Assembly (NCBI RefSeq): GCF_000307775.2
Contig: NZ_KK020676.1
Coordinates: 1,199,767 to 1,263,766, forward strand
DNA: 64,000 nucleotides
Direction: 5' to 3'
Origin: Stutzerimonas stutzeri KOS6
GTDB taxonomy: Bacteria > Pseudomonadota > Gammaproteobacteria > Pseudomonadales > Pseudomonadaceae
This document shows positions 1-64,000 of this stretch, one piece after another. The notes beneath the pieces were generated by a model that saw only the letters and a list, made by a program, of their open reading frames with translations, was not told the origin of the DNA and searched no databases. The position numbers were made by a program, and so were the translations under genes. How positions within the stretch are numbered: position 1 is the first letter of the stretch; each line of letters begins with the position of its first letter.

Positions 1-3000
1 CAGGCTGGAAACGGTACTTTCCAGTAAATGTAATTGCACTAGGTGTCCGACGCTTTCCCAGCTATGCAGTTGATGCCTCAGGCGGCGTGCGACAGCAAGA
101 TCCCACTCTTCGGCGGGTGCAGTGAAGTAAATGGCTACGGTCTTCGCGTTGTCGTCCCTAGTAATCGCTCTTTCGACCGCTTCCTGTAGAGTGGCGATTT
201 CTGCCTGGCTTTTCGGACCAAAGACAGCGAGCTCGGCGGGCAGCGCCAGGCCGGCAAGCCAAGTCTGATTGATCCACTCCAGCGCGACGTGACGATTGAG
301 GCGCTCGGCCTCGAAGCGGGTATCGAAACTGAGTAGGCAGTTCTGGCAGGCATGCGAGCAGTTGCAGCTGTCCAGACGAGCGATGACCTTTCGCCACAGG
401 CTGGCTTCATTCAGCCGCTCCGCGGCCTGGGTGGTGTAGCCACCGCTGCGCAGGTCGAACACCTGGATGGCGCGGGTTGGCTGGCCATCGACCTTGATCG
501 GATGGCTTGCGCAGCCCAGCTCTTCGGTTTGTATGCCCAGATCGGCGGCAATCGCCTCGCGCAGCGCCACGGCAATCGAGTAGGCGGTGATATCGTCGTT
601 GAGCAGTTCGCCGCTGGTAGGGTTGCGCAGCACCAGTTCCAGCGCATCGGTCAGGCTGTCATGGCCAAGGTGGACGTTCTGTTTGATCTTCCAGCTGTTG
701 TGGCTGCCGGGGCAGATGTTTGTCCCGTCGCCTTGTTCATTGCTTTTGCCACCGCGCAGGCGGCGGTGCTGTGCCTTCTGGCGGAAAATAGCCGGCAGAT
801 ACTGTTCATTGGCAGGGGCGGATGCATCGGGATAGCTCAGCATGGGCTCAGCCTTGCCGCACTCCAGGCAGATGGCAAAGCCTTGCTGATTGGCACCCGA
901 GGTGTAGTTGAACAGGTGCGCCTGCTGGCTGGCACGGAACTGGCCGAGCGCTGGGTTGGCCAGGCAGACCCAGCTAGCAGGTACGTTCAGCCATGGCGCT
1001 TTGACCGGCACATACTGCAGGCGGCTGATGTCATTGTGCGGCTCGTCGAAGAAGTCCACGGCAAAGCCTGCAGGCACCAGGTATTCACGGATGTTGTCGC
1101 GCTCGATCGGCGCGCCGCATTCCTGGCAGTTGATCTCCAGTCCGGGATTGATGGCCGAGTCACTGGCACCGCATTGCCCACAGCGCCAGGCCTTCTTGAA
1201 CAGCTGAAGCTCCTTGACGTTTTCGGCAGACGCAGGCGCGTGCCAGTTCAGCGTGATGCCAGAGGATTTGTAAACCAGCCCGTCCATGACCAGCTCGGCA
1301 CCCGGCGCATATTCGCGCAGGCCGGTGATACGGTCGCGGGAAGCCAGTGAGCGGTAGCGGGCGCGGTTGTCCTCGCGCTGGTCGCCGTCCTCCCGCTTCA
1401 AGGTCTGCATGCAGCGGTTATCGAAGCTGACAATGTCGGTCGGGAAGCCGTAGCCCGGCAGGAAGCGCCGGTCGGCCAGCTCGCTGAGCAGGTACTCCTT
1501 GGCGATGCGGCTGAGCTGTGCATCCATGGCTCGGTAGGCAGCGGCCTTCTTGTCGGCAATCTGCTGCAGTTGGGCTTCGCTGGCCGAGTATTCCTGCTGC
1601 CATGCCTGCATGATCTCTTTCATGCGGCGGCTGGCGTGCTCGAACAGCTTGGGCTGCGGGGCGGTATCAAGGATGCTGCGGCGGGTGATGTCCTTGAGGG
1701 CCTGTCCCACCAGCGTTTCGGTATCGACCGCCTGGTTGTCGCACCACAGGCAGAAACGCGCGGCCAGCGACATAGGCAGTTTGCCGTCTAGGAAGAAGGC
1801 ACCGGCGGTCATCGATTTGATTTCCTGGGCGGCGACCACGTGCTTGAGCCAGTGCGACAGCAGCCAGGCATTGACGTGGCGCTGTACCAGATCGGGGCTC
1901 TGCAGGGACACCTTGGGCATGCGCATGGGCGTATTGAACGGCCAGAGCGGGTTGTTGAACACGCTCTGGTCGTGCGGGGTGTTCTTGCAGACGGCCAGGG
2001 CCAGCGAGCGTCCCTCGCGGCGGCGCCCGGCGCGCCCGGCGCGCTGCAGGTAGTTGGCCGGGTGCGGGGGTACGTTGTTCATCGCCACCACGCTGATACC
2101 GCCGATATCCACGCCCATTTCCATGGTGGTCGAGCAGCTCAGCAGGTTGAGCTTGCCTTTTTCAAAGAGCTTCTCGTAGCCCTTTAGCTTCTGCTGCGAC
2201 TGCTGCGCAGAATGCTCGGCAGCGCGGAAGTAGTGACCACCCTCGATGACCCGGTCCATGATGTCCGACCAGAGTGCATCCTTGCGCAACTGCTGGATCT
2301 GCGGCTCGCTGTTCAGCCAGTCGCGGACCGCCAGCAGGCCCTCATCACCCGGCACATGCAGGAGCGCCTCGGGCGGACGCGGCAGGGTGTAGGGCCTCAC
2401 CTTGACGACCATGTCGCGGTCGGTACGTGGCGTGTAGGGGCTGAGTTGCTCGAACGGGGTGTCGATGAAGCGCCGCGATACCGGGCACAGATAGACCGTT
2501 TCGGGCAGCCGGAAGCTCAGATCCTTGAGATCGAGTTGGTAGCTATCGCCGAATGAGGTCAGCAGTTTTCCCTGCAGCACGCGCCATGCTTCGCTCAGGA
2601 TCGAGTCGATGTGGTCTTGGTGGGCCGCGGTCGACCAGTTGAATGCCTTGCAGAGCAGCAGGATGGCCCGCGACTGGATGCCATTGACGGTGTTGACCGT
2701 AGGCCAGCGGGCAAAGCGACTTTGCAGCTTTTCAGGTTTTTTCCCCAGGACCGGCGGCACAGCCCATTTGGGGCTGATACGCGCGCCGATCAGCGACTGC
2801 CAGCGTTTATCGATGTTCAGGATGGTGTTTTCGCGGACGAAAAAGTCCATCAGCACCTTCAGGTAGATGCGCCAGGACTCGACATCCAGGTGTGCAGGCC
2901 AGGCCATGGGCTTGCTGGTGATGCTGGCCAGCTTGGGGTAGCACACCTGCACAAGGCCCAAGGTTTCCAGGCTGTTGGCGCGTTTCGGACGGCGATAGAA

Positions 3001-5313
3001 CTCGCGGGCCAGCAGCATGTTGGCCAGGGCCACACTGTCCTGCTTGCCGAAGGTGTTCGGCGCGAGATTGTTGTAATAATCGAGCATGCCCATCTGCAGC
3101 TCTGGGGTTCCGGCCAGATAGTTGGCCATATCGGTCCAGCTGATTTCCATGCCCGATAACGCTATAGCTTGCTTATCTTTCAGCACGTCAAGCAGCATTT
3201 CTTCTGAATCGTCGAGACTGTCGCAGGCCTTCTTTGCTTCAAGAGCTCTCAGTTTGTCTTGCTGGGTAGGTGAGAGTGGGTTGGCTGGCTGCGAGTGCAG
3301 TAAGTGCTGGTATACAAGTCCGCGAATCCGGTTGCGCTCGGAGTCCTGCTGCAGCTTGACCGCAATCCGCGCCGTACCCTGGCGGCTGTCGGTGAAGGAG
3401 ATCAGCTTGCGGCCCTGGAACGGCTTGCCGGTCGGCATCGGATCCGGCGGGCAGAACTCCAGCAGGGTGCCGATCACCGTGCTCAGGGTGAAGGGCGTGC
3501 CGATGCGCGCCGGGCGCAGCAGGCTGCGGCCTTGGATGTTGGCGCCACAGCAGGGGCATTCGTTCTTTTGGCTGCGAAAAACTTGTAGCTCTAGGTAGCC
3601 ATCCTTAGGGCCGTCGTGCTTCAACCTTTGGCTGTCACGATCCAGAAACTCGGGATAGCTGTAGTTGGTAGGACGATTGGTAATCAGGACACGGCTGAGT
3701 AATGCAATGTCATCAGCTTGGTCATCGGTATCCGTAGGCTCCTCGTCAAGAGAGAACTCATCGACCTGTTGTTGCGACTGATCGATAAGTCTCCCGTGGT
3801 TGGTAGTCGCCGCCTGCAGGAAGCTCTCGTTGCACTCCTCGCAGGACACCAGCGGCATCAGCGGCGCGCCGCAGCGGCAGTGAGTTCGCTCTTCCAGGTA
3901 AACCATGCCAAACGGCCAGTCGGCATGCTCCAGCGCGGAGCCAACCTTGTGGCTGCAGTGGCGGTCCACGCAGGCGCGGATTGCCGGAATCACGTTATGG
4001 AACAGGTGTGCGCGCAGCGGCAGGAAGGACAGCCCTTCGGCACTCTTGGTGCCGGACAGCAGATCCAGCCAGGCGAGCACCTGCGCGGAGGGTAGACCGG
4101 ACTCACGGATCAGCCCTTGCAGGCTTTGTGGTTTCACCTGGCCATCAGGCATGAACAGGGCGCGCAGCCGCCGAGCGGTCGGGCTGGCCTCGAGGCGCTG
4201 GTAGCGCAGCGCTGACTGCTCCCGGTCCGCCTCGATGGCGCCGATGGCTTCAGGGGTGTCCTGCTCGGCATCCGGGGTGGCGTTCAGCAGCGCCGGGATA
4301 TCCCGATGACCCTGCACGACATGCACCTGCTGCGGATCCACTCCGCCGATATCGGCGAGGAAGGTGCGCAGGCTCTCGATGGTCTGGGTATCCGAGCCGA
4401 AGGTGGCCGAGGTTGCCACGAAGCGCACATCCTGCGGCTTGACCTGGAAGGCCAGCATTACCCGGCGCAGCAGCAGCGCCATCTCCGCGGCCTGGGAGCC
4501 GATGTGGGTGTGCGCCTCGTCAAGAATGATCCAGCGCAGCCTGCCGGCCGACTTCTGCAGGATCGGCTCATCATCCTTACGGATGAGCATGTACTCCAGC
4601 ATGGTCGCGTTAGTCACCAGCAGTTGCGGCGGGCTGGCGCGCAGGCTCTTGCGGTCGATCACCTGGCCATCGTACTGCTGGTCTCTATTCCTGCGTTCGT
4701 TCTCCAGGGCACCGGTGTATAGACAATGGCGAATCTGTCCGCCGAATCCGTGGGTCCAGGCATCCAGGCGGTTCTGTTGCGAGTTGATCAGCGCGTTCAG
4801 CGGGTAGATGAACAGGGCGCGAACGCCTTCCGGGTCTTCGCCCGCGTCGATGGCCTTGGCCAACTGGTTGAGGACCGGCACCAGGAAGCATTCGGTCTTG
4901 CCTGAGCCGGTGCCGCTGGTCACCACAAGCGATTGCGGCTCCGCACGGTTGAGGATCTCCCACGCTGCTAACTGATGCGTAAACAATCTACGGTCTTCTG
5001 GAAAAGGATCTATAAGGTCTTCTCCGTCTTCCTTTTTGGGCGGGTGTGCCATCGTATCGGCAAGGCGCCAGTGCAGCAGGTTGCCGCCGGCCAGTGAACC
5101 CATGGTTTCAGCACTTTCCTGCCAGCCGAAGGTCGGCTCGAAGACCGGATCGGCCAGCCAGGCGCCCGGCGTGCCGGGGGCGGCGGTCAGCTGGTCATGT
5201 AGAAACTGGCGCAGCTGCGGGTTGCCGAGGCTGAGCAGGCCCTGGGCGGCACGCTCGCTGCGGGTGCTCAGGTTGTCGGTGAGGGCGGAGAAATAGTTCT
5301 TCTGATAGAGCAT
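1..5313 (-). CDS. druE: DruE, DUF1998 superfamily 2 helicase of type III Druantia (3' end off the window)
   Basis: The frame is open from an ATG at 5313 to the window edge: 1,771 codons with no stop, so the C-terminus is missing. It encodes a DEAD/DEAH ATPase: Walker A GTGSGKTE near residue 134, the DEAH box in WIILDEAHTH near 264, and an SF2 motif VI GRAGRRREGR near 1091. Late in the protein come a four-cysteine zinc ribbon (CGQCG...CQECG) and the cysteine cluster CSHACQNCL, as in DUF1998/MrfA-type helicases. Size and architecture match DruE, the helicase common to Druantia anti-phage systems. The gene starts 5 bases after the druH stop, so the two are co-transcribed. The pairing of a DUF1998 giant helicase with a domainless protein of about 1,140 aa indicates type III Druantia. 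DISARM DrmA/B is the alternative, but no methylase or PLD gene is adjacent. Confidence 0.85.
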   Translation of the reverse strand, partial: MLYQKNYFSALTDNLSTRSERAAQGLLSLGNPQLRQFLHDQLTAAPGTPGAWLADPVFEPTFGWQESAETMGSLAGGNLLHWRLADTMAHPPKKEDGEDLIDPFPEDRRLFTHQLAAWEILNRAEPQSLVVTSGTGSGKTECFLVPVLNQLAKAIDAGEDPEGVRALFIYPLNALINSQQNRLDAWTHGFGGQIRHCLYTGALENERRNRDQQYDGQVIDRKSLRASPPQLLVTNATMLEYMLIRKDDEPILQKSAGRLRWIILDEAHTHIGSQAAEMALLLRRVMLAFQVKPQDVRFVATSATFGSDTQTIESLRTFLADIGGVDPQQVHVVQGHRDIPALLNATPDAEQDTPEAIGAIEADREQSALRYQRLEASPTARRLRALFMPDGQVKPQSLQGLIRESGLPSAQVLAWLDLLSGTKSAEGLSFLPLRAHLFHNVIPAIRACVDRHCSHKVGSALEHADWPFGMVYLEERTHCRCGAPLMPLVSCEECNESFLQAATTNHGRLIDQSQQQVDEFSLDEEPTDTDDQADDIALLSRVLITNRPTNYSYPEFLDRDSQRLKHDGPKDGYLELQVFRSQKNECPCCGANIQGRSLLRPARIGTPFTLSTVIGTLLEFCPPDPMPTGKPFQGRKLISFTDSRQGTARIAVKLQQDSERNRIRGLVYQHLLHSQPANPLSPTQQDKLRALEAKKACDSLDDSEEMLLDVLKDKQAIALSGMEISWTDMANYLAGTPELQMGMLDYYNNLAPNTFGKQDSVALANMLLAREFYRRPKRANSLETLGLVQVCYPKLASITSKPMAWPAHLDVESWRIYLKVLMDFFVRENTILNIDKRWQSLIGARISPKWAVPPVLGKKPEKLQSRFARWPTVNTVNGIQSRAILLLCKAFNWSTAAHQDHIDSILSEAWRVLQGKLLTSFGDSYQLDLKDLSFRLPETVYLCPVSRRFIDTPFEQLSPYTPRTDRDMVVKVRPYTLPRPPEALLHVPGDEGLLAVRDWLNSEPQIQQLRKDALWSDIMDRVIEGGHYFRAAEHSAQQSQQKLKGYEKLFEKGKLNLLSCSTTMEMGVDIGGISVVAMNNVPPHPANYLQRAGRAGRRREGRSLALAVCKNTPHDQSVFNNPLWPFNTPMRMPKVSLQSPDLVQRHVNAWLLSHWLKHVVAAQEIKSMTAGAFFLDGKLPMSLAARFCLWCDNQAVDTETLVGQALKDITRRSILDTAPQPKLFEHASRRMKEIMQAWQQEYSASEAQLQQIADKKAAAYRAMDAQLSRIAKEYLLSELADRRFLPGYGFPTDIVSFDNRCMQTLKREDGDQREDNRARYRSLASRDRITGLREYAPGAELVMDGLVYKSSGITLNWHAPASAENVKELQLFKKAWRCGQCGASDSAINPGLEINCQECGAPIERDNIREYLVPAGFAVDFFDEPHNDISRLQYVPVKAPWLNVPASWVCLANPALGQFRASQQAHLFNYTSGANQQGFAICLECGKAEPMLSYPDASAPANEQYLPAIFRQKAQHRRLRGGKSNEQGDGTNICPGSHNSWKIKQNVHLGHDSLTDALELVLRNPTSGELLNDDITAYSIAVALREAIAADLGIQTEELGCASHPIKVDGQPTRAIQVFDLRSGGYTTQAAERLNEASLWRKVIARLDSCNCSHACQNCLLSFDTRFEAERLNRHVALEWINQTWLAGLALPAELAVFGPKSQAEIATLQEAVERAITRDDNAKTVAIYFTAPAEEWDLAVARRLRHQLHSWESVGHLVQLHLLESTVSSL

Positions 5314-5318
5314 GTGAT

Positions 5319-8300
5319 TCACTTCTGCATCGAGGCGGCTTGCGCCATGGCCAGGCCGAGTTGATAGGCGGAGTCGAACCAGACGGTATCGAACTGGCGA
5401 GCGTCTCTGAGGCTGAACAGGCGTGCCGGGTCGGCTTGCCATTGCTGCCCGCGGCCAGCGTAGGTATCGAAGGCGGCCATGAAGGGCAGCATGACCGTGG
5501 CCAACTTGAAGTCGTTGGCAGGGAGCTTGCTGCAGCGGAGGAGCATTTGCCCGTGGGGCGTTTTCAGGAAGGCTCCTATATCCGTATTGCCGCTGCCGGG
5601 GTATTGATGGGTTTCGGCAGGGTTCCGCCGGAACATCTGCTGCATGGCCGAGTGCTCGCCATCAAACAGGTGCGACTGCCAGGAGGCGGTGAGCATCGCC
5701 GGGTTTTTCAGGAAGAACCCCACATCCGGGCTTTGCAGATCGAAGGAGTGGTGCAGGCCCTGATCGAAGATAAAGCGCAGCGCGGGCTGCCAGCGAGACA
5801 GGAACTGGCTCTTACTCTGGATGTCGGTGCGGATCAGCGACAGTAGCCGGGGATTGTCGGCGGCCAGCTGTTGGCGCAATGTCGCAAAGGTGTCGAACCA
5901 GTGCTCCGGGGCAATCAGCAGCCACTCGAAGGGCAGCTCGCAGGGCAGGCGCTCGGCCAGGCGGCTGGAGAAATCGTCCAGCCGCAGGGTGGCCATGGCC
6001 AGCGCCTGCGGCTCGCGGATCAGTGCCTGGCAGATATCCAAGCTGGCCAGCGGCAGATGGTGCAGCCGGTCCAGCAGCAGCTCCAGCGTCTGCCAGTCCT
6101 CGGCTTCTGGATCCGCGGCCATGGCGCGCAGCGCGGCTCGGAGCAGGCGCATGCGCTCTTCACCATCGGCTTCGCAGAGCGCGTCGCGCAGCGGGGTCAG
6201 GGGCTTCGACAGTTGTCTCACGGTCGGCGGCACGACGGTCGGACGGCTGTGCAGTTTGGAGTCGTCGGGGGTGTACAGCAGCCAGGGACCAACCGCATCG
6301 GTCGGCAGGCTGACCAGCCAGTTGCCGGTGAACACCTGCTCGGAGAAATGCAGCGGCAGGCTGACTGGGTCATGTTCCGGCTCGGCCAGAGGCAGGGCCA
6401 GTATCAGGCCCTCGGCCTGGGGCTGCTCGGGCAGGAGATCACGAGCGCCATCGCTCAGGGAGGCCATTTCTTTTTGGCTGTGCAGGCGGATGCGCGTCGA
6501 GTAGCGGCCCACCTGCAGGCGGGCGTGGGTCTGGTGGGCGTGGATCAGCTCCAGCTGCACGGTATGATCGAGTCCGGGGTGGCAGGACATCATCTGCTGG
6601 ATTGCCGGAATCAGCTCGAACAGACGGATTTCGCGGATCCCGGTGTAGCGAATTTCCTGCGACAGGGTGGAGCGTGAGTCGGTGCCGCCGGAGGTCAGGC
6701 GAATCTGCCAGTTCTCGGCGCCCTGTGTCGACATCAATACCGCACGGCATCCGATCAGCTCTTCGATGGTCAGGGCCTGATTCAGCTTGAGAGGAGTGTC
6801 GTTGCGCAGCAGCGTGACGCCATAGCCGGGGAAGGGCAGAGTGAGCTTCTGCTCGCCGTCGGGCCACTGCAGGCACAGCGGAACCGTGGTGGCCGGCCGG
6901 CTGCCGGTGCTCTTCAGCCGCAGGGTCAGGCCTGTTCCATCATGGCGGCGCTCCAGCGCGATCTGTTCGCTCTCGCAGCGCACGGGCACATCAGGCCAGT
7001 GGTGAAGGCGAATGCTGCCCTCGAGGGTAGTGGCGCCCGGCGCGTAGGTGATGGAGGCTTCGTCCGGGAGAAGCACGGCGCGGGTGTTCAGCAGGCGCTG
7101 GCCATCCTTGCGCCAGATCAGCCGGCACAGCCCCGGCGCCCGGGCTTGGGCGAGCGGCAGCTCCTTGCCCTGCGTGCGGACAAACAGCTCATGGGCGGGC
7201 GCATAGCTGGAAAAGCCCGTTCCCTGCTCAATGCGTAGGCGCGGCGTGCCACGGAACAGCAGCCCCGGCACGGAGAGCGCCTCCAGACTGTTGCCATGCC
7301 AGTAGGCTTCCGGGTGGCGGGTAGCGCTGGCGCTGATGGTGACAACGAAGGGCTGTTGTTTGTACGTGAGCCGGGTGGTACCGGCGGGAAGTTCCATCAG
7401 CATTTGCCCGTCGGCCAGGCAGTCATGCAGCTCGCGAGCCTCGCCTTCTTCGGCATACACGATGGTTCTTGCCGGCATGGCCGCCAGTGCCGACTCGCCC
7501 TTGACCAGCGCATCGCCCTGGGCGAGCAGGCGGGCAAAGGGGTAGGTATTCTCGAAGATCAGCGGCTCGTCATGGCTCAAGGCTTCGCCGCCCGGTAGGT
7601 TGGCAATGTGCAGGGTGGCGCCCCAGCGGCTGACGATCAGCTGCGCGGCATTGTGCAGGCTGTGGATGGCCGGCAGCGGCCTGGCGATCAGCTGGTATTC
7701 CTCGTCTCTAAGCAGGGCTTCGCCGACCAGGTATTCCCGCTCGCCGATGCGCAGCAGGAGCTGGAAGTGTGGCGGCAGCGCATCCACGGCCATCCCCAGC
7801 GCCTCGGCAACCTGATCGCGCCTGGCCTGAGCCTGCATCACGAAGGACAGCTCGTAGACGGGTATGGAGCCATCGGAACTGAAGCGCAGGCCGCGCTGGA
7901 TCTGGAAAGGAGGCCGCCGCGACTGGGGCGTGATGCTGACTGTATCCCGGACCAGACCCTTGATCAGGCTGGCGGCGGCCTGGGAATCGAGGGCGATGGG
8001 GAAGAGCTCTTCCCAGTGAGGGCACTCTTCCTGCAGCCGGGCGATTGGGTCTTGGGCGCCCTGCAGGGCATAGGCCTTGCGGATGTGCAGCACCGCCTTG
8101 ACCAAGCTGTCGAGCAGTTCGTAGACCGGCGCCTGCTGGTAGCAGGCGGGCAAAAGCTCGGCCTGGGCCTCGATGGCCTGGCGCAGATGCTCATCCTGCA
8201 GGCGGTATTCCAGTGCCTGCTCAGTGACCATGCGTAGCAGGCGGGATAACCCGCCCTGTGCCGACTCGACAAGGCGCATGGGCAGGCCGCCATTCACCGC

Positions 8301-8741
8301 GACCAGGCCGATGAAACGTTTGCCTTCACTTTTTATAGTGGTTTGCAGACGCCACTGACGACGCCCATCAATTACCAGGCTGCGGGTCTTCTCATGAGCT
8401 ACCTTTCTCTGGCCGGCTGCCTCGCACAGTGGTCCCCAGCGCCATGCTCCCCCTGGATATTCGCGCTTCCACCATTCGGCCGCAAAAAGTAGCCAGGCCT
8501 GAGCATATTCGGGGTGCGCGTGTTGCCCTAGGTTGAGCCCATGCAAGAGCTGGCGCAGTGTCTCGAATTCTTCTGATGAGGTCTTATAGGCGAATAGGGG
8601 ACGACCATCCGGCTCTTGCAGTCCACGCCTAGATAAAAAATCTGAAATCCATTGGACAAGCGGCACACATAATTCCTTTTTTGTGAACGAGTGAGCTGCC
8701 TCAAAGGCTGTCCTTGGATCGTGTCCTTTTTTCAATCTCAA
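5319..8741 (-). CDS. druH: DruH-like protein of type III Druantia
   Basis: This 1,140-residue protein has no domain I can recognise; it is mixed alpha/beta, with no membrane segment or signal peptide and no obvious nuclease or ATPase motif. DruH in type III Druantia has this size, lacks known domains and precedes druE, which is the arrangement here (5-base gap). The identification rests on size and neighbour, not on a sequence motif. The start is uncertain: the first usable codon is a TTG at 8741 with no clear ribosome binding site, and an in-frame stop lies just upstream (8757-8759). Together with DruE it is expected to block phage DNA by an incompletely understood helicase-dependent mechanism. 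Confidence 0.65.
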   Translation of the reverse strand: MRLKKGHDPRTAFEAAHSFTKKELCVPLVQWISDFLSRRGLQEPDGRPLFAYKTSSEEFETLRQLLHGLNLGQHAHPEYAQAWLLFAAEWWKREYPGGAWRWGPLCEAAGQRKVAHEKTRSLVIDGRRQWRLQTTIKSEGKRFIGLVAVNGGLPMRLVESAQGGLSRLLRMVTEQALEYRLQDEHLRQAIEAQAELLPACYQQAPVYELLDSLVKAVLHIRKAYALQGAQDPIARLQEECPHWEELFPIALDSQAAASLIKGLVRDTVSITPQSRRPPFQIQRGLRFSSDGSIPVYELSFVMQAQARRDQVAEALGMAVDALPPHFQLLLRIGEREYLVGEALLRDEEYQLIARPLPAIHSLHNAAQLIVSRWGATLHIANLPGGEALSHDEPLIFENTYPFARLLAQGDALVKGESALAAMPARTIVYAEEGEARELHDCLADGQMLMELPAGTTRLTYKQQPFVVTISASATRHPEAYWHGNSLEALSVPGLLFRGTPRLRIEQGTGFSSYAPAHELFVRTQGKELPLAQARAPGLCRLIWRKDGQRLLNTRAVLLPDEASITYAPGATTLEGSIRLHHWPDVPVRCESEQIALERRHDGTGLTLRLKSTGSRPATTVPLCLQWPDGEQKLTLPFPGYGVTLLRNDTPLKLNQALTIEELIGCRAVLMSTQGAENWQIRLTSGGTDSRSTLSQEIRYTGIREIRLFELIPAIQQMMSCHPGLDHTVQLELIHAHQTHARLQVGRYSTRIRLHSQKEMASLSDGARDLLPEQPQAEGLILALPLAEPEHDPVSLPLHFSEQVFTGNWLVSLPTDAVGPWLLYTPDDSKLHSRPTVVPPTVRQLSKPLTPLRDALCEADGEERMRLLRAALRAMAADPEAEDWQTLELLLDRLHHLPLASLDICQALIREPQALAMATLRLDDFSSRLAERLPCELPFEWLLIAPEHWFDTFATLRQQLAADNPRLLSLIRTDIQSKSQFLSRWQPALRFIFDQGLHHSFDLQSPDVGFFLKNPAMLTASWQSHLFDGEHSAMQQMFRRNPAETHQYPGSGNTDIGAFLKTPHGQMLLRCSKLPANDFKLATVMLPFMAAFDTYAGRGQQWQADPARLFSLRDARQFDTVWFDSAYQLGLAMAQAASMQK

Positions 8742-8784
8742 AACAAGGCGACAGATTCATCTAGCTCGTGGTGCTTGGGACGAG

Positions 8785-9126
8785 GTGTCCGATAACTGGG
8801 CCATGTTGGATGGCGGTGTTTCATATCCACCAATAGATCATTCTCGTTTCCCAGCCTGGGATCTGACGAAATTTCTGGCACCAGCGTTAACACAACCGAA
8901 CATCGGGTTACCGTGGTATCTCGTAGGTAATCGGGAGTGGGAGTGCACGCTGATGAGATGGTTTTGCGTAGCGATATTTTGCGGTGGCATCGGGCTTTGG
9001 CTAAGTACCGAATACCAAATCCCGCAATGGCTGCTTTGGTCTTTGCTGTCGCTAGGAAGCACGATGTGGGGCCTGGCCAAGTGGATGGAGCGGCAGGAGG
9101 CCAAGACGGAGTGCAGTCATGATTGA
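8785..9126 (+). CDS. Small putative inner-membrane protein
   Basis: This 113-residue protein starts at a GTG. It has a hydrophilic N-terminal half and two hydrophobic stretches (about residues 58-78, MRWFCVAIFCGGIGLWL..., and 82-100, IPQWLLWSLLSLGS...), followed by a charged tail. That fits a two-helix membrane protein. It lies 43 bp from the divergent druH start and overlaps the next gene by 8 bases, suggesting a small operon of accessory genes (8785-10283). I do not recognise the family. Short hydrophobic proteins like this are common in integrative conjugative elements, but no conjugation gene is visible here to support such a role. Confidence 0.5.
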   Translation: MSDNWAMLDGGVSYPPIDHSRFPAWDLTKFLAPALTQPNIGLPWYLVGNREWECTLMRWFCVAIFCGGIGLWLSTEYQIPQWLLWSLLSLGSTMWGLAKWMERQEAKTECSHD

Positions 9127-9406
9127 GCACACAGATCCGGGTTGGTCTGCATGCCCAAGACTGCAGGCTTTGCAGCTTTCTGCACGGCAAACACTAATTG
9201 GCATTGCACCTTATCTGGAGCGGTTTCACAGCGGGCGGGAAGGCCTGCAGGAATTCCAGGTTGATGGACTGCTGTTCTACCCACTGGAGCTAATCAAGGG
9301 CGTGCTGGTACTTTCGCCTCAATGGCCGCGGCGCTTAACTGCGCGCTGGGTGGCGGGCGCTGGCGAGCCAGCTGTCTGGGACTTTGAGTTCATGACCAGG
9401 AGATAA
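9119..9406 (+). CDS. Hypothetical protein, 95 aa
   Basis: A short soluble protein beginning at an ATG that overlaps the end of the preceding gene (ATGATTGA), a sign of translational coupling. It is rich in aromatic and hydrophobic residues in the middle (FQVDGLLFYPLELIKGVLVL), with no transmembrane helix of convincing length, cysteine cluster or known motif. The stop lies 5 bases before the TTG start of the next gene. I do not recognise it. Confidence 0.5.
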   Translation: MIEHTDPGWSACPRLQALQLSARQTLIGIAPYLERFHSGREGLQEFQVDGLLFYPLELIKGVLVLSPQWPRRLTARWVAGAGEPAVWDFEFMTRR

Positions 9407-9411
9407 CGAGA

Positions 9412-9675
9412 TTGACTCTTCCTTATGAAAGAACACGCGCCATCGTCAAAACAGAGGAGTTCCTGCGTGAACTCTCCCGTCATTCGGGGTTACCGCAGGA
9501 TATCCGCAGCTATGCGAAAAGCCTGCTCAGGCACTATCCATCTGCCGATCAAATTTTCTCGCTGGGGCGCCTTGAGGAATGCCTGGTAAGCGATGGGCCT
9601 GAAGATGAGTATCGACGTCGGGTAATCGCTTTCCATCAGCCGTTGCTCTGCTCGTCGCTGGAGTCGACACGATAG
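9412..9675 (+). CDS. BPSL0761 family protein
   Basis: This 87-residue protein opens with TLPYERTRAIVKTEEFL and continues with RSYAKSLLRHYPSADQIF, the hallmark pattern of the BPSL0761 family, small proteins found on genomic islands and conjugative elements of Pseudomonas and Burkholderia. No biochemical role is known for the family. The start is a TTG five bases after the preceding stop, with the purine-rich ACGAGA just upstream; no ATG is available. Its presence supports the view that this stretch is horizontally acquired. Confidence 0.75.
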   Translation: MTLPYERTRAIVKTEEFLRELSRHSGLPQDIRSYAKSLLRHYPSADQIFSLGRLEECLVSDGPEDEYRRRVIAFHQPLLCSSLESTR

Positions 9676-9677
9676 CA

Positions 9678-10283
9678 ATGTCCCGCCCTCATTCTGAGCC
9701 GCCGGTGTCTCACCTCGTCACGCAGCGGGTTAAGTTTCTGCGCAAGGGGAGGCCTTTCAGCATCAGGTGTCTTGCAGAGCTTGGTTCGAGCTCGGCCATC
9801 TCCAAGGCAGTCGCCCAACTGGTTCGTCGCGGTGAGCTTGAGCGTGTGTACCGTGGCATCTACATGCGGCCGAAATACAGCCAATACACCGGCCGGGTTC
9901 GTCGTTCTGGGCCTTGGGACTTGGTGCATCTGATTGCCAGGCAGAACCGTTGGGCACTGCAGATCCATGGCGCTGATGCCGTGAGACGTTTCGGGCTGAG
10001 TACACAGATGCCGGTCATCCCGATCTATTACACGAGCGGCTCCAGTCGATCTCTGTTTGTGGGGAAAGCCGAGATCAGGCTCGTACATGCCGCCCCAATG
10101 CTGATGCAGCATGCAGGGACCAGGGTGGGGGTGGCCATCAGCGCACTGTTTTATCTCGGCAAAGGTGGTACTACTCCGGAACATGTTGCTGTAATCAAAA
10201 AAGCTCTCAGCCCCGAAGACCTGAGCAAATTAGTGGCCTGCAGAATGCCGAAATGGATGCGCGCAGCGCTGGAGACAACATGA
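9678..10283 (+). CDS. DUF6088 family protein (AbiEi antitoxin-like transcriptional regulator)
   Basis: A 201-residue protein starting 3 bases after the previous stop. The N-terminal part (about residues 15-65) is a winged-helix like that of AbiEi antitoxins: a helix-turn-helix (SAISKAVAQLVRRGELERV) followed by the wing YRGIYMRPK. The rest (IHGADAVRRFGLSTQMPVIP, then a beta-rich segment) matches the DUF6088/AbiEi C-terminal region. AbiEi proteins are type IV antitoxins that repress their own operon and counteract the nucleotidyltransferase toxin AbiEii. No AbiEii gene follows; the next gene is convergent. It is therefore an orphan antitoxin-like regulator or a solitary DUF6088 protein. Confidence 0.75.
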   Translation: MSRPHSEPPVSHLVTQRVKFLRKGRPFSIRCLAELGSSSAISKAVAQLVRRGELERVYRGIYMRPKYSQYTGRVRRSGPWDLVHLIARQNRWALQIHGADAVRRFGLSTQMPVIPIYYTSGSSRSLFVGKAEIRLVHAAPMLMQHAGTRVGVAISALFYLGKGGTTPEHVAVIKKALSPEDLSKLVACRMPKWMRAALETT

Positions 10284-10347
10284 GCCGCCCGAATCTGGTC
10301 GATATGCCGCTGACATGGCGCAGGCATGCTTGCATGAACCGGTAAGA

Positions 10348-10374
10348 GGCAGCCAGCCAGTCAGTTTGGCTGCC
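10348..10374. terminator. Stem-loop between convergent genes
   Basis: GGCAGCCA and TGGCTGCC form an 8-bp stem around an 11-base loop, placed between the ends of the rightward DUF6088 gene and the leftward HTH-repeat gene. It lacks a clear T-run on either side, so terminator activity is only plausible. Confidence 0.4.
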
Positions 10375-10405
10375 CATCCAATCAGTGTCGGATCTGCGTC
10401 TATTG

Positions 10406-10957
10406 CTAGCTGCCCTTTTCCATCTTTATCCGCGCCCTGCGTATAAAGCTCACCGACACATTGAACCGGCGCGCAAGCTCTGCATCAGAAACGCCCCCGA
10501 ACTCCGATGCAATTTCGGGGGTTATTTCTGGCAGCGGTCGTTTGTACGACTGTATTCCAAGCTCCTTGCGCTTTTTCTTGACCGGGAAATTGCTGACGCC
10601 GAGCCGGTCAGCAACCTCTGTGTCCGGCATTCTTCCTAGCAGTGCTATGGCCTCGCTGGTCCAAATGTCCTCGAGAGGCTTGAAGCGCTCTCGAATTGTC
10701 TTTGGCTCTGGGATCTTAAGCTCTGCTCTGGCTTGTTCGATACGTTTGATGGAAACACCGAATCCTTTCGCAAGTCGATGATTGGTTTCCATCGCCAGTT
10801 GCGTAACCAGCGCTGCGGGAAGCTCGGCCCTTCCGGGGAAGAACTTTGGAATGTCGCTGGAATGACGGAAGCGCCGAACAGTGCTGGCGCCGATACCAAA
10901 ACGCCTGGCCACTTCACGATCGCTCATTTCCCCTGCGTATGATTTCCAGTCACTCAT
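10406..10957 (-). CDS. DNA-binding protein built from repeated helix-turn-helix units
   Basis: This 183-residue basic protein contains several copies of one HTH-like pattern: MSDREVARRFGIGASTVRRF (about residues 11-30), HRLAKGFGVSIKRIEQARAE (60-79), PDTEVADRLGVSNFPVKKKR (110-129) and VSDAELARRFNVSVSFIRRA (155-174). Each has the D-x-E-hydrophobic-A-x-R-hydrophobic-G-V-S core of a recognition helix-turn-helix, spaced about 45-50 residues apart. It has no effector, nuclease or recombinase domain. The likely role is binding a long or repeated DNA site; the target is unknown. It is transcribed towards the DUF6088 gene and away from the recombinase cluster. Confidence 0.6.
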   Translation of the reverse strand: MSDWKSYAGEMSDREVARRFGIGASTVRRFRHSSDIPKFFPGRAELPAALVTQLAMETNHRLAKGFGVSIKRIEQARAELKIPEPKTIRERFKPLEDIWTSEAIALLGRMPDTEVADRLGVSNFPVKKKRKELGIQSYKRPLPEITPEIASEFGGVSDAELARRFNVSVSFIRRARIKMEKGS

Positions 10958-11123
10958 TGTGCTCGCTCCTAATCCGAGGCTGGCCTCGCTCGATTTGCAT
11001 ACGGCCTTGTATTAAGAGTGCCCCTTGAAATACCCCTGATTACCAGATCGCATTGGCATAGCTTTCGGTTCCAGGTCCTGCCAAGGAAACAGCGCTAATG
11101 AAATTGCTTGCGGGAAGGCGGAG

Positions 11124-11149
11124 GAAATTCCGCGCATGCGCGGAATTTC
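11124..11149. repeat. Perfect 26-bp palindrome, copy 1
   Basis: A perfect 26-bp inverted repeat with no loop, centred on CGCGCATGCGCG and extended by GAAATTC/GAATTTC. Its inner 18 bp TTCCGCGCATGCGCGGAA recurs exactly at 11456-11473. It could be a dyad operator or a recombinase binding site for the adjacent tyrosine recombinase genes. Confidence 0.85.
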
Positions 11150-11223
11150 GCAAGGGTGAGCAGGATTGGATTGGGGGTAGAGAGGGCTCAGGAGATAGGC
11201 CACCAAGCCGTCCGTTTCAGTTG

Positions 11224-11430
11224 GTGTGTGGTCAGCCGAAGGGCAGCGATGCTCAGGGATGGTGTGCAACGAGTTGCTCTACCTCGTCGATGATTTCTGC
11301 TGCCCGTGCAGCCCAGGGGTTTAGCCAGCATGAGCAAGGTGGTGATGGTTGGCTGGTTGATGCCCCGTTTGGTCAAAAAGCCCCCATCCTGGCTGAATTC
11401 GTCGCTCAGGCTTCCATCGCGCCAGGGTGG
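11224..11430 (-). pseudogene. Possible frameshifted gene remnant between the two palindromes
   Basis: On the minus strand one frame reads DEFSQDGGFLTKRGINQP, then TITTLLMLAKP. After a run of Cs near 11320, the neighbouring frame continues WAARAAEIIDEVEQLVAHHP and stops. The amphipathic, acidic tail looks like real protein sequence, so a single-base shift in the C-run of a short coding remnant is plausible. The product is not recognised and the exact limits are approximate. Confidence 0.3.
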
Positions 11431-11455
11431 TTTCCCGGTCAGGACATGGGGAATT

Positions 11456-11473
11456 TTCCGCGCATGCGCGGAA
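11456..11473. repeat. 18-bp palindrome, copy 2
   Basis: TTCCGCGCATGCGCGGAA, identical to the core of copy 1 at 11124-11149. It lies 142 bp upstream of the first gene of the recombinase trio. Confidence 0.85.
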
Positions 11474-11615
11474 TCAGTAGAAACGGCTATTGGCACTGAG
11501 TGGGTATTTCACGCCATCCGGCCGAACCCAAGCTCACGTGTCCATCAATTCACCCCTCAAACAGGGTACTAACGCCTCGCATTGTCTAGTAGTTCCCACA
11601 CTAGCGAGAGGCGTC

Positions 11616-12083
11616 ATGCTGACGATCAAATTAGGCGACATCCACGGAATTCATCCCGATTTTTCTCGTGTCGAGTGCGAGCTGGATCTGGCCCCGATAG
11701 GCCTTCCTGATCCAGCTCTGATACCCAAGGCGTTGGCCACTCGGATCAATGAGGTTTACCCATTGGTGATCTGTGGCCCAGATGCACTGTGTATCGGCCA
11801 AACGACGCTATATCGATGGCTCAAGGCGCACACGGATCCCGAAACACCAGTGCGCTGTATTGAGTGGCCGAAGGGGCGAATCAAGCAGTTTGCCTACCAA
11901 CTCGTGCTGATTGAGCGCTTGGTTGCACCTGCCCTGGCTCAGATTACGCGGCAACAGGTACGAGATTTATACGCCAACATCGGATCTGCAAAGGAGCAGT
12001 GGCCTCACGAATATCGAAGTCACGCCCACCTAGCTCGGCTGGTCGGGGTAAAACCGCTCAAGGGCCGTGAGGGTGAGAAATGA
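11616..12083 (+). CDS. Small first gene of the recombinase trio
   Basis: A 155-residue soluble protein. I chose the ATG at 11616 because a GAGAGG-like ribosome binding site lies just upstream; the frame is open further upstream but without a good start. The sequence has no cysteine cluster or membrane segment; the middle region (QTTLYRWLKAHTDPE... RCIEWPKGRIKQFAYQLVLI) could be a compact DNA-binding fold, but I cannot name it. Its stop overlaps the next start (ATGA), so it is translationally coupled to the two recombinases. Comparable small partners exist in other multi-recombinase elements (TnpC of Tn554, GmtX of gamma-mobile-trio islands). By position it is an accessory factor of integration or excision; that is inference. 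Confidence 0.65.
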   Translation: MLTIKLGDIHGIHPDFSRVECELDLAPIGLPDPALIPKALATRINEVYPLVICGPDALCIGQTTLYRWLKAHTDPETPVRCIEWPKGRIKQFAYQLVLIERLVAPALAQITRQQVRDLYANIGSAKEQWPHEYRSHAHLARLVGVKPLKGREGEK

Positions 12084-14527
12084 GCAAGCGCGAAATCCTG
12101 TTGAGGCTCGCCTCTGAACAGGGACAGTCTCCCTGGATCGTCAGTGAAATTCTCAATTTGCTAGGTTCTCACCCCGAACTAATTGACCTGCCACGTGCGA
12201 TTGATCAGCTCGTACGAGTGCTCCGCACATGCAGTGTTGGTGTGCCGATTGGTCTAGAAAACTCTGATGACATCGTTTTACATGAGGCCTGCGAGTGGCT
12301 TATCTCCTTATCCCGCCAACCCAACATCCGAGTGCTTTTGGGCGAGCAGTTTTGGCTAGGGAACAACAGGTCGGCAAGGAATCCTGTCCACCAGCGCGGT
12401 GTAAAAATTTTTGGATTTCCCTATGCATCTTTTCTGCACATATTCAGCGACTACGAAAATGCTCAGGACTACGAGCGACTGCTCGCGCAGTTGCTCATTG
12501 CATCTCATAAAATAGGTACCGATCGCCTGATCAGTCAGCGCTACGAGGTTTACAAAGCGCTCGGCAACTTATGCGGACAGCGAAATTTCTTCATCTCACC
12601 TGAGTTAAAGGTCTGGGACACCACCGAGAAGTTTGTGGTGAGCTGTAGAGGATTTCTGCCTGGAAAATCGAGATCAGAAAATGCCGAGAATTTTGCTGCA
12701 ATCGCCCGATTTGTCCGTTACTGCAACGGCGAGTCGCCACGTGTGGGTGGCGGCGGAGGCGGACATAGAGGCCAGCGTAAGGAGCAGAGTCGACCAGAAC
12801 TGGTCAACTTCATAACAGAGGATCCCCGCGGATTTGTGCTGGGTGATCCCGATGATCCTGACCAGCTACCTGGTCACTACGACATCCTAGTGGGGCATAC
12901 AGACACCGTTGATGGTGATCTGGCACCCGGTGAGATCAGCCCATCAACTGAGATTTGGGTGCTCGATGATGATGGTTGCGAGCGTCCGTATGTTGCTGAT
13001 CTCCTAGGCCAACAAAATGTTGAGGCGCATATAGTACGAAGCAGACAGTTCCTGCCATTTTCGTACAACCAGCTCACCTTGGTGGAGTTGCGGAATTTGT
13101 TGTTTGGCGCCAGCGACCTATTCCACTCGTGTCTGCAGGAACTGTCTTGCACAAAAGACCCAGCTCGGATCCAGCTCCGAATGGAGGCGATTGTTGCTCT
13201 GCATATCAGCCTGTGGTTGGGACAGTCGATGACGCAGGTCGTCCAGTTATCCGTCGTTGATGATGAAACAGATGACACCGATGGTTTGGCATTGATCCTA
13301 GGGGATTCGGCGCTGTTCAGTATGGTCGTCAGGCGCCCAGACCTGGCTGGCGACGATCGTTGGCAGGCCTCTTCTGGTGTCCGACTATCGTTGCTGCGAA
13401 TTCTATTGCCCGATCTCGCTGATAGTGCCCAGTTGGTAAAGCAGCTGCTCAAGGCATTTCCTCACTCTGCCAATCAGCTATTCACGTATCAAACTGAGCA
13501 GCTAGACGCCGAGATCAAGGGACTCCTGCTGGAATTGGGTGAAGACGACCGACGCTATACGCGAACCAAACTGCGCAGTTATTTGTTTCACCAAATAGTC
13601 ACTGACACTCAGGACGTAGCAGCGGCATCCATGCTGTCAGGCGTTGAAATCCCCTCGGCGCAAACCCCGCGCTATTATCTGCAGCTCGATGCCAACCACC
13701 TCCGCAACATTTATACGACCTCACTGGTGCGAGTGCTGACGCAGGTTTATGCATGTGCTGGTCTGGCGTATGAACCTGCCGGCCTCAATCCTGATCAAGA
13801 GGGCGGGCTGGGAGCAACTCACTGCCTGCTGCCCGAAACCATTGCGTACAATGTAAGTGCAATGGCCGCGGTTTTGCGGAAGAAAGCGAAGGGGCGTCTC
13901 AGCGATATGCTCGCTTGGCACAACTGTTACACCCTATGGTCAGTGCAGATGTTTTCGCTGATTACAGCCTGTAGGGCGATCCGCAACCCTCTGATGCTCA
14001 TCGACGAGTTTGATTCTGTGTTGGGTATGGGCGCGCTGTCAGACAAGGATGCCGATGATCGTCATATGAGTCGGCTGATTTGCATGCCTCCGATGTTGAG
14101 GCGGCAAATAACAAATTACCTCGAGCACTGCGCATCTATCAGTAGGCAATTGATCGGCTATCTGTCACGGGATGATGATCGCGATAGATGGTCACGAGGT
14201 TTTTTCCTGTGGATTAGTCCGACTGGAATACGTCGTGCTGAAATTGCCCCGGACACAATTGTTCAACAGATGGTGCAGGTAGCCGGTTATACCGGCCATC
14301 GAGTCAATAGTTACCGGAAGTTCCTACGTACGGAGCTCACTGAGCGGGGCTGCCCTCCCGAGGCTCTGACTGCGCTCATGGGGCACTGGCTAAGGGGCGA
14401 AGAGCCGCAAGACGCCTATTCGTCGTTCTGCCCTGCGGCATATGCCAATGTTCTCGATGAATGGATTACCCCGCTACTGCGGGAACTTGGCTGGTCAGCC
14501 CTGAGCAGCCAGTGGGTGACCGAATGA
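12080..14527 (+). CDS. Large tyrosine recombinase-like protein, second gene of the trio
   Basis: An 815-residue protein whose last 200 residues carry a divergent tyrosine recombinase catalytic domain: the first arginine in TACRAIRNPL (about 631-634), the H-R pair in GHRVNSYRKFL (about 739), LMGHW (about 767) and the nucleophile candidate in DAYSSF (about 779). The 600-residue N-terminal part has no recognisable domain apart from a glycine-rich patch (about 220-230). Typical integrases are 350-450 aa, so this is twice the usual length. It overlaps its neighbours by 4 bases on both sides (ATGA). The spacing from motif H-R to the Tyr is compressed, so it could be a partner subunit that needs the next protein for full activity. 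Confidence 0.7.
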   Translation: MSKREILLRLASEQGQSPWIVSEILNLLGSHPELIDLPRAIDQLVRVLRTCSVGVPIGLENSDDIVLHEACEWLISLSRQPNIRVLLGEQFWLGNNRSARNPVHQRGVKIFGFPYASFLHIFSDYENAQDYERLLAQLLIASHKIGTDRLISQRYEVYKALGNLCGQRNFFISPELKVWDTTEKFVVSCRGFLPGKSRSENAENFAAIARFVRYCNGESPRVGGGGGGHRGQRKEQSRPELVNFITEDPRGFVLGDPDDPDQLPGHYDILVGHTDTVDGDLAPGEISPSTEIWVLDDDGCERPYVADLLGQQNVEAHIVRSRQFLPFSYNQLTLVELRNLLFGASDLFHSCLQELSCTKDPARIQLRMEAIVALHISLWLGQSMTQVVQLSVVDDETDDTDGLALILGDSALFSMVVRRPDLAGDDRWQASSGVRLSLLRILLPDLADSAQLVKQLLKAFPHSANQLFTYQTEQLDAEIKGLLLELGEDDRRYTRTKLRSYLFHQIVTDTQDVAAASMLSGVEIPSAQTPRYYLQLDANHLRNIYTTSLVRVLTQVYACAGLAYEPAGLNPDQEGGLGATHCLLPETIAYNVSAMAAVLRKKAKGRLSDMLAWHNCYTLWSVQMFSLITACRAIRNPLMLIDEFDSVLGMGALSDKDADDRHMSRLICMPPMLRRQITNYLEHCASISRQLIGYLSRDDDRDRWSRGFFLWISPTGIRRAEIAPDTIVQQMVQVAGYTGHRVNSYRKFLRTELTERGCPPEALTALMGHWLRGEEPQDAYSSFCPAAYANVLDEWITPLLRELGWSALSSQWVTE

Positions 14528-17500
14528 ACCTGCCCCGCCTAAACGATCAGCAGAGCAGTGTCATATGGTCGGCTCGGCTTCATGAGCCGGAATGGATGCC
14601 TGAGATGCGGGCACTTCTGAAATCGAAGGCTGCGGAGTCAGGCACAGCGTTCGGAAGATGGCTACTGAGTGAAAGTGGCATATCCGGGATTTCGAAGGCG
14701 CACGTACGTGAATTTGAGGCGTGGCTCGGCACGAATCACACGCTGCGTAACGTATTGCGTAGCATCACCCAACGAATCAGAGATCAGATTCCAGGGTTCC
14801 CGTTAGCGCGAATTGCTATTGCCATCAAGCGGGCAGCGAACCCGATCAATCCGGACGTCTACACAGCCGAGAGAATTCAACGCAGCGGCCAACTGGTTCA
14901 AGCTCTGCAACAGGGCCTGAAAATGGATCTCGACGCGCTGAGTAGAGAAGAGCGTATCGGTCTACTGCTGCTGAGCGCAGCCTACAGCGGCGGATTGCTC
15001 GATGTGGCTCAGCTGAATGCGATGCTCGGCTCATCGTTGGAAAGCATTGAGTGGGTGGCGGGAATTCCCGAGATACGTCTGCCTTTATCAATCCGTGGCA
15101 AGACCGGCGCGGAATTTCGGCAGTGGTTCCCTGACCCCGCCACGCTGGCCCTGTTAATTCGCTGCGCGGATGATGTTCAAAAAAGCAGTTACAAGATGCA
15201 TCGTAGGAATTGGCACATGCGCTGTGTGGATGCATTTCTGAGGAAGGTCGATATACCTGAACAGGATCAGCCACAAAATCTTAGTGAGCTGTTTGATCTG
15301 TTTAGGATGCAAATGCAACTGCGGCTTCCGCAGGTGCTGGTGAATTTTGCTTGCCGACAAGAGTTTGTCTCTCAATCCCTGCGCCCCTCATCGTGGGGCA
15401 ATATCTGCGGCCAAGAGGATCTCGAGGATCCGGCGGGGACTTATGACGATGAATCTGTTTCGGATGGACCTGAGGATAGCCCTGACCCACCCGCATGGTT
15501 GCTGGAGCTGCGCGATCGGGTCCGGGATAACCTGCCCATCGAGATGCCGTTGCAGGCAGAGGGTTCCGGAGAGCTTCCCGGCCTAATCCAGAGTTGGATT
15601 GCCTACATGCTGGGCGGCGCCTCTGCATACGGCCACAGTGCCGGGCGCAGCACCATAGATCGATATACCCGAGTACTAGGCGCAGCACTTACGTCGCAGC
15701 TAGATGGCACAAGTATTTTCGAGCTCGAAATTGGCGCGCTGGAAATCGTGTATGAATCCTCACTTGATGCTCAGGCCACAGATGGCAAACGGCGCACCCT
15801 GGCCAAGGCAATTCATGAGTTTCACACGTTCCTGCAGCGCCGCTACAGCTATCCGCCAATCAGCCCCTACTCAATCCTAGGAATCGGTAAAGGCGTGACC
15901 CGTGTGGATGCCCGTATTATCAGCGAGGACCAGTACCAGACGGTTCTACAGGCGCTCGGCACCTGCGGGCTGGAGCTGCGCTCGCCACGCCTGGTCACTG
16001 CAGCCAGAATCCTACTGTTTCTGGGGTTTCGACTGGGGCTGCGGCGTAACGAGGCTCTCAAGCTTCGCCTACGTGATTTGCATCTGCCCGAGTTGTCGAT
16101 AGAGGAAACAGCACGTATTCAGGCACGGCGCCCGAACATGCGCAGGCTATCCAGCAATGAATTGGTCGGAATGGAACTGCCAGTTGATCTGCTCATCCGT
16201 CCCCATGCACACCGCGGATTGAAAACCCAGAATGCCGTTCGGCGTTTGCCACTACGTGAGTTGCTTGAGCCCGATGAACTCACGCTGCTGATTGACTGGT
16301 ATCGAGAGCGACAATACGAAGAAAACCAAAATCCAACGTCGGAATTCCTTTTCTGTATCCCGCAGCTAAAAACGCAGTGGATCAGCGAGAGTTGCCTGTT
16401 CCCGGCCCTGCATAACTGCATGCGCGCGGTTACTGGTTCTGAGTCCCTGCATTACCATCACCTGCGCCATTCCTGCGCTACCTGGCTTTTTTTCAAGCTG
16501 ATGGTGGCGCACAACCGGCTCTCACCAGAGCTGATTTTCCGTGATCTGCCCCTAACCACGCGCTGGCTAAGGGATGACCTCAGATTGCGCAAAGCACTGC
16601 TGCCGAATGAGGGCCCCACCCGGCGAATCGTCCATATTGTCAGTGCCATCCTCGGGCACAGCAGCCCAAAAACTACTCTGTTGCACTACGTGCATAGCCT
16701 GCCGCAGGGCATGGCCATGATGTGGCAATGGAATCCCCAGCATTGGCTATTCAATGCCGCAAACGTTGCCAAGATAGCCGAGGTGAGCCAGCCCACTATG
16801 AGTGCTGAGCCCAATGATGGCATTCCGGTTGAGTGCCAACTGCTACTCAACATCATCGGTCGCATTAGGCCAATTAAAGAGTGCAAGCGCACTCGGAAGA
16901 AGGCGCGTCCAAGCCCGGCTCAACAGGTGGAGCAGAACTGGGCGATTGGGCGAATTCAGACTATCGAGTCGATGCTGGCGTATACCTCATATGCCGAGCA
17001 GACGGGTCGAGAGGTCAATCTCGATTGGATCGAGTTTTCTGCTGATGAACGAGAAATGATGCTTGAGCGGGCACGCTGTATCCGCGATATGCAGCAGCGA
17101 CCGGGAGCAAGCAGCGCAAGCCCAAAACACAGGCTCCAACCTGCTCTGCATGCAGAAGGTTCGTCGTATCTGTCGCTGCTGCCATCGCCTCCAAAGCATG
17201 GGGGCCGCGTCGCAGTGGCCGAGTATGCGCAGCGCCTCTACGAACTGCTCGAAGGTCCCGACAGCGAACGCGCCCAGCGCGTGATTGATGATTTTGTTGA
17301 GCGCTGCTGGCTGACTGAAACCACGCTACGATTCCAGCGTGATTGTGACGAGGGCCATGCCCAAGACTACCTATGGCTTCTCAGTGTTATAGGTGTTCCG
17401 GCTCGGTCTATAGAGCTGATCGTCTACGACACCAACAAGCCGAAGACAACCAAGTCTTACTGGCGTCAACAACTCGGAAACACTCGCCGCCCGTTCATTC

Positions 17501-17655
17501 AGCACGCGCCTGAGAACAACGATGTAGCGAATCTACATTTGGGTATAAGGGCGAAGCTTGAGTTAAAGGATCAGGCTAAGGAGAACCATCACTCCGGCGC
17601 GGCCTTGCGCTACCTGATGCTGATGGCCTCCATCGACTGGCATTTCCGTGCCTGA
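14524..17655 (+). CDS. Giant tyrosine recombinase, third gene of the trio
   Basis: A 1,043-residue protein starting at the ATG that overlaps the previous stop (ATGA at 14524). All recombinase motifs are present: LGLRRNEALKL (Arg I, about 505), HHLRHSCATWL (H-x-x-R, about 643-646), ILGHSSPKTT (about 709-712) and LLHYVH (Tyr nucleophile, about 721). About 500 residues precede the catalytic domain and 320 follow it, including a basic linker (KRTRKKARPSP). I see no transposase or resolvase signature. Three coupled genes with two recombinases recall Tn554-type and gamma-mobile-trio (GmtX/Y/Z) elements and the shorter RIT trios; sizes alone do not decide which. The genes probably mobilise part of this defence island. 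Confidence 0.8.
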   Translation: MNLPRLNDQQSSVIWSARLHEPEWMPEMRALLKSKAAESGTAFGRWLLSESGISGISKAHVREFEAWLGTNHTLRNVLRSITQRIRDQIPGFPLARIAIAIKRAANPINPDVYTAERIQRSGQLVQALQQGLKMDLDALSREERIGLLLLSAAYSGGLLDVAQLNAMLGSSLESIEWVAGIPEIRLPLSIRGKTGAEFRQWFPDPATLALLIRCADDVQKSSYKMHRRNWHMRCVDAFLRKVDIPEQDQPQNLSELFDLFRMQMQLRLPQVLVNFACRQEFVSQSLRPSSWGNICGQEDLEDPAGTYDDESVSDGPEDSPDPPAWLLELRDRVRDNLPIEMPLQAEGSGELPGLIQSWIAYMLGGASAYGHSAGRSTIDRYTRVLGAALTSQLDGTSIFELEIGALEIVYESSLDAQATDGKRRTLAKAIHEFHTFLQRRYSYPPISPYSILGIGKGVTRVDARIISEDQYQTVLQALGTCGLELRSPRLVTAARILLFLGFRLGLRRNEALKLRLRDLHLPELSIEETARIQARRPNMRRLSSNELVGMELPVDLLIRPHAHRGLKTQNAVRRLPLRELLEPDELTLLIDWYRERQYEENQNPTSEFLFCIPQLKTQWISESCLFPALHNCMRAVTGSESLHYHHLRHSCATWLFFKLMVAHNRLSPELIFRDLPLTTRWLRDDLRLRKALLPNEGPTRRIVHIVSAILGHSSPKTTLLHYVHSLPQGMAMMWQWNPQHWLFNAANVAKIAEVSQPTMSAEPNDGIPVECQLLLNIIGRIRPIKECKRTRKKARPSPAQQVEQNWAIGRIQTIESMLAYTSYAEQTGREVNLDWIEFSADEREMMLERARCIRDMQQRPGASSASPKHRLQPALHAEGSSYLSLLPSPPKHGGRVAVAEYAQRLYELLEGPDSERAQRVIDDFVERCWLTETTLRFQRDCDEGHAQDYLWLLSVIGVPARSIELIVYDTNKPKTTKSYWRQQLGNTRRPFIQHAPENNDVANLHLGIRAKLELKDQAKENHHSGAALRYLMLMASIDWHFRA

Positions 17656-17662
17656 CCAAGTC

Positions 17663-17685
17663 CCGGAGGGCATTCAGCCCTCCGG
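17663..17685. terminator. Convergent terminator hairpin
   Basis: CCGGAGGGC and GCCCTCCGG form a perfect 9-bp stem with an ATTCA loop, lying between the end of the recombinase trio and the convergent XRE gene, whose last codons it overlaps. It probably serves both directions. Confidence 0.65.
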
Positions 17686-17898
17686 ATCATCCTGCAATTC
17701 CAGCAAATCCCCCACCTGGCAGTTCAGGTACTGGCAGATCGTTTCCAGGTCCTTGAGCTCCACCCTCTGCGCGGTCTCGTGATAGAGCCGCGTGAGGGTT
17801 CCGCGGTTGATCCCCGTGTCCCTGACCACGTCGCTGATCTTCAGTTTCCGCTCGCCGAGTAAGCGAGATAAATGGCACTTGACCATCCCAATCTCCAA
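17674..17898 (-). CDS. XRE-family helix-turn-helix repressor
   Basis: A 74-residue protein consisting of a single Cro/C1-type HTH: LSRLLGERKLKISDVVRDTGINRGTLTRLYHETAQ with the usual follow-on helix LKDLETICQYLNCQVGDLLEL. This compact form is common for regulators of phage and island integration modules. It may start at the ATG at 17898 or at the next methionine (MVKCHLS). It diverges from the excisionase-integrase operon, and two almost identical palindromes in and beside its promoter (17902-17920, 17954-17972) are its most likely operators. The expected role is repression of excision and of its own gene. Confidence 0.85.
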   Translation of the reverse strand: MEIGMVKCHLSRLLGERKLKISDVVRDTGINRGTLTRLYHETAQRVELKDLETICQYLNCQVGDLLELQDDPEG

Positions 17899-17901
17899 AA
17901 A

Positions 17902-17920
17902 ATGATCTACAGAAGATCAT
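17902..17920. promoter_or_regulatory. Operator palindrome 1 (TGATCTrCAGrAGATCA)
   Basis: ATGATCTACAGAAGATCAT, a 7-bp inverted repeat around five bases, immediately upstream of the XRE start. Its 17-bp core differs from the second site at only two positions. The placement between divergent xre and xis-int genes supports an autoregulatory operator. Confidence 0.7.
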
Positions 17921-17953
17921 TTTGTCCTTGCAAAGCCCAAGATGAGCGTTATA

Positions 17954-17972
17954 TTGATCTGCAGGAGATCAT
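17954..17972. promoter_or_regulatory. Operator palindrome 2
   Basis: TTGATCTGCAGGAGATCAT, the second copy, centred 52 bp (five helical turns) from the first, so two dimers could bind on the same DNA face. Confidence 0.7.
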
Positions 17973-18034
17973 TATGAGTATTCAGAAGCTCATAAGAATC
18001 CGCTGTCGTTCAATTTAGCAGAGAGGGCATATCC

Positions 18035-18268
18035 ATGTCTCACACATACCTGACTACCGAGGAACTGGCCACGCGCATGAAGTACGACGCGCGCACCATC
18101 CGTAATCGCTTGAAAGATTCAGTCCTGCTCGAAGGGATTCACTACTTCCGTCCCTTTGGCGGCCGCAAGATCCTTTTCATCTGGGAAGCCGTCGAAGAAG
18201 ACATGCAGAAATTCTCGCGGGCTTCTGGGCTGGTTCCGATGGCTGGTGGAGGTATCTGCCATGGGTAA
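18035..18268 (+). CDS. Excisionase-like HTH protein
   Basis: A 77-residue protein opening SHTYLTTEELATRMKYDART, the N-terminal pattern of MerR/AlpA-like excisionases and of DNA-binding proteins encoded directly before DUF3596 integrases, followed by GIHYFRPFGGRKILFIW, where the wing would be. A GAGAGGG ribosome site precedes the ATG. It overlaps the integrase start by 8 bases. The expected role is directing the integrase to excise the element. Confidence 0.75.
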   Translation: MSHTYLTTEELATRMKYDARTIRNRLKDSVLLEGIHYFRPFGGRKILFIWEAVEEDMQKFSRASGLVPMAGGGICHG

Positions 18269-19421
18269 GATTCGTGCCCGTGCCGACAACGAGAAGTTGT
18301 TCTTTGACTTCACCTACCTGGATCAGCGCTGCCGTGAGCAGACCACGCTGCCTGATACGCCTACTAACCGGAAAAAGCTGGAGAAGATCCTTGAGCGCAT
18401 AGAGGCGGAAATCACCCTCGGCTGCTTCGACTACGCAACCTACTTCCCTCAAAGCAGCAAGGTGCAAGAGATCAGTCGGCTGCAGGCTGGCTGTACATCG
18501 CTGAGAACACCACTGTTCAAGGATTTTGCCGAACTGTGGTTTGAGGAGATGAGGGTCGAGTGGCGTGATACGCACGCCAAAACCGTGCGCCTTACCCTTG
18601 ATAAGCATTTGCTGCCTGAGTTCGGCAAGAAAGAGGTCAGCGCCATCACCAAAGCAGAACTTCTGTCATTTCGCTCGGCACTCGGCAAAGTCCCCGGGCA
18701 GAAAGGTCAGAGTCTGACAGCGACGCGAATCAACCACATCATGACGCCATTGCGCATGATCCTTAGTGAGGCAGCTGACCGCTTCGAGTTTACCTCGCCA
18801 TATCTCAACATCAAATCACTGAAAGTCCCCAAGACAGACGTGGAGCCCTTCACCCTGGATGAGGTGCTGCAGATTCTCGCTGCCGTGCGTGAGGACTTCC
18901 GCAACTACTACACCGTGCGCTTTTTCACCGGCATGCGGACAGCCGAAGTTGATGGTCTGCAATGGAAGTATGTCGACTTTCAGCGGCGGCAGATTCTGAT
19001 TCGTGAAACCTGGGTGGGCGGCAAGCTCGATTACACCAAGAACGACGGCTCACAGCGTGAAATTGACATGTCCGAGCCGGTCTACCAGGCGCTCCTCGGC
19101 CAGCGGGAGAAAACCGGCAGCGGACAGTTCGTCTTCTGCACCCGCGAAGGCACGCCGCACGCATACCGCAACATCAACGACCGGGTTTGGTACCCGCTGC
19201 TGCGGCACCTGGGGTTGCGGCGGCGGCGTCCCTACCAAACCCGCCATACAGCCGCGACCCTCTGGCTGGCGGCTGGTGAAAACCCGGAGTGGATCGCCCG
19301 GCAGATGGGACACACCACCACCGAGATGCTGTTCCGTGTCTATTCGCGCTATGTCCCCAACCTGACGCGGCGTGATGGCAGTGCCTTCGACAACCTAATC
19401 AAAGCCAATCTCAAGGCCTGA
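18261..19421 (+). CDS. Phage/island-type tyrosine integrase with DUF3596 arm-binding domain
   Basis: A 386-residue integrase. I start it at ATG 18261 (MGKIRARADNEKLFFDF...), because this is the normal beginning of the DUF3596 arm-binding domain; the frame is open further upstream but overlaps the excisionase gene. A SAM-like core-binding domain (about 120-200) is followed by the catalytic domain with FFTGMRTAEVDGLQW (Arg I), PYQTRHTAATLW (the second catalytic Arg, in a TRHTAA form), IARQMGHTTTEML and VYSRYVP (Tyr). All catalytic residues are intact, so it is probably functional. Its attachment site cannot be deduced; the tRNA-Arg at 56369 is a candidate because of the half-tRNA repeats there. 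Confidence 0.9.
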   Translation: MGKIRARADNEKLFFDFTYLDQRCREQTTLPDTPTNRKKLEKILERIEAEITLGCFDYATYFPQSSKVQEISRLQAGCTSLRTPLFKDFAELWFEEMRVEWRDTHAKTVRLTLDKHLLPEFGKKEVSAITKAELLSFRSALGKVPGQKGQSLTATRINHIMTPLRMILSEAADRFEFTSPYLNIKSLKVPKTDVEPFTLDEVLQILAAVREDFRNYYTVRFFTGMRTAEVDGLQWKYVDFQRRQILIRETWVGGKLDYTKNDGSQREIDMSEPVYQALLGQREKTGSGQFVFCTREGTPHAYRNINDRVWYPLLRHLGLRRRRPYQTRHTAATLWLAAGENPEWIARQMGHTTTEMLFRVYSRYVPNLTRRDGSAFDNLIKANLKA

Positions 19422-19432
19422 GGAGTTCCACC

Positions 19433-19717
19433 ATGAAACTGATCAAACGTGACAACGTAACCCCTCTGTATCCATCGATGGAGGCTCGCGAGCATAAGTA
19501 CCTCAAGCATCTGGCTTCAGCCATGAGTCACTACCTCGAGACCCCCCATGGCACTGAGCTTGTTTGCATCCTGGGCTCTGGCTACGAGAAGGATAACCGG
19601 CATGCCCTCGAAACCTGGGTCGCCTACCACCGCAACGAAGTTTTCGAAAAACGCCTGGAGGGGCGTAGCCCGCTGGATTACCTGATCGAGAAGCTTGAAA
19701 GCCTGTTGGCTAACTAA
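19433..19717 (+). CDS. Hypothetical protein downstream of the integrase
   Basis: A 94-residue soluble, charged protein with a strong AGGAG ribosome site, 11 bases after the integrase and followed by a terminator, so it is the last gene of the xis-int operon. The sequence (YLKHLASAMSHYLETPHGTEL ... RSPLDYLIEKLESLLAN) is mostly helical with no motif I recognise. Its position suggests a role connected to the element, but none can be assigned. Confidence 0.6.
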   Translation: MKLIKRDNVTPLYPSMEAREHKYLKHLASAMSHYLETPHGTELVCILGSGYEKDNRHALETWVAYHRNEVFEKRLEGRSPLDYLIEKLESLLAN

Positions 19718-19723
19718 GCTCAC

Positions 19724-19743
19724 AAGGGGCCGAAAGGCCCCTT
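19724..19743 (+). terminator. Rho-independent-type terminator after the integrase operon
   Basis: AAGGGGCC-GAAA-GGCCCCTT: a perfect 8-bp stem with a stable GAAA tetraloop, 6 bases after the 94-aa gene stop; only a short T-rich stretch follows. Confidence 0.8.
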
Positions 19744-19942
19744 CATCGTTCTACACCGGCAGCAGCTCATACCAATATTTGCTTGGAGCAAAAGTCGCGC
19801 TGTTGCTACAGCTCAACTTGAACATCCAGTCAGGCAGTTAAAGACCCGCGTTGAAGGATTGGTTTACTATCCGGACGCGAACCAGAGCACATTTTTCTCC
19901 TGCCCGCTGATGGGCAAGAGGGAGGCCGGGAGAACAGGGACA

Positions 19943-21424
19943 GTGGTAAACAAGCAACGCGTATTGGCCAGTTGGGTTGGCGGGAATGATCTAAAGGCAG
20001 TTGCAGGTGCTGAGGCTGGCCCGATTCTGGCGACCCTGAATACTGTGGCTGTTGATAAAGTCGAGCTGCTTTGTTCATACCCCGCCGAGCGCGTCGAACC
20101 CTACCTAGCCTGGCTCCGCCAGCAGGTCGATGTACCCGTCACCGCGCATTACGTGACCTTGTCTTCCCCCGTTCATTTCGGGGAGATCTACCAGGCCGCC
20201 AGTCAGCATTTAAAGCGCCTCAATACTCCCGCAAACCAGCTCTCCATTCTGCTCAGCCCCGGCACGCCGGCCATGCAAGCGGTGTGGATTCTGCTGGGCA
20301 AAACGCGATACCCGGCGACTTTCTACCAGTCTTCACTTGAGCAAGGCGTGCAGCAGGTTGAGGTGCCGTTTGAAATCGCGGCTGAGTATGTACCAGCGGC
20401 CAATGCCATCAGCACCGACAAGCTGGTTCAGCTCGCCGGGCTGGATGCCCCTGTGGATGCAGCCTTCGACAGCATCGTGACGCAGAGCGAGCGCATGCTG
20501 GTGCTCAAGGCGCAGGCGCAAATACTCGCGGCGAAGCAGGTGCCGGTGCTGATCTACGGTGAAACCGGCACCGGCAAAGAGTTGTTTGCCCGCGCCATTC
20601 ACAACGCCGGCCCGCGTTCTGCAGCGCCCTTTGTTGCGGTGAACTGCGGTGCCATCGTGCCGGAGCTGATCGACTCCACCCTGTTTGGCCACAAGAAGGG
20701 CGCATTCACTGGCGCGATTGCCGATCGGCCTGGGGTGTTCCAGCAGGCTCACGGCGGCACGCTGTTTCTCGATGAGTTCGGTGAGCTGACGCCGGATGTA
20801 CAGGTGCGACTGCTGCGTGTACTGCAGGAAGGCACCTTCACCCCGGTAGGCTCCAGCCAGGAACTCAAGGTCGATGTGCGGCTGATCACCGCCACTCACC
20901 GCAACCTGATGCAGGAAGTTGCTCACGGGCGCTTCCGTGAAGACCTGTTCTATCGCATCGCTGTGGGCGTACTGCACCTGCCGCCGCTTAGAGAGCGCGA
21001 AGGGGATCTGCTGTTGCTGTCCGAAGCGCTGCTGGCAGGTATTGCCAGCCAGGACACCAGTCTGGGTGATAAGAAAATTTCCGCAGAAGCAAAAAATCTT
21101 ATCCTTCAGCACCCCTGGCGTGGCAACGTTCGTGAGCTGCAGTCCACTTTGTTACGCGCAGCGCTCTGGTGTCAGGGTGATTTGATTACTGCCCACGATA
21201 TCGAGCAGGCACTGTTCAAGCTGCCGCAAGCGCAGGCCGATGTATTGGCCATGGATGTTACCCAAGGTATTGATCTGCAACAGGTAATTGCCGAGGTGGC
21301 AGGGCATTATCTGCGCAAGGCGCTGACGCTTACCGGCAATAACAAGACCCGGGCGGCCAGCCTGCTAGGCCTCAAAAGCCAGCAAACGCTGAGCAACTGG
21401 ATGGACAAATACGGTATCGAATAA
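19943..21424 (+). CDS. CARF-like sensor / sigma54 activator (RtcR-like architecture)
   Basis: About 493 residues in three parts. Residues 1-165 form a Rossmann-like domain with KVELLCSYP and the glycine-containing loop LLSPGTPAMQAVW (about 103-115), the pattern of CARF domains that bind cyclic oligonucleotides. Next is a complete AAA+ sigma54-interaction domain: GETGTGKE (205), the sigma54-contacting loop GAFTGA (252), and Walker B GGTLFLDEFGEL (271). A Fis-type HTH ends it (NKTRAASLLGLKSQQTLSNW). RtcR, the activator of RNA-repair genes, has the same arrangement. I chose GTG 19943 (ribosome site AGGGA); the frame is open up to 19859. It lies 30 bp before a sigma54-type promoter and hsdR, so it probably activates the restriction operon when its sensor is engaged. 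Confidence 0.8.
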   Translation: MVNKQRVLASWVGGNDLKAVAGAEAGPILATLNTVAVDKVELLCSYPAERVEPYLAWLRQQVDVPVTAHYVTLSSPVHFGEIYQAASQHLKRLNTPANQLSILLSPGTPAMQAVWILLGKTRYPATFYQSSLEQGVQQVEVPFEIAAEYVPAANAISTDKLVQLAGLDAPVDAAFDSIVTQSERMLVLKAQAQILAAKQVPVLIYGETGTGKELFARAIHNAGPRSAAPFVAVNCGAIVPELIDSTLFGHKKGAFTGAIADRPGVFQQAHGGTLFLDEFGELTPDVQVRLLRVLQEGTFTPVGSSQELKVDVRLITATHRNLMQEVAHGRFREDLFYRIAVGVLHLPPLREREGDLLLLSEALLAGIASQDTSLGDKKISAEAKNLILQHPWRGNVRELQSTLLRAALWCQGDLITAHDIEQALFKLPQAQADVLAMDVTQGIDLQQVIAEVAGHYLRKALTLTGNNKTRAASLLGLKSQQTLSNWMDKYGIE

Positions 21425-21426
21425 AA

Positions 21427-21443
21427 CTGGCACGGTCCTCGCT
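21427..21443 (+). promoter_or_regulatory. Sigma54 promoter candidate of the hsdRMS operon
   Basis: CTGGCACGGTCCTCGCT fits the sigma54 consensus YTGGCACGrNNNTTGCW with one mismatch outside the invariant GG (21429-21430) and GC (21441-21442), which are separated by exactly 10 bases. It lies between the sigma54 activator gene and hsdR. Transcription would start near 21454, just before or at the first hsdR start codon, which favours the hsdR start at 21473. Confidence 0.75.
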
Positions 21444-21472
21444 GTAGGACCGACATGGACAGAATCGCCTTT

Positions 21473-24400
21473 ATGAAATCAGTCAACTTCGAGTTCCTCC
21501 GCCCCGGCAACGAGCTGCTGGCCAACCTCGCCGGTCTTGCCGAGGCTGTCCTGCACATAGATCCGGGCAGCGCGCTCACCCGTCTGCGCAGCTTTGCCGA
21601 AGAGCTGACCAAAGCCATCTACAAGGAAGAACTGCTGCCGCGTATGCCGCAGTCGAGCTTCTACGACCTGGTGAAAAACCCGGTGTTTGTCGATTGCGTC
21701 AGCAAGCCGCTGGTGCACCAGATCAACTTCCTGCGCATCCAAGGCAACGACACTGCCCACGGTGCCGAAGGTGATTTGCGCAATGCCCAGCTGGCCCTGA
21801 AGACCGCCTACCAACTGGCCATGTACATGGCCATCAAGTACTACGGCACCGCGCAGGCCGCGATCCCCGCATTTGCCGAGGTCAAAGACCCAACAGCGAT
21901 GCTGGCCAGTCTGCAGAAAACCGTCTCCAGCTATGAGAAGGAACTCAACCAGCAGCAGGAAGCGCTGCAGAGCGTGATGGACAAGCTGGAGCAGGAGCGC
22001 ACCCGCCACCTCGACAAGGTCGACCCGCCTGCCAAGCCTGACCAGCAAAAGCGTCAGCAGCAGAGCCAGCAGGTGGCCGACAGCCTGCAGTGGAACGAAG
22101 CCAAAACCCGCGCATTGCTGATCGACGCCATGCTCCTGCAAGCCGGTTGGGATGTCAGCAATCCCGCGCAGGTCGGCCAGGAAGTCGAGGTCGACTTCCC
22201 CGGCAACGTTTCCGGCAAGGGCCGTGCGGACTACGTGCTATGGGGCGACAACGGTCAGCCCCTAGCCGTGATCGAGGCCAAGAAATCCGGCAATGTCAGC
22301 CTGCAAGCCGGGCGCGAACAGGCGCGCATGTACGCCGACGGTTTCGAGCGCATGGGCATGCAGCGCCCGGTGATTTTCTACAGCAACGGCTACGAAACCT
22401 TTATCTGGGATGACAAGCAGTACAACACCTATCGCCCGGTGTACGGCATCTACAGCAAGGACAGCCTGGAATACCTCGCCTATCAGCGCCAGTATCGCGT
22501 CCCCACGCTGGAGAAACACAACCCCGAGCTGAGCATTGCCGACCGCCCCTACCAGATCGAAGCGATCAAAACTGTCGCCGCGCACTTCCAGCAGCAGCGC
22601 CGCAAAGCCCTGATCATCCAGGCCACGGGCACCGGCAAAACCCGCGTGGCCATCGCCTTGGCTGAGTTGCTGCTGCGTACCGGCTGGGCCAAACGCGTGC
22701 TGTTCCTCTGCGACCGCAAAGAGCTGCGCGTGCAGGCCGATGACGCCTTCAAGCAAAACCTGCCCAGCGAGCCGCGCTGTGTGATCGGCGAAACCGGCAA
22801 GGTCGACCAGACCGCGCGCATCTACATCGCCACCTACCCGGGCATGATGAACCGCTTCGCCCAACTCGATGTCGGCTTCTTCGACCTGATCATCGCCGAC
22901 GAAAGCCACCGCAGCATCTACAACAAGTACCGCGACCTGTTCGATTACTTCGACGCGCTGCAGGTCGGCCTCACCGCCACGCCGGTGAAGTTCATCAGCC
23001 GCAACACCTTCGATATTTTCGACTGCGAAACCACCGACCCCACCTTCGAGTTCGGCCTCGATGCTGCCATCAATAATGAGCCGCCGTATCTGGTGCCATT
23101 CCGCGTGAAGGACCTCACCACGGACTTCCTACGCGACGGCATCCACTACAACGACCTCAGCGACGAGCAAAAGCGCCAGCTCGAAGAGGACCTCGGCGAG
23201 GAGGAGGCCAAGCGCACCACCATCGCCGGCAAGGACATTGGCCGCAAAATCTTCAGCGAAGACACCGACCGCATCATCCTGGAAAACCTGATCAACAACG
23301 GCATCAAGGATGAGACTGGCTCACTGGTCGGCAAAACCATCGTCTTCGCCCAGCGTCAGGACCACGCCGAGCACCTGGAAAAGCTCTTCTGCAAGCTCTA
23401 CCCGCAGTACGGCACCAAGGTCTGCAAGGTCATCCACAACGCCATCCCGCATGTGGACACCCTGATCAAGGAATTCAAAAAGCCGGACAACGACTTCCGC
23501 ATCGCCATTTCGGTCGACATGCTCGACACCGGCATCGACGTACCCGAAGTGGTCAACCTGGTGTTCGCCAAGCCGGTCAAATCCTGGGTCAAGTTCTGGC
23601 AGATGATCGGCCGCGGCACACGCCTGCGCCCCAACCTGTTTGGCCCCGGTAAACACAAAACCGAGTTCCTGATTTTCGACCACTACGGCAACTTCGATTT
23701 CTTCGAGCAGGAGTATCAGGAGCCGGAAGACACCGGCAGCAAATCCCTGCTGCAAACCACCTTCGAGGCCCGCTTGGCGCTGGCCCAAGCTGCACTGCGT
23801 CACAACCATGCCGCTGCCTTTGATGCCGCCATTGCCCTGCTGCGCGCCGATATCAACGACCTGCCCGACACCAGCGTTGCGGTAAAGCGTGAGCTGCGCG
23901 CCGTGCACCAGTTGCAGCAAACCCAGCAGCTGCAACAGTTCGATGGCAAAACCCAACACCTGCTGGCTAACACCATTGCCCCGCTGATGTCCGCCCGCGT
24001 GCTGCGCGACAAACACGCCACTGCGCTGGATAAGCTGATCGCCGGTATTCAGTGCTGCCTGGTCGAGCAGGCCACCTGCTTCGAGGACGGCAAAATTGCC
24101 CTGCTGGCCGAGTTGGACAAGCTCGCCGTGAATATCCAAGCCGTACGCCAGAAGGATGCCCTGATTGCCGAAGTACGCAGCGCCGACTTCTGGCTGCAGC
24201 CGAGCATCGACAAGCTGGAAAACTCCCGCCAAGAACTGCGCGGCATCATGAAATACCGGCAAACCGGCAGCACTGGCGGCTATGACATGCCCAGCACTTC
24301 TACTGGCGATGACGGCGTAGAAGTGAACGAGCGCAAGGTGGTGATTGCCGGTGCCAGCGAGGCCATGATCTACCGCCGCCGCCTCAAGGACATCCTTGCC

Positions 24401-24856
24401 GGCATGCTCGCCGCCAACCCGACCCTGCAGAAAATCCACAAGGGCGAACCCATTGCCGAGACCGAGCTGAAAACCCTGACCTCGACCATCCTCACCAGCC
24501 ACCCCGGCGTCAGCCTGGAGGTGCTCAACGAGTTCTACGGTCGCACAGCGGATCAACTGCACCTCACCGTGCGCGAGATCATCGGCCTGGATGCACACGT
24601 CATTGAGGAACACTTCAAGCAGTTCCTCCATGCCCATCCCAGCCTGACCGCCCAGCAGGTGCGCTTTATGAACCTGCTGAAAAACTACATCGCCCAGCAC
24701 GGCAGCATCGTGATTGAAACACTCTACGACGCGCCGTTTTCCAGCATCTCCCACGAGGGCATTGACGGCGTGTTCGCCCCCGCCGATGTCACCGAGCTGG
24801 TGGCCGTGCTCAAACCCTTCTTGAAGAACCCCGAACAGCCCGGCACATCCGCCTGA
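21473..24856 (+). CDS. hsdR: Type I restriction enzyme, HsdR motor/nuclease subunit
   Basis: 1,127 residues from ATG 21473 (MKSVNFEFLRP..., the usual start of this subfamily; an ATG at 21455 is also in frame). The order is: an N-terminal DUF4145-like helical domain (about 1-120), a coiled coil (145-185), the restriction nuclease with R-A-D-Y and V-I-E-A-K-K (about 249-266, PD-(D/E)XK type), and an SF2 translocase with ATGTGKT (about 385) and DESH (about 475). HsdR translocates unmodified DNA in the R2M2S complex and cuts it at a distance. hsdM starts 32 bases after its stop. All catalytic motifs are intact. Confidence 0.95.
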   Translation: MKSVNFEFLRPGNELLANLAGLAEAVLHIDPGSALTRLRSFAEELTKAIYKEELLPRMPQSSFYDLVKNPVFVDCVSKPLVHQINFLRIQGNDTAHGAEGDLRNAQLALKTAYQLAMYMAIKYYGTAQAAIPAFAEVKDPTAMLASLQKTVSSYEKELNQQQEALQSVMDKLEQERTRHLDKVDPPAKPDQQKRQQQSQQVADSLQWNEAKTRALLIDAMLLQAGWDVSNPAQVGQEVEVDFPGNVSGKGRADYVLWGDNGQPLAVIEAKKSGNVSLQAGREQARMYADGFERMGMQRPVIFYSNGYETFIWDDKQYNTYRPVYGIYSKDSLEYLAYQRQYRVPTLEKHNPELSIADRPYQIEAIKTVAAHFQQQRRKALIIQATGTGKTRVAIALAELLLRTGWAKRVLFLCDRKELRVQADDAFKQNLPSEPRCVIGETGKVDQTARIYIATYPGMMNRFAQLDVGFFDLIIADESHRSIYNKYRDLFDYFDALQVGLTATPVKFISRNTFDIFDCETTDPTFEFGLDAAINNEPPYLVPFRVKDLTTDFLRDGIHYNDLSDEQKRQLEEDLGEEEAKRTTIAGKDIGRKIFSEDTDRIILENLINNGIKDETGSLVGKTIVFAQRQDHAEHLEKLFCKLYPQYGTKVCKVIHNAIPHVDTLIKEFKKPDNDFRIAISVDMLDTGIDVPEVVNLVFAKPVKSWVKFWQMIGRGTRLRPNLFGPGKHKTEFLIFDHYGNFDFFEQEYQEPEDTGSKSLLQTTFEARLALAQAALRHNHAAAFDAAIALLRADINDLPDTSVAVKRELRAVHQLQQTQQLQQFDGKTQHLLANTIAPLMSARVLRDKHATALDKLIAGIQCCLVEQATCFEDGKIALLAELDKLAVNIQAVRQKDALIAEVRSADFWLQPSIDKLENSRQELRGIMKYRQTGSTGGYDMPSTSTGDDGVEVNERKVVIAGASEAMIYRRRLKDILAGMLAANPTLQKIHKGEPIAETELKTLTSTILTSHPGVSLEVLNEFYGRTADQLHLTVREIIGLDAHVIEEHFKQFLHAHPSLTAQQVRFMNLLKNYIAQHGSIVIETLYDAPFSSISHEGIDGVFAPADVTELVAVLKPFLKNPEQPGTSA

Positions 24857-24888
24857 TGGCCGTACAACCTACAGATCGAGACCACTGA

Positions 24889-26472
24889 ATGCTCACCGGC
24901 AAAATCCGCAACGATATCGACAAGCTCTGGGAAAAATTCTGGACGGGCGGCATCACCAACCCGCTGACTGTGATCGAACAGATCAGCTACCTGATGTTCG
25001 CCCGCATGCTCGACATGCAGGAAGACGTGGCCGAGCGCAAAGCCAACCGCACCGGCAAGCCCTTCGACCGTCTGTTCCCCAATACGCCGGAAGGCCAACT
25101 GCTGCGCTGGAAGAACTTCCGCAACATGAGCGGCAAGGAGCTGCACAGCCACCTCAAGCAGAAGGTCTATCCATTCTTCGCCAAGCTCGGTGGTGCCGAA
25201 GGCGAGGGCGGTGAGCGCGAAGGCCTTGGCCATATCAGCGAGTACATGCAGGACGCCGATCTGGAGATCAAGAACGAGTCCGTGCTCACTTCCGCCGTGG
25301 AGATGGTCAACGACCTGCCGCTGACCCAGAGCGATGTAAAGGGCGATATTTACGAATACCTGCTCAGCAAGCTCACCACCGCCGGCATCAACGGCCAGTT
25401 CCGCACCCCGCGCCATATCATCGACGCGATGATCGAACTGATCGCCCCGCAGCCCACCGAGGTGATCTGCGACCCGTCCTGCGGCACCGCCGGCTTTCTC
25501 GCCCGCACCATGGAATACCTCAACCGCGTGCATTCCAGCCCGGAAGGCACCTTCACCGACGAAGACGGCAACCTGCATTACTCCGGCGACCTGCTCGAAC
25601 CTTACCGCCAGCACATCAACAGCCAGATGTTCTGGGGCTTTGACTTCGACACCACCATGCTGCGCGTCTCCAGCATGAACATGATGCTGCACGGCGTGAA
25701 CGGCGCGAACATCCGCTACCAGGACACCTTGAGCAAATCCATCAAGGAGCACTACCCGCGTCAGGAGCAGGACTTCTTCGACGTGGTGCTGGCCAACCCG
25801 CCGTTCAAAGGCAGCCTGGATGAAACCAACACCAACCCCGACGTGCTCGGCCTGGTGAAAACCAAGAAGACCGAGTTGCTGTTCGTCGCCCATATCCTCC
25901 GCTCGCTCAAGCTCGGTGGCCGCGCCGCCGTGATCGTGCCGGACGGCGTGCTGTTCGGCTCATCCAAGGCCCACCAGCAACTGCGCCAGGAGCTGCTCGA
26001 CAACAACCAGTTGGAAGGCATCGTCAGCCTGCCCAGCGGCGTATTCAAACCCTACGCGGGTGTCAGCACCGCCATCCTGATTTTCACCAAGGGCGGCACC
26101 ACCGAGCGTGTGTGGTTCTACGACCTGCAGGCCGACGGCTACTCGCTGGATGACAAACGCACCGAGCTGAAAGGCGAGGGCAGCAACGACCTGCCCGATG
26201 CCATCGCCCAATGGCACAAATACCGGCAGATGGTCGAGGGCAACGTTAGCGCCAGCACCATCAACACCCTGTTCGGCGACAAGCGCAAAAAGGCCTTTGT
26301 CGTGTCCGCCGAGGATATCGCTGCCAACAAGTACGACCTCTCCATCAACCGCTACAAGGAAGTGGAGTACCAGCAGGAGCAGTACGAGGACCCGAAGGTG
26401 ATTCTGCAACGGCTAAAAGGGTTGGAGCAGGAAATCATGGCGGATCTGGATGAGCTGGAGAGGTTGCTGTGA
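24889..26472 (+). CDS. hsdM: Type I restriction-modification DNA methyltransferase subunit HsdM
   Basis: 527 residues, the usual HsdM length. An N-terminal helical domain (HsdM_N, about 1-140) precedes the N6-adenine methyltransferase core with the SAM-binding motif CDPSCGTAGFLA (about 194) and the catalytic NPPF (ANPPFKGS, about 302). It forms the M2S methylase that protects host DNA and the R2M2S nuclease. Its stop overlaps the hsdS start (TGATG), so M and S are translationally coupled. Confidence 0.97.
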   Translation: MLTGKIRNDIDKLWEKFWTGGITNPLTVIEQISYLMFARMLDMQEDVAERKANRTGKPFDRLFPNTPEGQLLRWKNFRNMSGKELHSHLKQKVYPFFAKLGGAEGEGGEREGLGHISEYMQDADLEIKNESVLTSAVEMVNDLPLTQSDVKGDIYEYLLSKLTTAGINGQFRTPRHIIDAMIELIAPQPTEVICDPSCGTAGFLARTMEYLNRVHSSPEGTFTDEDGNLHYSGDLLEPYRQHINSQMFWGFDFDTTMLRVSSMNMMLHGVNGANIRYQDTLSKSIKEHYPRQEQDFFDVVLANPPFKGSLDETNTNPDVLGLVKTKKTELLFVAHILRSLKLGGRAAVIVPDGVLFGSSKAHQQLRQELLDNNQLEGIVSLPSGVFKPYAGVSTAILIFTKGGTTERVWFYDLQADGYSLDDKRTELKGEGSNDLPDAIAQWHKYRQMVEGNVSASTINTLFGDKRKKAFVVSAEDIAANKYDLSINRYKEVEYQQEQYEDPKVILQRLKGLEQEIMADLDELERLL

Positions 26473-27614
26473 TGAATCTCGTTCCTTTTGGGAGTGTATG
26501 CAGCCTTCAGAACGGGAGAGCATTTAAGCCGGAGGAGTGGTCCGCCTCGGGCACTCCTATTGTTCGAATCCAAAATCTGAATGATGAAAGTAAACCTTTC
26601 AATTACTGCGATTTTGAGGTGGAAAAAAGATTTCATGTTGATTCGGGGGACTTACTTTTTTCTTGGTCTGGTACCCCAGGGACTTCCTTTGGTGCATTCT
26701 TTTGGAATCGGGGCAAGGGCTTTTTAAATCAACACATTTTTAGGGTTGATATTGATGAACGTCATATCGACAAAAACTATCTTCGATATGCAATAAACTC
26801 TAAGCTGGACTTGATTATTGACCAGGCTCATGGCGGAGTTGGCCTTAAGCACATTACTAAAGGCAAGCTTGAAGCAGTAGAAATCCCCCTCCCACCCCTG
26901 CCCGAACAAAAGCGCATCGCTGCCATCCTCGACAAGGCCGACGCCATCCGCCGCAAACGCCAGCAAGCCATCCAGCTCGCCGACGACTTCCTCCGCGCCG
27001 TGTTTCTGGACATGTTCGGCGACCCGGTGACCAATCCGAAGGGATGGGATCTGTTGCCGTTTTCAGCGGTCGGCACTCTAGATAGAGGTAAATCAAGGCA
27101 CAGGCCGAGAAATGATCCAGCTCTTTTGGGAGGTATTCATCCGCTAATCCAAACCGGCGAGGTGGCGAACTCTCGGGGGTATATCAAAGAGCACTCCGCA
27201 ACATACTCCGATCTTGGCTTGGCGCAGAGCAAGAAATGGGATGCCGGCACGCTATGCATAACAATTGCGGCGAATATTGCTAAAACGGGAATTTTGACTT
27301 TTCCGGCTTGCTTCCCTGATAGCGTGGTTGGATTTATTCCGAATAAGCATGTGACTGTTGAGTATGTTCAGCACTGGCTGGGCTTTTTACAGAAAAACTT
27401 AGAAGAGAATGCCCCTCAGGCTGCTCAAAAAAATATCAATCTTGAAATTCTCAGGGCACTTTTGATTCCCGTTCCGCCAAAGTCAGAGCAAGAACAGTTC
27501 AGTTCAATGGTGGCCGGCATTCTTGCCATTGAGGAGAAGATAGCCAGCTCCAGCGATGCATTAGGTAATGCATTCGATGCGCTAAGCCAAAAAGCCTTTT
27601 CCGGCCAGCTGTAG
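26472..27614 (+). CDS. hsdS: Type I specificity subunit HsdS
   Basis: 380 residues, two target recognition domains. TRD1 (about 1-135) is followed by the conserved spacer LPPLPEQKRIAAILDKADAI and a long helix (RRKRQQAIQLADDFLRAVFLDMFGDP). TRD2 (about 190-340) ends with IPVPPKSEQEQFSSMVAGI and the C-terminal helix. Each TRD reads one half of a bipartite target; the recognised sequence cannot be deduced. Both TRD-coding parts are visibly AT-richer than the conserved helix regions and hsdM, the mosaic expected from exchange of recognition domains. Confidence 0.95.
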   Translation: MNLVPFGSVCSLQNGRAFKPEEWSASGTPIVRIQNLNDESKPFNYCDFEVEKRFHVDSGDLLFSWSGTPGTSFGAFFWNRGKGFLNQHIFRVDIDERHIDKNYLRYAINSKLDLIIDQAHGGVGLKHITKGKLEAVEIPLPPLPEQKRIAAILDKADAIRRKRQQAIQLADDFLRAVFLDMFGDPVTNPKGWDLLPFSAVGTLDRGKSRHRPRNDPALLGGIHPLIQTGEVANSRGYIKEHSATYSDLGLAQSKKWDAGTLCITIAANIAKTGILTFPACFPDSVVGFIPNKHVTVEYVQHWLGFLQKNLEENAPQAAQKNINLEILRALLIPVPPKSEQEQFSSMVAGILAIEEKIASSSDALGNAFDALSQKAFSGQL

Positions 27615-27628
27615 ATAAGGTAATCCCC

Positions 27629-27706
27629 ATGCGCCTCAAGTCCGTCAAACTTACCCATTTTTTCGGCTATCGCGCCACCAGGGTTATCCCATCGACGCAG
27701 CCATGA
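27629..27706 (+). pseudogene. 5' stub of an AAA ATPase gene
   Basis: A 25-codon frame reading MRLKSVKLTHFFGYRATRVI and stopping at 27704. The start matches the standard N-terminus of RecF/SMC/OLD-type AAA ATPases (MRLKSVKLTNFRGYR-like), but nothing of the ATPase follows. It sits 14 bases after hsdS. The simplest explanation is that an ATPase gene of the restriction locus was deleted when the GTPase genes were inserted or rearranged. Confidence 0.55.
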
Positions 27707-27707
27707 G

Positions 27708-27725
27708 TTGCCACGGCTTCTGCCT
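27708..27725 (+). promoter_or_regulatory. Degenerate sigma54-like promoter before the GTPase genes
   Basis: TTGCCACGGCTTCTGCCT resembles the two better sigma54 sites in this window (CACGG after the -24 box, GC at the correct 10-base spacing), but the second G of the essential -24 GG is a C. It may be a decayed or weak site 28 bp upstream of the first GTPase start. Confidence 0.3.
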
Positions 27726-27752
27726 TAAATAACGTATTAAAGGAAAATAAAG

Positions 27753-28616
27753 ATGAGTGATCACAGCAAATTACTCGAAGATGCACTGAAGCAAGATAGT
27801 CAAATTGGTGCTGATTTTATTGGGAAGATATTCAGTCGGATCAATAGCGTTCTAAATTACCAACCGGTAGTCGGTGTTTTTGGTAAGACCGGCGCGGGCA
27901 AGTCCAGTCTGTGCAATGCGGTATTCGGCAAAGACGTGTGCGAGATCAGCGATATTGCCGGCTGCACGCGTAAGCCGCAGGAAGTCATCCTCGATATCGG
28001 TGGTAAAGGCATTAAACTGCTGGATGTGCCCGGCGTTGGTGAAAGCAATGAGCGGGATAAGGAGTATGCCGAGCTTTACCGTTCTATACTGCCTGAGCTT
28101 GATCTGGTGCTGTGGGTAATTAAGGGCGATGATCGGGCGTTCTCATCAGATGAAACATTCTATAAGAGTCTGGTGAGGCCTTATATTGATAAAGGGCGTC
28201 CATTTATTATTGCTCTCAATCAAGTCGATAAGATTGAGCCGTTTCGCGAGTGGGATGAAAGAGCTCAAAAGCCAGGGGCCAAGCAGGCAGAAAATATCGA
28301 ACAAAAGCGTATGAGTGTGGCAAAGATTTTTGATTTGCCCTACTCGTGCGTGATCCCAGTATCGGCCAATGAAAAATATGGGCTCGTTCAGCTGGTTGAA
28401 AAGATTATTGAGGTCCTGCCGGCGGATAAGAAAGCAATTGTTCTTGATTCTGTTAAGGCTGAAAACCGCTCTGAAAACTCAAAAGCAGAGGCCAAGGATG
28501 GTTTGATTGGCGAGATATTTAACATAGTGACCGATATTATTCCTGTTGCGCCAATCGCGAAGGCTGCAGTAAAGCTGGTAACAAAGGTGTTGAACAAAAT
28601 ATTCAGCTGGTGGTAG
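27753..28616 (+). CDS. YfjP/Era-like GTPase 1
   Basis: A 287-residue P-loop GTPase: G1 GKTGAGKSS (about 43), G3 DVPGVGE (about 89) and G4 NQVDK (about 155). The switch II DVPGxGE and the size put it with the YfjP/YeeP-like GTPases of prophages and defence islands (Era superfamily). The last 40 residues are hydrophobic and amphipathic (IVTDIIPVAPIAKAAVKLV), suggesting membrane contact. A good AAGGA ribosome site precedes the ATG. A second, different GTPase follows 3 bases after its stop, so they may work as a pair. It is AT-richer than hsdRM. Confidence 0.85.
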   Translation: MSDHSKLLEDALKQDSQIGADFIGKIFSRINSVLNYQPVVGVFGKTGAGKSSLCNAVFGKDVCEISDIAGCTRKPQEVILDIGGKGIKLLDVPGVGESNERDKEYAELYRSILPELDLVLWVIKGDDRAFSSDETFYKSLVRPYIDKGRPFIIALNQVDKIEPFREWDERAQKPGAKQAENIEQKRMSVAKIFDLPYSCVIPVSANEKYGLVQLVEKIIEVLPADKKAIVLDSVKAENRSENSKAEAKDGLIGEIFNIVTDIIPVAPIAKAAVKLVTKVLNKIFSWW

Positions 28617-28619
28617 TCA

Positions 28620-29321
28620 GTGGATATAACTAAGTACCGCCTCCACCGCGGTGATATCAGCGAGCTCTCAAAGCGCTTCCCCGCGTTTGACCAATTTAAA
28701 GACGCCGATCGTTTCGGCTGGCATAAGTGGGTCGATCAAACGACGGGGCTTGGATACTTGGAGCGAATGGTTTTATTTATCGGAAAGTCTGGCTATGGCA
28801 AGTCCACCACAGTTAACGCCCTGATCGGTCGGCCTATTCTTGAAACCAGTGACGTAGAGGCGTGTGCCCGCGAGTGCCAATGTCTCGACTTTCATATTGG
28901 TAATAACTATTGGCTGTCATTGGGCGATTTTCCGGGTATAGGTGAAAGCCTTGAGCGCGATGTGGAGTACTTAAAGCTTTATTCTGATTTTTTTAGTTAT
29001 GCTTCCGCGATCGTCCATGTGCTTAGGGCTGATACTCGGGACTATGCCGTAGACGAGCAGGCAGTAAGACATTTGACCCAGGCCTCAGAGCTTAAGCGCA
29101 AAGTCATTTACGCGCTTGGGCAATGCGACAAAGTTGAGCCCATCACTCGTCATCTGCATCAGGCTCCAACAGCTGAGCAACTAACAAATATCGACCTGAA
29201 GCTGCGCGAGGTTACCAAGGTGTTTTCGCCACATCATCCGGTTGTGCCTTATTCGGCTGAGACGGGGTGGAACATGGCTGTACTGAGTAATGAAATCGTT
29301 CGTGTTGCACTCGGTGAGTAA
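28620..29321 (+). CDS. YfjP/Era-like GTPase 2
   Basis: A 233-residue GTPase starting at a GTG three bases after GTPase 1. Motifs: G1 GKSGYGKST (about 55), G3 GDFPGIGE (about 103), G4-like GQCDK (about 167; the usual Asn is Gln). It lacks the hydrophobic C-terminal tail of its partner. Unequal tandem GTPases of this kind recall heterodimerising septin/dynamin-like GTPases, but no such activity is known for this pair. Confidence 0.8.
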   Translation: MDITKYRLHRGDISELSKRFPAFDQFKDADRFGWHKWVDQTTGLGYLERMVLFIGKSGYGKSTTVNALIGRPILETSDVEACARECQCLDFHIGNNYWLSLGDFPGIGESLERDVEYLKLYSDFFSYASAIVHVLRADTRDYAVDEQAVRHLTQASELKRKVIYALGQCDKVEPITRHLHQAPTAEQLTNIDLKLREVTKVFSPHHPVVPYSAETGWNMAVLSNEIVRVALGE

Positions 29322-29344
29322 TTGCTGAAACAAGGACTAACTCT

Positions 29345-30319
29345 ATGGCGCTTGATTTGAGCAACACCTTGGTTGTGGGCATCTCGGCAACTGCTCTGTT
29401 CGATATGAGCGAGTCCGATCAGATGTTCAAGGCGGCACTGGAGGCTGACCCGGAAAGCGTGATCGACAACTACCGTCGCTATATGCAGGAGCGCGAGGAC
29501 GAGCCACTGGTGCCTGGCACCGGGTATCACCTGGTCAAGGCATTGCTTGACCTCAACCGACATATGAAAGCTGAAGACACCTCCCCGCTGGTTGAGGTAG
29601 TGGTGATGTCGCGCAACAGCCCGGACACCGGTATTCGAGTGCTCAAGACCATTCGCCGCGATCAGTTGGCAATCACCCGTTCAGCTTTTACCGGCGGCGA
29701 ATCGGTGGCCGACTATATGGACGCCTTCGATGTGGACCTGTTTCTGACCACGAATGTGGAGGACGCGCAAAAGGTCATCGACTCCCGGCAGTGCGCCGCA
29801 GCAATCCTTAAGGCCCCGCCGGCTAATGCCCCGCAAATCCCCGAGGGACAGGTGCGTATCGCCTTCGACGGTGATGCGGTGCTGTTCTCCGACGCCAGTG
29901 AACTGGTCTACAAAACTCAGGGGTTGGATGCGTTCAAGGCTCAGGAAGATGCGCTGCAACATACACCAATGGATGAGGGCCCCTATGCCAGCTTGTTGAT
30001 AAAGTTGGCCCGTCTGCAGGAGCGCCTGCCCACCGGTGGCAGGGATTCTCCTATCAGAATCGCCATCGTTACCGCACGCAACTCTCCATCTGAGATGCGC
30101 GTCATTAACACCCTGCGTGCCTGGGGTGTGTATGTCGATGAGGCGTTCTTTTTGGGGGGTGTTGGCAAGCCCAAAGTCCTTCGCGCCTTCAACCCGCACA
30201 TCTTCTTCGACGACCAGGATGTGCACTTGGAAGCCGCTGCCAATCTGGTACCCTCTGGCAAAGTGCCATACCTTTCCCGCTCGGGCCTGGTAGATCTGCT
30301 ACCTGCGGCAAGCGGGTAG
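29345..30319 (+). CDS. Cytosolic 5'-nucleotidase family protein
   Basis: 324 residues with the pattern of the 5'-nucleotidase family PF06189 (cytosolic 5'-nucleotidase 1-like, HAD fold): VVGISATALFDM at the N-terminus, LVEVVVMSRNSPDTGIR (about 80-96), RIAFDGDAVLFSD with the aspartate pair (about 176-186), IVTARNSPSEMRV (about 240-252) and the C-terminal KVLRAFNPHIFFDDQDVH. Such enzymes hydrolyse nucleoside monophosphates. In a defence setting it could deplete nucleotides or remove a nucleotide signal; it lies in the same run as the CARF regulator and the GTPases. An AAGGA ribosome site precedes the ATG. Confidence 0.85.
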   Translation: MALDLSNTLVVGISATALFDMSESDQMFKAALEADPESVIDNYRRYMQEREDEPLVPGTGYHLVKALLDLNRHMKAEDTSPLVEVVVMSRNSPDTGIRVLKTIRRDQLAITRSAFTGGESVADYMDAFDVDLFLTTNVEDAQKVIDSRQCAAAILKAPPANAPQIPEGQVRIAFDGDAVLFSDASELVYKTQGLDAFKAQEDALQHTPMDEGPYASLLIKLARLQERLPTGGRDSPIRIAIVTARNSPSEMRVINTLRAWGVYVDEAFFLGGVGKPKVLRAFNPHIFFDDQDVHLEAAANLVPSGKVPYLSRSGLVDLLPAASG

Positions 30320-30349
30320 ATTCGTTTTTACGCATGCAAAGGAATGCCC

Positions 30350-32146
30350 ATGTCAGCGCAGAAGTACTCCGTTAATCAGCACCTGATCGAAACCTTGCTG
30401 ACTTGGGTGAAATCCGGGGAGATTGCCATACCGGAAATTCAGCGGCCGTTCGTGTGGGATGCCACCAAAGTGCGTGACCTGATGGACAGCCTGTATCAGG
30501 GCTTTCCGGTGGGTTACATCATTGCCTGGCGCAACCCGACGGTGAAGCTGAAAGACGGCTCGCTGGCCGAGGGCAAGAAGGTGTTGATCGATGGCCAGCA
30601 GCGGGTCACGGCGCTGACAGCCGCCATCGCCGGGCAGCAGGTGGTCAATCAGGATTACCAGCAGGTGCGTATCCGCATCGCCTTCCACCCCATCGAAGAA
30701 CGCTTCGAGGTCAGTAACCCGGCCATTGAGAAGGACAAAGCCTGGTTTGCTGATATCGCGCCCATCGTTAACGGTGAACATAAGGCACATAAGGTCGGTC
30801 GCGACTACCTGGAGCTAAACCCTGACGTCGATGAAGACCTGCTTTACGAGCGGCTGGACCGGTTGTGCGATATCACCAAGAAGCAGATCGGCCTGATCGA
30901 GCTGGCGGCAGATCTGGATATCGAGACGGTCACCGAGATCTTTATCCGCATCAACTCCAAGGGTGTGGTGCTTAGCCAGGCGGACTTTGTCATGTCGAAG
31001 ATCGCCGCTAACGAGGAGTTCGATGGCAACACCCTGCGCAAGGCCATCGACTACTTCTGCCACCTGTCCATTGCGCCGGAGTTCTACGCGCATATCGAGA
31101 ACAACGATAAGACCTTCGTGCAGACCGAATACTTCAAAGCTATGCGCTGGCTGAAGAGTGAAAACGACGACCTCTACGACCCCAGCTACTCGGACATGCT
31201 GCGCGTGGCCTTCACCACCAAGTTCAATCGTGGACGGCTGTCGGATCTGGTAGGGCTGCTCTCTGGCCGTAACTTCGAGACGCGTAGCTACGAGAAGGAA
31301 ATCGAAGAAGCGTCCTTCAAGACCCTGAGCGAAGGGGTCAGGGAGTTCATCAATGAAACGCACTTCAAACGCTTCCTGATGATCATCCGTTCGGCCGGCT
31401 ACGTGGACAGCTCCATGATCGGCTCGGTCAACGCGCTGAACTTCGCCTATGTGCTGTACCTCAAGCTCAAACGCGACCTGGGCAACAACCCCAATATCGA
31501 AAGCTGGGTGCGCCGCTGGTTCGTGATGTCGCTGCTTACCGGGCGCTATTCGGGTTCGCCGGAGTCCAGGTTCGACAAGGACATCAAGGCCGTGCACGAG
31601 CGAGCATTTGCTGACGTACTGGCTGATATCGAAGCGGCTGAACTGTCTGATGCCTTCTGGGACTTCGGTCTGCCGCAGGCCTTGAACACCTCGTCCGTCA
31701 ACGCCCCGGCTATCAAGGTGTTCTGGGCCGCACAGGCCAATCGCGGTGACAAGGGCTTCCTGTCCAAGGACATCACCGTGCGCGACATGCTCACGCACCA
31801 CGGTGACATCCACCACATCTTCCCGAAGAACTTCCTCAAGCAGCGGGGGCTGCTCAGAAGCAAGTACAACCAAGTGGCCAACTACGTGTACGTGCAGCAG
31901 GAAGTGAACATCAAGATCGGCGACACCGCCCCGGCCGCTTATATGGCGAAGGTCTTTGACCAGTGTCAGCAAGGCGCTGCGCACTACGGTGCGATCATCA
32001 GCCTGGATGCCCTTAAGGCCAACCTGGCGGCCAACTGCCTCCCGGATGACCTCGCTGCCTATCAGCCTGAGCAGTTCGAAACCTTCCTCACCGAACGCCG
32101 CCGACTGATGGCGCAGAAGATCAAGCAGTATTACTGGGGGTTGTAA
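30350..32146 (+). CDS. DUF262 / HNH-type nuclease (GmrSD-like)
   Basis: 598 residues from ATG 30350, chosen over 30344 because AAGGA then sits at normal spacing. The N-terminal DUF262 domain has [18 protein letters not shown] and the signature [13 protein letters not shown] (about 78-90), a ParB-like nucleotide-binding fold. The C-terminal part carries an HNH-like motif, [14 protein letters not shown] (about 485-498), with N-x-x-N-Y-V downstream. GmrSD and relatives are type IV restriction enzymes that cut modified phage DNA using NTP-dependent DUF262 activity; this protein probably belongs there. The operon ends after it, with 160 bp to the next gene. Confidence 0.85.
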
Positions 32147-32257
32147 GCGGTCATGTGGTGTAAATAAATTTTCAGCTGCATAAGAAATATTACTTATGTC
32201 GCAATGCCCTCAGCCTTTCCGAGTGCATAACATGCTGTTTTCAAAGGAACACATGAG

Positions 32258-32274
32258 TTGGCACGGAATGCGCT
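32258..32274 (+). promoter_or_regulatory. Sigma54 promoter candidate of the TerY-P operon
   Basis: TTGGCACGGAATGCGCT has a perfect -24 box (TTGGCACG) and GC exactly 10 bases after GG; the -12 box GCGC differs from TTGC at two positions. The predicted start is near 32285, about 28 bases before the vWA gene, whose start has a normal AAGGAAG ribosome site. The -24 box is shared with the hsdR promoter. Confidence 0.6.
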
Positions 32275-32312
32275 AAAGGATAGAAACACCTGATTACCAA
32301 GGAAGTATGAAA

Positions 32313-32984
32313 ATGTCAGAACTCAAAAAATTCCAAGTCCAAACCGCTCGCCCGCTGCCGATCATCGTATTGGCCGACACTAGCGGCAGTATGTCGGTCG
32401 ACGGCAAGATCGAAGCCCTTAACAAGGGGCTCAAGGACATGATCAACAGCTTTGCTGGCGAAAGCCGTCTGCGTGCAGAGCTGCAGGTCAGCTTGATCAC
32501 CTTTGGCGGCAGTCAGGCTGAGTTGAACCTCCCGCTAACCCCCGCTCATCAGCTAAAAAGCTTTACCCCGCTTGTGGCAGACGGAATGACTCCGCTGGGC
32601 GGTGCGTTGACGCTTGCCTGCGACATGATCGAAGACAAGGACTGCATCCCCTCCCGTGCCTACAAGCCGGTAATCGTGTTGGCTTCCGACGGTTACCCGA
32701 ATGATGACTGGCAAGGCCCCTTTGCTCGGCTGATCAATGGCGAACGCTCTTCAAAGGCCACTCGCTTTGCCATGGCTATTGGTGCTGATGCGGATGAAGC
32801 CATGCTCGGCGACTTCGCCAATGACCCAGAGGCCCCATTGTTCCGCGCTGAAAATGCGGGCGATATATATCGGTTCTTCCGCGCAGTAACTATGAGCGTC
32901 AGCGCGCGCAGCCAGTCGGCCACGCCTAATCAATCAACTCCCTTGCAGATCCCCAGCTCTGACGATCAAGACTGGGAGTTCTGA
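32313..32984 (+). CDS. TerY-type von Willebrand A protein
   Basis: A 223-residue single vWA domain with the metal-ion site DTSGSMS (about 22), the MTPLGGAL loop (about 92) and ASDGYPNDDW (about 124), all needed for MIDAS metal binding. A disordered Ser/Gln/Pro tail follows. TerY-like vWA proteins work with a PP2C phosphatase and a kinase (the TerY-P triad), in which the vWA protein is the presumed phosphorylated adaptor. ATG 32313 is preferred over 32307 because of ribosome-site spacing. The stop overlaps the phosphatase start (TGATG). Confidence 0.9.
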   Translation: MSELKKFQVQTARPLPIIVLADTSGSMSVDGKIEALNKGLKDMINSFAGESRLRAELQVSLITFGGSQAELNLPLTPAHQLKSFTPLVADGMTPLGGALTLACDMIEDKDCIPSRAYKPVIVLASDGYPNDDWQGPFARLINGERSSKATRFAMAIGADADEAMLGDFANDPEAPLFRAENAGDIYRFFRAVTMSVSARSQSATPNQSTPLQIPSSDDQDWEF

Positions 32985-33673
32985 TGCGCTTGTTGGCAAG
33001 CGGGGCTTCGGTGCGGGGCCCTGCTCATTTTTTGGATGGCTCACCGAATCAGGATGCCCTGTGCGTCAGCGGCCTCACAGGCGGGTGGTGCATTGCAGTG
33101 GCTGACGGACTGGGCAGCCGCCCGCTTAGCCATCTGGGTTCGCGTAAAGCCGTGCAACTGTTCAAGCAACTCGCCCGCCAACAGCGTGGCATTGCCCATG
33201 AGTCGGTAGCCCACAACCTGCGTGATGCCTGGCTGGCTCACTTTGGTGAGCGCTATCAGCTGCATGAAACAACCTGCCTCTGGGCCAGGGTAAACGATCA
33301 GGGTCACGGCGTGGCGGGCCAGGCTGGCGATGGCTTATTGCTAGTCAGGAGTCAGGGTGTGTTCAGAATCGTAACTGATGCGCGCCAAGGCTTTGGCAAC
33401 CAGACCACGACCTTGGCGCAGGCGGCAGAGGCCGACTGCAGCCTAACTTTCGCGTTGTGCCAGGCCGGTGACGGCGTGTTGCTGATGACCGATGGCATCT
33501 CGGATGACCTGATTCCGGAACAACTGGAACCATTCTTCGATGCGATTTATCAACGTCAGCTGAGCATTAGCAAACGCCGCATGCGCCAGTGGCTGACCCG
33601 GGAATTAAACGGGTGGTCCACTCCACGTCATGGCGATGACAAGACAATCGCTGGAATATTCAGAACGGATTGA
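32984..33673 (+). CDS. PP2C-family protein phosphatase of the TerY-P triad
   Basis: 229 residues with PP2C metal-binding motifs: D-A-L near residue 25 (SPNQDAL), VADGLGSRPLSHLGS (about 39, the DG metal site), GDGVLLMTDGISDD (about 163, second metal site) and a C-terminal DDKTIAGIF (the third). It should remove phosphates added by the kinase encoded next. Its stop overlaps the following reading frame, so vWA, phosphatase and kinase are translated as a unit. Confidence 0.9.
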   Translation: MRLLASGASVRGPAHFLDGSPNQDALCVSGLTGGWCIAVADGLGSRPLSHLGSRKAVQLFKQLARQQRGIAHESVAHNLRDAWLAHFGERYQLHETTCLWARVNDQGHGVAGQAGDGLLLVRSQGVFRIVTDARQGFGNQTTTLAQAAEADCSLTFALCQAGDGVLLMTDGISDDLIPEQLEPFFDAIYQRQLSISKRRMRQWLTRELNGWSTPRHGDDKTIAGIFRTD

Positions 33674-33678
33674 AGCAG

Positions 33679-35109
33679 ATGACCGCGACCACAAAAGCGG
33701 CGGGTAACCGCAGCGTAAAGGACACCAAAGGCTCAGTTTATGAATTGCGTGGAGAGCTGAGCAGGGGTGGGCAGGGTATCGTTTACCACACTCAGTATCC
33801 CCAAGTTTTGATCAAAGGCTTTACCAATAAGGATGCCCATGCGCGCTTGCGTTGGAGCCGCCATATTGCCTGGTTGACTCGCGCGGAGCTCAGCGGGCTG
33901 AAATTGGCGAGGCCGCTAAAGTTGCTGGCTGAGCCACGCTGTGGCTATGTCATGGAGCTTATGGATGGGTTGGTGCCACTGCAGAGTCTGTTTGACAGCT
34001 TCGTCGCTGCTGAAGACGAGGCATCAGCCGATTACCTGCGCCAAGGCGGCTTGCGGCGTCGCATCCGCATTTTGAGCCAACTCGCCCGCACACTGAACCA
34101 ACTGCATGCCCGTGGGATGCTTTATGGTGATCTCTCTCCCAGCAATATCTTTGTGTCAGATGATCCTGACCATGCAGAAACCTGGTTGATTGATTGCGAC
34201 AACATCAGCCTTGAGTCTCACAGTGGTTTGACCGTGCATACAGCGGACTATGGTGCGCCCGAGGTTGTCCGTGGCGATGCGCTTCTGTCCAGCCTGACGG
34301 ACATTTGGAGTTTTGCGGTCATCGCCTATCAGTTGCTGACTCATAACCATCCGTTTAAGGGTGAGATGGTCAGTGACGGCGAGCCCGAGGAAGAAGAAGC
34401 TGCGCTTCGCGGCGAGCATCCCTGGATCAATGACACGCAGGACGATGCCAATCAGTGCTTTGCCAACTTGCCGATTCAGTTGCTTGAACACAGCAAGCTA
34501 CCCGAGTTGTTTGGCCGTTGTTTTGAAGCGGGCCTGCGCAATCCTGTTGAGCGTCCAAGCATGGCTGAGTGGCTTGAGGCTTTGGCAGAGATTGATGAGC
34601 GCATTTATTGCTGCTCAGGTTGTGGCGGCACCACTTTGCTCCCAGCTGGGCTTGGTTCAGCTGAAGATGCTGAGTGTTTTTTCTGCGACAAGCCTGTTGA
34701 TAGCCGGCTGGTCTTGCTTGAAGAGTTCATCTCCTTGCCGGCAGAAGAAGATTCTGCGGAAGGTGAGAGGTATGCAACCGGGCGCAAGGTCTGGCTTCAG
34801 CCTGGTGTTGAGATTGAGCTGAAGCGTCTGATGCCAACGTATAACTATGACCAATGGCCTGCAGATCATATCCGGATCGAATACAACGAAAAGGGTCTGG
34901 TTATTCATCCGCTAGCAAAGGAAAAACCTCAACTTCAACTACAGCGAGGAGAGGCCAAAAAGCCTTTGGAGCGTCAACAAGGGTTACCCGAAGCTCTGCG
35001 TGGGCAGCATAAAGAGCCGTATCTGATTCACGTGGGTCTGCCGGAAAAATCCAGCCTTGGTGCAACCGAGCTTGGGAAGTCCTATGTCATTTGGCAGTTC
35101 AGGTGGTGA
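33679..35109 (+). CDS. Serine/threonine kinase-like protein with zinc ribbon, TerY-P triad
   Basis: About 476 residues from ATG 33679; a TTG at 33670 overlapping the phosphatase stop is also possible. The kinase domain has the glycine loop LSRGGQGIVYHT, the catalytic loop YGDLSPSNIF (HRD replaced by YGD) and the metal motif IDCDN instead of DFG, the atypical forms usual for this family. After the kinase (about 290) comes a zinc ribbon, CCSGCGG...CFFCDKP (about 311-337), then a beta-rich C-terminal segment possibly recognising a partner. It probably phosphorylates a threonine or serine on the vWA or on a later protein of this operon. The helicase gene follows after 6 bases. Confidence 0.88.
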   Translation: MTATTKAAGNRSVKDTKGSVYELRGELSRGGQGIVYHTQYPQVLIKGFTNKDAHARLRWSRHIAWLTRAELSGLKLARPLKLLAEPRCGYVMELMDGLVPLQSLFDSFVAAEDEASADYLRQGGLRRRIRILSQLARTLNQLHARGMLYGDLSPSNIFVSDDPDHAETWLIDCDNISLESHSGLTVHTADYGAPEVVRGDALLSSLTDIWSFAVIAYQLLTHNHPFKGEMVSDGEPEEEEAALRGEHPWINDTQDDANQCFANLPIQLLEHSKLPELFGRCFEAGLRNPVERPSMAEWLEALAEIDERIYCCSGCGGTTLLPAGLGSAEDAECFFCDKPVDSRLVLLEEFISLPAEEDSAEGERYATGRKVWLQPGVEIELKRLMPTYNYDQWPADHIRIEYNEKGLVIHPLAKEKPQLQLQRGEAKKPLERQQGLPEALRGQHKEPYLIHVGLPEKSSLGATELGKSYVIWQFRW

Positions 35110-35115
35110 TGGCAT

Positions 35116-38100
35116 ATGGAACTTAAAGACTTTCCCATGCTGTCCGAGGATGTGCTGATTCTTTCCACGGATGAGCGCATTGACCGCTTTCAAATCGGCC
35201 AGGCGATTTTCATCCAGGCTTATCAGGATGAATGGCTGGCAGTGCAGGGCGACGAACGCGTCAAAGTAAGCTGCTCCTCCGCCGATCAGGATCTTTTTAG
35301 CCGGCTGGCTCTGCGAGATCAGGTGCGTTGGCTACTGACCAGTAAGCAGGGCAGCAATAGGCTTTTGCTGCAGTACTGTGCGCCGGTTGAAGTGTCTGCC
35401 ATGCAGCTTGAGATTGGGGTCGATGAGCTGATTGCCGATGACCTCTTCAGCAAGCAGGAAATCGCAGATAAGAACATAGACCTGGCTTGCCGCTGGTTAG
35501 CCGATCAGTTCCTTGTACGTGGTCTTGAAGAAGGCGACTGGCTTACAGTTGCTCGATTCAGCAATAGCACCTCAAAAGGTGGTTTCCAGTTGCTGGGCAA
35601 GGGCTGGCGTGCGGATATTGAGCAACTGCAAGATCGTGGTCTTCTGATCAAACGCATTGCACGTCACTCGCGTCGTGACGGCGCCTATTCGTTACTGATC
35701 GGTCAGTTCGAGTTTCGTGATGCCTCCGTTGCTGCAGTTCTCCAAAGTGCAAGCCAGCAAGCATTGCTGGAGGCTGCCCTGCGCGACAGCGCCAGTTATC
35801 TTGAGTTGTGGAATCTCTACAACGATAAAGAATGGCAGGGCGCATTAAAGACGGCTGAGACCTTGCGCGCACTGCGCTTCGTTCAATGGGAGGGCGTTGA
35901 AGAAGGACGTGAGAATGTATGGCGGTTGACCCCGAAATCGCTGGATGACTATAGGGAGTTTCGTGAGCGTTGGCGCTCACTTGAACTGCCATCAAACACA
36001 CAAGTTGATCTCGGTGTGGAGCCTCCAGATTGGGCGGAGGAGCTTGTTACAGAAGAAGCGAAGGCCGATCAGAATACTCCGCGAGGCAGTATACGTTTTG
36101 AGCGTGACGCTATTGTTTTCAAGCCGGCTTCAACCAGGCCCGGAGTCCGTCCAAAAAAGCCGGAAGGCTGGCTCTACCTGTCACTAGCGGGGCACCGTAC
36201 TGTTGGTAAAAGACGTCTTGCTGCCAAACAGTCGATTGATTCGGGCAAGCGCCTGCCACAACTAAAATGGTTGCTGGAAGGTGTAACTGTGCCAGCTTCA
36301 AGGCGACGGACAATGAATGGGTTGACGCCCTATGCGCTGGAAACCTTCAAAGGCGGAAAGCCGACTGAGAAGCAGGCGCTGGCGTTGGATGCAGCACTCA
36401 ATACTCCTGATATCGCCATCATTATTGGTCCGCCCGGAACAGGGAAAACGCAGGTCATCGCCGCACTTCAGCGTCGCCTTGCGGAGGAAACCCAAGATAG
36501 AAATATCGCTGCACAGGTTCTTATCAGCAGTTTCCAGCACGATGCAGTAGACAATGCGCTGGATCGTAGCGATGTATTTGGCTTGCCGGGTGCTCGTGTG
36601 GGCGGCAAGCGCGGAGCACAAGATGAGGTGTCGGTAATTGATCCCTGGCTGGATCGGCAAGGCACTCATTTGCAGGAGAAGATCGCTGAGCAATACAGCA
36701 AGTATCCTGAACTGCAACTTATCCGGGACCTGACGACCCGATTAGCCCTGGCCAGAATGGCTGGTATTTCGCCAAGCCATCAAGCGCAGACCTTCACCGG
36801 TATTTTGAGTGCACTGCGTGAGCTGGATGGTAACGGTTTGATCCTGCCGCCAAAGCTTGAAACCCGACTTGAAGACTACATCGAGCACTTGCAAAGACAG
36901 AGCCCGGCTGCCAAGACGAATGGACAACAGTTTTTCGCTTTGAGGCGAATCCGAGCATTGCGGGTAGAACGAAATTCTTTCAGCGACGACGGGCCTGATC
37001 GTGCCTGGGACTTGCTGAGTTGGTTGAAGCGCGACATCGCTGACGCGAGCACCGACTGCCTTGCGTTGCTGCAAGAAGCGGCAGACAGCTCGCAGCCCTC
37101 GGATGCGCTGTTGCATGACCTGGCGGCCTTGAAAGACACACTGCTCGATCAGTTCATGCCCGATTACCGACCGGCGCAACTCAGGCAGCAGGCAGACCCT
37201 GAAGCCCTTGCTTTACTCGATGAAATTGATCGTTTTGTTGAGCACAGGCTGCGCCAACGAAAGCAGGGCGTGGCTTGGGTACTGGAACAACTTGCTGACA
37301 GCCTAGAAATGGACCGAAGGGCTGCGCAGGCAATTGTTTATGAGTATTCCATGGTAGTGGGTGCTACCTGTCAGCAGGCAGCAGGCAAACAGATGGCAAG
37401 CCTTAAGGCTCTCCCTGGTCTGGATAGCCCTGGTGTCGACTTCGATACTGTAGTGATCGATGAGGCGGCCCGAGCGAACCCTCTAGACCTCTTTATCCCC
37501 ATGTCCATGGCCAAACGCCGTGTGGTGTTGGTCGGGGATGACCGGCAGTTGCCGCACATGCTTGAGCCAGACATCGAAGGGCAGCTACAAGAAGAACATC
37601 TGCTCACCGAACTGCAGCTGATGGCTTTTCGCTCCAGTCTTTTCGAACGCATGCGGGTCAAGCTGCAAGACTTGGAAAAGGTAGACAACATTCGCCGTGT
37701 CGTAATGCTGGATACCCAGTTTCGTATGCATCCATTACTCGGTGAGTTTGTCAGCAAGCAGTTTTATGAATCGGTCGGCTTGGGCCAGATTCACACCCTT
37801 CGCCGTGCCGATGAATTTGCATTTACCGAAGCATTTCTCGCCGGTCTTGGTCCGTTGGCCGCTGATTATCGTGACCGAATTTGCCAGTGGATTGATGTGC
37901 CTGCATCGCAAGGCAAAGATCAGCGCAGTGGTACAAGCCGAGTCAGAGAGGCTGAGGCGCAACGCATCGCGGATGAGGTGGTCAGGCTTCTGAAAGCGGG
38001 GGGAGACAGTCTTTCGATCGGCGTTATTACCTTCTATGCAGCCCAGCGCGACTTGATCATGGAAAAACTCGCTGAGCAGCGTATCGGCGATACCCCTCTG

Positions 38101-38508
38101 ATGGAGTTCCGCAATGGGGCCTTCGAGCCGCACGAGCATTTCAAGTGGGCAAGAAAGGTACGTGGGGACGGCTCAGAAAGTCTGGAGGAAAGATTACGGG
38201 TCGGATCGGTCGACGCCTTCCAGGGTAAAGAATTTGATGTTGTGCTCTTGTCTTGCGTTCGTACCTATACCCCCGCAAAGCCTCTGCATAACGCCGACGA
38301 TAATGCCGAGCGTGAAAAGCAACTAAATCGGCAGTTTGGTTTTTTACGCTTACCCAACCGAATGAACGTAGCCATGAGTCGTCAGCGGCAAATGCTGATT
38401 TGCGTCGGGGATGCGGCTTTAGCCACTGCACCTGAGGCTACTGAAGCTGTACCAGCGCTGGCTGCTTTCCATCAGATGTGCGGAGGTGAACGTGGCCGCA
38501 TTCGTTGA
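35116..38508 (+). CDS. UPF1/DNA2-like superfamily 1 helicase
   Basis: 1,130 residues. The helicase half starts with Walker A GPPGTGKTQV (about 440) and continues with Walker B VIDEAARANPLDL (about 780), motif III VVLVGDDRQLPHML (about 802), RMHPLLGEF, SVDAFQGKEFDVVLLS and MNVAMSRQR near the C-terminus, as in the DNA2/UPF1/SMUBP branch of SF1. A 430-residue N-terminal region contains no recognisable nuclease. It overlaps the next gene by 17 bases. In TerY-P contexts such helicases are thought to process DNA or RNA under control of the phospho-relay; that is known from comparative genomics only. Confidence 0.9.
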   Translation: MELKDFPMLSEDVLILSTDERIDRFQIGQAIFIQAYQDEWLAVQGDERVKVSCSSADQDLFSRLALRDQVRWLLTSKQGSNRLLLQYCAPVEVSAMQLEIGVDELIADDLFSKQEIADKNIDLACRWLADQFLVRGLEEGDWLTVARFSNSTSKGGFQLLGKGWRADIEQLQDRGLLIKRIARHSRRDGAYSLLIGQFEFRDASVAAVLQSASQQALLEAALRDSASYLELWNLYNDKEWQGALKTAETLRALRFVQWEGVEEGRENVWRLTPKSLDDYREFRERWRSLELPSNTQVDLGVEPPDWAEELVTEEAKADQNTPRGSIRFERDAIVFKPASTRPGVRPKKPEGWLYLSLAGHRTVGKRRLAAKQSIDSGKRLPQLKWLLEGVTVPASRRRTMNGLTPYALETFKGGKPTEKQALALDAALNTPDIAIIIGPPGTGKTQVIAALQRRLAEETQDRNIAAQVLISSFQHDAVDNALDRSDVFGLPGARVGGKRGAQDEVSVIDPWLDRQGTHLQEKIAEQYSKYPELQLIRDLTTRLALARMAGISPSHQAQTFTGILSALRELDGNGLILPPKLETRLEDYIEHLQRQSPAAKTNGQQFFALRRIRALRVERNSFSDDGPDRAWDLLSWLKRDIADASTDCLALLQEAADSSQPSDALLHDLAALKDTLLDQFMPDYRPAQLRQQADPEALALLDEIDRFVEHRLRQRKQGVAWVLEQLADSLEMDRRAAQAIVYEYSMVVGATCQQAAGKQMASLKALPGLDSPGVDFDTVVIDEAARANPLDLFIPMSMAKRRVVLVGDDRQLPHMLEPDIEGQLQEEHLLTELQLMAFRSSLFERMRVKLQDLEKVDNIRRVVMLDTQFRMHPLLGEFVSKQFYESVGLGQIHTLRRADEFAFTEAFLAGLGPLAADYRDRICQWIDVPASQGKDQRSGTSRVREAEAQRIADEVVRLLKAGGDSLSIGVITFYAAQRDLIMEKLAEQRIGDTPLMEFRNGAFEPHEHFKWARKVRGDGSESLEERLRVGSVDAFQGKEFDVVLLSCVRTYTPAKPLHNADDNAEREKQLNRQFGFLRLPNRMNVAMSRQRQMLICVGDAALATAPEATEAVPALAAFHQMCGGERGRIR

Positions 38509-39982
38509 GTCGGGCTTGTACCTAAAGTTTGATGCTAAGCCCAGAGGTAAGAGAAAGGCATTGCTTTGGCCGGTACTGGTACACCGTGTTCTGTATCCAG
38601 ACCCCAAACGGCCACAATTGAACCTACTGCAGCGAGCGGTACTTGGTTTGGTTCGTGCCAAAACTGTACGTGCAGAGGATCTTGCTGAATTGACTGGGCT
38701 TCACCTGAATCTGATCAAGTTGATACAGGCTCAGTGTGTCAGTAATGGATGGCTGGTTGATAACGCAGATGCCCTGACACTCAATGGCGAAAGGCTCTTG
38801 GATGATCAGGATGTCGCTGATACCAATATGAAATCCGGCTATTTATTGCAGGACGCGCTCACCGGAAAATTTTGGCCTCGCCTTGTTGTGCAACTGAGCC
38901 AAATGGAGCCTGTGGACCAAATGGCTCGGTTCCCCGAGTTCATGATCGAGAGGAAAACAGGTCAATCCATCCGGCCCTTCAAGATTGCCGCTGCACATAC
39001 CAAGCTACCAAGCCTAGATCATGAGTCGTTGATGTTTGCCTACCGTGATTACCGTGAGGATTACTCGGCGTCACGGCAACTGGGAGAGTCAACGGGTTTA
39101 CCTGAGCACGTTAGTTTGCAAGGTGTTCAGCGTCTGGACGCCATTGCTCAGCCCGCTCGGGTTCTGGTTTGGGTAACCGCCGATGAGCATGGACAGGGTC
39201 TGTGGGCTGTCAAGGACCCTTTTGGATTGCGGGAGAATGCGTGGTGGTTGCAGGAATCACTTCTTCAAGCGATTGAGCAGGATGATCGCTTGCTTGCTCA
39301 TCTTGAGAGCCTGGTCGGTATTGCGCGAATAGAAAACCAGCCTGTTGATGAGTGGCTTGAAGCGCTGCGCAAACAGACAGAGCTTCAGGTGCTGATTGAA
39401 TATCCCTGGGTGGAGCGCCAGCCAGATATCAAACGGCATCTGGCGGCATTGCTGGTGCGTCGGGAGAAGCTGCAGCAGGGTGATAACAGCCACCAGGAAC
39501 TGGATGCGGCCCTAGTAGAAAGTCAGAAGCTGCTTGAGGTGCTGATGCAGTGGCTAATTCGCACCTACCCCGCGGATGTGGGTGTATTGCCCACGCAGCA
39601 AAGACTCGACTTTAAGCTCAATCAGAACCTTCTCAAGGCTTTGCAGGTGCCTGCCTTAACAGCTGATGTCATCAATCTACTGGCTAGGCAAAAACTTGAT
39701 CAGGTCATTCGCGCCTGCGCTACACCTGTTTCCTCACTAAAGGCACTGCTTTTTGCTGCGGTCATGGGAACACTCAATGAATCACGCCATCCTCTCAAGG
39801 TGATGGGGCAAAACGAGCTGCAGCTTAAGAAGCTGTTGGAGCTGGCAGATCTGCGCAATCAGAGCAGCCATGCCCAAAGCAGCTTTACAGGCAAACAACC
39901 AATTCAACTCACGACACGTGTGGCGCTGGACAGTATCCAGTTCGCCCTGAGCTTTACTGCACAGTTTAAGGAATGGATGTAA
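38492..39982 (+). CDS. Winged-helix protein of the TerY-P operon
   Basis: 496 residues from GTG 38492, chosen because a GGAGG ribosome site sits 5 bases upstream. Residues about 45-95 (RAVLGLVRAKTVRAEDLAEL... NGWLVDNADALTLNGERLL) are a winged HTH. The remainder is a largely helical protein with a central beta segment (PARVLVWVTADEHGQGLWAV) and no catalytic motif that I can identify. The gene overlaps the helicase (17 bases) and the AAA+ gene (1 base). It could tether the complex to DNA. Confidence 0.75.
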   Translation: MAAFVESGLYLKFDAKPRGKRKALLWPVLVHRVLYPDPKRPQLNLLQRAVLGLVRAKTVRAEDLAELTGLHLNLIKLIQAQCVSNGWLVDNADALTLNGERLLDDQDVADTNMKSGYLLQDALTGKFWPRLVVQLSQMEPVDQMARFPEFMIERKTGQSIRPFKIAAAHTKLPSLDHESLMFAYRDYREDYSASRQLGESTGLPEHVSLQGVQRLDAIAQPARVLVWVTADEHGQGLWAVKDPFGLRENAWWLQESLLQAIEQDDRLLAHLESLVGIARIENQPVDEWLEALRKQTELQVLIEYPWVERQPDIKRHLAALLVRREKLQQGDNSHQELDAALVESQKLLEVLMQWLIRTYPADVGVLPTQQRLDFKLNQNLLKALQVPALTADVINLLARQKLDQVIRACATPVSSLKALLFAAVMGTLNESRHPLKVMGQNELQLKKLLELADLRNQSSHAQSSFTGKQPIQLTTRVALDSIQFALSFTAQFKEWM

Positions 39983-42426
39983 TGGGGAAGAAGAGCGCGA
40001 ATAAATTTGGCCCTCAACAAGTGCCTGCAGCAGCTGCAGTATCACGTCCTTCGCTGGAGAAGCAGCTTCATACTTGGGAGGCTTCATTTGAGAGCGCCTC
40101 CAAGGTTTACCAGTCGTTTGATATGAGCATGAGTATCCATGTGGATCAGGACTGGTTACTTAGTGTGCTTGAAAGGTTTCAGGCCGAAGGTGACACCGAT
40201 CTAGCGCGCTGGATTGAGCGATTTGCCGATTTCTGCAAAGAGCTGGTTAAGCTCAAGGAGCGTTTACACGAGGAGTATGCAGAGCGCTGGGATCAGGCCA
40301 ACAACCTAGTCGCCGGTATTGGCTCAAGGGAGCAGGCACTTGCAGAGCAACAGGATGCTTTCGCGACTGCAAAGGCAGCCTTTGATCAAGCAAAGGCTGC
40401 CTTTGAAGACGAGCAGGCCCAACTGGCGCGTAAGAAATCAGAGCTGCTGGATGCAGAGCGCTCACTTAACCTGCGCGAAGCCAACGCTCAGGCGGGTTTT
40501 GTCGAGCAGAATGAACAGGCCTTGCGCCAGCTTGAGGAGCGTCAACAACAACTTATCAAGCAGCAAGAAAGCTCACTACGAGAGCTGCAGGATGAAAAGC
40601 GCAAGCTTGATGCCGAGCTGGCACAAGCTGCCCGACGCTTGGCAGAGATCAAATATAACTGCTCCGAGGAAGAATCTGAGCGCATAAAGCAGCTCGATGA
40701 TCGTGAACATGAAATCAAGCAGAGCAAGATGGAGCTTGATCGTGAGCGCAGTCGTATGGATCGCGAGTGGGCTGATATCAAAGCTACGCAAGCCAACCTT
40801 GAACAACGTGTTGCAGCTGAAATGGAAGCTGAGCGCGCAAGCCACGAGCGTGCAATAGCAAAACTTGAAAGCCAGCGCGAGTCGGCCTGGAATAAGGCCG
40901 ATGAACTCAAAGAGAAACTCGCTGACCTGCAGGAACTGGCGCAGGCACTCGGAGATCAATCCGCTGCGGATATCTTGGGACAACTCGATGAGTTAAAGCG
41001 TGAGAACGCAATGCTGAAACGCAGTTTGGAGCAGTCGGATACTTCCGAGCTTCAGCGTGAAATCGACTATCTGCGCAGCAGCAAGGCGGATCTCGAGCGT
41101 GATCTTGCTGTGATAAGACCCGAGTTGGATGAGTCGCGGCGCGAGTTGAGTAGCAAGCGTGTTGCTTCAACTGAGCTTGAGGCTGTGGCTCGGGAAAAGC
41201 GTGTGCTTGAGCAGCATAAAAACACGCTGACTGTGCACATTGATGATCTGGAAAGCCGCATAGAGCAGTTAACCAGTGCCCAGAAGACTCAGACGCCTTT
41301 CCCAGCCATGTCGCTGATGGATTCTGGAAAGGAATATCGAGCAAGCATGGAGCACGAGTCCGTGCCTGGACTCAAACAGTTTGCTGAAGAGCTCCAGCAT
41401 CGTATTGCTACGGCGGAAGAGCAGGTTGAGCTGTTTTATCCCCTTGAAGATATTCGCCTGCTGCTAGGCGGATTGGCTATGAGTCAGCTGCATGTCTTCC
41501 AGGGCATCAGTGGTACGGGTAAGACCAGTCTGGCGAAGGCTTTTGCCAAGGCCATGGGTGGCTTCTGTACCGATATTGCCGTCCAGGCGGGCTGGCGTGA
41601 TCGGGATGATTTGCTCGGCCACTACAACGCCTTTGAGCGACGTTTCTACGAGAAGGATTGTCTGCAAGCCCTTTATAAGGCGCAAACACCGCGCTGGAGG
41701 GATACCTGTAATGTGATTCTTCTCGACGAGATGAACCTTTCTCGCCCCGAGCAGTACTTTGCAGAGTTTCTCTCGGCTCTTGAGAAAAACAATCGGGATG
41801 AGCGTCTGATCAGCCTTGCAGAGACGGCCATGCCCAATGCGCCTGTCATGCTGCGTGATGGGCGCAAGATTCTTGTGCCTAGCAACGTCTGGTTTATCGG
41901 TACCGCCAACCATGACGAAACAACCAATGAGTTGGCTGATAAAACCTATGACCGCGCGCATGTGATGACCCTGCCGAAGCAGGACCACCGCTTCAGTATC
42001 AAACAATACGACCCCGCAAGTTTCTCGTATGCCTCTCTGAACAAAGCCTTCGACGAGGCATGCAATAAACATCGGCAGGAAGTCGCTGAGTTGTTGGGGT
42101 GGCTCAGTAATGACGGCCTGACCACGCGATTGGAAAAGGATTTTGGCTTAGGTTGGGGTAATCGTTTCGAGAAGCAAGCGATGCGCTTTATTCCTGTGAT
42201 TAAAGCTGCGGGAGGATCTGAGGCAGAAGCTCTTGATCACCTATTGTCCACGCGTGTGATGCGTAAGGGTAAGGTTACCGGCCGATACGACGTGAGCCTT
42301 GATGCACTAAAAAACCTCCAGGAAGGGCTGCTTACTTTCTGGGATGAAGCAGGTCTTGAAGGTGTACCGCAAAGCTGTGTTGAACTGCTAGAAAATGACA
42401 TTCGTCGACTGGAAGGCGTTAGCTGA
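39982..42426 (+). CDS. Coiled-coil AAA+ ATPase, McrB-like
   Basis: 814 residues from ATG 39982, overlapping the previous stop (TAATG). Residues about 100-435 are one long coiled coil (AFATAKAAFDQAKAAFEDEQ... and repeated EL/ER heptads). It ends in an AAA_5/McrB-type ATPase: Walker A GISGTGKTSLAK (about 508), Walker B VILLDEMNLSRPEQYF (about 578; NLSRPEQYF is characteristic of McrB) and sensor FIGTANHDE (about 639). McrB forms GTP-driven hexamers that deliver DNA to the McrC nuclease. Here the coiled coil replaces the N-terminal DNA-binding domain. Its stop overlaps the next start (TGATG). Confidence 0.88.
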   Translation: MGKKSANKFGPQQVPAAAAVSRPSLEKQLHTWEASFESASKVYQSFDMSMSIHVDQDWLLSVLERFQAEGDTDLARWIERFADFCKELVKLKERLHEEYAERWDQANNLVAGIGSREQALAEQQDAFATAKAAFDQAKAAFEDEQAQLARKKSELLDAERSLNLREANAQAGFVEQNEQALRQLEERQQQLIKQQESSLRELQDEKRKLDAELAQAARRLAEIKYNCSEEESERIKQLDDREHEIKQSKMELDRERSRMDREWADIKATQANLEQRVAAEMEAERASHERAIAKLESQRESAWNKADELKEKLADLQELAQALGDQSAADILGQLDELKRENAMLKRSLEQSDTSELQREIDYLRSSKADLERDLAVIRPELDESRRELSSKRVASTELEAVAREKRVLEQHKNTLTVHIDDLESRIEQLTSAQKTQTPFPAMSLMDSGKEYRASMEHESVPGLKQFAEELQHRIATAEEQVELFYPLEDIRLLLGGLAMSQLHVFQGISGTGKTSLAKAFAKAMGGFCTDIAVQAGWRDRDDLLGHYNAFERRFYEKDCLQALYKAQTPRWRDTCNVILLDEMNLSRPEQYFAEFLSALEKNNRDERLISLAETAMPNAPVMLRDGRKILVPSNVWFIGTANHDETTNELADKTYDRAHVMTLPKQDHRFSIKQYDPASFSYASLNKAFDEACNKHRQEVAELLGWLSNDGLTTRLEKDFGLGWGNRFEKQAMRFIPVIKAAGGSEAEALDHLLSTRVMRKGKVTGRYDVSLDALKNLQEGLLTFWDEAGLEGVPQSCVELLENDIRRLEGVS

Positions 42427-44228
42427 TGTGGCTGGACAGGCTGACAGGTCAGGAGCTGAGTGAGCTTCCGGAAAAGGTGGTACCTGGTCGGTATTGGGCA
42501 GATACCACCGGGTTGACCCTGAATGGTCATACGCCCAATTTCTCGGGCATTTTGGTGGGCGATGACGGACAGCGCTGCCAGCTCAATGATCAGGTTCGCT
42601 CGTTCATCCTGCCCAACCAAGTCGATGCTGCGAGCAACGACCTTCTGTTCAAAGCCATAGCCACCATAGATGCCGATCTCCAGCAGGCTGGCGCATTGAT
42701 ATCCCCGCTTATGCCGGCTGCGATTGTCGATGATCAAGGGCATCTCCAACCGTTTGAGGAGAGGCTGCTGGAGGTACTACGTGAAGGCCATCTTCATCGA
42801 ATTTCTCAACGCCCGCGGCTGGACATGCACTATGAGGATGAGGTCACCGATATTGCTCGTGCACGTAGGTTGTCCAGAGGAGCGCTGGTCCATCTTGCGT
42901 CCCATTCGGAGTGCTGGCAGCGACAGACGCTGAGTGGTGTTATCCCACGAAAGGTGATGGCTCGATTCAGTAAGGATGATTACGGTATTTACGAAAACCG
43001 TCTCTATGCAAGGCTACTCGACGAAGCAGATAGGTATGTGCGGGCCCGCCTTTCAACACTTGGCAGTTTGAAGGCGACGCTTGAGCAAGCGATGGAGTTT
43101 TACAAGTCAGCAGATATTGATCACCGGCTTGCCCGTGCTGTGTGCGATATCTGGGGTATGACCTTTGACCAGAGTTCTACAGGGAAGGCTTTCAAGGTAT
43201 TAAATGAAAACCTACACAAACTAGAAATTCTGCATAAAACCATTTGTGGGTTGCGGCAAAGCGGCCTCTACACACTCGTTGATCGCAATGCTCGGGTTGC
43301 GAGTGCGTTACACCGTACCAACATCCTCAGCCACGACCCACATTACAGGCATGTGGCCACACTATGGGAGCTCCTTGGCAAGACCCACGCCGGTGCTACT
43401 GTAGACGCAGAGGAGCGCTTTAAGCGGAACCAAAATCTTGCTCAAGCTTACTCACGTTACGCAGGGCTTGTCCTGCGCAGAGCACTGCATCCCTACCTTG
43501 GTGGCAGGGATCAAGGTATTTGGGCCGGTAAAACTCTGCAGCTCCGTCAGAAGAGATTGGAATGGGAGTTACTGATTACACGCGCTTCTGGCGAAGAAGT
43601 ACTGCTGACGGTTGTACCCTGGCTGACAACTGATCACGAACCAGAGGTGGAGGTACCTTCCAATCGGTATATCGCCTGGCCTGCTATAGGTCACGATCTT
43701 CAGGGAGATGCCTTTCTGGGGCAGTGGGTGCCACTTTCACCTTCAGATATGTACTGCGAAGAACGATTTGGCTTGTTAGTAGACCAAACTCTGCAACGCA
43801 TTTTGCTGGAGAGCTATGGTCGGCAGCTAGAGAAAATTCCGACAGTAGCAATCAGCCTGACCAAGGGTGCGTCGGCATTGCAAGTCGACCTACAAACCAA
43901 AACGATGCAAGTTCGAGACATGCTAGGGGATGGCCTCCTTTCGGATCTTCATGCGGCATTGAAGTCCGCCAATGCAGTTCGGCTTGGTTCTGAGTTGCTC
44001 GAGCGCAACCAGGAACTTGCTTATTTGCAGTGCTGCCCCGTATGCAAAAAACAGGGGCGTTTGATTTTCCAGAGTCCGGCTGGATTCAGGGCAGAATGTG
44101 ACTCGTGTGGGACGGTTCGCTACCTGCGTGGCCCCAAGGGGCAGCGCCAATATGAGCAGCTTTTGGGTGGAAAGTACGATTTCCGGACGCAGGGTCGTAG
44201 AGGCTGGGCGTTGTCAATTACAGGCTGA
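42426..44228 (+). CDS. DUF2357/McrC-like protein with C-terminal zinc ribbon
   Basis: 600 residues, coupled to the McrB-like gene. The segment YGIYENRLYARLLDEADRYVR (about 190-210) matches the E-N-R core of DUF2357, the partner domain of McrB-like ATPases. Near the C-terminus is a zinc ribbon, CCPVCKKQ...CDSCG (about 536-560). The PD-(D/E)XK nuclease expected of McrC is not evident by eye; a diverged version might lie around residues 380-420. It closes the seven-gene run. The McrC role is inferred from pairing and the short DUF2357 match. Confidence 0.6.
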   Translation: MWLDRLTGQELSELPEKVVPGRYWADTTGLTLNGHTPNFSGILVGDDGQRCQLNDQVRSFILPNQVDAASNDLLFKAIATIDADLQQAGALISPLMPAAIVDDQGHLQPFEERLLEVLREGHLHRISQRPRLDMHYEDEVTDIARARRLSRGALVHLASHSECWQRQTLSGVIPRKVMARFSKDDYGIYENRLYARLLDEADRYVRARLSTLGSLKATLEQAMEFYKSADIDHRLARAVCDIWGMTFDQSSTGKAFKVLNENLHKLEILHKTICGLRQSGLYTLVDRNARVASALHRTNILSHDPHYRHVATLWELLGKTHAGATVDAEERFKRNQNLAQAYSRYAGLVLRRALHPYLGGRDQGIWAGKTLQLRQKRLEWELLITRASGEEVLLTVVPWLTTDHEPEVEVPSNRYIAWPAIGHDLQGDAFLGQWVPLSPSDMYCEERFGLLVDQTLQRILLESYGRQLEKIPTVAISLTKGASALQVDLQTKTMQVRDMLGDGLLSDLHAALKSANAVRLGSELLERNQELAYLQCCPVCKKQGRLIFQSPAGFRAECDSCGTVRYLRGPKGQRQYEQLLGGKYDFRTQGRRGWALSITG

Positions 44229-44307
44229 TCTTAGATTTGCTATTGAGTTATAGCGAAATTTGAAGATCTGAATGCTTTTTTATTAGTGCGTTTTGAGGAG
44301 CAAGCAT

Positions 44308-44919
44308 GTGTCGATGCCTGTCTTAACCTATGGGTGTACTGGGTGTGATCTGCATGCATGGGATGCACAAACCTGGGGTTATCGCTTTTACATAATTGAT
44401 GGCAAAGAGCTAAAGATGCGTGTTGCCATGGGTTGGTGTGACAGCTGCCATGATTTGTCAGGTATCGAGGTCAAGCCTGATGAAGCCATTGAGGCAGAAA
44501 TAGCCAAAGAGGTTGAGCATCTGCGCAGCGTGGTTGAAAACGAGCTGTTGAACAACCCGCCGATTAGGCGCTGGTGGCAGATAAGGGCAGTGGAAACCCC
44601 AGCACTAATTTGCGCTAAATCTGAACTTGTAGCTGCTCAAGAAAGGCTTCGACTTGTGCAGCAGCTGTGCAGCCTTATGGTTAATCGGAAAAGCGGGGGG
44701 CGATGCCTAACCTGTGGCTCTGAGCAATCCACAATTTTGCCAGTTTTACCGATATCGGCATCCTTCGACCGCATTTATCCAGATCCAAAGCCAATAGGTT
44801 TCACACACCCAGGTTGTGGAGGTGAATTGACAGTTTGCAGTGATGGACTGCGCTTAAATATTCAACCTGTTCGCAGGGCTTACGACACAGAGGGCAGGCT
44901 GCTAGAAGCTGACTCATAA
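44308..44919 (+). CDS. Zinc-ribbon protein, unknown function
   Basis: About 203 residues from GTG 44308, favoured by an AGGAG ribosome site seven bases upstream; ATG 44314 is close. It holds several cysteine pairs: CTGC (about 9), CDSC (about 48), CLTC (about 132) and HPGC (about 171), consistent with one or two zinc-binding ribbons. A helical middle separates them. The gene stands 79 bp after the TerY-P operon and 45 bp before the radical SAM cassette, so its operon membership is unclear. I do not recognise it. Confidence 0.6.
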   Translation: MSMPVLTYGCTGCDLHAWDAQTWGYRFYIIDGKELKMRVAMGWCDSCHDLSGIEVKPDEAIEAEIAKEVEHLRSVVENELLNNPPIRRWWQIRAVETPALICAKSELVAAQERLRLVQQLCSLMVNRKSGGRCLTCGSEQSTILPVLPISASFDRIYPDPKPIGFTHPGCGGELTVCSDGLRLNIQPVRRAYDTEGRLLEADS

Positions 44920-44964
44920 CAGGGCCAACCTTCCGAGCTGGAAGTCCATATACGTTAGTTCAAA

Positions 44965-46107
44965 TTGCTAACTCAGGACAAAATCGTAGCTCAGGTTAAT
45001 TGCTGTGATGAGCAACTGTGCACTTTCCATAGAACAGTTCCTCGCGCTGCTGGCGCTGGGATTATAGAGTCATCAGACATGGATCTCGAAGGTCATCTTC
45101 TTTACATCGACATCACCCAGATATGCGGAATCGGTTGTGCCTTCTGTATGTATGCTGACAAGCACAAAGCTGGCATCAGCATGGAGCTATCAACGCTGGC
45201 TCGGGAGAACCTTGCCAGGCTGATCAATGCTTCGGAGGTCAAGCGCATCTCTATTAGTGGTGAAGGCGAGCCACTCAACAACGCTAAAGTGTTCCATGAG
45301 ATTCTTGGATTGTCCGAAGGCGGCAAGTGCTTCGAATTCATCACCAGCGGGTTCTATCCACATGACAAGATGGCGGACTTCTACGACACGACGAACCAAA
45401 TTGTCATGGACAATGGTGATACCTGCAACATCCGCCTCAGTGCCGACAGCCATCATATCGAGAAGGTCAAATGGCGGGCCCACGGTTTCAGCTTAGACTT
45501 CCTGCGGCGTCGGCGACCGTCTGGGCTGAGTTTCTCGTTCCGGTCAATCGATACCGACCGCGATTTCACTCGTCACTACCTAAAGTCTGAACTGGCTTGC
45601 TGGGGACTTGAGGCAACCATCGAGCCGAAGAGCGTGCTGGAAGATGTACTGGTCGCGGGCGGCGATTGCTTCGGTATCGACTACAAGAACCTCGTACACC
45701 CTACTCCGGGAACCGCCCCCGGCTATCTGGATATGTTGGGCTACATTGAGGCGATCGAGTCCAAGGTCAACAAGCCCTTCACCTTCGGCAGCCTGAACAA
45801 ACCGCCGCAGGCCAACGGCTTGGATGTCACGGTGAAGCCTAGTGGTGACATATACCTTTATGGCATCGAGAATCAGCGCCTAGGCAACATTCATTTTGAC
45901 CGTGTCGACTGGCAACGGCTGGTCGACCATGTGCGGGAAACACCCTTAACCCGAGCACTTTATACGCAACCCTTGACCGAGTTGCTGACGCGCCTTGATA
46001 ACACCGAGCTGCTTCGTTCGATCATCGCCAAGGCGAACAACCCCTACTGGCTGGTGAAGGAGCTGGCAGGTCATGCCGGGTTGCTTGAACAGTGGGACGC
46101 TGCATGA
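44965..46107 (+). CDS. Radical SAM enzyme
   Basis: Up to 380 residues. The radical SAM cluster motif CGIGCAFC (C-x3-C-x2-C, about residues 54-61) is followed by VKRISISGEGEPLNN (about 91-105), where GEGEP is the SAM-binding GGE-type motif. The rest fits a partial TIM barrel; no extra cysteine-rich SPASM domain is visible. The start is uncertain: the first usable codon is TTG 44965, and ATG 45079 directly precedes the barrel. The stop overlaps the PHP gene (ATGA). The enzyme likely performs a radical modification in a small-molecule pathway; the substrate is unknown. Confidence 0.85.
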   Translation: MLTQDKIVAQVNCCDEQLCTFHRTVPRAAGAGIIESSDMDLEGHLLYIDITQICGIGCAFCMYADKHKAGISMELSTLARENLARLINASEVKRISISGEGEPLNNAKVFHEILGLSEGGKCFEFITSGFYPHDKMADFYDTTNQIVMDNGDTCNIRLSADSHHIEKVKWRAHGFSLDFLRRRRPSGLSFSFRSIDTDRDFTRHYLKSELACWGLEATIEPKSVLEDVLVAGGDCFGIDYKNLVHPTPGTAPGYLDMLGYIEAIESKVNKPFTFGSLNKPPQANGLDVTVKPSGDIYLYGIENQRLGNIHFDRVDWQRLVDHVRETPLTRALYTQPLTELLTRLDNTELLRSIIAKANNPYWLVKELAGHAGLLEQWDAA

Positions 46108-46970
46108 TCGACTCACACAGCCACACCTTTTATTCAAAGCATGCGATCGGCACTGTCGACGAGTTAGTTCGCGCCTCGATCGCCGCCGGCGTGACCGTCC
46201 TAACCATCACCGACCACGCGCCGTTCCCCGTGGATATGGACAATCGTCTGCTCGCGTCCGAACTTGATCGCTATTTCGCTGACATCGAGCGGGCGCGGGA
46301 GATTTATCAGGGGCAGATCACCATCCTGTGTGGCCTGGAGCTCGACTACATGCCAGGCACCGACGCCTTCAATCGCGAGCTGCTTGCTCGGTACCCGATG
46401 GACTTCGTAATCGGCTCGATTCATTACGTGGAGGTTCCAGATGAAGCGATGGTGAAGGTCTGGGAGCTGCCACGCCTTGCCGAGCAGGTGTTCCTAGATC
46501 GCTACTTCGCCAATCTCGAAGGTCTGCTAGATAGTGGACTGTTCGATGCCGTAGGGCACGCCGACACCTTGCTGCGCGGTGTGCCGGAAGACATCTTCCT
46601 GCGCCGTTTCGAACCTTTGCTGGAGCCGCTCGCCCGAAGCGGTATTGCATTCGAGCTCAATGCCTCAGGTCTTCGAAAGTCGAGCCTGGACCCAGCAACG
46701 GGGGGGGAGGTTCAGGGCCTTTGGTCTTACCCGTCTCGGGAATTGGTGGCGCAGCTCATCGCACACGCAGTGCCCTTCACGGTTGGGTCTGATGCCCATG
46801 ACCCGAGTGACGCTGGTGCGGGAATTACCGAGCTGCTCGCGGCCCTGCGGCCTTCGGGGCTGAAGAGCATTAGTTACTACGAGAGGCGCCGACGAATCGA
46901 TGTTGCCCTCGACAGCCTGGCGTTACCGGGCACACCAGCAACTTTGGCAGAAGGACTTGAACGGCCTTGA
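46104..46970 (+). CDS. PHP-domain phosphoesterase (histidinol-phosphatase-like)
   Basis: 288 residues from ATG 46104. All metal-binding PHP motifs are present: DSHSHTFYSKHA, TITDHAPF, GLELDY, IGSIHYV, VGHAD and VGSDAHDPSD. The order and length match HisK/YcdX-type phosphatases. Outside a histidine operon it probably removes a phosphate from another sugar- or nucleotide-like intermediate. It is coupled to the genes before (ATGA) and after (TTGA overlap), tying it to the radical SAM and PRTase-like genes. Confidence 0.88.
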   Translation: MIDSHSHTFYSKHAIGTVDELVRASIAAGVTVLTITDHAPFPVDMDNRLLASELDRYFADIERAREIYQGQITILCGLELDYMPGTDAFNRELLARYPMDFVIGSIHYVEVPDEAMVKVWELPRLAEQVFLDRYFANLEGLLDSGLFDAVGHADTLLRGVPEDIFLRRFEPLLEPLARSGIAFELNASGLRKSSLDPATGGEVQGLWSYPSRELVAQLIAHAVPFTVGSDAHDPSDAGAGITELLAALRPSGLKSISYYERRRRIDVALDSLALPGTPATLAEGLERP

Positions 46971-48097
46971 ACATGATTTCCCCCGGATATTCCGCGCTAT
47001 GGTCCGAGGTACTTAATAGCCCGGTTGATGTCCAGTTGGCGATGTTTCGTCAGGCTTCCGCTCAGCCCTGTGCTGATGATGTGAAAACTGGTTTCCGCGC
47101 TTTCGCAGCCGACCTGTTTGCACGTGACCTGATCAGCATGACCGAGTATGTTTCGATTTTTGGCGGTACTGCCCTGCACTGCCTTACACCTGCCGAGTCG
47201 GGGTTGTTCCGCGACATGGCCTCGGGCAGCGATGCCACAGCGCTGGCTGGGATCTACAGCCGTGCAAAATACGGCGGTGTGCATGACATCCGGTATCTCG
47301 CAAGACAACTGATCGACTACCTCAGTGGCGAGCTGGATAGGCCAGACTCGCAATGGTCATACCTGTTCCAGAACGCCAAGGTCTGTGGTGACAACGTGGT
47401 GATGATGACCACTGGTTGGCGCAACGTGCCGTCCACGGCGAACGTGCTCTATGAGATCGTGGTAGAGGAGGTCAACGTCAAATTGGCGCATATGGCGTTG
47501 CCGACCATCATCAACGTCAAGCTGCCCAGGATTGCGCCGCCCTGCGAGGACTACGCCAGCCTCAGCACCGAGGAGCGGGAGCGCGTCAATCTGGTCCAGG
47601 ACCATGTCATTCCGGCTGAAAATTTCTATCGTTGGAGCGGTGTGCATGTGATCTTCGGCGACGATGTGTTGGTTACCGGATCTACTGCCGACAAACTGCT
47701 TTATGAATCCATGCGTAACGGTGCAAAGTCGTTCCGCGCAATCTATCCCGTGGCGATCGACCCTCGGGTGGCGCTGGGCGACGCCTCGGTTGAGGATCGG
47801 CTGAATAGTGTGGTGATCGAGCAACGGCTGGACGATACCGTTGCGGAGCTGTTGTCTGCGCGGGACTACCAACCAATCCTGCGCACCCTGCGCCTGTTGT
47901 TCGGGGAGGGAAACCGAGAGTCGCTCGCCACCTTCCTGCCGAAGGTGCCTGCGCTGACCTGGCTGCGCCTCTACAAGTCTGCCTTGGGTAACGAGTTTCT
48001 AGGTCAGCCACAATGCGCTCCTTCAATGGCGTTGCTGAGGGAGTACCTGACGAATGTCGGGTTGCTAAGTACCAATGGCATGGCGATTCACCCGTGA
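46967..48097 (+). CDS. PRTase-like protein of the radical SAM cassette
   Basis: About 376 residues, starting at a TTG that overlaps the PHP stop; ATG 46973 is the alternative. The segment VHVIFGDDVLVTGSTADKLL (about 224-243) matches the PRPP-binding loop of type I phosphoribosyltransferases: hydrophobic strand, two acidic residues, V-x-V-TG-S/T. Upstream, DNVVMMTTGWRNVPSTANVL could form the flanking strand and hood. No complete known PRTase family is recognisable, so the base or acceptor is unknown. With a radical SAM enzyme and a phosphatase beside it, a nucleoside-like product is a reasonable guess. Confidence 0.6.
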   Translation: MNMISPGYSALWSEVLNSPVDVQLAMFRQASAQPCADDVKTGFRAFAADLFARDLISMTEYVSIFGGTALHCLTPAESGLFRDMASGSDATALAGIYSRAKYGGVHDIRYLARQLIDYLSGELDRPDSQWSYLFQNAKVCGDNVVMMTTGWRNVPSTANVLYEIVVEEVNVKLAHMALPTIINVKLPRIAPPCEDYASLSTEERERVNLVQDHVIPAENFYRWSGVHVIFGDDVLVTGSTADKLLYESMRNGAKSFRAIYPVAIDPRVALGDASVEDRLNSVVIEQRLDDTVAELLSARDYQPILRTLRLLFGEGNRESLATFLPKVPALTWLRLYKSALGNEFLGQPQCAPSMALLREYLTNVGLLSTNGMAIHP

Positions 48098-48894
48098 ACA
48101 GCTGCCTTCATAGTTCCGTTCGATATGTGAGCTATTGGGAAAATGCCCCTGGGCAGGTCATGCCAGCCTATGTCGCGCTGGCATTGGTCTCGATGCGTAG
48201 AGCCCTGGGTGAGCGCTTTCAATTGCTTACACCGCGGACGGTCCAGGACCTGATCGCCCCTCGAATCCTTGATAAACCTTGGGCCTTTGAACCGTTGCCA
48301 TTTACTCTAGCGGAGGGGATCGAGGCCATAGTTGCCAGGAGCGACTTCATTCGCATGGCCTTCGTCCATCGATATGGAGGTGCGTGGGTGGATGCAGACA
48401 CATTGTTATTGTGCGATCCAACTAGCTTACTGTTTCCGGCAGGCCTCAGTCATAAGCTGCATTGGTATGACGAATGTATTTTTGCGTCCCAACCAGGAAA
48501 CCCACTTCTTGCCCGCGCATTGGCTACTGGGCTTGAGGCAGGCGCCCATGCTTGGGGTAATCCTGGGCGTATCAAGGACATCGTGGATCAATTTGGTGAC
48601 GAAGTAGTGCCTATAGCCGGAGATATCGTCGACCCCGGCTACCGTCCAAGGTACAACTTCGCAAGCTGTGAGGTGATGCGTCGTCGGGATGTCAGCGTTG
48701 TAGACTTTCTAGTGAGAGATACTGCCATACTCAAACTCTACAACACCTACTTCCGGCGTACGTCCACGCGTATAGAATCTGTTGAAGAGTTTCTCTCTGG
48801 CGGTACCTTGCTGGCCAATTTGTTCCTGCACATAGAGGCTGATCGTGGCTATTGGATAGGAGAGAGCGAGCGGCTGATGGGCACCGTTTGTTGA
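48094..48894 (+). CDS. DXD glycosyltransferase (TcdA/TcdB or OCH1-like sugar-binding region)
   Basis: 266 residues from GTG 48094, overlapping the previous stop (GTGA). It has YGGAWVDADTLLL (about 94-106), the DxD metal/UDP-sugar motif of GT32/Gly_transf_sug-type enzymes, preceded by SDFIRMAFVHR as in those families. It probably transfers a sugar onto the product of this cassette or onto a surface glycan. Its 3' end overlaps the convergent GT9-like gene by 46 bases. Confidence 0.75.
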   Translation: MNSCLHSSVRYVSYWENAPGQVMPAYVALALVSMRRALGERFQLLTPRTVQDLIAPRILDKPWAFEPLPFTLAEGIEAIVARSDFIRMAFVHRYGGAWVDADTLLLCDPTSLLFPAGLSHKLHWYDECIFASQPGNPLLARALATGLEAGAHAWGNPGRIKDIVDQFGDEVVPIAGDIVDPGYRPRYNFASCEVMRRRDVSVVDFLVRDTAILKLYNTYFRRTSTRIESVEEFLSGGTLLANLFLHIEADRGYWIGESERLMGTVC

Positions 48895-50378
48895 TGTGTG
48901 AGTGTCAGTGTTACTGCGCTTGCGCGCAGATGAATTTGGCACTCACTGACCTCACTCAGGTTTAACTGCTGAGTTATCACCTCATGGACGGTCGGTGTGC
49001 CACGGTGAGGGGATGCGTGGGCAACGTACAACCATGCGGGCACGCGCGTTGGTGGTGGGCCGAACTCGAGCTCAACGCGTACCAGGTCGAATACTTCAGT
49101 CGTCCGTCCGCTCGGAGTCCAGGCGAGCGGAGCAGTGCGATGATCGGGCTGCGTCACTTCGAGAGGACATTCGAGCTCCAAGTTTATGGTCCCAGGGTGA
49201 CAGTCAGCGACCTCGGGGAAGTCCTTGCTGATCAGGGGTAACTGACGGGCGAGGGTTCCCTGTGCGACGCCCAGACCAGGTACTAACCGCGCTCTGATCG
49301 AATGGAGCTGCTCAGTTTCGGGTGTAGTGGCCAACAATTGATGAAGGTTTTCCAACAGAGCCTCTATTGAGAACGCATTCATGTCCCTCTTGCCGGTGCG
49401 CCGAACCTGATCAGTGTGTTGCAGGCTATAGACGACCCGAGTTAAAGGAGAAGGTGGGGGCAGCCACGGGTTAGCTTGTTCAGCCATGGCTGGGTAGATT
49501 GCCACCAGCTTTGTTTCTAGGCCGACCGCCATGTGAACGATTGCCGTGTCGACACTGACCACGACCTGTGCGCAGCGTATGTGCCCGGCGGCATCCTTAG
49601 GGGATGCCAGTCCATGGACGACGCGCACGTTTTGTCTAGCCACCGCGACTTCCATGCGCAGCGCATCTGCTCGTGTCACGGGGCTGTATAGGATTCCGAT
49701 AGACCGAGTTGGATAAGTGTCGGCGATGGCGTTCAGCACGCTCACGGATCGGTCGAAGGCCAAGCTTTTATCTGTGCGGCTGGCGTAGGGGTTGAATAGG
49801 ATTTCCCGGGCTGAGGTGGCGCTCGGCATCGTGTCAGGAAGGGGAACGATGTACTTCCTATCGACCATGCGTGCACCCAAGTCAATAAGCACGCATCGGT
49901 AGCGCTCGGCCATGTCGAGACCGGCAGTTGCTTCACCGAACTTGCGATTGACACAGCGCAAACGGTCATCGAGGGAGTACACGCGGGCCGGGTGCAGCAA
50001 TCGCAAAAACAGGATCTCCGCAGGCTGGATTCTCCCTACCAGATGCACCACAACATCCACCTGTCCAAGCTGCTGCGCTAGGCGGCGAAGTTCGAGTACT
50101 CCAGGATTGGCGTTCGTAATCACGACTTGATCCACGCCAAAGTCCTGCGCGTGCATCTGGGCAAGCTCAACGACCGTCAGAACGGTCACGCGGGCATTGA
50201 GTTTGCGAGCCTCTCGAAAGAAGAAGGATGAAACGATAGAGTCGCCCAGCTTGGCATCCCAACGAGGGATAAGAATGTGCAGGTTTCCTTCCGTAGGCCT
50301 GGGCTGCAGCGACCTATCGACCAGTAAGCGAAACATCACACGCATGCATGCTCTAGATGCGTTTCGCACAAATGACAT
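48849..50378 (-). CDS. GT9 (heptosyltransferase)-like glycosyltransferase
   Basis: 509 residues. The N-terminal Rossmann domain HILIPRWDAKLGDSIVSSFF corresponds to the RxDxxGD motif of GT9 enzymes such as WaaC/WaaF. The second domain has SPKDAAGHIRCAQVVVSVDT and AIVHMAVGLETKLVAIYP, the S-x-D-T-x-x-x-H-x-A signature. About 130 residues at the C-terminus go beyond the family's usual length (around 350 aa). It could build LPS core, capsule or the cassette product. It is convergent with and overlaps the DXD glycosyltransferase gene. Confidence 0.75.
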   Translation of the reverse strand: MSFVRNASRACMRVMFRLLVDRSLQPRPTEGNLHILIPRWDAKLGDSIVSSFFFREARKLNARVTVLTVVELAQMHAQDFGVDQVVITNANPGVLELRRLAQQLGQVDVVVHLVGRIQPAEILFLRLLHPARVYSLDDRLRCVNRKFGEATAGLDMAERYRCVLIDLGARMVDRKYIVPLPDTMPSATSAREILFNPYASRTDKSLAFDRSVSVLNAIADTYPTRSIGILYSPVTRADALRMEVAVARQNVRVVHGLASPKDAAGHIRCAQVVVSVDTAIVHMAVGLETKLVAIYPAMAEQANPWLPPPSPLTRVVYSLQHTDQVRRTGKRDMNAFSIEALLENLHQLLATTPETEQLHSIRARLVPGLGVAQGTLARQLPLISKDFPEVADCHPGTINLELECPLEVTQPDHRTAPLAWTPSGRTTEVFDLVRVELEFGPPPTRVPAWLYVAHASPHRGTPTVHEVITQQLNLSEVSECQIHLRASAVTLTLTHQQTVPISRSLSPIQ

Positions 50379-50609
50379 TTTTGCAGGCTCAATTTTCCAC
50401 GGGGCCGCATAGACACTAAAGCAGAGCTGAGTGTTTGCCTATCAAAACAGGCTTGGCCTCGAGCATTCGCCGTTGAAAGGGCAAATGACGGCCAGTGATT
50501 GAGTAGCCATTTGACTTTCGTCAGTCTGCTAAAGGGCGCTATAAGGCACTCTGCTAGTAAAGGAATCGATGGTTCGTAAGGGGGCCGCCTGGTCGCGTAA
50601 GGATAATGA

Positions 50610-53443
<2,834 letters not shown>

Positions 53444-53447
<4 letters not shown>

Positions 53448-55336
53448 TTAGCAACAAGGAGGTATTCGCCAAGCGCAGGGAAGGGGCAATCGACGAAGCC
53501 TACGCGATGGCGCTTGAGTTGATGGCTGCGCCGCAGGCCGATGAATGGGACCGCAAGGCATTTGCCTGGTGCTTGATCGACCTGATCAAGCGTGACGTCA
53601 AGGATGGGCAGTTGGAGAGCCTGCCGCACTATCGCAGTCAGCTGGAGAGCATTGTTGTCGATCCTGCTGACGATGTGCTGAGTAAAGGCGTTCGCCATAC
53701 GCTCTCGCTGTGCAATCCCTTTGGGCAGCAGATCAGCGAGGCCAAGGCGCTCAGCAAGAGCGGGCAGCACGCTCAAGCGGCTGCAATCTACCGCAAGGTA
53801 TGGATGAACGGCGCTGCCGATCAGGATATCCAGACCAGTTTCGGCTGGGAGCTTTACCAGCACACCAAGGCACTGATGGCCGGGGAGGACTTCAACGTTG
53901 GTGAGGCCAAGCGTAATTTAAGTGACTACCTCAAGCTGGCGATCGAAAAGCCCTCTTCGCTCCACTCTCGCATACTGCGCTTAGCCGCCAAGCTGGCCGG
54001 GCAGGACAAGCTGAAAATGCTGGCCTTTTCCCGCCATTGGAATCTTCAGCATCTGCGCGAGGACGACTATGAGCGCTATCGCGCCGAGGATGGCAGGGAG
54101 TTTCCGTCACTAGCTGAGAAAGTCATCCAGCAGGCTGGCAAGGAAGCGGCTGCTGCCGATGATGCGGACGGGCAGGCGTACATGCTGCCCTTCATTGATG
54201 GTGCTATGGGGCGCTTTCCGGACAATGTATTTCTCAAGCTGAACAAGGCCAAGCTGCTGCTCGCGCTGGGCCGGCATGACGAGGCGCTGGCTTTCGGGAT
54301 TGCAGTGACCAAGGCCAAGTCAAACGACTACTGGGCCTGGGGACTGCTGGGTGACATTGTCTCGCAGAAGGATCCGGACGCTGCGCTGGGCTGTTACTGC
54401 AAGGCGCTGACCTGTCCGGCAGAAGACAAGTTCACAGGGAAAATTCGCCTGGAAGTCGCCGAGCGCATGCTGGAGGCCAACGACTATGCAGCAGCCAAGC
54501 ACGAAGTCGAAGCCATTATTCGAGCCAAGGAGCAGGAGGGTTATAAGATCCCCGAGGCTGTTGCCAGCATTGCCGCGCAGGATTGGTTTGCCGGGGTGCA
54601 GGCCAAGGCATCCAACAGTGACTACTACAGGCTTCATGCAAAGGCGGCTGAAGCGCTGCTGTTCAATGACCTGCTCTGGATTGATGCCTGCCTGGGCGAG
54701 ACCTTTGTCGTGCCGGGCAGAGAGAACAAGCCCAAGCGCAAGGTTTTCCTGAAAACAGGCTCAATCCCCTCGGAGGTGTCGATTCCTGAGTCAAAGGTCG
54801 CGCGGATGAATCTTGCGGCCGGAGATGCCGTCAGGGTCAAGGGTGAGTTTGATGATAATCAGCGCTTCAACCTGTTTGTGTTGGAGCGCCGGACTGGCGC
54901 AACTGCGTGGGATATCGCGCCCGAGCTTTTAGGAGTTGTGAACCAGGTGAATGAGGACAAACAGGCCATTCGCTATATCGTCAGCCGGGAGATCAATGGT
55001 GAGATCCCGATGTCGGCATTGCCGTGTGCGTTTGCCGAGGGCGATGCCATCGAGGTGCAGCTTGTTCGCTACGTTTCGAAGCGTGGTCCTCAATACCGCG
55101 TGCTTGCCGCAAAGGCGAGCAAAAAAGTGCCAGGCGATTTGTTACGCAAAGACTTCACCGAGGCGGTTCGCGTCTCTAACGGCATGGGCTTTACCCCGGG
55201 CGAAATATTTATTCCGGCGGCGTTGGTGGAGCACTGCGAGATCAAAGACGGTCAGCAGGTTTCCGGTACAGCGGTACAGGCCTACAACAAGAAGCGTGAA
55301 AGCTGGGGATGGAAGGCCATTTCCATCCAACCGTAG
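53444..55336 (+). CDS. TPR protein with OB/cold-shock-like C-terminal domains
   Basis: 630 residues. The first 400 are helical repeats of TPR type (for example QHAQAAAIYRKVWMNGA, FLKLNKAKLLLALGRHDEAL and DPDAALGCYCKAL). The last 200 residues form beta-rich modules: GDAVRVKGEFDDNQRFNLFV, GVVNQVNEDKQAIRYIVSRE with ...EGDAIEVQLVRYV, and GEIFIPAALVEHCEIKDGQQ, resembling OB/cold-shock folds that bind single-stranded RNA or DNA. It overlaps the helicase gene by 4 bases. I know no named system with this pair. Confidence 0.75.
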
Positions 55337-55388
55337 CAGGCGGCTACTCGTTGGTCTTTTTCTGGCTCTTTTGAGAGTTGACGAATAA

Positions 55389-55994
55389 TTGCGAAAGAAA
55401 ATTCTGCAGTCCGGCCTTTTCAAGGCAGCATCCCTTGCGGCCGCTCCAAGTCTGATCATGGGGGCGCTGCCTTTTCTGGGTTACGCGCCGTGGGGGCGTA
55501 CCAGCCTGGAGGTGGTTGTTTTCTTCGTAGTGGCTTATTCCGTCATCCACGTGCTTGTTGCGCTGCTGGTTATGCTGGTCACCCGAAAGTGGCGGGAGTA
55601 TTTCCCGGCCATCATGCTGGGTGTGCTTCTGGGTGGCCTTGCAGGTTTGCAGGCGGGAACAGCAATGAGAATGGAAGGTTATGAACGGGCGGGTGAGCGG
55701 GCTGCTGTTTTGGTCACTGCGATAGAGCATTACATTGAGGCAACCGGAGAGCCACCTGAGCGCTTGGAACAACTTGTACCTGATTTTGTCGAGGCGATCC
55801 CAGGCAGACTGCCGCCACTTGAGATTGTAACGGGCGAGGCGGATCTCAAAGATTTCTATGGCAATCAATGGGCCCTGCTGTTCAAAGCGGGTAGTGGTTT
55901 GAACTGGGACCAACTTGTTTATTTACCAAAGCAGAATTACGACCAGGTCGAATCGAAAACCCTGCTGGGGCGCTGGGCATATCTCCACGAGTGA
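55389..55994 (+). CDS. Membrane protein with pilin-G-like periplasmic segment
   Basis: 201 residues from a TTG. Three hydrophobic segments (about 12-30, 38-62, 72-90) are followed by a soluble region, AIEHYIEATGEPPERLEQLVPDFVEAIP, resembling the helix and loop of GspG/type II pseudopilin C-termini (Y-x-x-x-x-G-x-x-P-x-x-L-x-x-L). Such GspG-like domains also appear in single membrane proteins without a secretion role. It is separated from the TPR gene by 52 bp and may be independent. The low-quality start leaves a few N-terminal residues open. Confidence 0.6.
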   Translation: MRKKILQSGLFKAASLAAAPSLIMGALPFLGYAPWGRTSLEVVVFFVVAYSVIHVLVALLVMLVTRKWREYFPAIMLGVLLGGLAGLQAGTAMRMEGYERAGERAAVLVTAIEHYIEATGEPPERLEQLVPDFVEAIPGRLPPLEIVTGEADLKDFYGNQWALLFKAGSGLNWDQLVYLPKQNYDQVESKTLLGRWAYLHE

Positions 55995-56368
55995 TCATGT
56001 GTTTTTCGCTGCCGGCGCTGCCAGAGGGTGGCCGGCGGCGCTCAACGCATCAGCAGGGACGGCTAAAGCCGGCCAGCAGTTCTCGGGCAAATGGCCGAAC
56101 CATGCAACCTTGCTTAACAGAACAGAGCGTTGTGGCTGCAACTCTTTATGCTAGTACTCAAAATCCCCGCTCGCAAAATAGGGGGCCAGACTTTGAGGCA
56201 CGGTTTAGGCACAGAATTGGCACAGCCCGAAAATGAGTCGGAAAGGAGCGCTGCGGGCAGTACTCACCACAATCTGAGTATCCGCATGGAGATCAATTTT
56301 GAGAGATTAGCCAATTCGGGATCTGGATCGGCAGAGCTGTAGGAAAAGGCTTTTAAATCATACAGATA
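55995..56368. other. 374-bp stretch without a convincing gene
   Basis: Short frames exist in all phases, but none has a ribosome site or recognisable product. One plus-strand frame (56130-56342) carries residues that could be the degraded end of an integrase-like protein; this is too weak to call. It borders the 3' end of tRNA-Arg, where an island attachment site would be expected. Confidence 0.5.
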
Positions 56369-56445
56369 TGGCGCACCAGGCGGGATTCGAACCCACGACC
56401 CCCGCCTTCGGAGGGCGGTACTCTATCCAGCTGAGCTACTGGTGC
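56369..56445 (-). tRNA. tRNA-Arg (anticodon CCG)
   Basis: The minus strand folds into a complete 77-nt tRNA: acceptor GCACCAG/CTGGTGC, D arm GCTC-AGCTGGATA-GAGT, anticodon arm CCGCC-CTCCGAA-GGCGG with anticodon CCG (reads CGG, Arg), T arm GTGGG-TTCGAAT-CCCGC, discriminator G and an encoded CCA. It marks the border between accessory and core DNA and is a typical island insertion site. Confidence 0.95.
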
Positions 56446-56499
56446 GTAATTGTTGCGGTGGCCTATTTGACCATTAGCTAACACCCTTCTCAACTCGAT

Positions 56500-56526
56500 G
56501 AGTATTGCCTTCGGAGGGCAATACTC
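56500..56526 (-). repeat. Half-tRNA hairpin, copy A
   Basis: GAGTATTGCC-CTCCGAA-GGCAATACTC (27 bases, minus strand): a perfect 10-bp stem that keeps the tRNA-Arg(CCG) anticodon loop. The stem replaces the D-arm/anticodon-arm junction, so it is a new hairpin and not a tRNA. Confidence 0.8.
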
Positions 56527-56602
56527 TATCCAGCTGAGCTACAGGTGCGTATGTGTTGCGGCGAACTATTTGACCACTAGCCTGCACCCTTCTCAACTCG
56601 AC

Positions 56603-56629
56603 GAGTATTGCCTTCGGAGGGCAGTACTC
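56603..56629 (-). repeat. Half-tRNA hairpin, copy B
   Basis: The same 27-base hairpin one repeat unit (103 bp) further, with one mismatch in the stem. The CTCCGAA loop is again unchanged. Confidence 0.75.
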
Positions 56630-56820
56630 TATCCAGCTGAGCTACGAGTGCGTTGCGGGGCGCAATCATACGCATCTCGTTGGCGGGCGTCCATGCTGGC
56701 GCGGTTGGGCTTTTGTCTGGCGGGGTGCGGCCTTTTCGCTGCTGCCTGCGACGGGTTCGGCTGATACCCTTGCGGGTCGCGGCTCGGGGCCGTGGATGTT
56801 CGGATGGAGAGGGGATGGAG

Positions 56821-57516
56821 ATGTCGGGCCATATCAAACTCTGGGATGCGCCGCTGCGGCTGTTTCACTGGCTGTTCGCCGGCACGGTAATCGCAGCCGT
56901 CGTCACGGGCTGGGTCGGCGGCAACCTGATGCCCTGGCATGGCCGACTCGGACTGCTGGTGCTGGGCCTGCTGGTGTTTCGCCTGATCTGGGGCTTCGTC
57001 GGTTCGACCTACGCCCGCTGGGCGAGGATCTTCGCTGCGACCGTCGGCGTGAAGGACTATCTGCAGGGCAACTGGCGCGAAGCCGGGCACAACCCGTTGG
57101 GCGCGTTCTCCGTGCTGGCCATGCTGCTGCTGGTGGGCTTCCAGGTCGCCAGCGGGTTGATGGCGACCGACGACATCGCCTTCCAGGGCCCGCTCCATGC
57201 GTTGGTCAGCAGCGAAACCGGCAGCGCGCTGAGTGGCCTGCATCGGCAGTCGAAGTGGTTGCTGCTGGTGCTGATCGGCATGCACATCGCGGCGATCGGC
57301 TACTACACACTGGTCATGCGTCGGTCGCTGGTGCGCGCGATGATCGTGGGCCGGGCGCAGCGTGCGCATGAAAGCCAGCAGGACGCGCGAGGTGGGTCGA
57401 CGTTAGCGGCTGCTCTGGCGATCACACTGGCAGCCGGCTGTGTCTGGGGCGTACAGTCGGTCGGCGACTGGGCCAGGCCGGAGCCTGCTGCCGAGGCGCC
57501 GAGCCTCGACTGGTAA
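56821..57516 (+). CDS. Cytochrome b561-type membrane protein
   Basis: 231 residues from ATG 56821 (GAGAGG eight bases upstream). Four hydrophobic helices carry the haem-ligand histidines: PLRLFHWLF (helix 1), MPWHGRLG (helix 2), GLHRQSKWLLL and IGMHIAAIGYY (helices 3 and 4), as in bacterial cytochrome b561/Ni-Fe hydrogenase b-type subunits. A less conserved periplasmic tail follows. It probably passes electrons from the quinone pool to a periplasmic acceptor. The neighbouring cytochrome c' gene is convergent, so the two do not share a transcript, but a functional link is likely. First core gene after the island. Confidence 0.88.
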   Translation: MSGHIKLWDAPLRLFHWLFAGTVIAAVVTGWVGGNLMPWHGRLGLLVLGLLVFRLIWGFVGSTYARWARIFAATVGVKDYLQGNWREAGHNPLGAFSVLAMLLLVGFQVASGLMATDDIAFQGPLHALVSSETGSALSGLHRQSKWLLLVLIGMHIAAIGYYTLVMRRSLVRAMIVGRAQRAHESQQDARGGSTLAAALAITLAAGCVWGVQSVGDWARPEPAAEAPSLDW

Positions 57517-57546
57517 GCACGGCCGGCGGACCTTCGCCGGCCGTGC
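57517..57546. terminator. Strong terminator hairpin between convergent cytochrome genes
   Basis: GCACGGCCGGCG and CGCCGGCCGTGC form a perfect 12-bp stem with a six-base loop directly after the b561 stop. It can serve both strands. Confidence 0.8.
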
Positions 57547-57645
57547 TTGAGCGCCAGCCCACCGTGCGTTCACCCGGCTTGGACCACGCTTGGCTGGCTA
57601 AAGCCCGCCTTACGATACAGGCCCAGCCGGACCTCGGGTGGTCAG

Positions 57646-58110
57646 TCAGTCGGCGCGGAACTTGTCGTGGCAGGACTTGCAGCTGCCGCCAACATCACCA
57701 AAGGCCTTCTTGATGGCGGCCTGATCGCCTTCTGCGGCGACCTTGGCAAGCTGGTTGGCGGCGGCGGTGAAGTTGCGGCCGATCTGCCCGGCTTCGTCGA
57801 GGTTCTGGAAGAACTCCGGCTTCAGGCGAGTCGCCTTGCCCAGTTGCTCGGTGGTGGTGTCCGGGCTGTACAGGCTGCCCATGCCGGAGTTGGCGATGGC
57901 GGCAATGGCATTGGCGGCGGCGGCCACCTTGGCCTGGTCATAGGGCTCCTTGCCTTCGACGACCTGGGCCTTGATCTTGCCCATGTTCCAGGACATGAAC
58001 TGGTAGCCCGCCTGGCGTGTTTCCACCATTTCTTCCGGTTTCAGTTGCGCCTGGGCGGCCGTGCTGGCCAGCAGGATGGCGGCCAGTGCGCCTGTCATCA
58101 ATGCTTTCAA
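57646..58110 (-). CDS. Cytochrome c'/c556 family protein
   Basis: 154 residues from a TTG at 58110, chosen because GGAG lies six bases upstream; ATG four codons later is an alternative. Signal peptide KALMTGALAAILLASTAAQAQ (cleaved after AQA), a four-helix body, and the haem-binding CKSCH near the C-terminus (about 145-149), the usual place in cytochrome c' and c556. It is a soluble periplasmic haem protein that binds NO or acts in electron transfer. Confidence 0.93.
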   Translation of the reverse strand: MKALMTGALAAILLASTAAQAQLKPEEMVETRQAGYQFMSWNMGKIKAQVVEGKEPYDQAKVAAAANAIAAIANSGMGSLYSPDTTTEQLGKATRLKPEFFQNLDEAGQIGRNFTAAANQLAKVAAEGDQAAIKKAFGDVGGSCKSCHDKFRAD

Positions 58111-58419
58111 GGGTAACTCCTCAACAATCCATGGATGTCGGCGGCTGGCGCCGCCAGCCCGGACTATACCGCGACCGGCAGCCGTGATTGGGTAACAAGG
58201 CGTGACAGGCGTCACTGCGACGCAATCCATCAGGCTGGCCTATGGCGCGACGACGTTCTGCGTCATGAACTTGCCCGCGAGGCAATTGCGGTCCTAGCAT
58301 GGTCGCTTTCCAGCTGGGTGGCGCGGCGGAACCGGGCATCGAAGGACGGTTCAGATGATCGTCGCGTTCGCCAAACTTTCTGCAGCGGGCTTGCCGCTAC
58401 TGATGCCGAGGAGGCTGCC
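58111..58419. other. Divergent promoter region cytochrome c'/gabD
   Basis: 309 bp without a gene, between two diverging starts, so both promoters must lie here. I see no clear consensus box or operator palindrome. Confidence 0.5.
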
Positions 58420-59868
58420 ATGCAACTCAAAGACACCGCCCTGTTCCGCCAGCAGGCCTATATCGATGGCGCCTGGGTGGATGCCGACACCGGCCAGACC
58501 ATCAGCGTGAACAACCCGGCGACCGGCGAGACGCTCGGCACGGTACCGAAGATGGGCGCGGAGGAAACCCGCCGTGCCATCGATGCCGCCGAGCGCGCGC
58601 TGCCGGCCTGGCGTGATCTGACCGCCAAGGAACGTTCGCAGAAGCTGCGCCGCTGGTTCGAGCTGATGATGGAGAACCAGGACGACCTGGGCCGGCTGAT
58701 GACGCTCGAGCAGGGCAAGCCGCTGGCCGAAGCCAAGGGCGAGATCGCCTATGCCGCTTCCTTCATCGAGTGGTTCGCCGAGGAAGCCAAGCGCGTCTAT
58801 GGCGACACCATCCCCGGCCACCAGAAGGACAAGCGCATCATCGTCATCAAGCAGCCGATCGGTGTGACGGCGGCCATCACCCCGTGGAACTTCCCGGCGG
58901 CGATGATCACCCGCAAGGCCGGTCCGGCGCTGGCGGCCGGCTGCACCATGGTGATCAAGCCGGCCTCGCAGACGCCGTTCTCGGCGCTGGCGATGGTCGA
59001 GCTGGCCGAGCGTGCCGGCATACCCAAGGGTGTGCTCAGCGTGGTCACCGGATCGGCCGGCGACATCGGCAACGAGCTGACTGCCAACCCCAAGGTGCGC
59101 AAGATCTCCTTCACCGGTTCCACCGAAGTCGGCGCCAAGCTGATGGAGCAGTGCGCGCCGGGGATCAAGAAGGTTTCTCTGGAGCTGGGTGGCAATGCGC
59201 CGTTCATCGTCTTCGACGACGCCGATCTGGACGAGGCCGTGAAGGGCGCCATGCAGTCCAAGTACCGCAATGCCGGGCAGACCTGTGTATGCGTCAACCG
59301 CATCTACGTGCAGGACGGCGTGTACGAGGCCTTTGCCGAGAAATTCCAGGCGGCGGTGGCCAAGCTGCGGGTCGGCAATGGCCTGGAGGATGGCACGGAT
59401 ATCGGTCCGCTGATCGACGAGCGTGCCGCCGCCAAGGTCCGCGAGCACATCGAGGACGCCGTTGCTCAGGGCGCGCGTCTGGTGGCAGGCGGCCAGGCAC
59501 ATGCGATGGGCGGCAGCTATTTCGAGCCGACCGTACTGGTCAACGTACCGGACAGTGCCAAGGTGGCCAAGGAAGAGACTTTCGGCCCGCTGGCGCCATT
59601 GTTCCGCTTCAAGGACGAGGCCGAGGCCATCGCCAAGGCCAACGACACCGAGTTCGGGCTGGCCTCCTATTTCTACGCCCGCGACCTGGGGCGTGTATTC
59701 CGCGTTGCCGAAGCGCTGGAGTACGGCATGGTTGGCATCAATACCGGGCTGATTTCCACCGAAGTGGCGCCGTTCGGTGGGGTCAAGTCGTCCGGCCTCG
59801 GTCGTGAAGGCTCCAAGTACGGAATCGAGGACTACCTGGAAATCAAGTATCTGTGCATGGGCATCTGA
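58420..59868 (+). CDS. gabD: NADP-dependent succinate-semialdehyde dehydrogenase
   Basis: 482 residues, exactly the length of GabD, from ATG 58420. Aldehyde dehydrogenase motifs: TPWNFPAAMITRK, FTGSTEVG, LELGGNAPFIVFDDAD (general base Glu) and NAGQTCVCVNR with the catalytic Cys (about 287). The C-terminus KSSGLGREGSKYGIEDYLEIKY is typical of the GabD branch. It oxidises succinate semialdehyde to succinate in GABA degradation. No gabT is adjacent, so its regulation is separate here. Confidence 0.95.
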   Translation: MQLKDTALFRQQAYIDGAWVDADTGQTISVNNPATGETLGTVPKMGAEETRRAIDAAERALPAWRDLTAKERSQKLRRWFELMMENQDDLGRLMTLEQGKPLAEAKGEIAYAASFIEWFAEEAKRVYGDTIPGHQKDKRIIVIKQPIGVTAAITPWNFPAAMITRKAGPALAAGCTMVIKPASQTPFSALAMVELAERAGIPKGVLSVVTGSAGDIGNELTANPKVRKISFTGSTEVGAKLMEQCAPGIKKVSLELGGNAPFIVFDDADLDEAVKGAMQSKYRNAGQTCVCVNRIYVQDGVYEAFAEKFQAAVAKLRVGNGLEDGTDIGPLIDERAAAKVREHIEDAVAQGARLVAGGQAHAMGGSYFEPTVLVNVPDSAKVAKEETFGPLAPLFRFKDEAEAIAKANDTEFGLASYFYARDLGRVFRVAEALEYGMVGINTGLISTEVAPFGGVKSSGLGREGSKYGIEDYLEIKYLCMGI

Positions 59869-59919
59869 GCCCTACGATAGTCATAGAGGCTGGCTGTCGC
59901 TCATTTCTGCAGGCAGAAT

Positions 59920-59937
59920 CGCGCCCCCTGCGGCGCG
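59920..59937 (+). terminator. Terminator after gabD
   Basis: CGCGCC and GGCGCG form a 6-bp GC stem around CCCTGC, followed by a T-rich GTTCCTTCTTCC. Confidence 0.55.
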
Positions 59938-60013
59938 GTTCCTTCTTCCTGGACGTATCGCATGCCCACCATGCCGTCGCCAGGCTGCGGCGCAATCGCC
60001 AGCGAGTCATGCA

Positions 60014-61216
60014 GTGAGCATCCCCCAAGTCTCCTTCGTTCTGGTCGCCTATAACGAGCCCTGGCGGGCGGATCAGCTCTGCCAGCTGGTTCGCGAACTG
60101 CGCCCGGGCATGCGCGTGCAGCCGGCGCCCGACGGTCATGCAGCCTTGGCCGAGTGCAAGCGTGAGGTGCCCAGCCTGCTGATCATCGACGGTGAGCTGG
60201 ACGGCCTCGATGGTCCCCAACTGCTGCGTGAGCTGCGTCGACACGCACCGACCCAGCGGCTGCCCTGCGTGCTGATCAGCTCGCGCACCGACATTGCCAG
60301 CGTGCATGCCGTGCTCCCGCTCGCTCCGGCGGGCTATCTCGGTAAACCCTATGATCTCGACGATCTGCGCAAGCGGCTGGACAGACTGTTGCCGCGTTCG
60401 GCCGGCCGGGGCGGTGCCCCGGTCGTTGCGGCAGCCGATGACCTGGACGGTTTTCTCGAGCGCATGCGCCCGCATAACCGGGGAGGGCCGTTGCAGGACG
60501 CCGTACTGACGGCGTTGCAGCGTCTGCAGGGCGGCGACCAGGATTTTGCCGAACTGGAGCAATTGCTGATCTGCGATCCGCAGGTAACGGCCCGCCTGAT
60601 CAGCGTCGCCAGCAACGCAGCGCAACCGCCGACGCCATGCCTGAGCCTGGCGCAGGCGCAACGCCAGCTGGGTGCCGCACGAAGTCTGCAGCTGGTGAGC
60701 GAACTGGCGCAGCAGCACAACGCCCGGCTGGCGGAGCCGCGTCTTGCCGAATTGGCCGCGCAGCTCAGTGCGCAGGCGCTGGGTACGGCTCGGCTGGCGA
60801 ACTGGCTGGCATGCCAGTTGAAGCTGGACAGTGAGCTCTGCTTCAGCGCGGGCCTGCTGCAGAACATCGGCGAGCTGGCGCTGCTGCGCAGCCTGCAGGA
60901 GTGGCTCGACAGCGGTGGTGCGCTGGACGAGTCGAACCTGCAGCGCTGCCTGCACGAGCGGGCTGCGGGTTTCGGTTCGGCGCTGCGCGCGCAATGGGCG
61001 CTGCCGCTGGAACTGCGCGAAGTGATCAGCGCCTATTACGCTCTGGGTGCCGGCGTGCTGCGTCGTGAAGCGCTGGTGCTCAACCTGACCCGGTTGCTGA
61101 TCGAACTGCCTGGCGATGCCACGCCGGCCAGCCTGGCGGGCGAGCGTACGGTGCGCCTGCTGCGGCTGGATCCCGGCCTGCTCGACGAGGCACCGCGTCA
61201 CGCCTTTCCAGGCTGA
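60014..61216 (+). CDS. Response regulator with HDOD output domain
   Basis: 400 residues from GTG 60014 (weak ribosome site). An N-terminal receiver domain with SLLIIDGELDGLDG (phospho-acceptor Asp about 57), LISSRTD and GYLGKPYD (conserved Lys, about 116) is followed by an HDOD domain (about 165-370: LLICDPQVTARLISVASN, and ELCFSAGLLQNIGELALL), a helical signalling domain that replaces HD-GYP in many Pseudomonas regulators. No histidine kinase gene is near. It is probably a sensor-regulator of chemotaxis or stress genes; the output is unknown. Confidence 0.85.
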   Translation: MSIPQVSFVLVAYNEPWRADQLCQLVRELRPGMRVQPAPDGHAALAECKREVPSLLIIDGELDGLDGPQLLRELRRHAPTQRLPCVLISSRTDIASVHAVLPLAPAGYLGKPYDLDDLRKRLDRLLPRSAGRGGAPVVAAADDLDGFLERMRPHNRGGPLQDAVLTALQRLQGGDQDFAELEQLLICDPQVTARLISVASNAAQPPTPCLSLAQAQRQLGAARSLQLVSELAQQHNARLAEPRLAELAAQLSAQALGTARLANWLACQLKLDSELCFSAGLLQNIGELALLRSLQEWLDSGGALDESNLQRCLHERAAGFGSALRAQWALPLELREVISAYYALGAGVLRREALVLNLTRLLIELPGDATPASLAGERTVRLLRLDPGLLDEAPRHAFPG

Positions 61217-61446
61217 TGCCGCCGCGCCGGCTTTGGCGCGATATTCGTCTGATCGATAGTGCTGCCCAAGGCCGTGCCGGTCCCGCGGAATGCCGCTATT
61301 GGCGCGCCTGCGCTGGTATCGCCCGGATTTGCGCTCGACGGCGCCATCCTATCGACATGCGCAGCGTGACTCCTTTATTCTGCTGTGCGAAACATGATTC
61401 CGTGAATTAACAAATCCAATCAAGCAATTCAAAGCGGAGGCCAGTC

Positions 61447-63552
61447 ATGACGGATGTCGTACGGCTTGAAGTTCAGGGCGACATTGCCCTGATCACGGTC
61501 AGCAACCCACCGGTCAACGCCCTCGGTCACGCCGTGCGTGCAGGGCTGCTGCAAGCCTTTCAGGATGCCGAAACCGATTCCCGGGTTCGAGCCGTGATCC
61601 TGATTTGCCAGGGCAGCACCTTTATCGCAGGGGCTGACATCAAGGAATTCGGCAAGCCGCCGCAGGCGCCGAGCCTGCCGGAGGTGATCGACACCATCGA
61701 AAGCTGCAGCAAGCCGAGCGTCGCGGTGATCCACGGCACCGCCCTGGGTGGCGGGCTGGAGGTCGCGCTGGGCTGTCATTACCGCATTGCCCGTAAAGAC
61801 GCCAAGGTCGGTCTGCCGGAAGTGAAGCTGGGTTTGTTGCCAGGCGCTGGTGGCACCCAGCGACTGCCGCGCCTGGCCGGGGTGGCCAAGGCGCTGGACA
61901 TGATTGTCAGCGGCCAGCCGATCAGTGCTGCCGAGGCGCTCGAGCACACCATCATCGACGAGCTGTTCGAGGGGGAGCTGGCCGCGGCGGGCATTGGTTT
62001 TGCGCGGCGCCTGCTCGACGATGGCCGCGGGCCGCGTCGCAGCGGCGAGCAGACGCGTGGCCTGGAGGGCGCTGACAACGAGGCGCTGATCCGCGCCAAG
62101 CATGCCGAGGTGGCCAAGCGCATGCCGGGGCTGTTCTCGCCGCTGCGTTGCGTCGCCGCCGTCGAAGCCGCGGTCAAGCTGCCGCTGGCCGAGGGCCTCA
62201 AGCGTGAGCGAGAGCTGTTCGTCGAATGCCTGAACTCGCCGCAGCGCGGTGCGCTGGTGCATTCCTTCTTCGCTGAGCGCCAGGCCAGCAAGATTAATGA
62301 TTTGCCGGCCGACGTGAAGCCACGCGCAATCAATAGCGCCGCGGTGATTGGCGGCGGCACCATGGGGGTGGGCATCGCCCTGAGCTTCGCCAATGCCGGC
62401 TTGCCGGTGAAGCTGCTGGAAATCAATGAAGACGCCCTGCTGCGCGGCCTGCAGCGTGCCCGCGATACCTACGCGGCGAGCGTCAAGCGCGGCAGCCTGA
62501 CCGAGGAGGCCATGGAGAAACGCCTGAGCCTGGTCACCGGCGTCACCGATTACGGTGCCCTTGCCGATGCCGACGTGGTGGTCGAAGCGGTATTCGAGGA
62601 CATGGACGTCAAGCGGCAGGTCTTCGAGCAGCTCGATGCCGTGTGCAAACCCGGCGCGATTCTCGCCTCGAACACGTCGTCGCTGGATCTGAACGCCATA
62701 GCCACGTTCACCAAGCGTCCTCAGGACGTGGTCGGCCTGCACTTCTTCAGCCCCGCCAACGTCATGCGCCTGCTCGAAGTCGTGCGCGGCGAGAAGACCA
62801 GCGACGACGTGCTGGCCACCGCCATGGCCATTGGCAAGCAGTTGAAGAAGGTGTCGGTGGTGGTCGGCGTCTGCGACGGCTTCGTTGGCAACCGCATGGT
62901 CTTCCAGTACGGCCGCGAAGCGGAATTCCTGCTGGAAGAGGGCGCCACGCCACAACAGGTCGACGCTGCGCTGCGCAACTTCGGCATGGCCATGGGGCCG
63001 TTCGCGATGCGCGATCTGTCCGGCCTGGACATCGGCCAGGCGATCCGCAAGCGCCAGCGCGCGACGCTGCCGGCGCACCTGGATTTCCCCACCGTCTCGG
63101 ACAAGCTCTGCGAAGCCGGCATGCTGGGGCAGAAGACCGGGGCCGGCTATTACCGCTACGAGCCGGGCAATCGCATGCCGCTGGAGAACCCTGCGCTGGC
63201 GCCTATGCTCGAAGCGGCCTCGCGGGAAAAAGGCATCGAGCGGCGCGAACTGGAGGAGCAGTACATCATCGAGCGGACCATCTTCGCGCTGGTCAACGAG
63301 GGCGCCAAGATTCTCGAAGAGGGCATCGCCCAGCGCTCCAGCGATATCGACGTGATCTACCTCAACGGCTACGGCTTCCCGGCTTTCCGTGGTGGCCCGA
63401 TGTTCTATGCCGACAGCGTCGGCCTGGACAAGGTGCTGGCGCGGGTCAGGGAGCTGCACGCACGCTGTGGCGACTGGTGGAAGCCGGCGCCGCTGCTGGA
63501 AAAACTGGCCGCCGAAGGCCGCACCTTCACCGAATGGCAGGCCGGGCAATGA
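61447..63552 (+). CDS. Bifunctional enoyl-CoA hydratase / 3-hydroxyacyl-CoA dehydrogenase
   Basis: 701 residues. Crotonase domain (about 1-190) with IAGADIKEFG and ALGGGLEVALGC as oxyanion loops; Glu residues in GLPEVKLGLLPGAGGTQ. NAD-binding 3-hydroxyacyl-CoA dehydrogenase domain with VIGGGTMGVGIA (about 299), SNTSSL and the catalytic VGLHFFSP (His about 430), then two C-terminal helical domains. It is the FadB/FadJ-type beta-oxidation enzyme, here without an adjacent thiolase gene. An acyl-CoA dehydrogenase follows 48 bases later, forming a degradation operon. A GGAGG ribosome site precedes the ATG. Confidence 0.94.
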   Translation: MTDVVRLEVQGDIALITVSNPPVNALGHAVRAGLLQAFQDAETDSRVRAVILICQGSTFIAGADIKEFGKPPQAPSLPEVIDTIESCSKPSVAVIHGTALGGGLEVALGCHYRIARKDAKVGLPEVKLGLLPGAGGTQRLPRLAGVAKALDMIVSGQPISAAEALEHTIIDELFEGELAAAGIGFARRLLDDGRGPRRSGEQTRGLEGADNEALIRAKHAEVAKRMPGLFSPLRCVAAVEAAVKLPLAEGLKRERELFVECLNSPQRGALVHSFFAERQASKINDLPADVKPRAINSAAVIGGGTMGVGIALSFANAGLPVKLLEINEDALLRGLQRARDTYAASVKRGSLTEEAMEKRLSLVTGVTDYGALADADVVVEAVFEDMDVKRQVFEQLDAVCKPGAILASNTSSLDLNAIATFTKRPQDVVGLHFFSPANVMRLLEVVRGEKTSDDVLATAMAIGKQLKKVSVVVGVCDGFVGNRMVFQYGREAEFLLEEGATPQQVDAALRNFGMAMGPFAMRDLSGLDIGQAIRKRQRATLPAHLDFPTVSDKLCEAGMLGQKTGAGYYRYEPGNRMPLENPALAPMLEAASREKGIERRELEEQYIIERTIFALVNEGAKILEEGIAQRSSDIDVIYLNGYGFPAFRGGPMFYADSVGLDKVLARVRELHARCGDWWKPAPLLEKLAAEGRTFTEWQAGQ

Positions 63553-63600
63553 GTGCCGCCCGCCTGCAATCTGCCGATCGGACATCGAGGACCTATCCAT

Positions 63601-64000
63601 GAACGTCAACTACACGGCCGAAGAGCTCGCCTTCCGCGACGAAGTGCGTGCCTTCCTGAAAAGCGAGCTGCCGGCGGACATCGCCGCCAAGGTCAAGCTC
63701 GGCAAGCACATGTCAAAGCAGGACCACCAGCGCTGGCAGCAGATCCTGGTCAAGCGCGGCTGGTATGCGCCGGGCTGGCCGGTGGAGCTTGGCGGCACCA
63801 CCTGGGGCCCGGTGGAAAAGCACATCTTCGACGAGGAGTGTGCCGCCTTCGGTGCGCCGCGCGCGGTGCCTTTCGGCGTCAACATGGTCGCCCCGGTGAT
63901 CATCAAATTCGGTACCCAGCAGCAGAAGGACTACTACCTGCCGCGCATCCTTTCCGGCGAGGACTGGTGGTGCCAGGGCTACTCCGAGCCGGGTGCCGGT
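63601..64000 (+). CDS. Acyl-CoA dehydrogenase (3' end off the window)
   Basis: 133 codons are present. The start MNVNYTAEELAFRDEVRAFL and the sequence RGWYAPGWPVELGG, KFGTQQQKDYYLPRILSGED and GYSEPGAG (FAD-contacting loop) are typical of the acyl-CoA dehydrogenase family. The catalytic base lies beyond the window. It supplies the enoyl-CoA substrate for the preceding enzyme. Confidence 0.92.

Follow-up and report, generated by a model that had tools for sequence, protein, structure and literature searches.

Predicted sigma54 promoters with a common candidate tandem-dyad enhancer point to joint control of restriction and a CoCoNuT operon by a CARF-domain activator in Stutzerimonas stutzeri

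The 64-kb stretch of Stutzerimonas stutzeri KOS6 DNA analysed here (hereafter the window) carries a defence island beside an integrase gene. The genes that concern us are these:

18156-19421, forward strand: tyrosine integrase adjoining the island.
19943-21424, forward strand: CARF-AAA+-HTH sigma54 activator (RtcR_PspF2); likely start GTG at 19943, the listed reading frame opening at 19859.
21455-27614, forward strand: type I restriction-modification genes hsdR, hsdM and hsdS.
27753-32146, forward strand: two GTPases, a 5'-nucleotidase and a GmrSD-like protein, without a promoter composite (defined below) of their own.
32307-32984, forward strand: TerY-like vWA protein (Pfam VWA); start probably at 32313.
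32984-33673, forward strand: PP2C-type phosphatase of the TerY-P triad (Pfam PP2C_2).
33670-35109, forward strand: protein kinase of the TerY-P triad (Pfam Pkinase).
35116-38508, forward strand: SF1 helicase, CnuH-like (AAA_11/AAA_12, IGHMBP2-family helicase).
38486-39982, forward strand: CnuE-like protein with a HEPN-type RNQSSH (RxxxxH) motif, recognized by eye from the motif given in the available text of PMC11090510.
39973-42426, forward strand: CnuB-like coiled-coil McrB GTPase with NHD (NxD), read by eye (AAA_5, McrB similarity).
42426-44228, forward strand: probable CnuC (McrC-like) partner, the last gene of the set.

The genes from TerY onward resemble a known system. A TerY-P triad stands beside a CnuH helicase, as in Type II CoCoNuTs; the McrB-like GTPase has NxD and CnuE has one RxxxxH, both as in that type and both identified by eye. 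By these sequence features the TerY operon, with its RtcR-like regulator, appears to match a Type II CoCoNuT. In Pfam, no HEPN profile matched 38486-39982. The last gene had neither a Pfam nor a PADLOC match; its positional counterpart in Rhodoferax is annotated DUF2357. A cluster of radical-SAM and PHP-domain genes follows the CoCoNuT (44965-48894) and has no promoter composite.

What kind of protein is the activator? It matches the PADLOC profile RtcR_PspF2 over its whole length (745 bits, profile positions 1-481 of 481), as well as Pfam Sigma54_activat. Against the RtcR equivalog NCBIfam NF038308 it scores 331.9 bits, below the cut-off of 650 bits, a score reached nowhere in the genome; the RtcR profile also matches 15 other genomic places, which are sigma54 activators of other kinds. 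By profile score, then, the protein resembles RtcR without being RtcR. Its first 200 residues were modelled with AlphaFold (mean pLDDT 76, residues 144-200 being poor). When this model was searched against the PDB with Foldseek, the top matches were Csm6 and other CARF or ring-nuclease proteins, and a CARF fold is predicted for the N-terminal part. Four genomes of the same genus (G034, G041, G053, G019) hold short copies of the activator's first ~130 residues, 83% identical and with one internal TGA.

How is the TerY operon switched on? The intergenic region in front of it contains the following:

32160-32193, forward strand: candidate enhancer (UAS), with GTAAATAAATTTTC and ATAAGAAATATTAC as tandem dyads at a spacing of 20 bp, the first 99 bp and the second 79 bp ahead of the -24 T.
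32228-32240, reverse strand: IHF-like site TAACATGCTGTTT, one mismatch from the consensus, between UAS and promoter.
32258-32274, forward strand: putative sigma54 -24/-12 element of the TerY-P/CoCoNuT operon, TTGGCACGGAATGCGCT; predicted +1 near 32285.
32299-32305, forward strand: ribosome-binding site AAGGAAG; best-fitting start ATG 32313.

A preliminary description of this DNA had proposed that a sigma54 promoter with the same -24 box as that of hsdR precedes TerY, and its particulars agree with the sequence: TTGGCACGGAATGCGCT at 32258-32274 has GG at 32260-61 and GC at 32272-73, ten bases apart, TGGCACGG is common to this site and the hsdR site at 21427-21443, and the gap before TerY measures 160 bp (32147-32306). 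The distance between the two sites, given there as 12 kb, is 10.8 kb. The site has TGGCAY at -24 along with GG-N10-GC, as expected for sigma54. Its -12 half is two bases off TTGC, as had been claimed, reading GCGC at 32270-32273 and keeping only the invariant GC. The base preceding GC is C, A, T or G across 14 TerY-side sites, the GC itself being required by the search. We scored sites by requiring GG-N10-GC and counting matches at eight further positions of the consensus. Eight sites in the window, TerY and hsdR sites included, score at least 6/8 on either strand. Judging from the six others, about 0.008 would be expected in one strand of one gap, in keeping with the rarity attributed to such a match. 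The ribosome site expected before the gene start is also there: AAGGAAG fits ATG 32313 better than 32307, and most close TerY homologues start at the ATG equivalent to 32313. Sigma70-type initiation had been named as evidence against the proposal; no sigma70-like promoter was found at 31900-32500, and a terminator sought in the same interval was not found either. The genome contains rpoN, and a candidate UAS lies upstream of the site, as a sigma54 promoter calls for.

The candidate enhancer consists of two copies of the dyad RTAA-N6-TTAY. Such pairs lie upstream of TerY sites generally: in 48 fetched regions, scanned for spacings of 15-27 bp, 21 of 33 pairs are exactly 20 bp apart and no other spacing occurs more than three times. 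The first dyad (at most one mismatch) begins 98-100 bp before the -24 T in 9 of 18 TerY loci. At up to two mismatches the window holds tandem dyads only at 32160-32193 and at 21069-21102, inside the activator gene. The former is the sole tandem dyad with at most one mismatch in the 4.95-Mb genome; the latter is one of five with two mismatches, the other four of which have no sigma54 site of at least 5/8 at a like distance. The reversed control of the pattern matched three genomic places. Between UAS and promoter, an IHF-like site with at most one mismatch was found in 13 of 19 promoters against 4.2 expected, a comparison that covers chosen promoters and takes its expectation from mononucleotide shuffles; the best match sits 30-33 bp ahead of the -24 T in 14 of these promoters. 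Two other patterns had been tried. An initial UAS model, GTAAA-N4-TTTAC, proved overly strict and gave way to RTAA-N6-TTAY, and the loose pattern TTAC-N70-100-TGGCAYG-N6-GCW was uninformative in the genome itself (five matches against three in the control). A strict composite pattern, which is rare and which the window's own promoter does not fit exactly, had no matches in 369 genomes of the class (reversed control three) and gave no new islands.

Is the arrangement conserved? We collected TerY relatives from 145 related genomes (six with matches, this genome included), a contig collection (17 loci) and plasmids, then fetched the activator-to-TerY regions and scanned them for composites, defined as a sigma54 site of at least 6/8 with a perfect dyad 75-110 bp upstream. 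Loss of GG and GC in homologous islands had been named as grounds for rejecting the promoter. Instead, a composite precedes TerY, or the small gene or genes before it, in 14 of 19 loci with an activator ortholog on the same contig; GG/GC invariance within the conserved set is built in by selection on score. The other five are Polaromonas (a dyad and a 5/8 site), G660 (a dyad with one mismatch), Aquitalea (its dyad displaced to 130 bp) and two loci, those of Rhodoferax and G687, in which the activator's own promoter is followed directly by TerY. A locus cut at TerY (L053) and one with a truncated activator (G114) were excluded from the counts.

The site is kept in Pseudomonas islands whose upstream genes are unrelated, for example as TTGGCACGGAATGCGCT or TTGGCATGAAATGCGCT, and appears in Marinobacter as CTGGCACGCTTCTAGCT and CTGGCATGGTTCTCGCA. 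Where a small gene stands before TerY, the site precedes that gene: DUF4258-like frames in Motiliproteus and Polaromonas, and in G148 a TIR gene together with a short frame. TerY and the activator are divergent in G809; there the site, TTGGCACGATACCCGCT, is oriented toward TerY, and a perfect dyad lies 96 bp ahead of it. Mean pairwise identity over the 14 loci is 0.70 for the site and 0.32 and 0.31 for its flanks, the 0.70 being partly by construction because loci were picked by site score. The counts are not independent events, since many of the Pseudomonas loci are closely related. Sequence comparison confirms 32258-32274 as a real site, conserved in related islands.

These observations bear on a simpler account, in which the TerY operon is read mainly by read-through from the hsdR promoter as part of a superoperon, any internal promoters being independent of the RtcR-like protein. 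Internal promoters of that kind have been suggested for CoCoNuT islands in the available text of PMC11090510. The genes do lie on one strand at close spacing from 21455 to 44228, with no terminator at 31900-32500. Against this, a sigma54 site and UAS are conserved before TerY in differing gene neighbourhoods, and the gap yielded no sigma70-like promoter. Some read-through may still occur; as an explanation of how the operon is mainly transcribed, we regard the superoperon as unlikely.

The composite occurs in 13 of 18 TerY loci with the activator and in none of 14 TerY-like loci without a known linked one (p 2.5e-5, uncorrected for relatedness; adding G809 gives the 14 of 19 above). These controls include four plasmids, on which the activator was sought on the plasmid only, three distant loci whose activator status was unchecked (L054-L056), and a second, unlinked TerY copy in G036. 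All of them except Aeromonas simiae are distant homologues (28-57%). In Aeromonas simiae (L042) TerY is 90% identical, no activator ortholog was found in the genome, and the promoter survives as a relic, with degraded dyads at -100 and -80, an intact TTGGCATG and the GC of the -12 box lost. Plasmid pKF715A counts against the link to the activator: its TerY promoter is intact and the plasmid carries no activator. There (L097 18000-22000) the TerY triad is present, but what comes after the kinase is a series of short frames that do not resemble the intact set. No DNA match was found in E. coli genomes.

The second predicted promoter of the island lies directly behind the activator gene, and its candidate enhancer within that gene:

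21069-21102, forward strand: candidate UAS of the hsdR promoter, ATAAGAAAATTTCC and GCAAAAAATCTTAT, inside the activator gene at a peak of synonymous constraint.
21263-21275, reverse strand: IHF-like site CAAGGTATTGATC in the activator gene, in the second-highest region of synonymous constraint.
21427-21443, forward strand: putative sigma54 -24/-12 element of hsdR, directly behind the activator stop codon.

The T of TGGC in the hsdR site is the fourth base after the stop of frame 19859-21424. Of the 45 activator genes whose 3' end could be read, 38 have a sigma54 site of at least 5/8 at the stop codon. Three of the remaining seven have TGGCA only and four have no site at the stop codon; among these four, G770 and Polaromonas have one further downstream, that of Rhodoferax overlaps the 3' end of the gene, and in G782 none was found there or elsewhere.

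When a UAS was sought some 99 bp ahead of the hsdR site, none was found; the tandem dyad lies 359 bp upstream of that site. We measured synonymous identity without reference to any motif in 44 activator genes, excluding G760, whose activator is in two pieces. The top eight overlapping 8-codon windows start 111-118 codons before the stop, with an excess of up to 0.31 against an SD of 0.057 between codon windows. Translated, this stretch gives DKKISAEAKNLI; as DNA it shows the same tandem dyad as the TerY UAS. Because the constraint peak coincides with the conserved dyad, the activator coding sequence seems to carry the enhancer for the hsdR promoter. At 356-365 bp before the stop codon ends, 31 of 45 genes have the dyad with at most two mismatches; in another two it fits in a different register, and twelve carry three to six mismatches. 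GC3 is 0.25 at the dyad against 0.68 for the gene. The IHF-like site recurs in 37 of 45 genes against 5.8 expected, a figure confounded by conserved amino acids.

Three islands (G809, G671 and Motiliproteus; L155 501, L149 577 and L091 968, read orientation) have tandem dyads just upstream of the activator gene. Those of G809 serve the divergent TerY, and in G133 a pair in the corresponding position is spaced 21 bp. Autoregulation of the activator is possible in some islands on the strength of these dyads.

The start of hsdR has features of its own. In 28 activator loci the start codon following the activator is placed exactly 27 nt downstream of the TGGC T (here 21428-21457), a spacing at which a sigma54 transcript would begin at or next to the ATG, giving a leaderless-like hsdR mRNA. 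An inverted repeat, CGGTCCT-N6-AGGACCG, lies between the -24 box and the ATG (21433-21452). Over 24 distinct sequences 79.8% of its cells are paired and 20 have changed on both sides, against 28.6-52.4% pairing in slid versions; the folding energy is not exceptional (z -1.25). In mRNA arising by read-through, such a hairpin would mask the ribosome site.

That restriction and the TerY-P operon form one regulon had been suggested on the condition that both respond to the CARF activator. The proposal gains independent support from a tandem-dyad UAS common to the two promoters. Might a different sigma54 activator fire a genuine promoter before TerY, leaving restriction outside its regulon? The genome offers candidates in its 15 other matches to the RtcR profile. 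Within the window the same UAS is confined to the activator gene and the region ahead of TerY, which argues otherwise, as do the tracking of composites with the activator ortholog and the decay of the promoter in Aeromonas simiae, where no ortholog was found. We consider a different activator quite improbable.

Does the promoter code reach beyond these two operons? The activator's CARF half was found in 26 of 390 genomes of the order, and 24 activator islands that had played no part in defining the motif served as a held-out set. These contain eight composites on the forward strand and one on the reverse, where resampled sequences (first-order Markov, 20 repeats) average 0.05; the reverse-strand composite is the one before the divergent TerY of G809. 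Sigma54 sites of at least 7/8 number 24 against 3, with a resampled mean of 3.3. The discovery set has 14 composites on the forward strand and none on the reverse, counts that are partly circular because the motif was derived from those loci, so that the fair test is the one on held-out islands.

Further defence modules also carry the code in other islands. Three of the held-out forward composites (G753, G804, G770) stand before a small gene and DruH of Druantia III (PADLOC above 1000 bits). The others precede DUF2130/DUF2779 (G703), MoxR-vWA-HEPN (G660), DUF4258 and TerY (both G700) and an unknown gene (G591). DruH occurs in 14 of the 390 genomes, and a composite precedes it in five of seven with the activator against none of the seven others (Fisher p 0.01; three of these five are also in the held-out count, and the other two, in G660 and G700, fall outside the stretches fetched earlier). 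G676 and G671 have the activator and Druantia III and showed no composite in the 1.5 kb upstream. A Pseudomonas luteola plasmid of the discovery set also has a composite before DruH. The window's own DruH-like protein (Druantia III, 360 bits; 5319-8741, reverse strand) lies outside the island, has no composite and is one of the seven others. From their position behind such promoters, the DUF2130+DUF2779 sets (G703, and G760 with imperfect dyads) and the MoxR-vWA-HEPN set (G660) are candidate defence modules (L147, L146, L152).

The held-out replication also bears on whether the site before TerY is a chance match or a functionless evolutionary remnant, as its off-consensus -12 box and the decayed copy in Aeromonas simiae might suggest. 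With about 0.008 matches expected per gap, and with conservation, a UAS, an IHF-like site and replication in held-out islands, we find this hardly credible.

Computation shows the elements, how they are spaced and conserved, and that they are linked to the activator. What do they do? We consider it very probable that a sigma54 promoter at 32258-32274 answers to the CARF activator and that hsdR and the TerY-P/CoCoNuT operon form one regulon. In this mechanism the CARF domain would sense a ligand, either RNA ends with 2',3'-cyclic phosphates, by analogy with RtcR, or a cyclic oligonucleotide. The activator encoded at 19943-21424 would bind the dyad pair at 32160-32193 and be brought to the polymerase by a bend in the DNA, probably made by IHF; its ATPase would then open the promoter at the -24/-12 element driving the TerY-P/CoCoNuT operon. 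The same protein would bind the tandem dyad within its own gene and fire the hsdR promoter behind it. Restriction and the CoCoNuT would thus be one regulon, induced together from separate sigma54 promoters. Given the enhancer-dependent sigma54 anatomy and the precedent of RtcR, the likeliest function is to activate restriction and CoCoNuT together in response to RNA damage or a nucleotide signal.

The same start signal and activator site before unrelated modules suggest that one sensor-activator probably switches several defence modules together. We think it likely that the UAS-IHF-sigma54 unit is a transferable membership tag, by which unrelated modules join one CARF-sensed immune regulon while the activator gene carries the enhancer of its nearest target in its coding sequence. 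Members of this regulon would probably include type I restriction-modification, CoCoNuT, Druantia III, DUF4258, DUF2130/DUF2779, MoxR-vWA-HEPN and TIR modules. If the tag is real, it could locate further, unknown defence modules. Little is known of how defence islands are switched on, and the arrangement described here offers a concrete and testable control code: one RNA- or nucleotide-sensing activator, an enhancer motif, a promoter type and several immune modules. Used as reporters, the promoters could identify the CARF signal. In the literature searched, which covered few subscription papers, we did not find these promoters, the enhancer code, an intragenic enhancer or a multi-module regulon.

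The WYL-domain regulators of defence islands are not known to use sigma54. They resemble our case in that one regulator family lies near diverse defence systems, and differ in that the family is another one (PMC9122601, available text). The closest precedent in mechanism is RtcR of E. coli, whose CARF domain inhibits its activity, so that the protein without it is constitutively active in vitro, and whose target promoter, that of rtcBA, combines a UAS with an IHF site and a sigma54 element (PMC9650030, available text). A CARF-AAA+-HTH activator, a sigma54 promoter, a UAS and an IHF site are thus common to both systems. RtcR, however, drives a single repair operon, adjacent and in the opposite direction (PMC7790460, available text), whereas several defence modules are involved here, and our activator reaches 332 bits against the 650-bit RtcR cut-off.

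RtcR-like control of restriction-modification or CoCoNuT loci has already been predicted (PMC11090510, PMC4012209, available texts). Makarova et al. 2014 described RtcR-like CARF proteins as predicted sigma54-dependent activators, often found with restriction-modification genes; the available text of that paper gives no sites and no multi-module regulon (PMC4012209). Bell et al. 2024 described Type II CoCoNuTs with an RtcR homologue, in which type I restriction-modification and other ancillary defence genes are followed by TerY-P, CnuH, CnuE, CnuB and CnuC, as here, and suggested that the RtcR-like protein promotes transcription via a UAS (PMC11090510, available text). In their account, so far as the available text goes, the island is an apparent superoperon, and promoter or UAS sequences are not given. 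Our analysis refines that superoperon picture: here the TerY operon, and elsewhere further modules, have a putative sigma54 promoter and UAS of their own.
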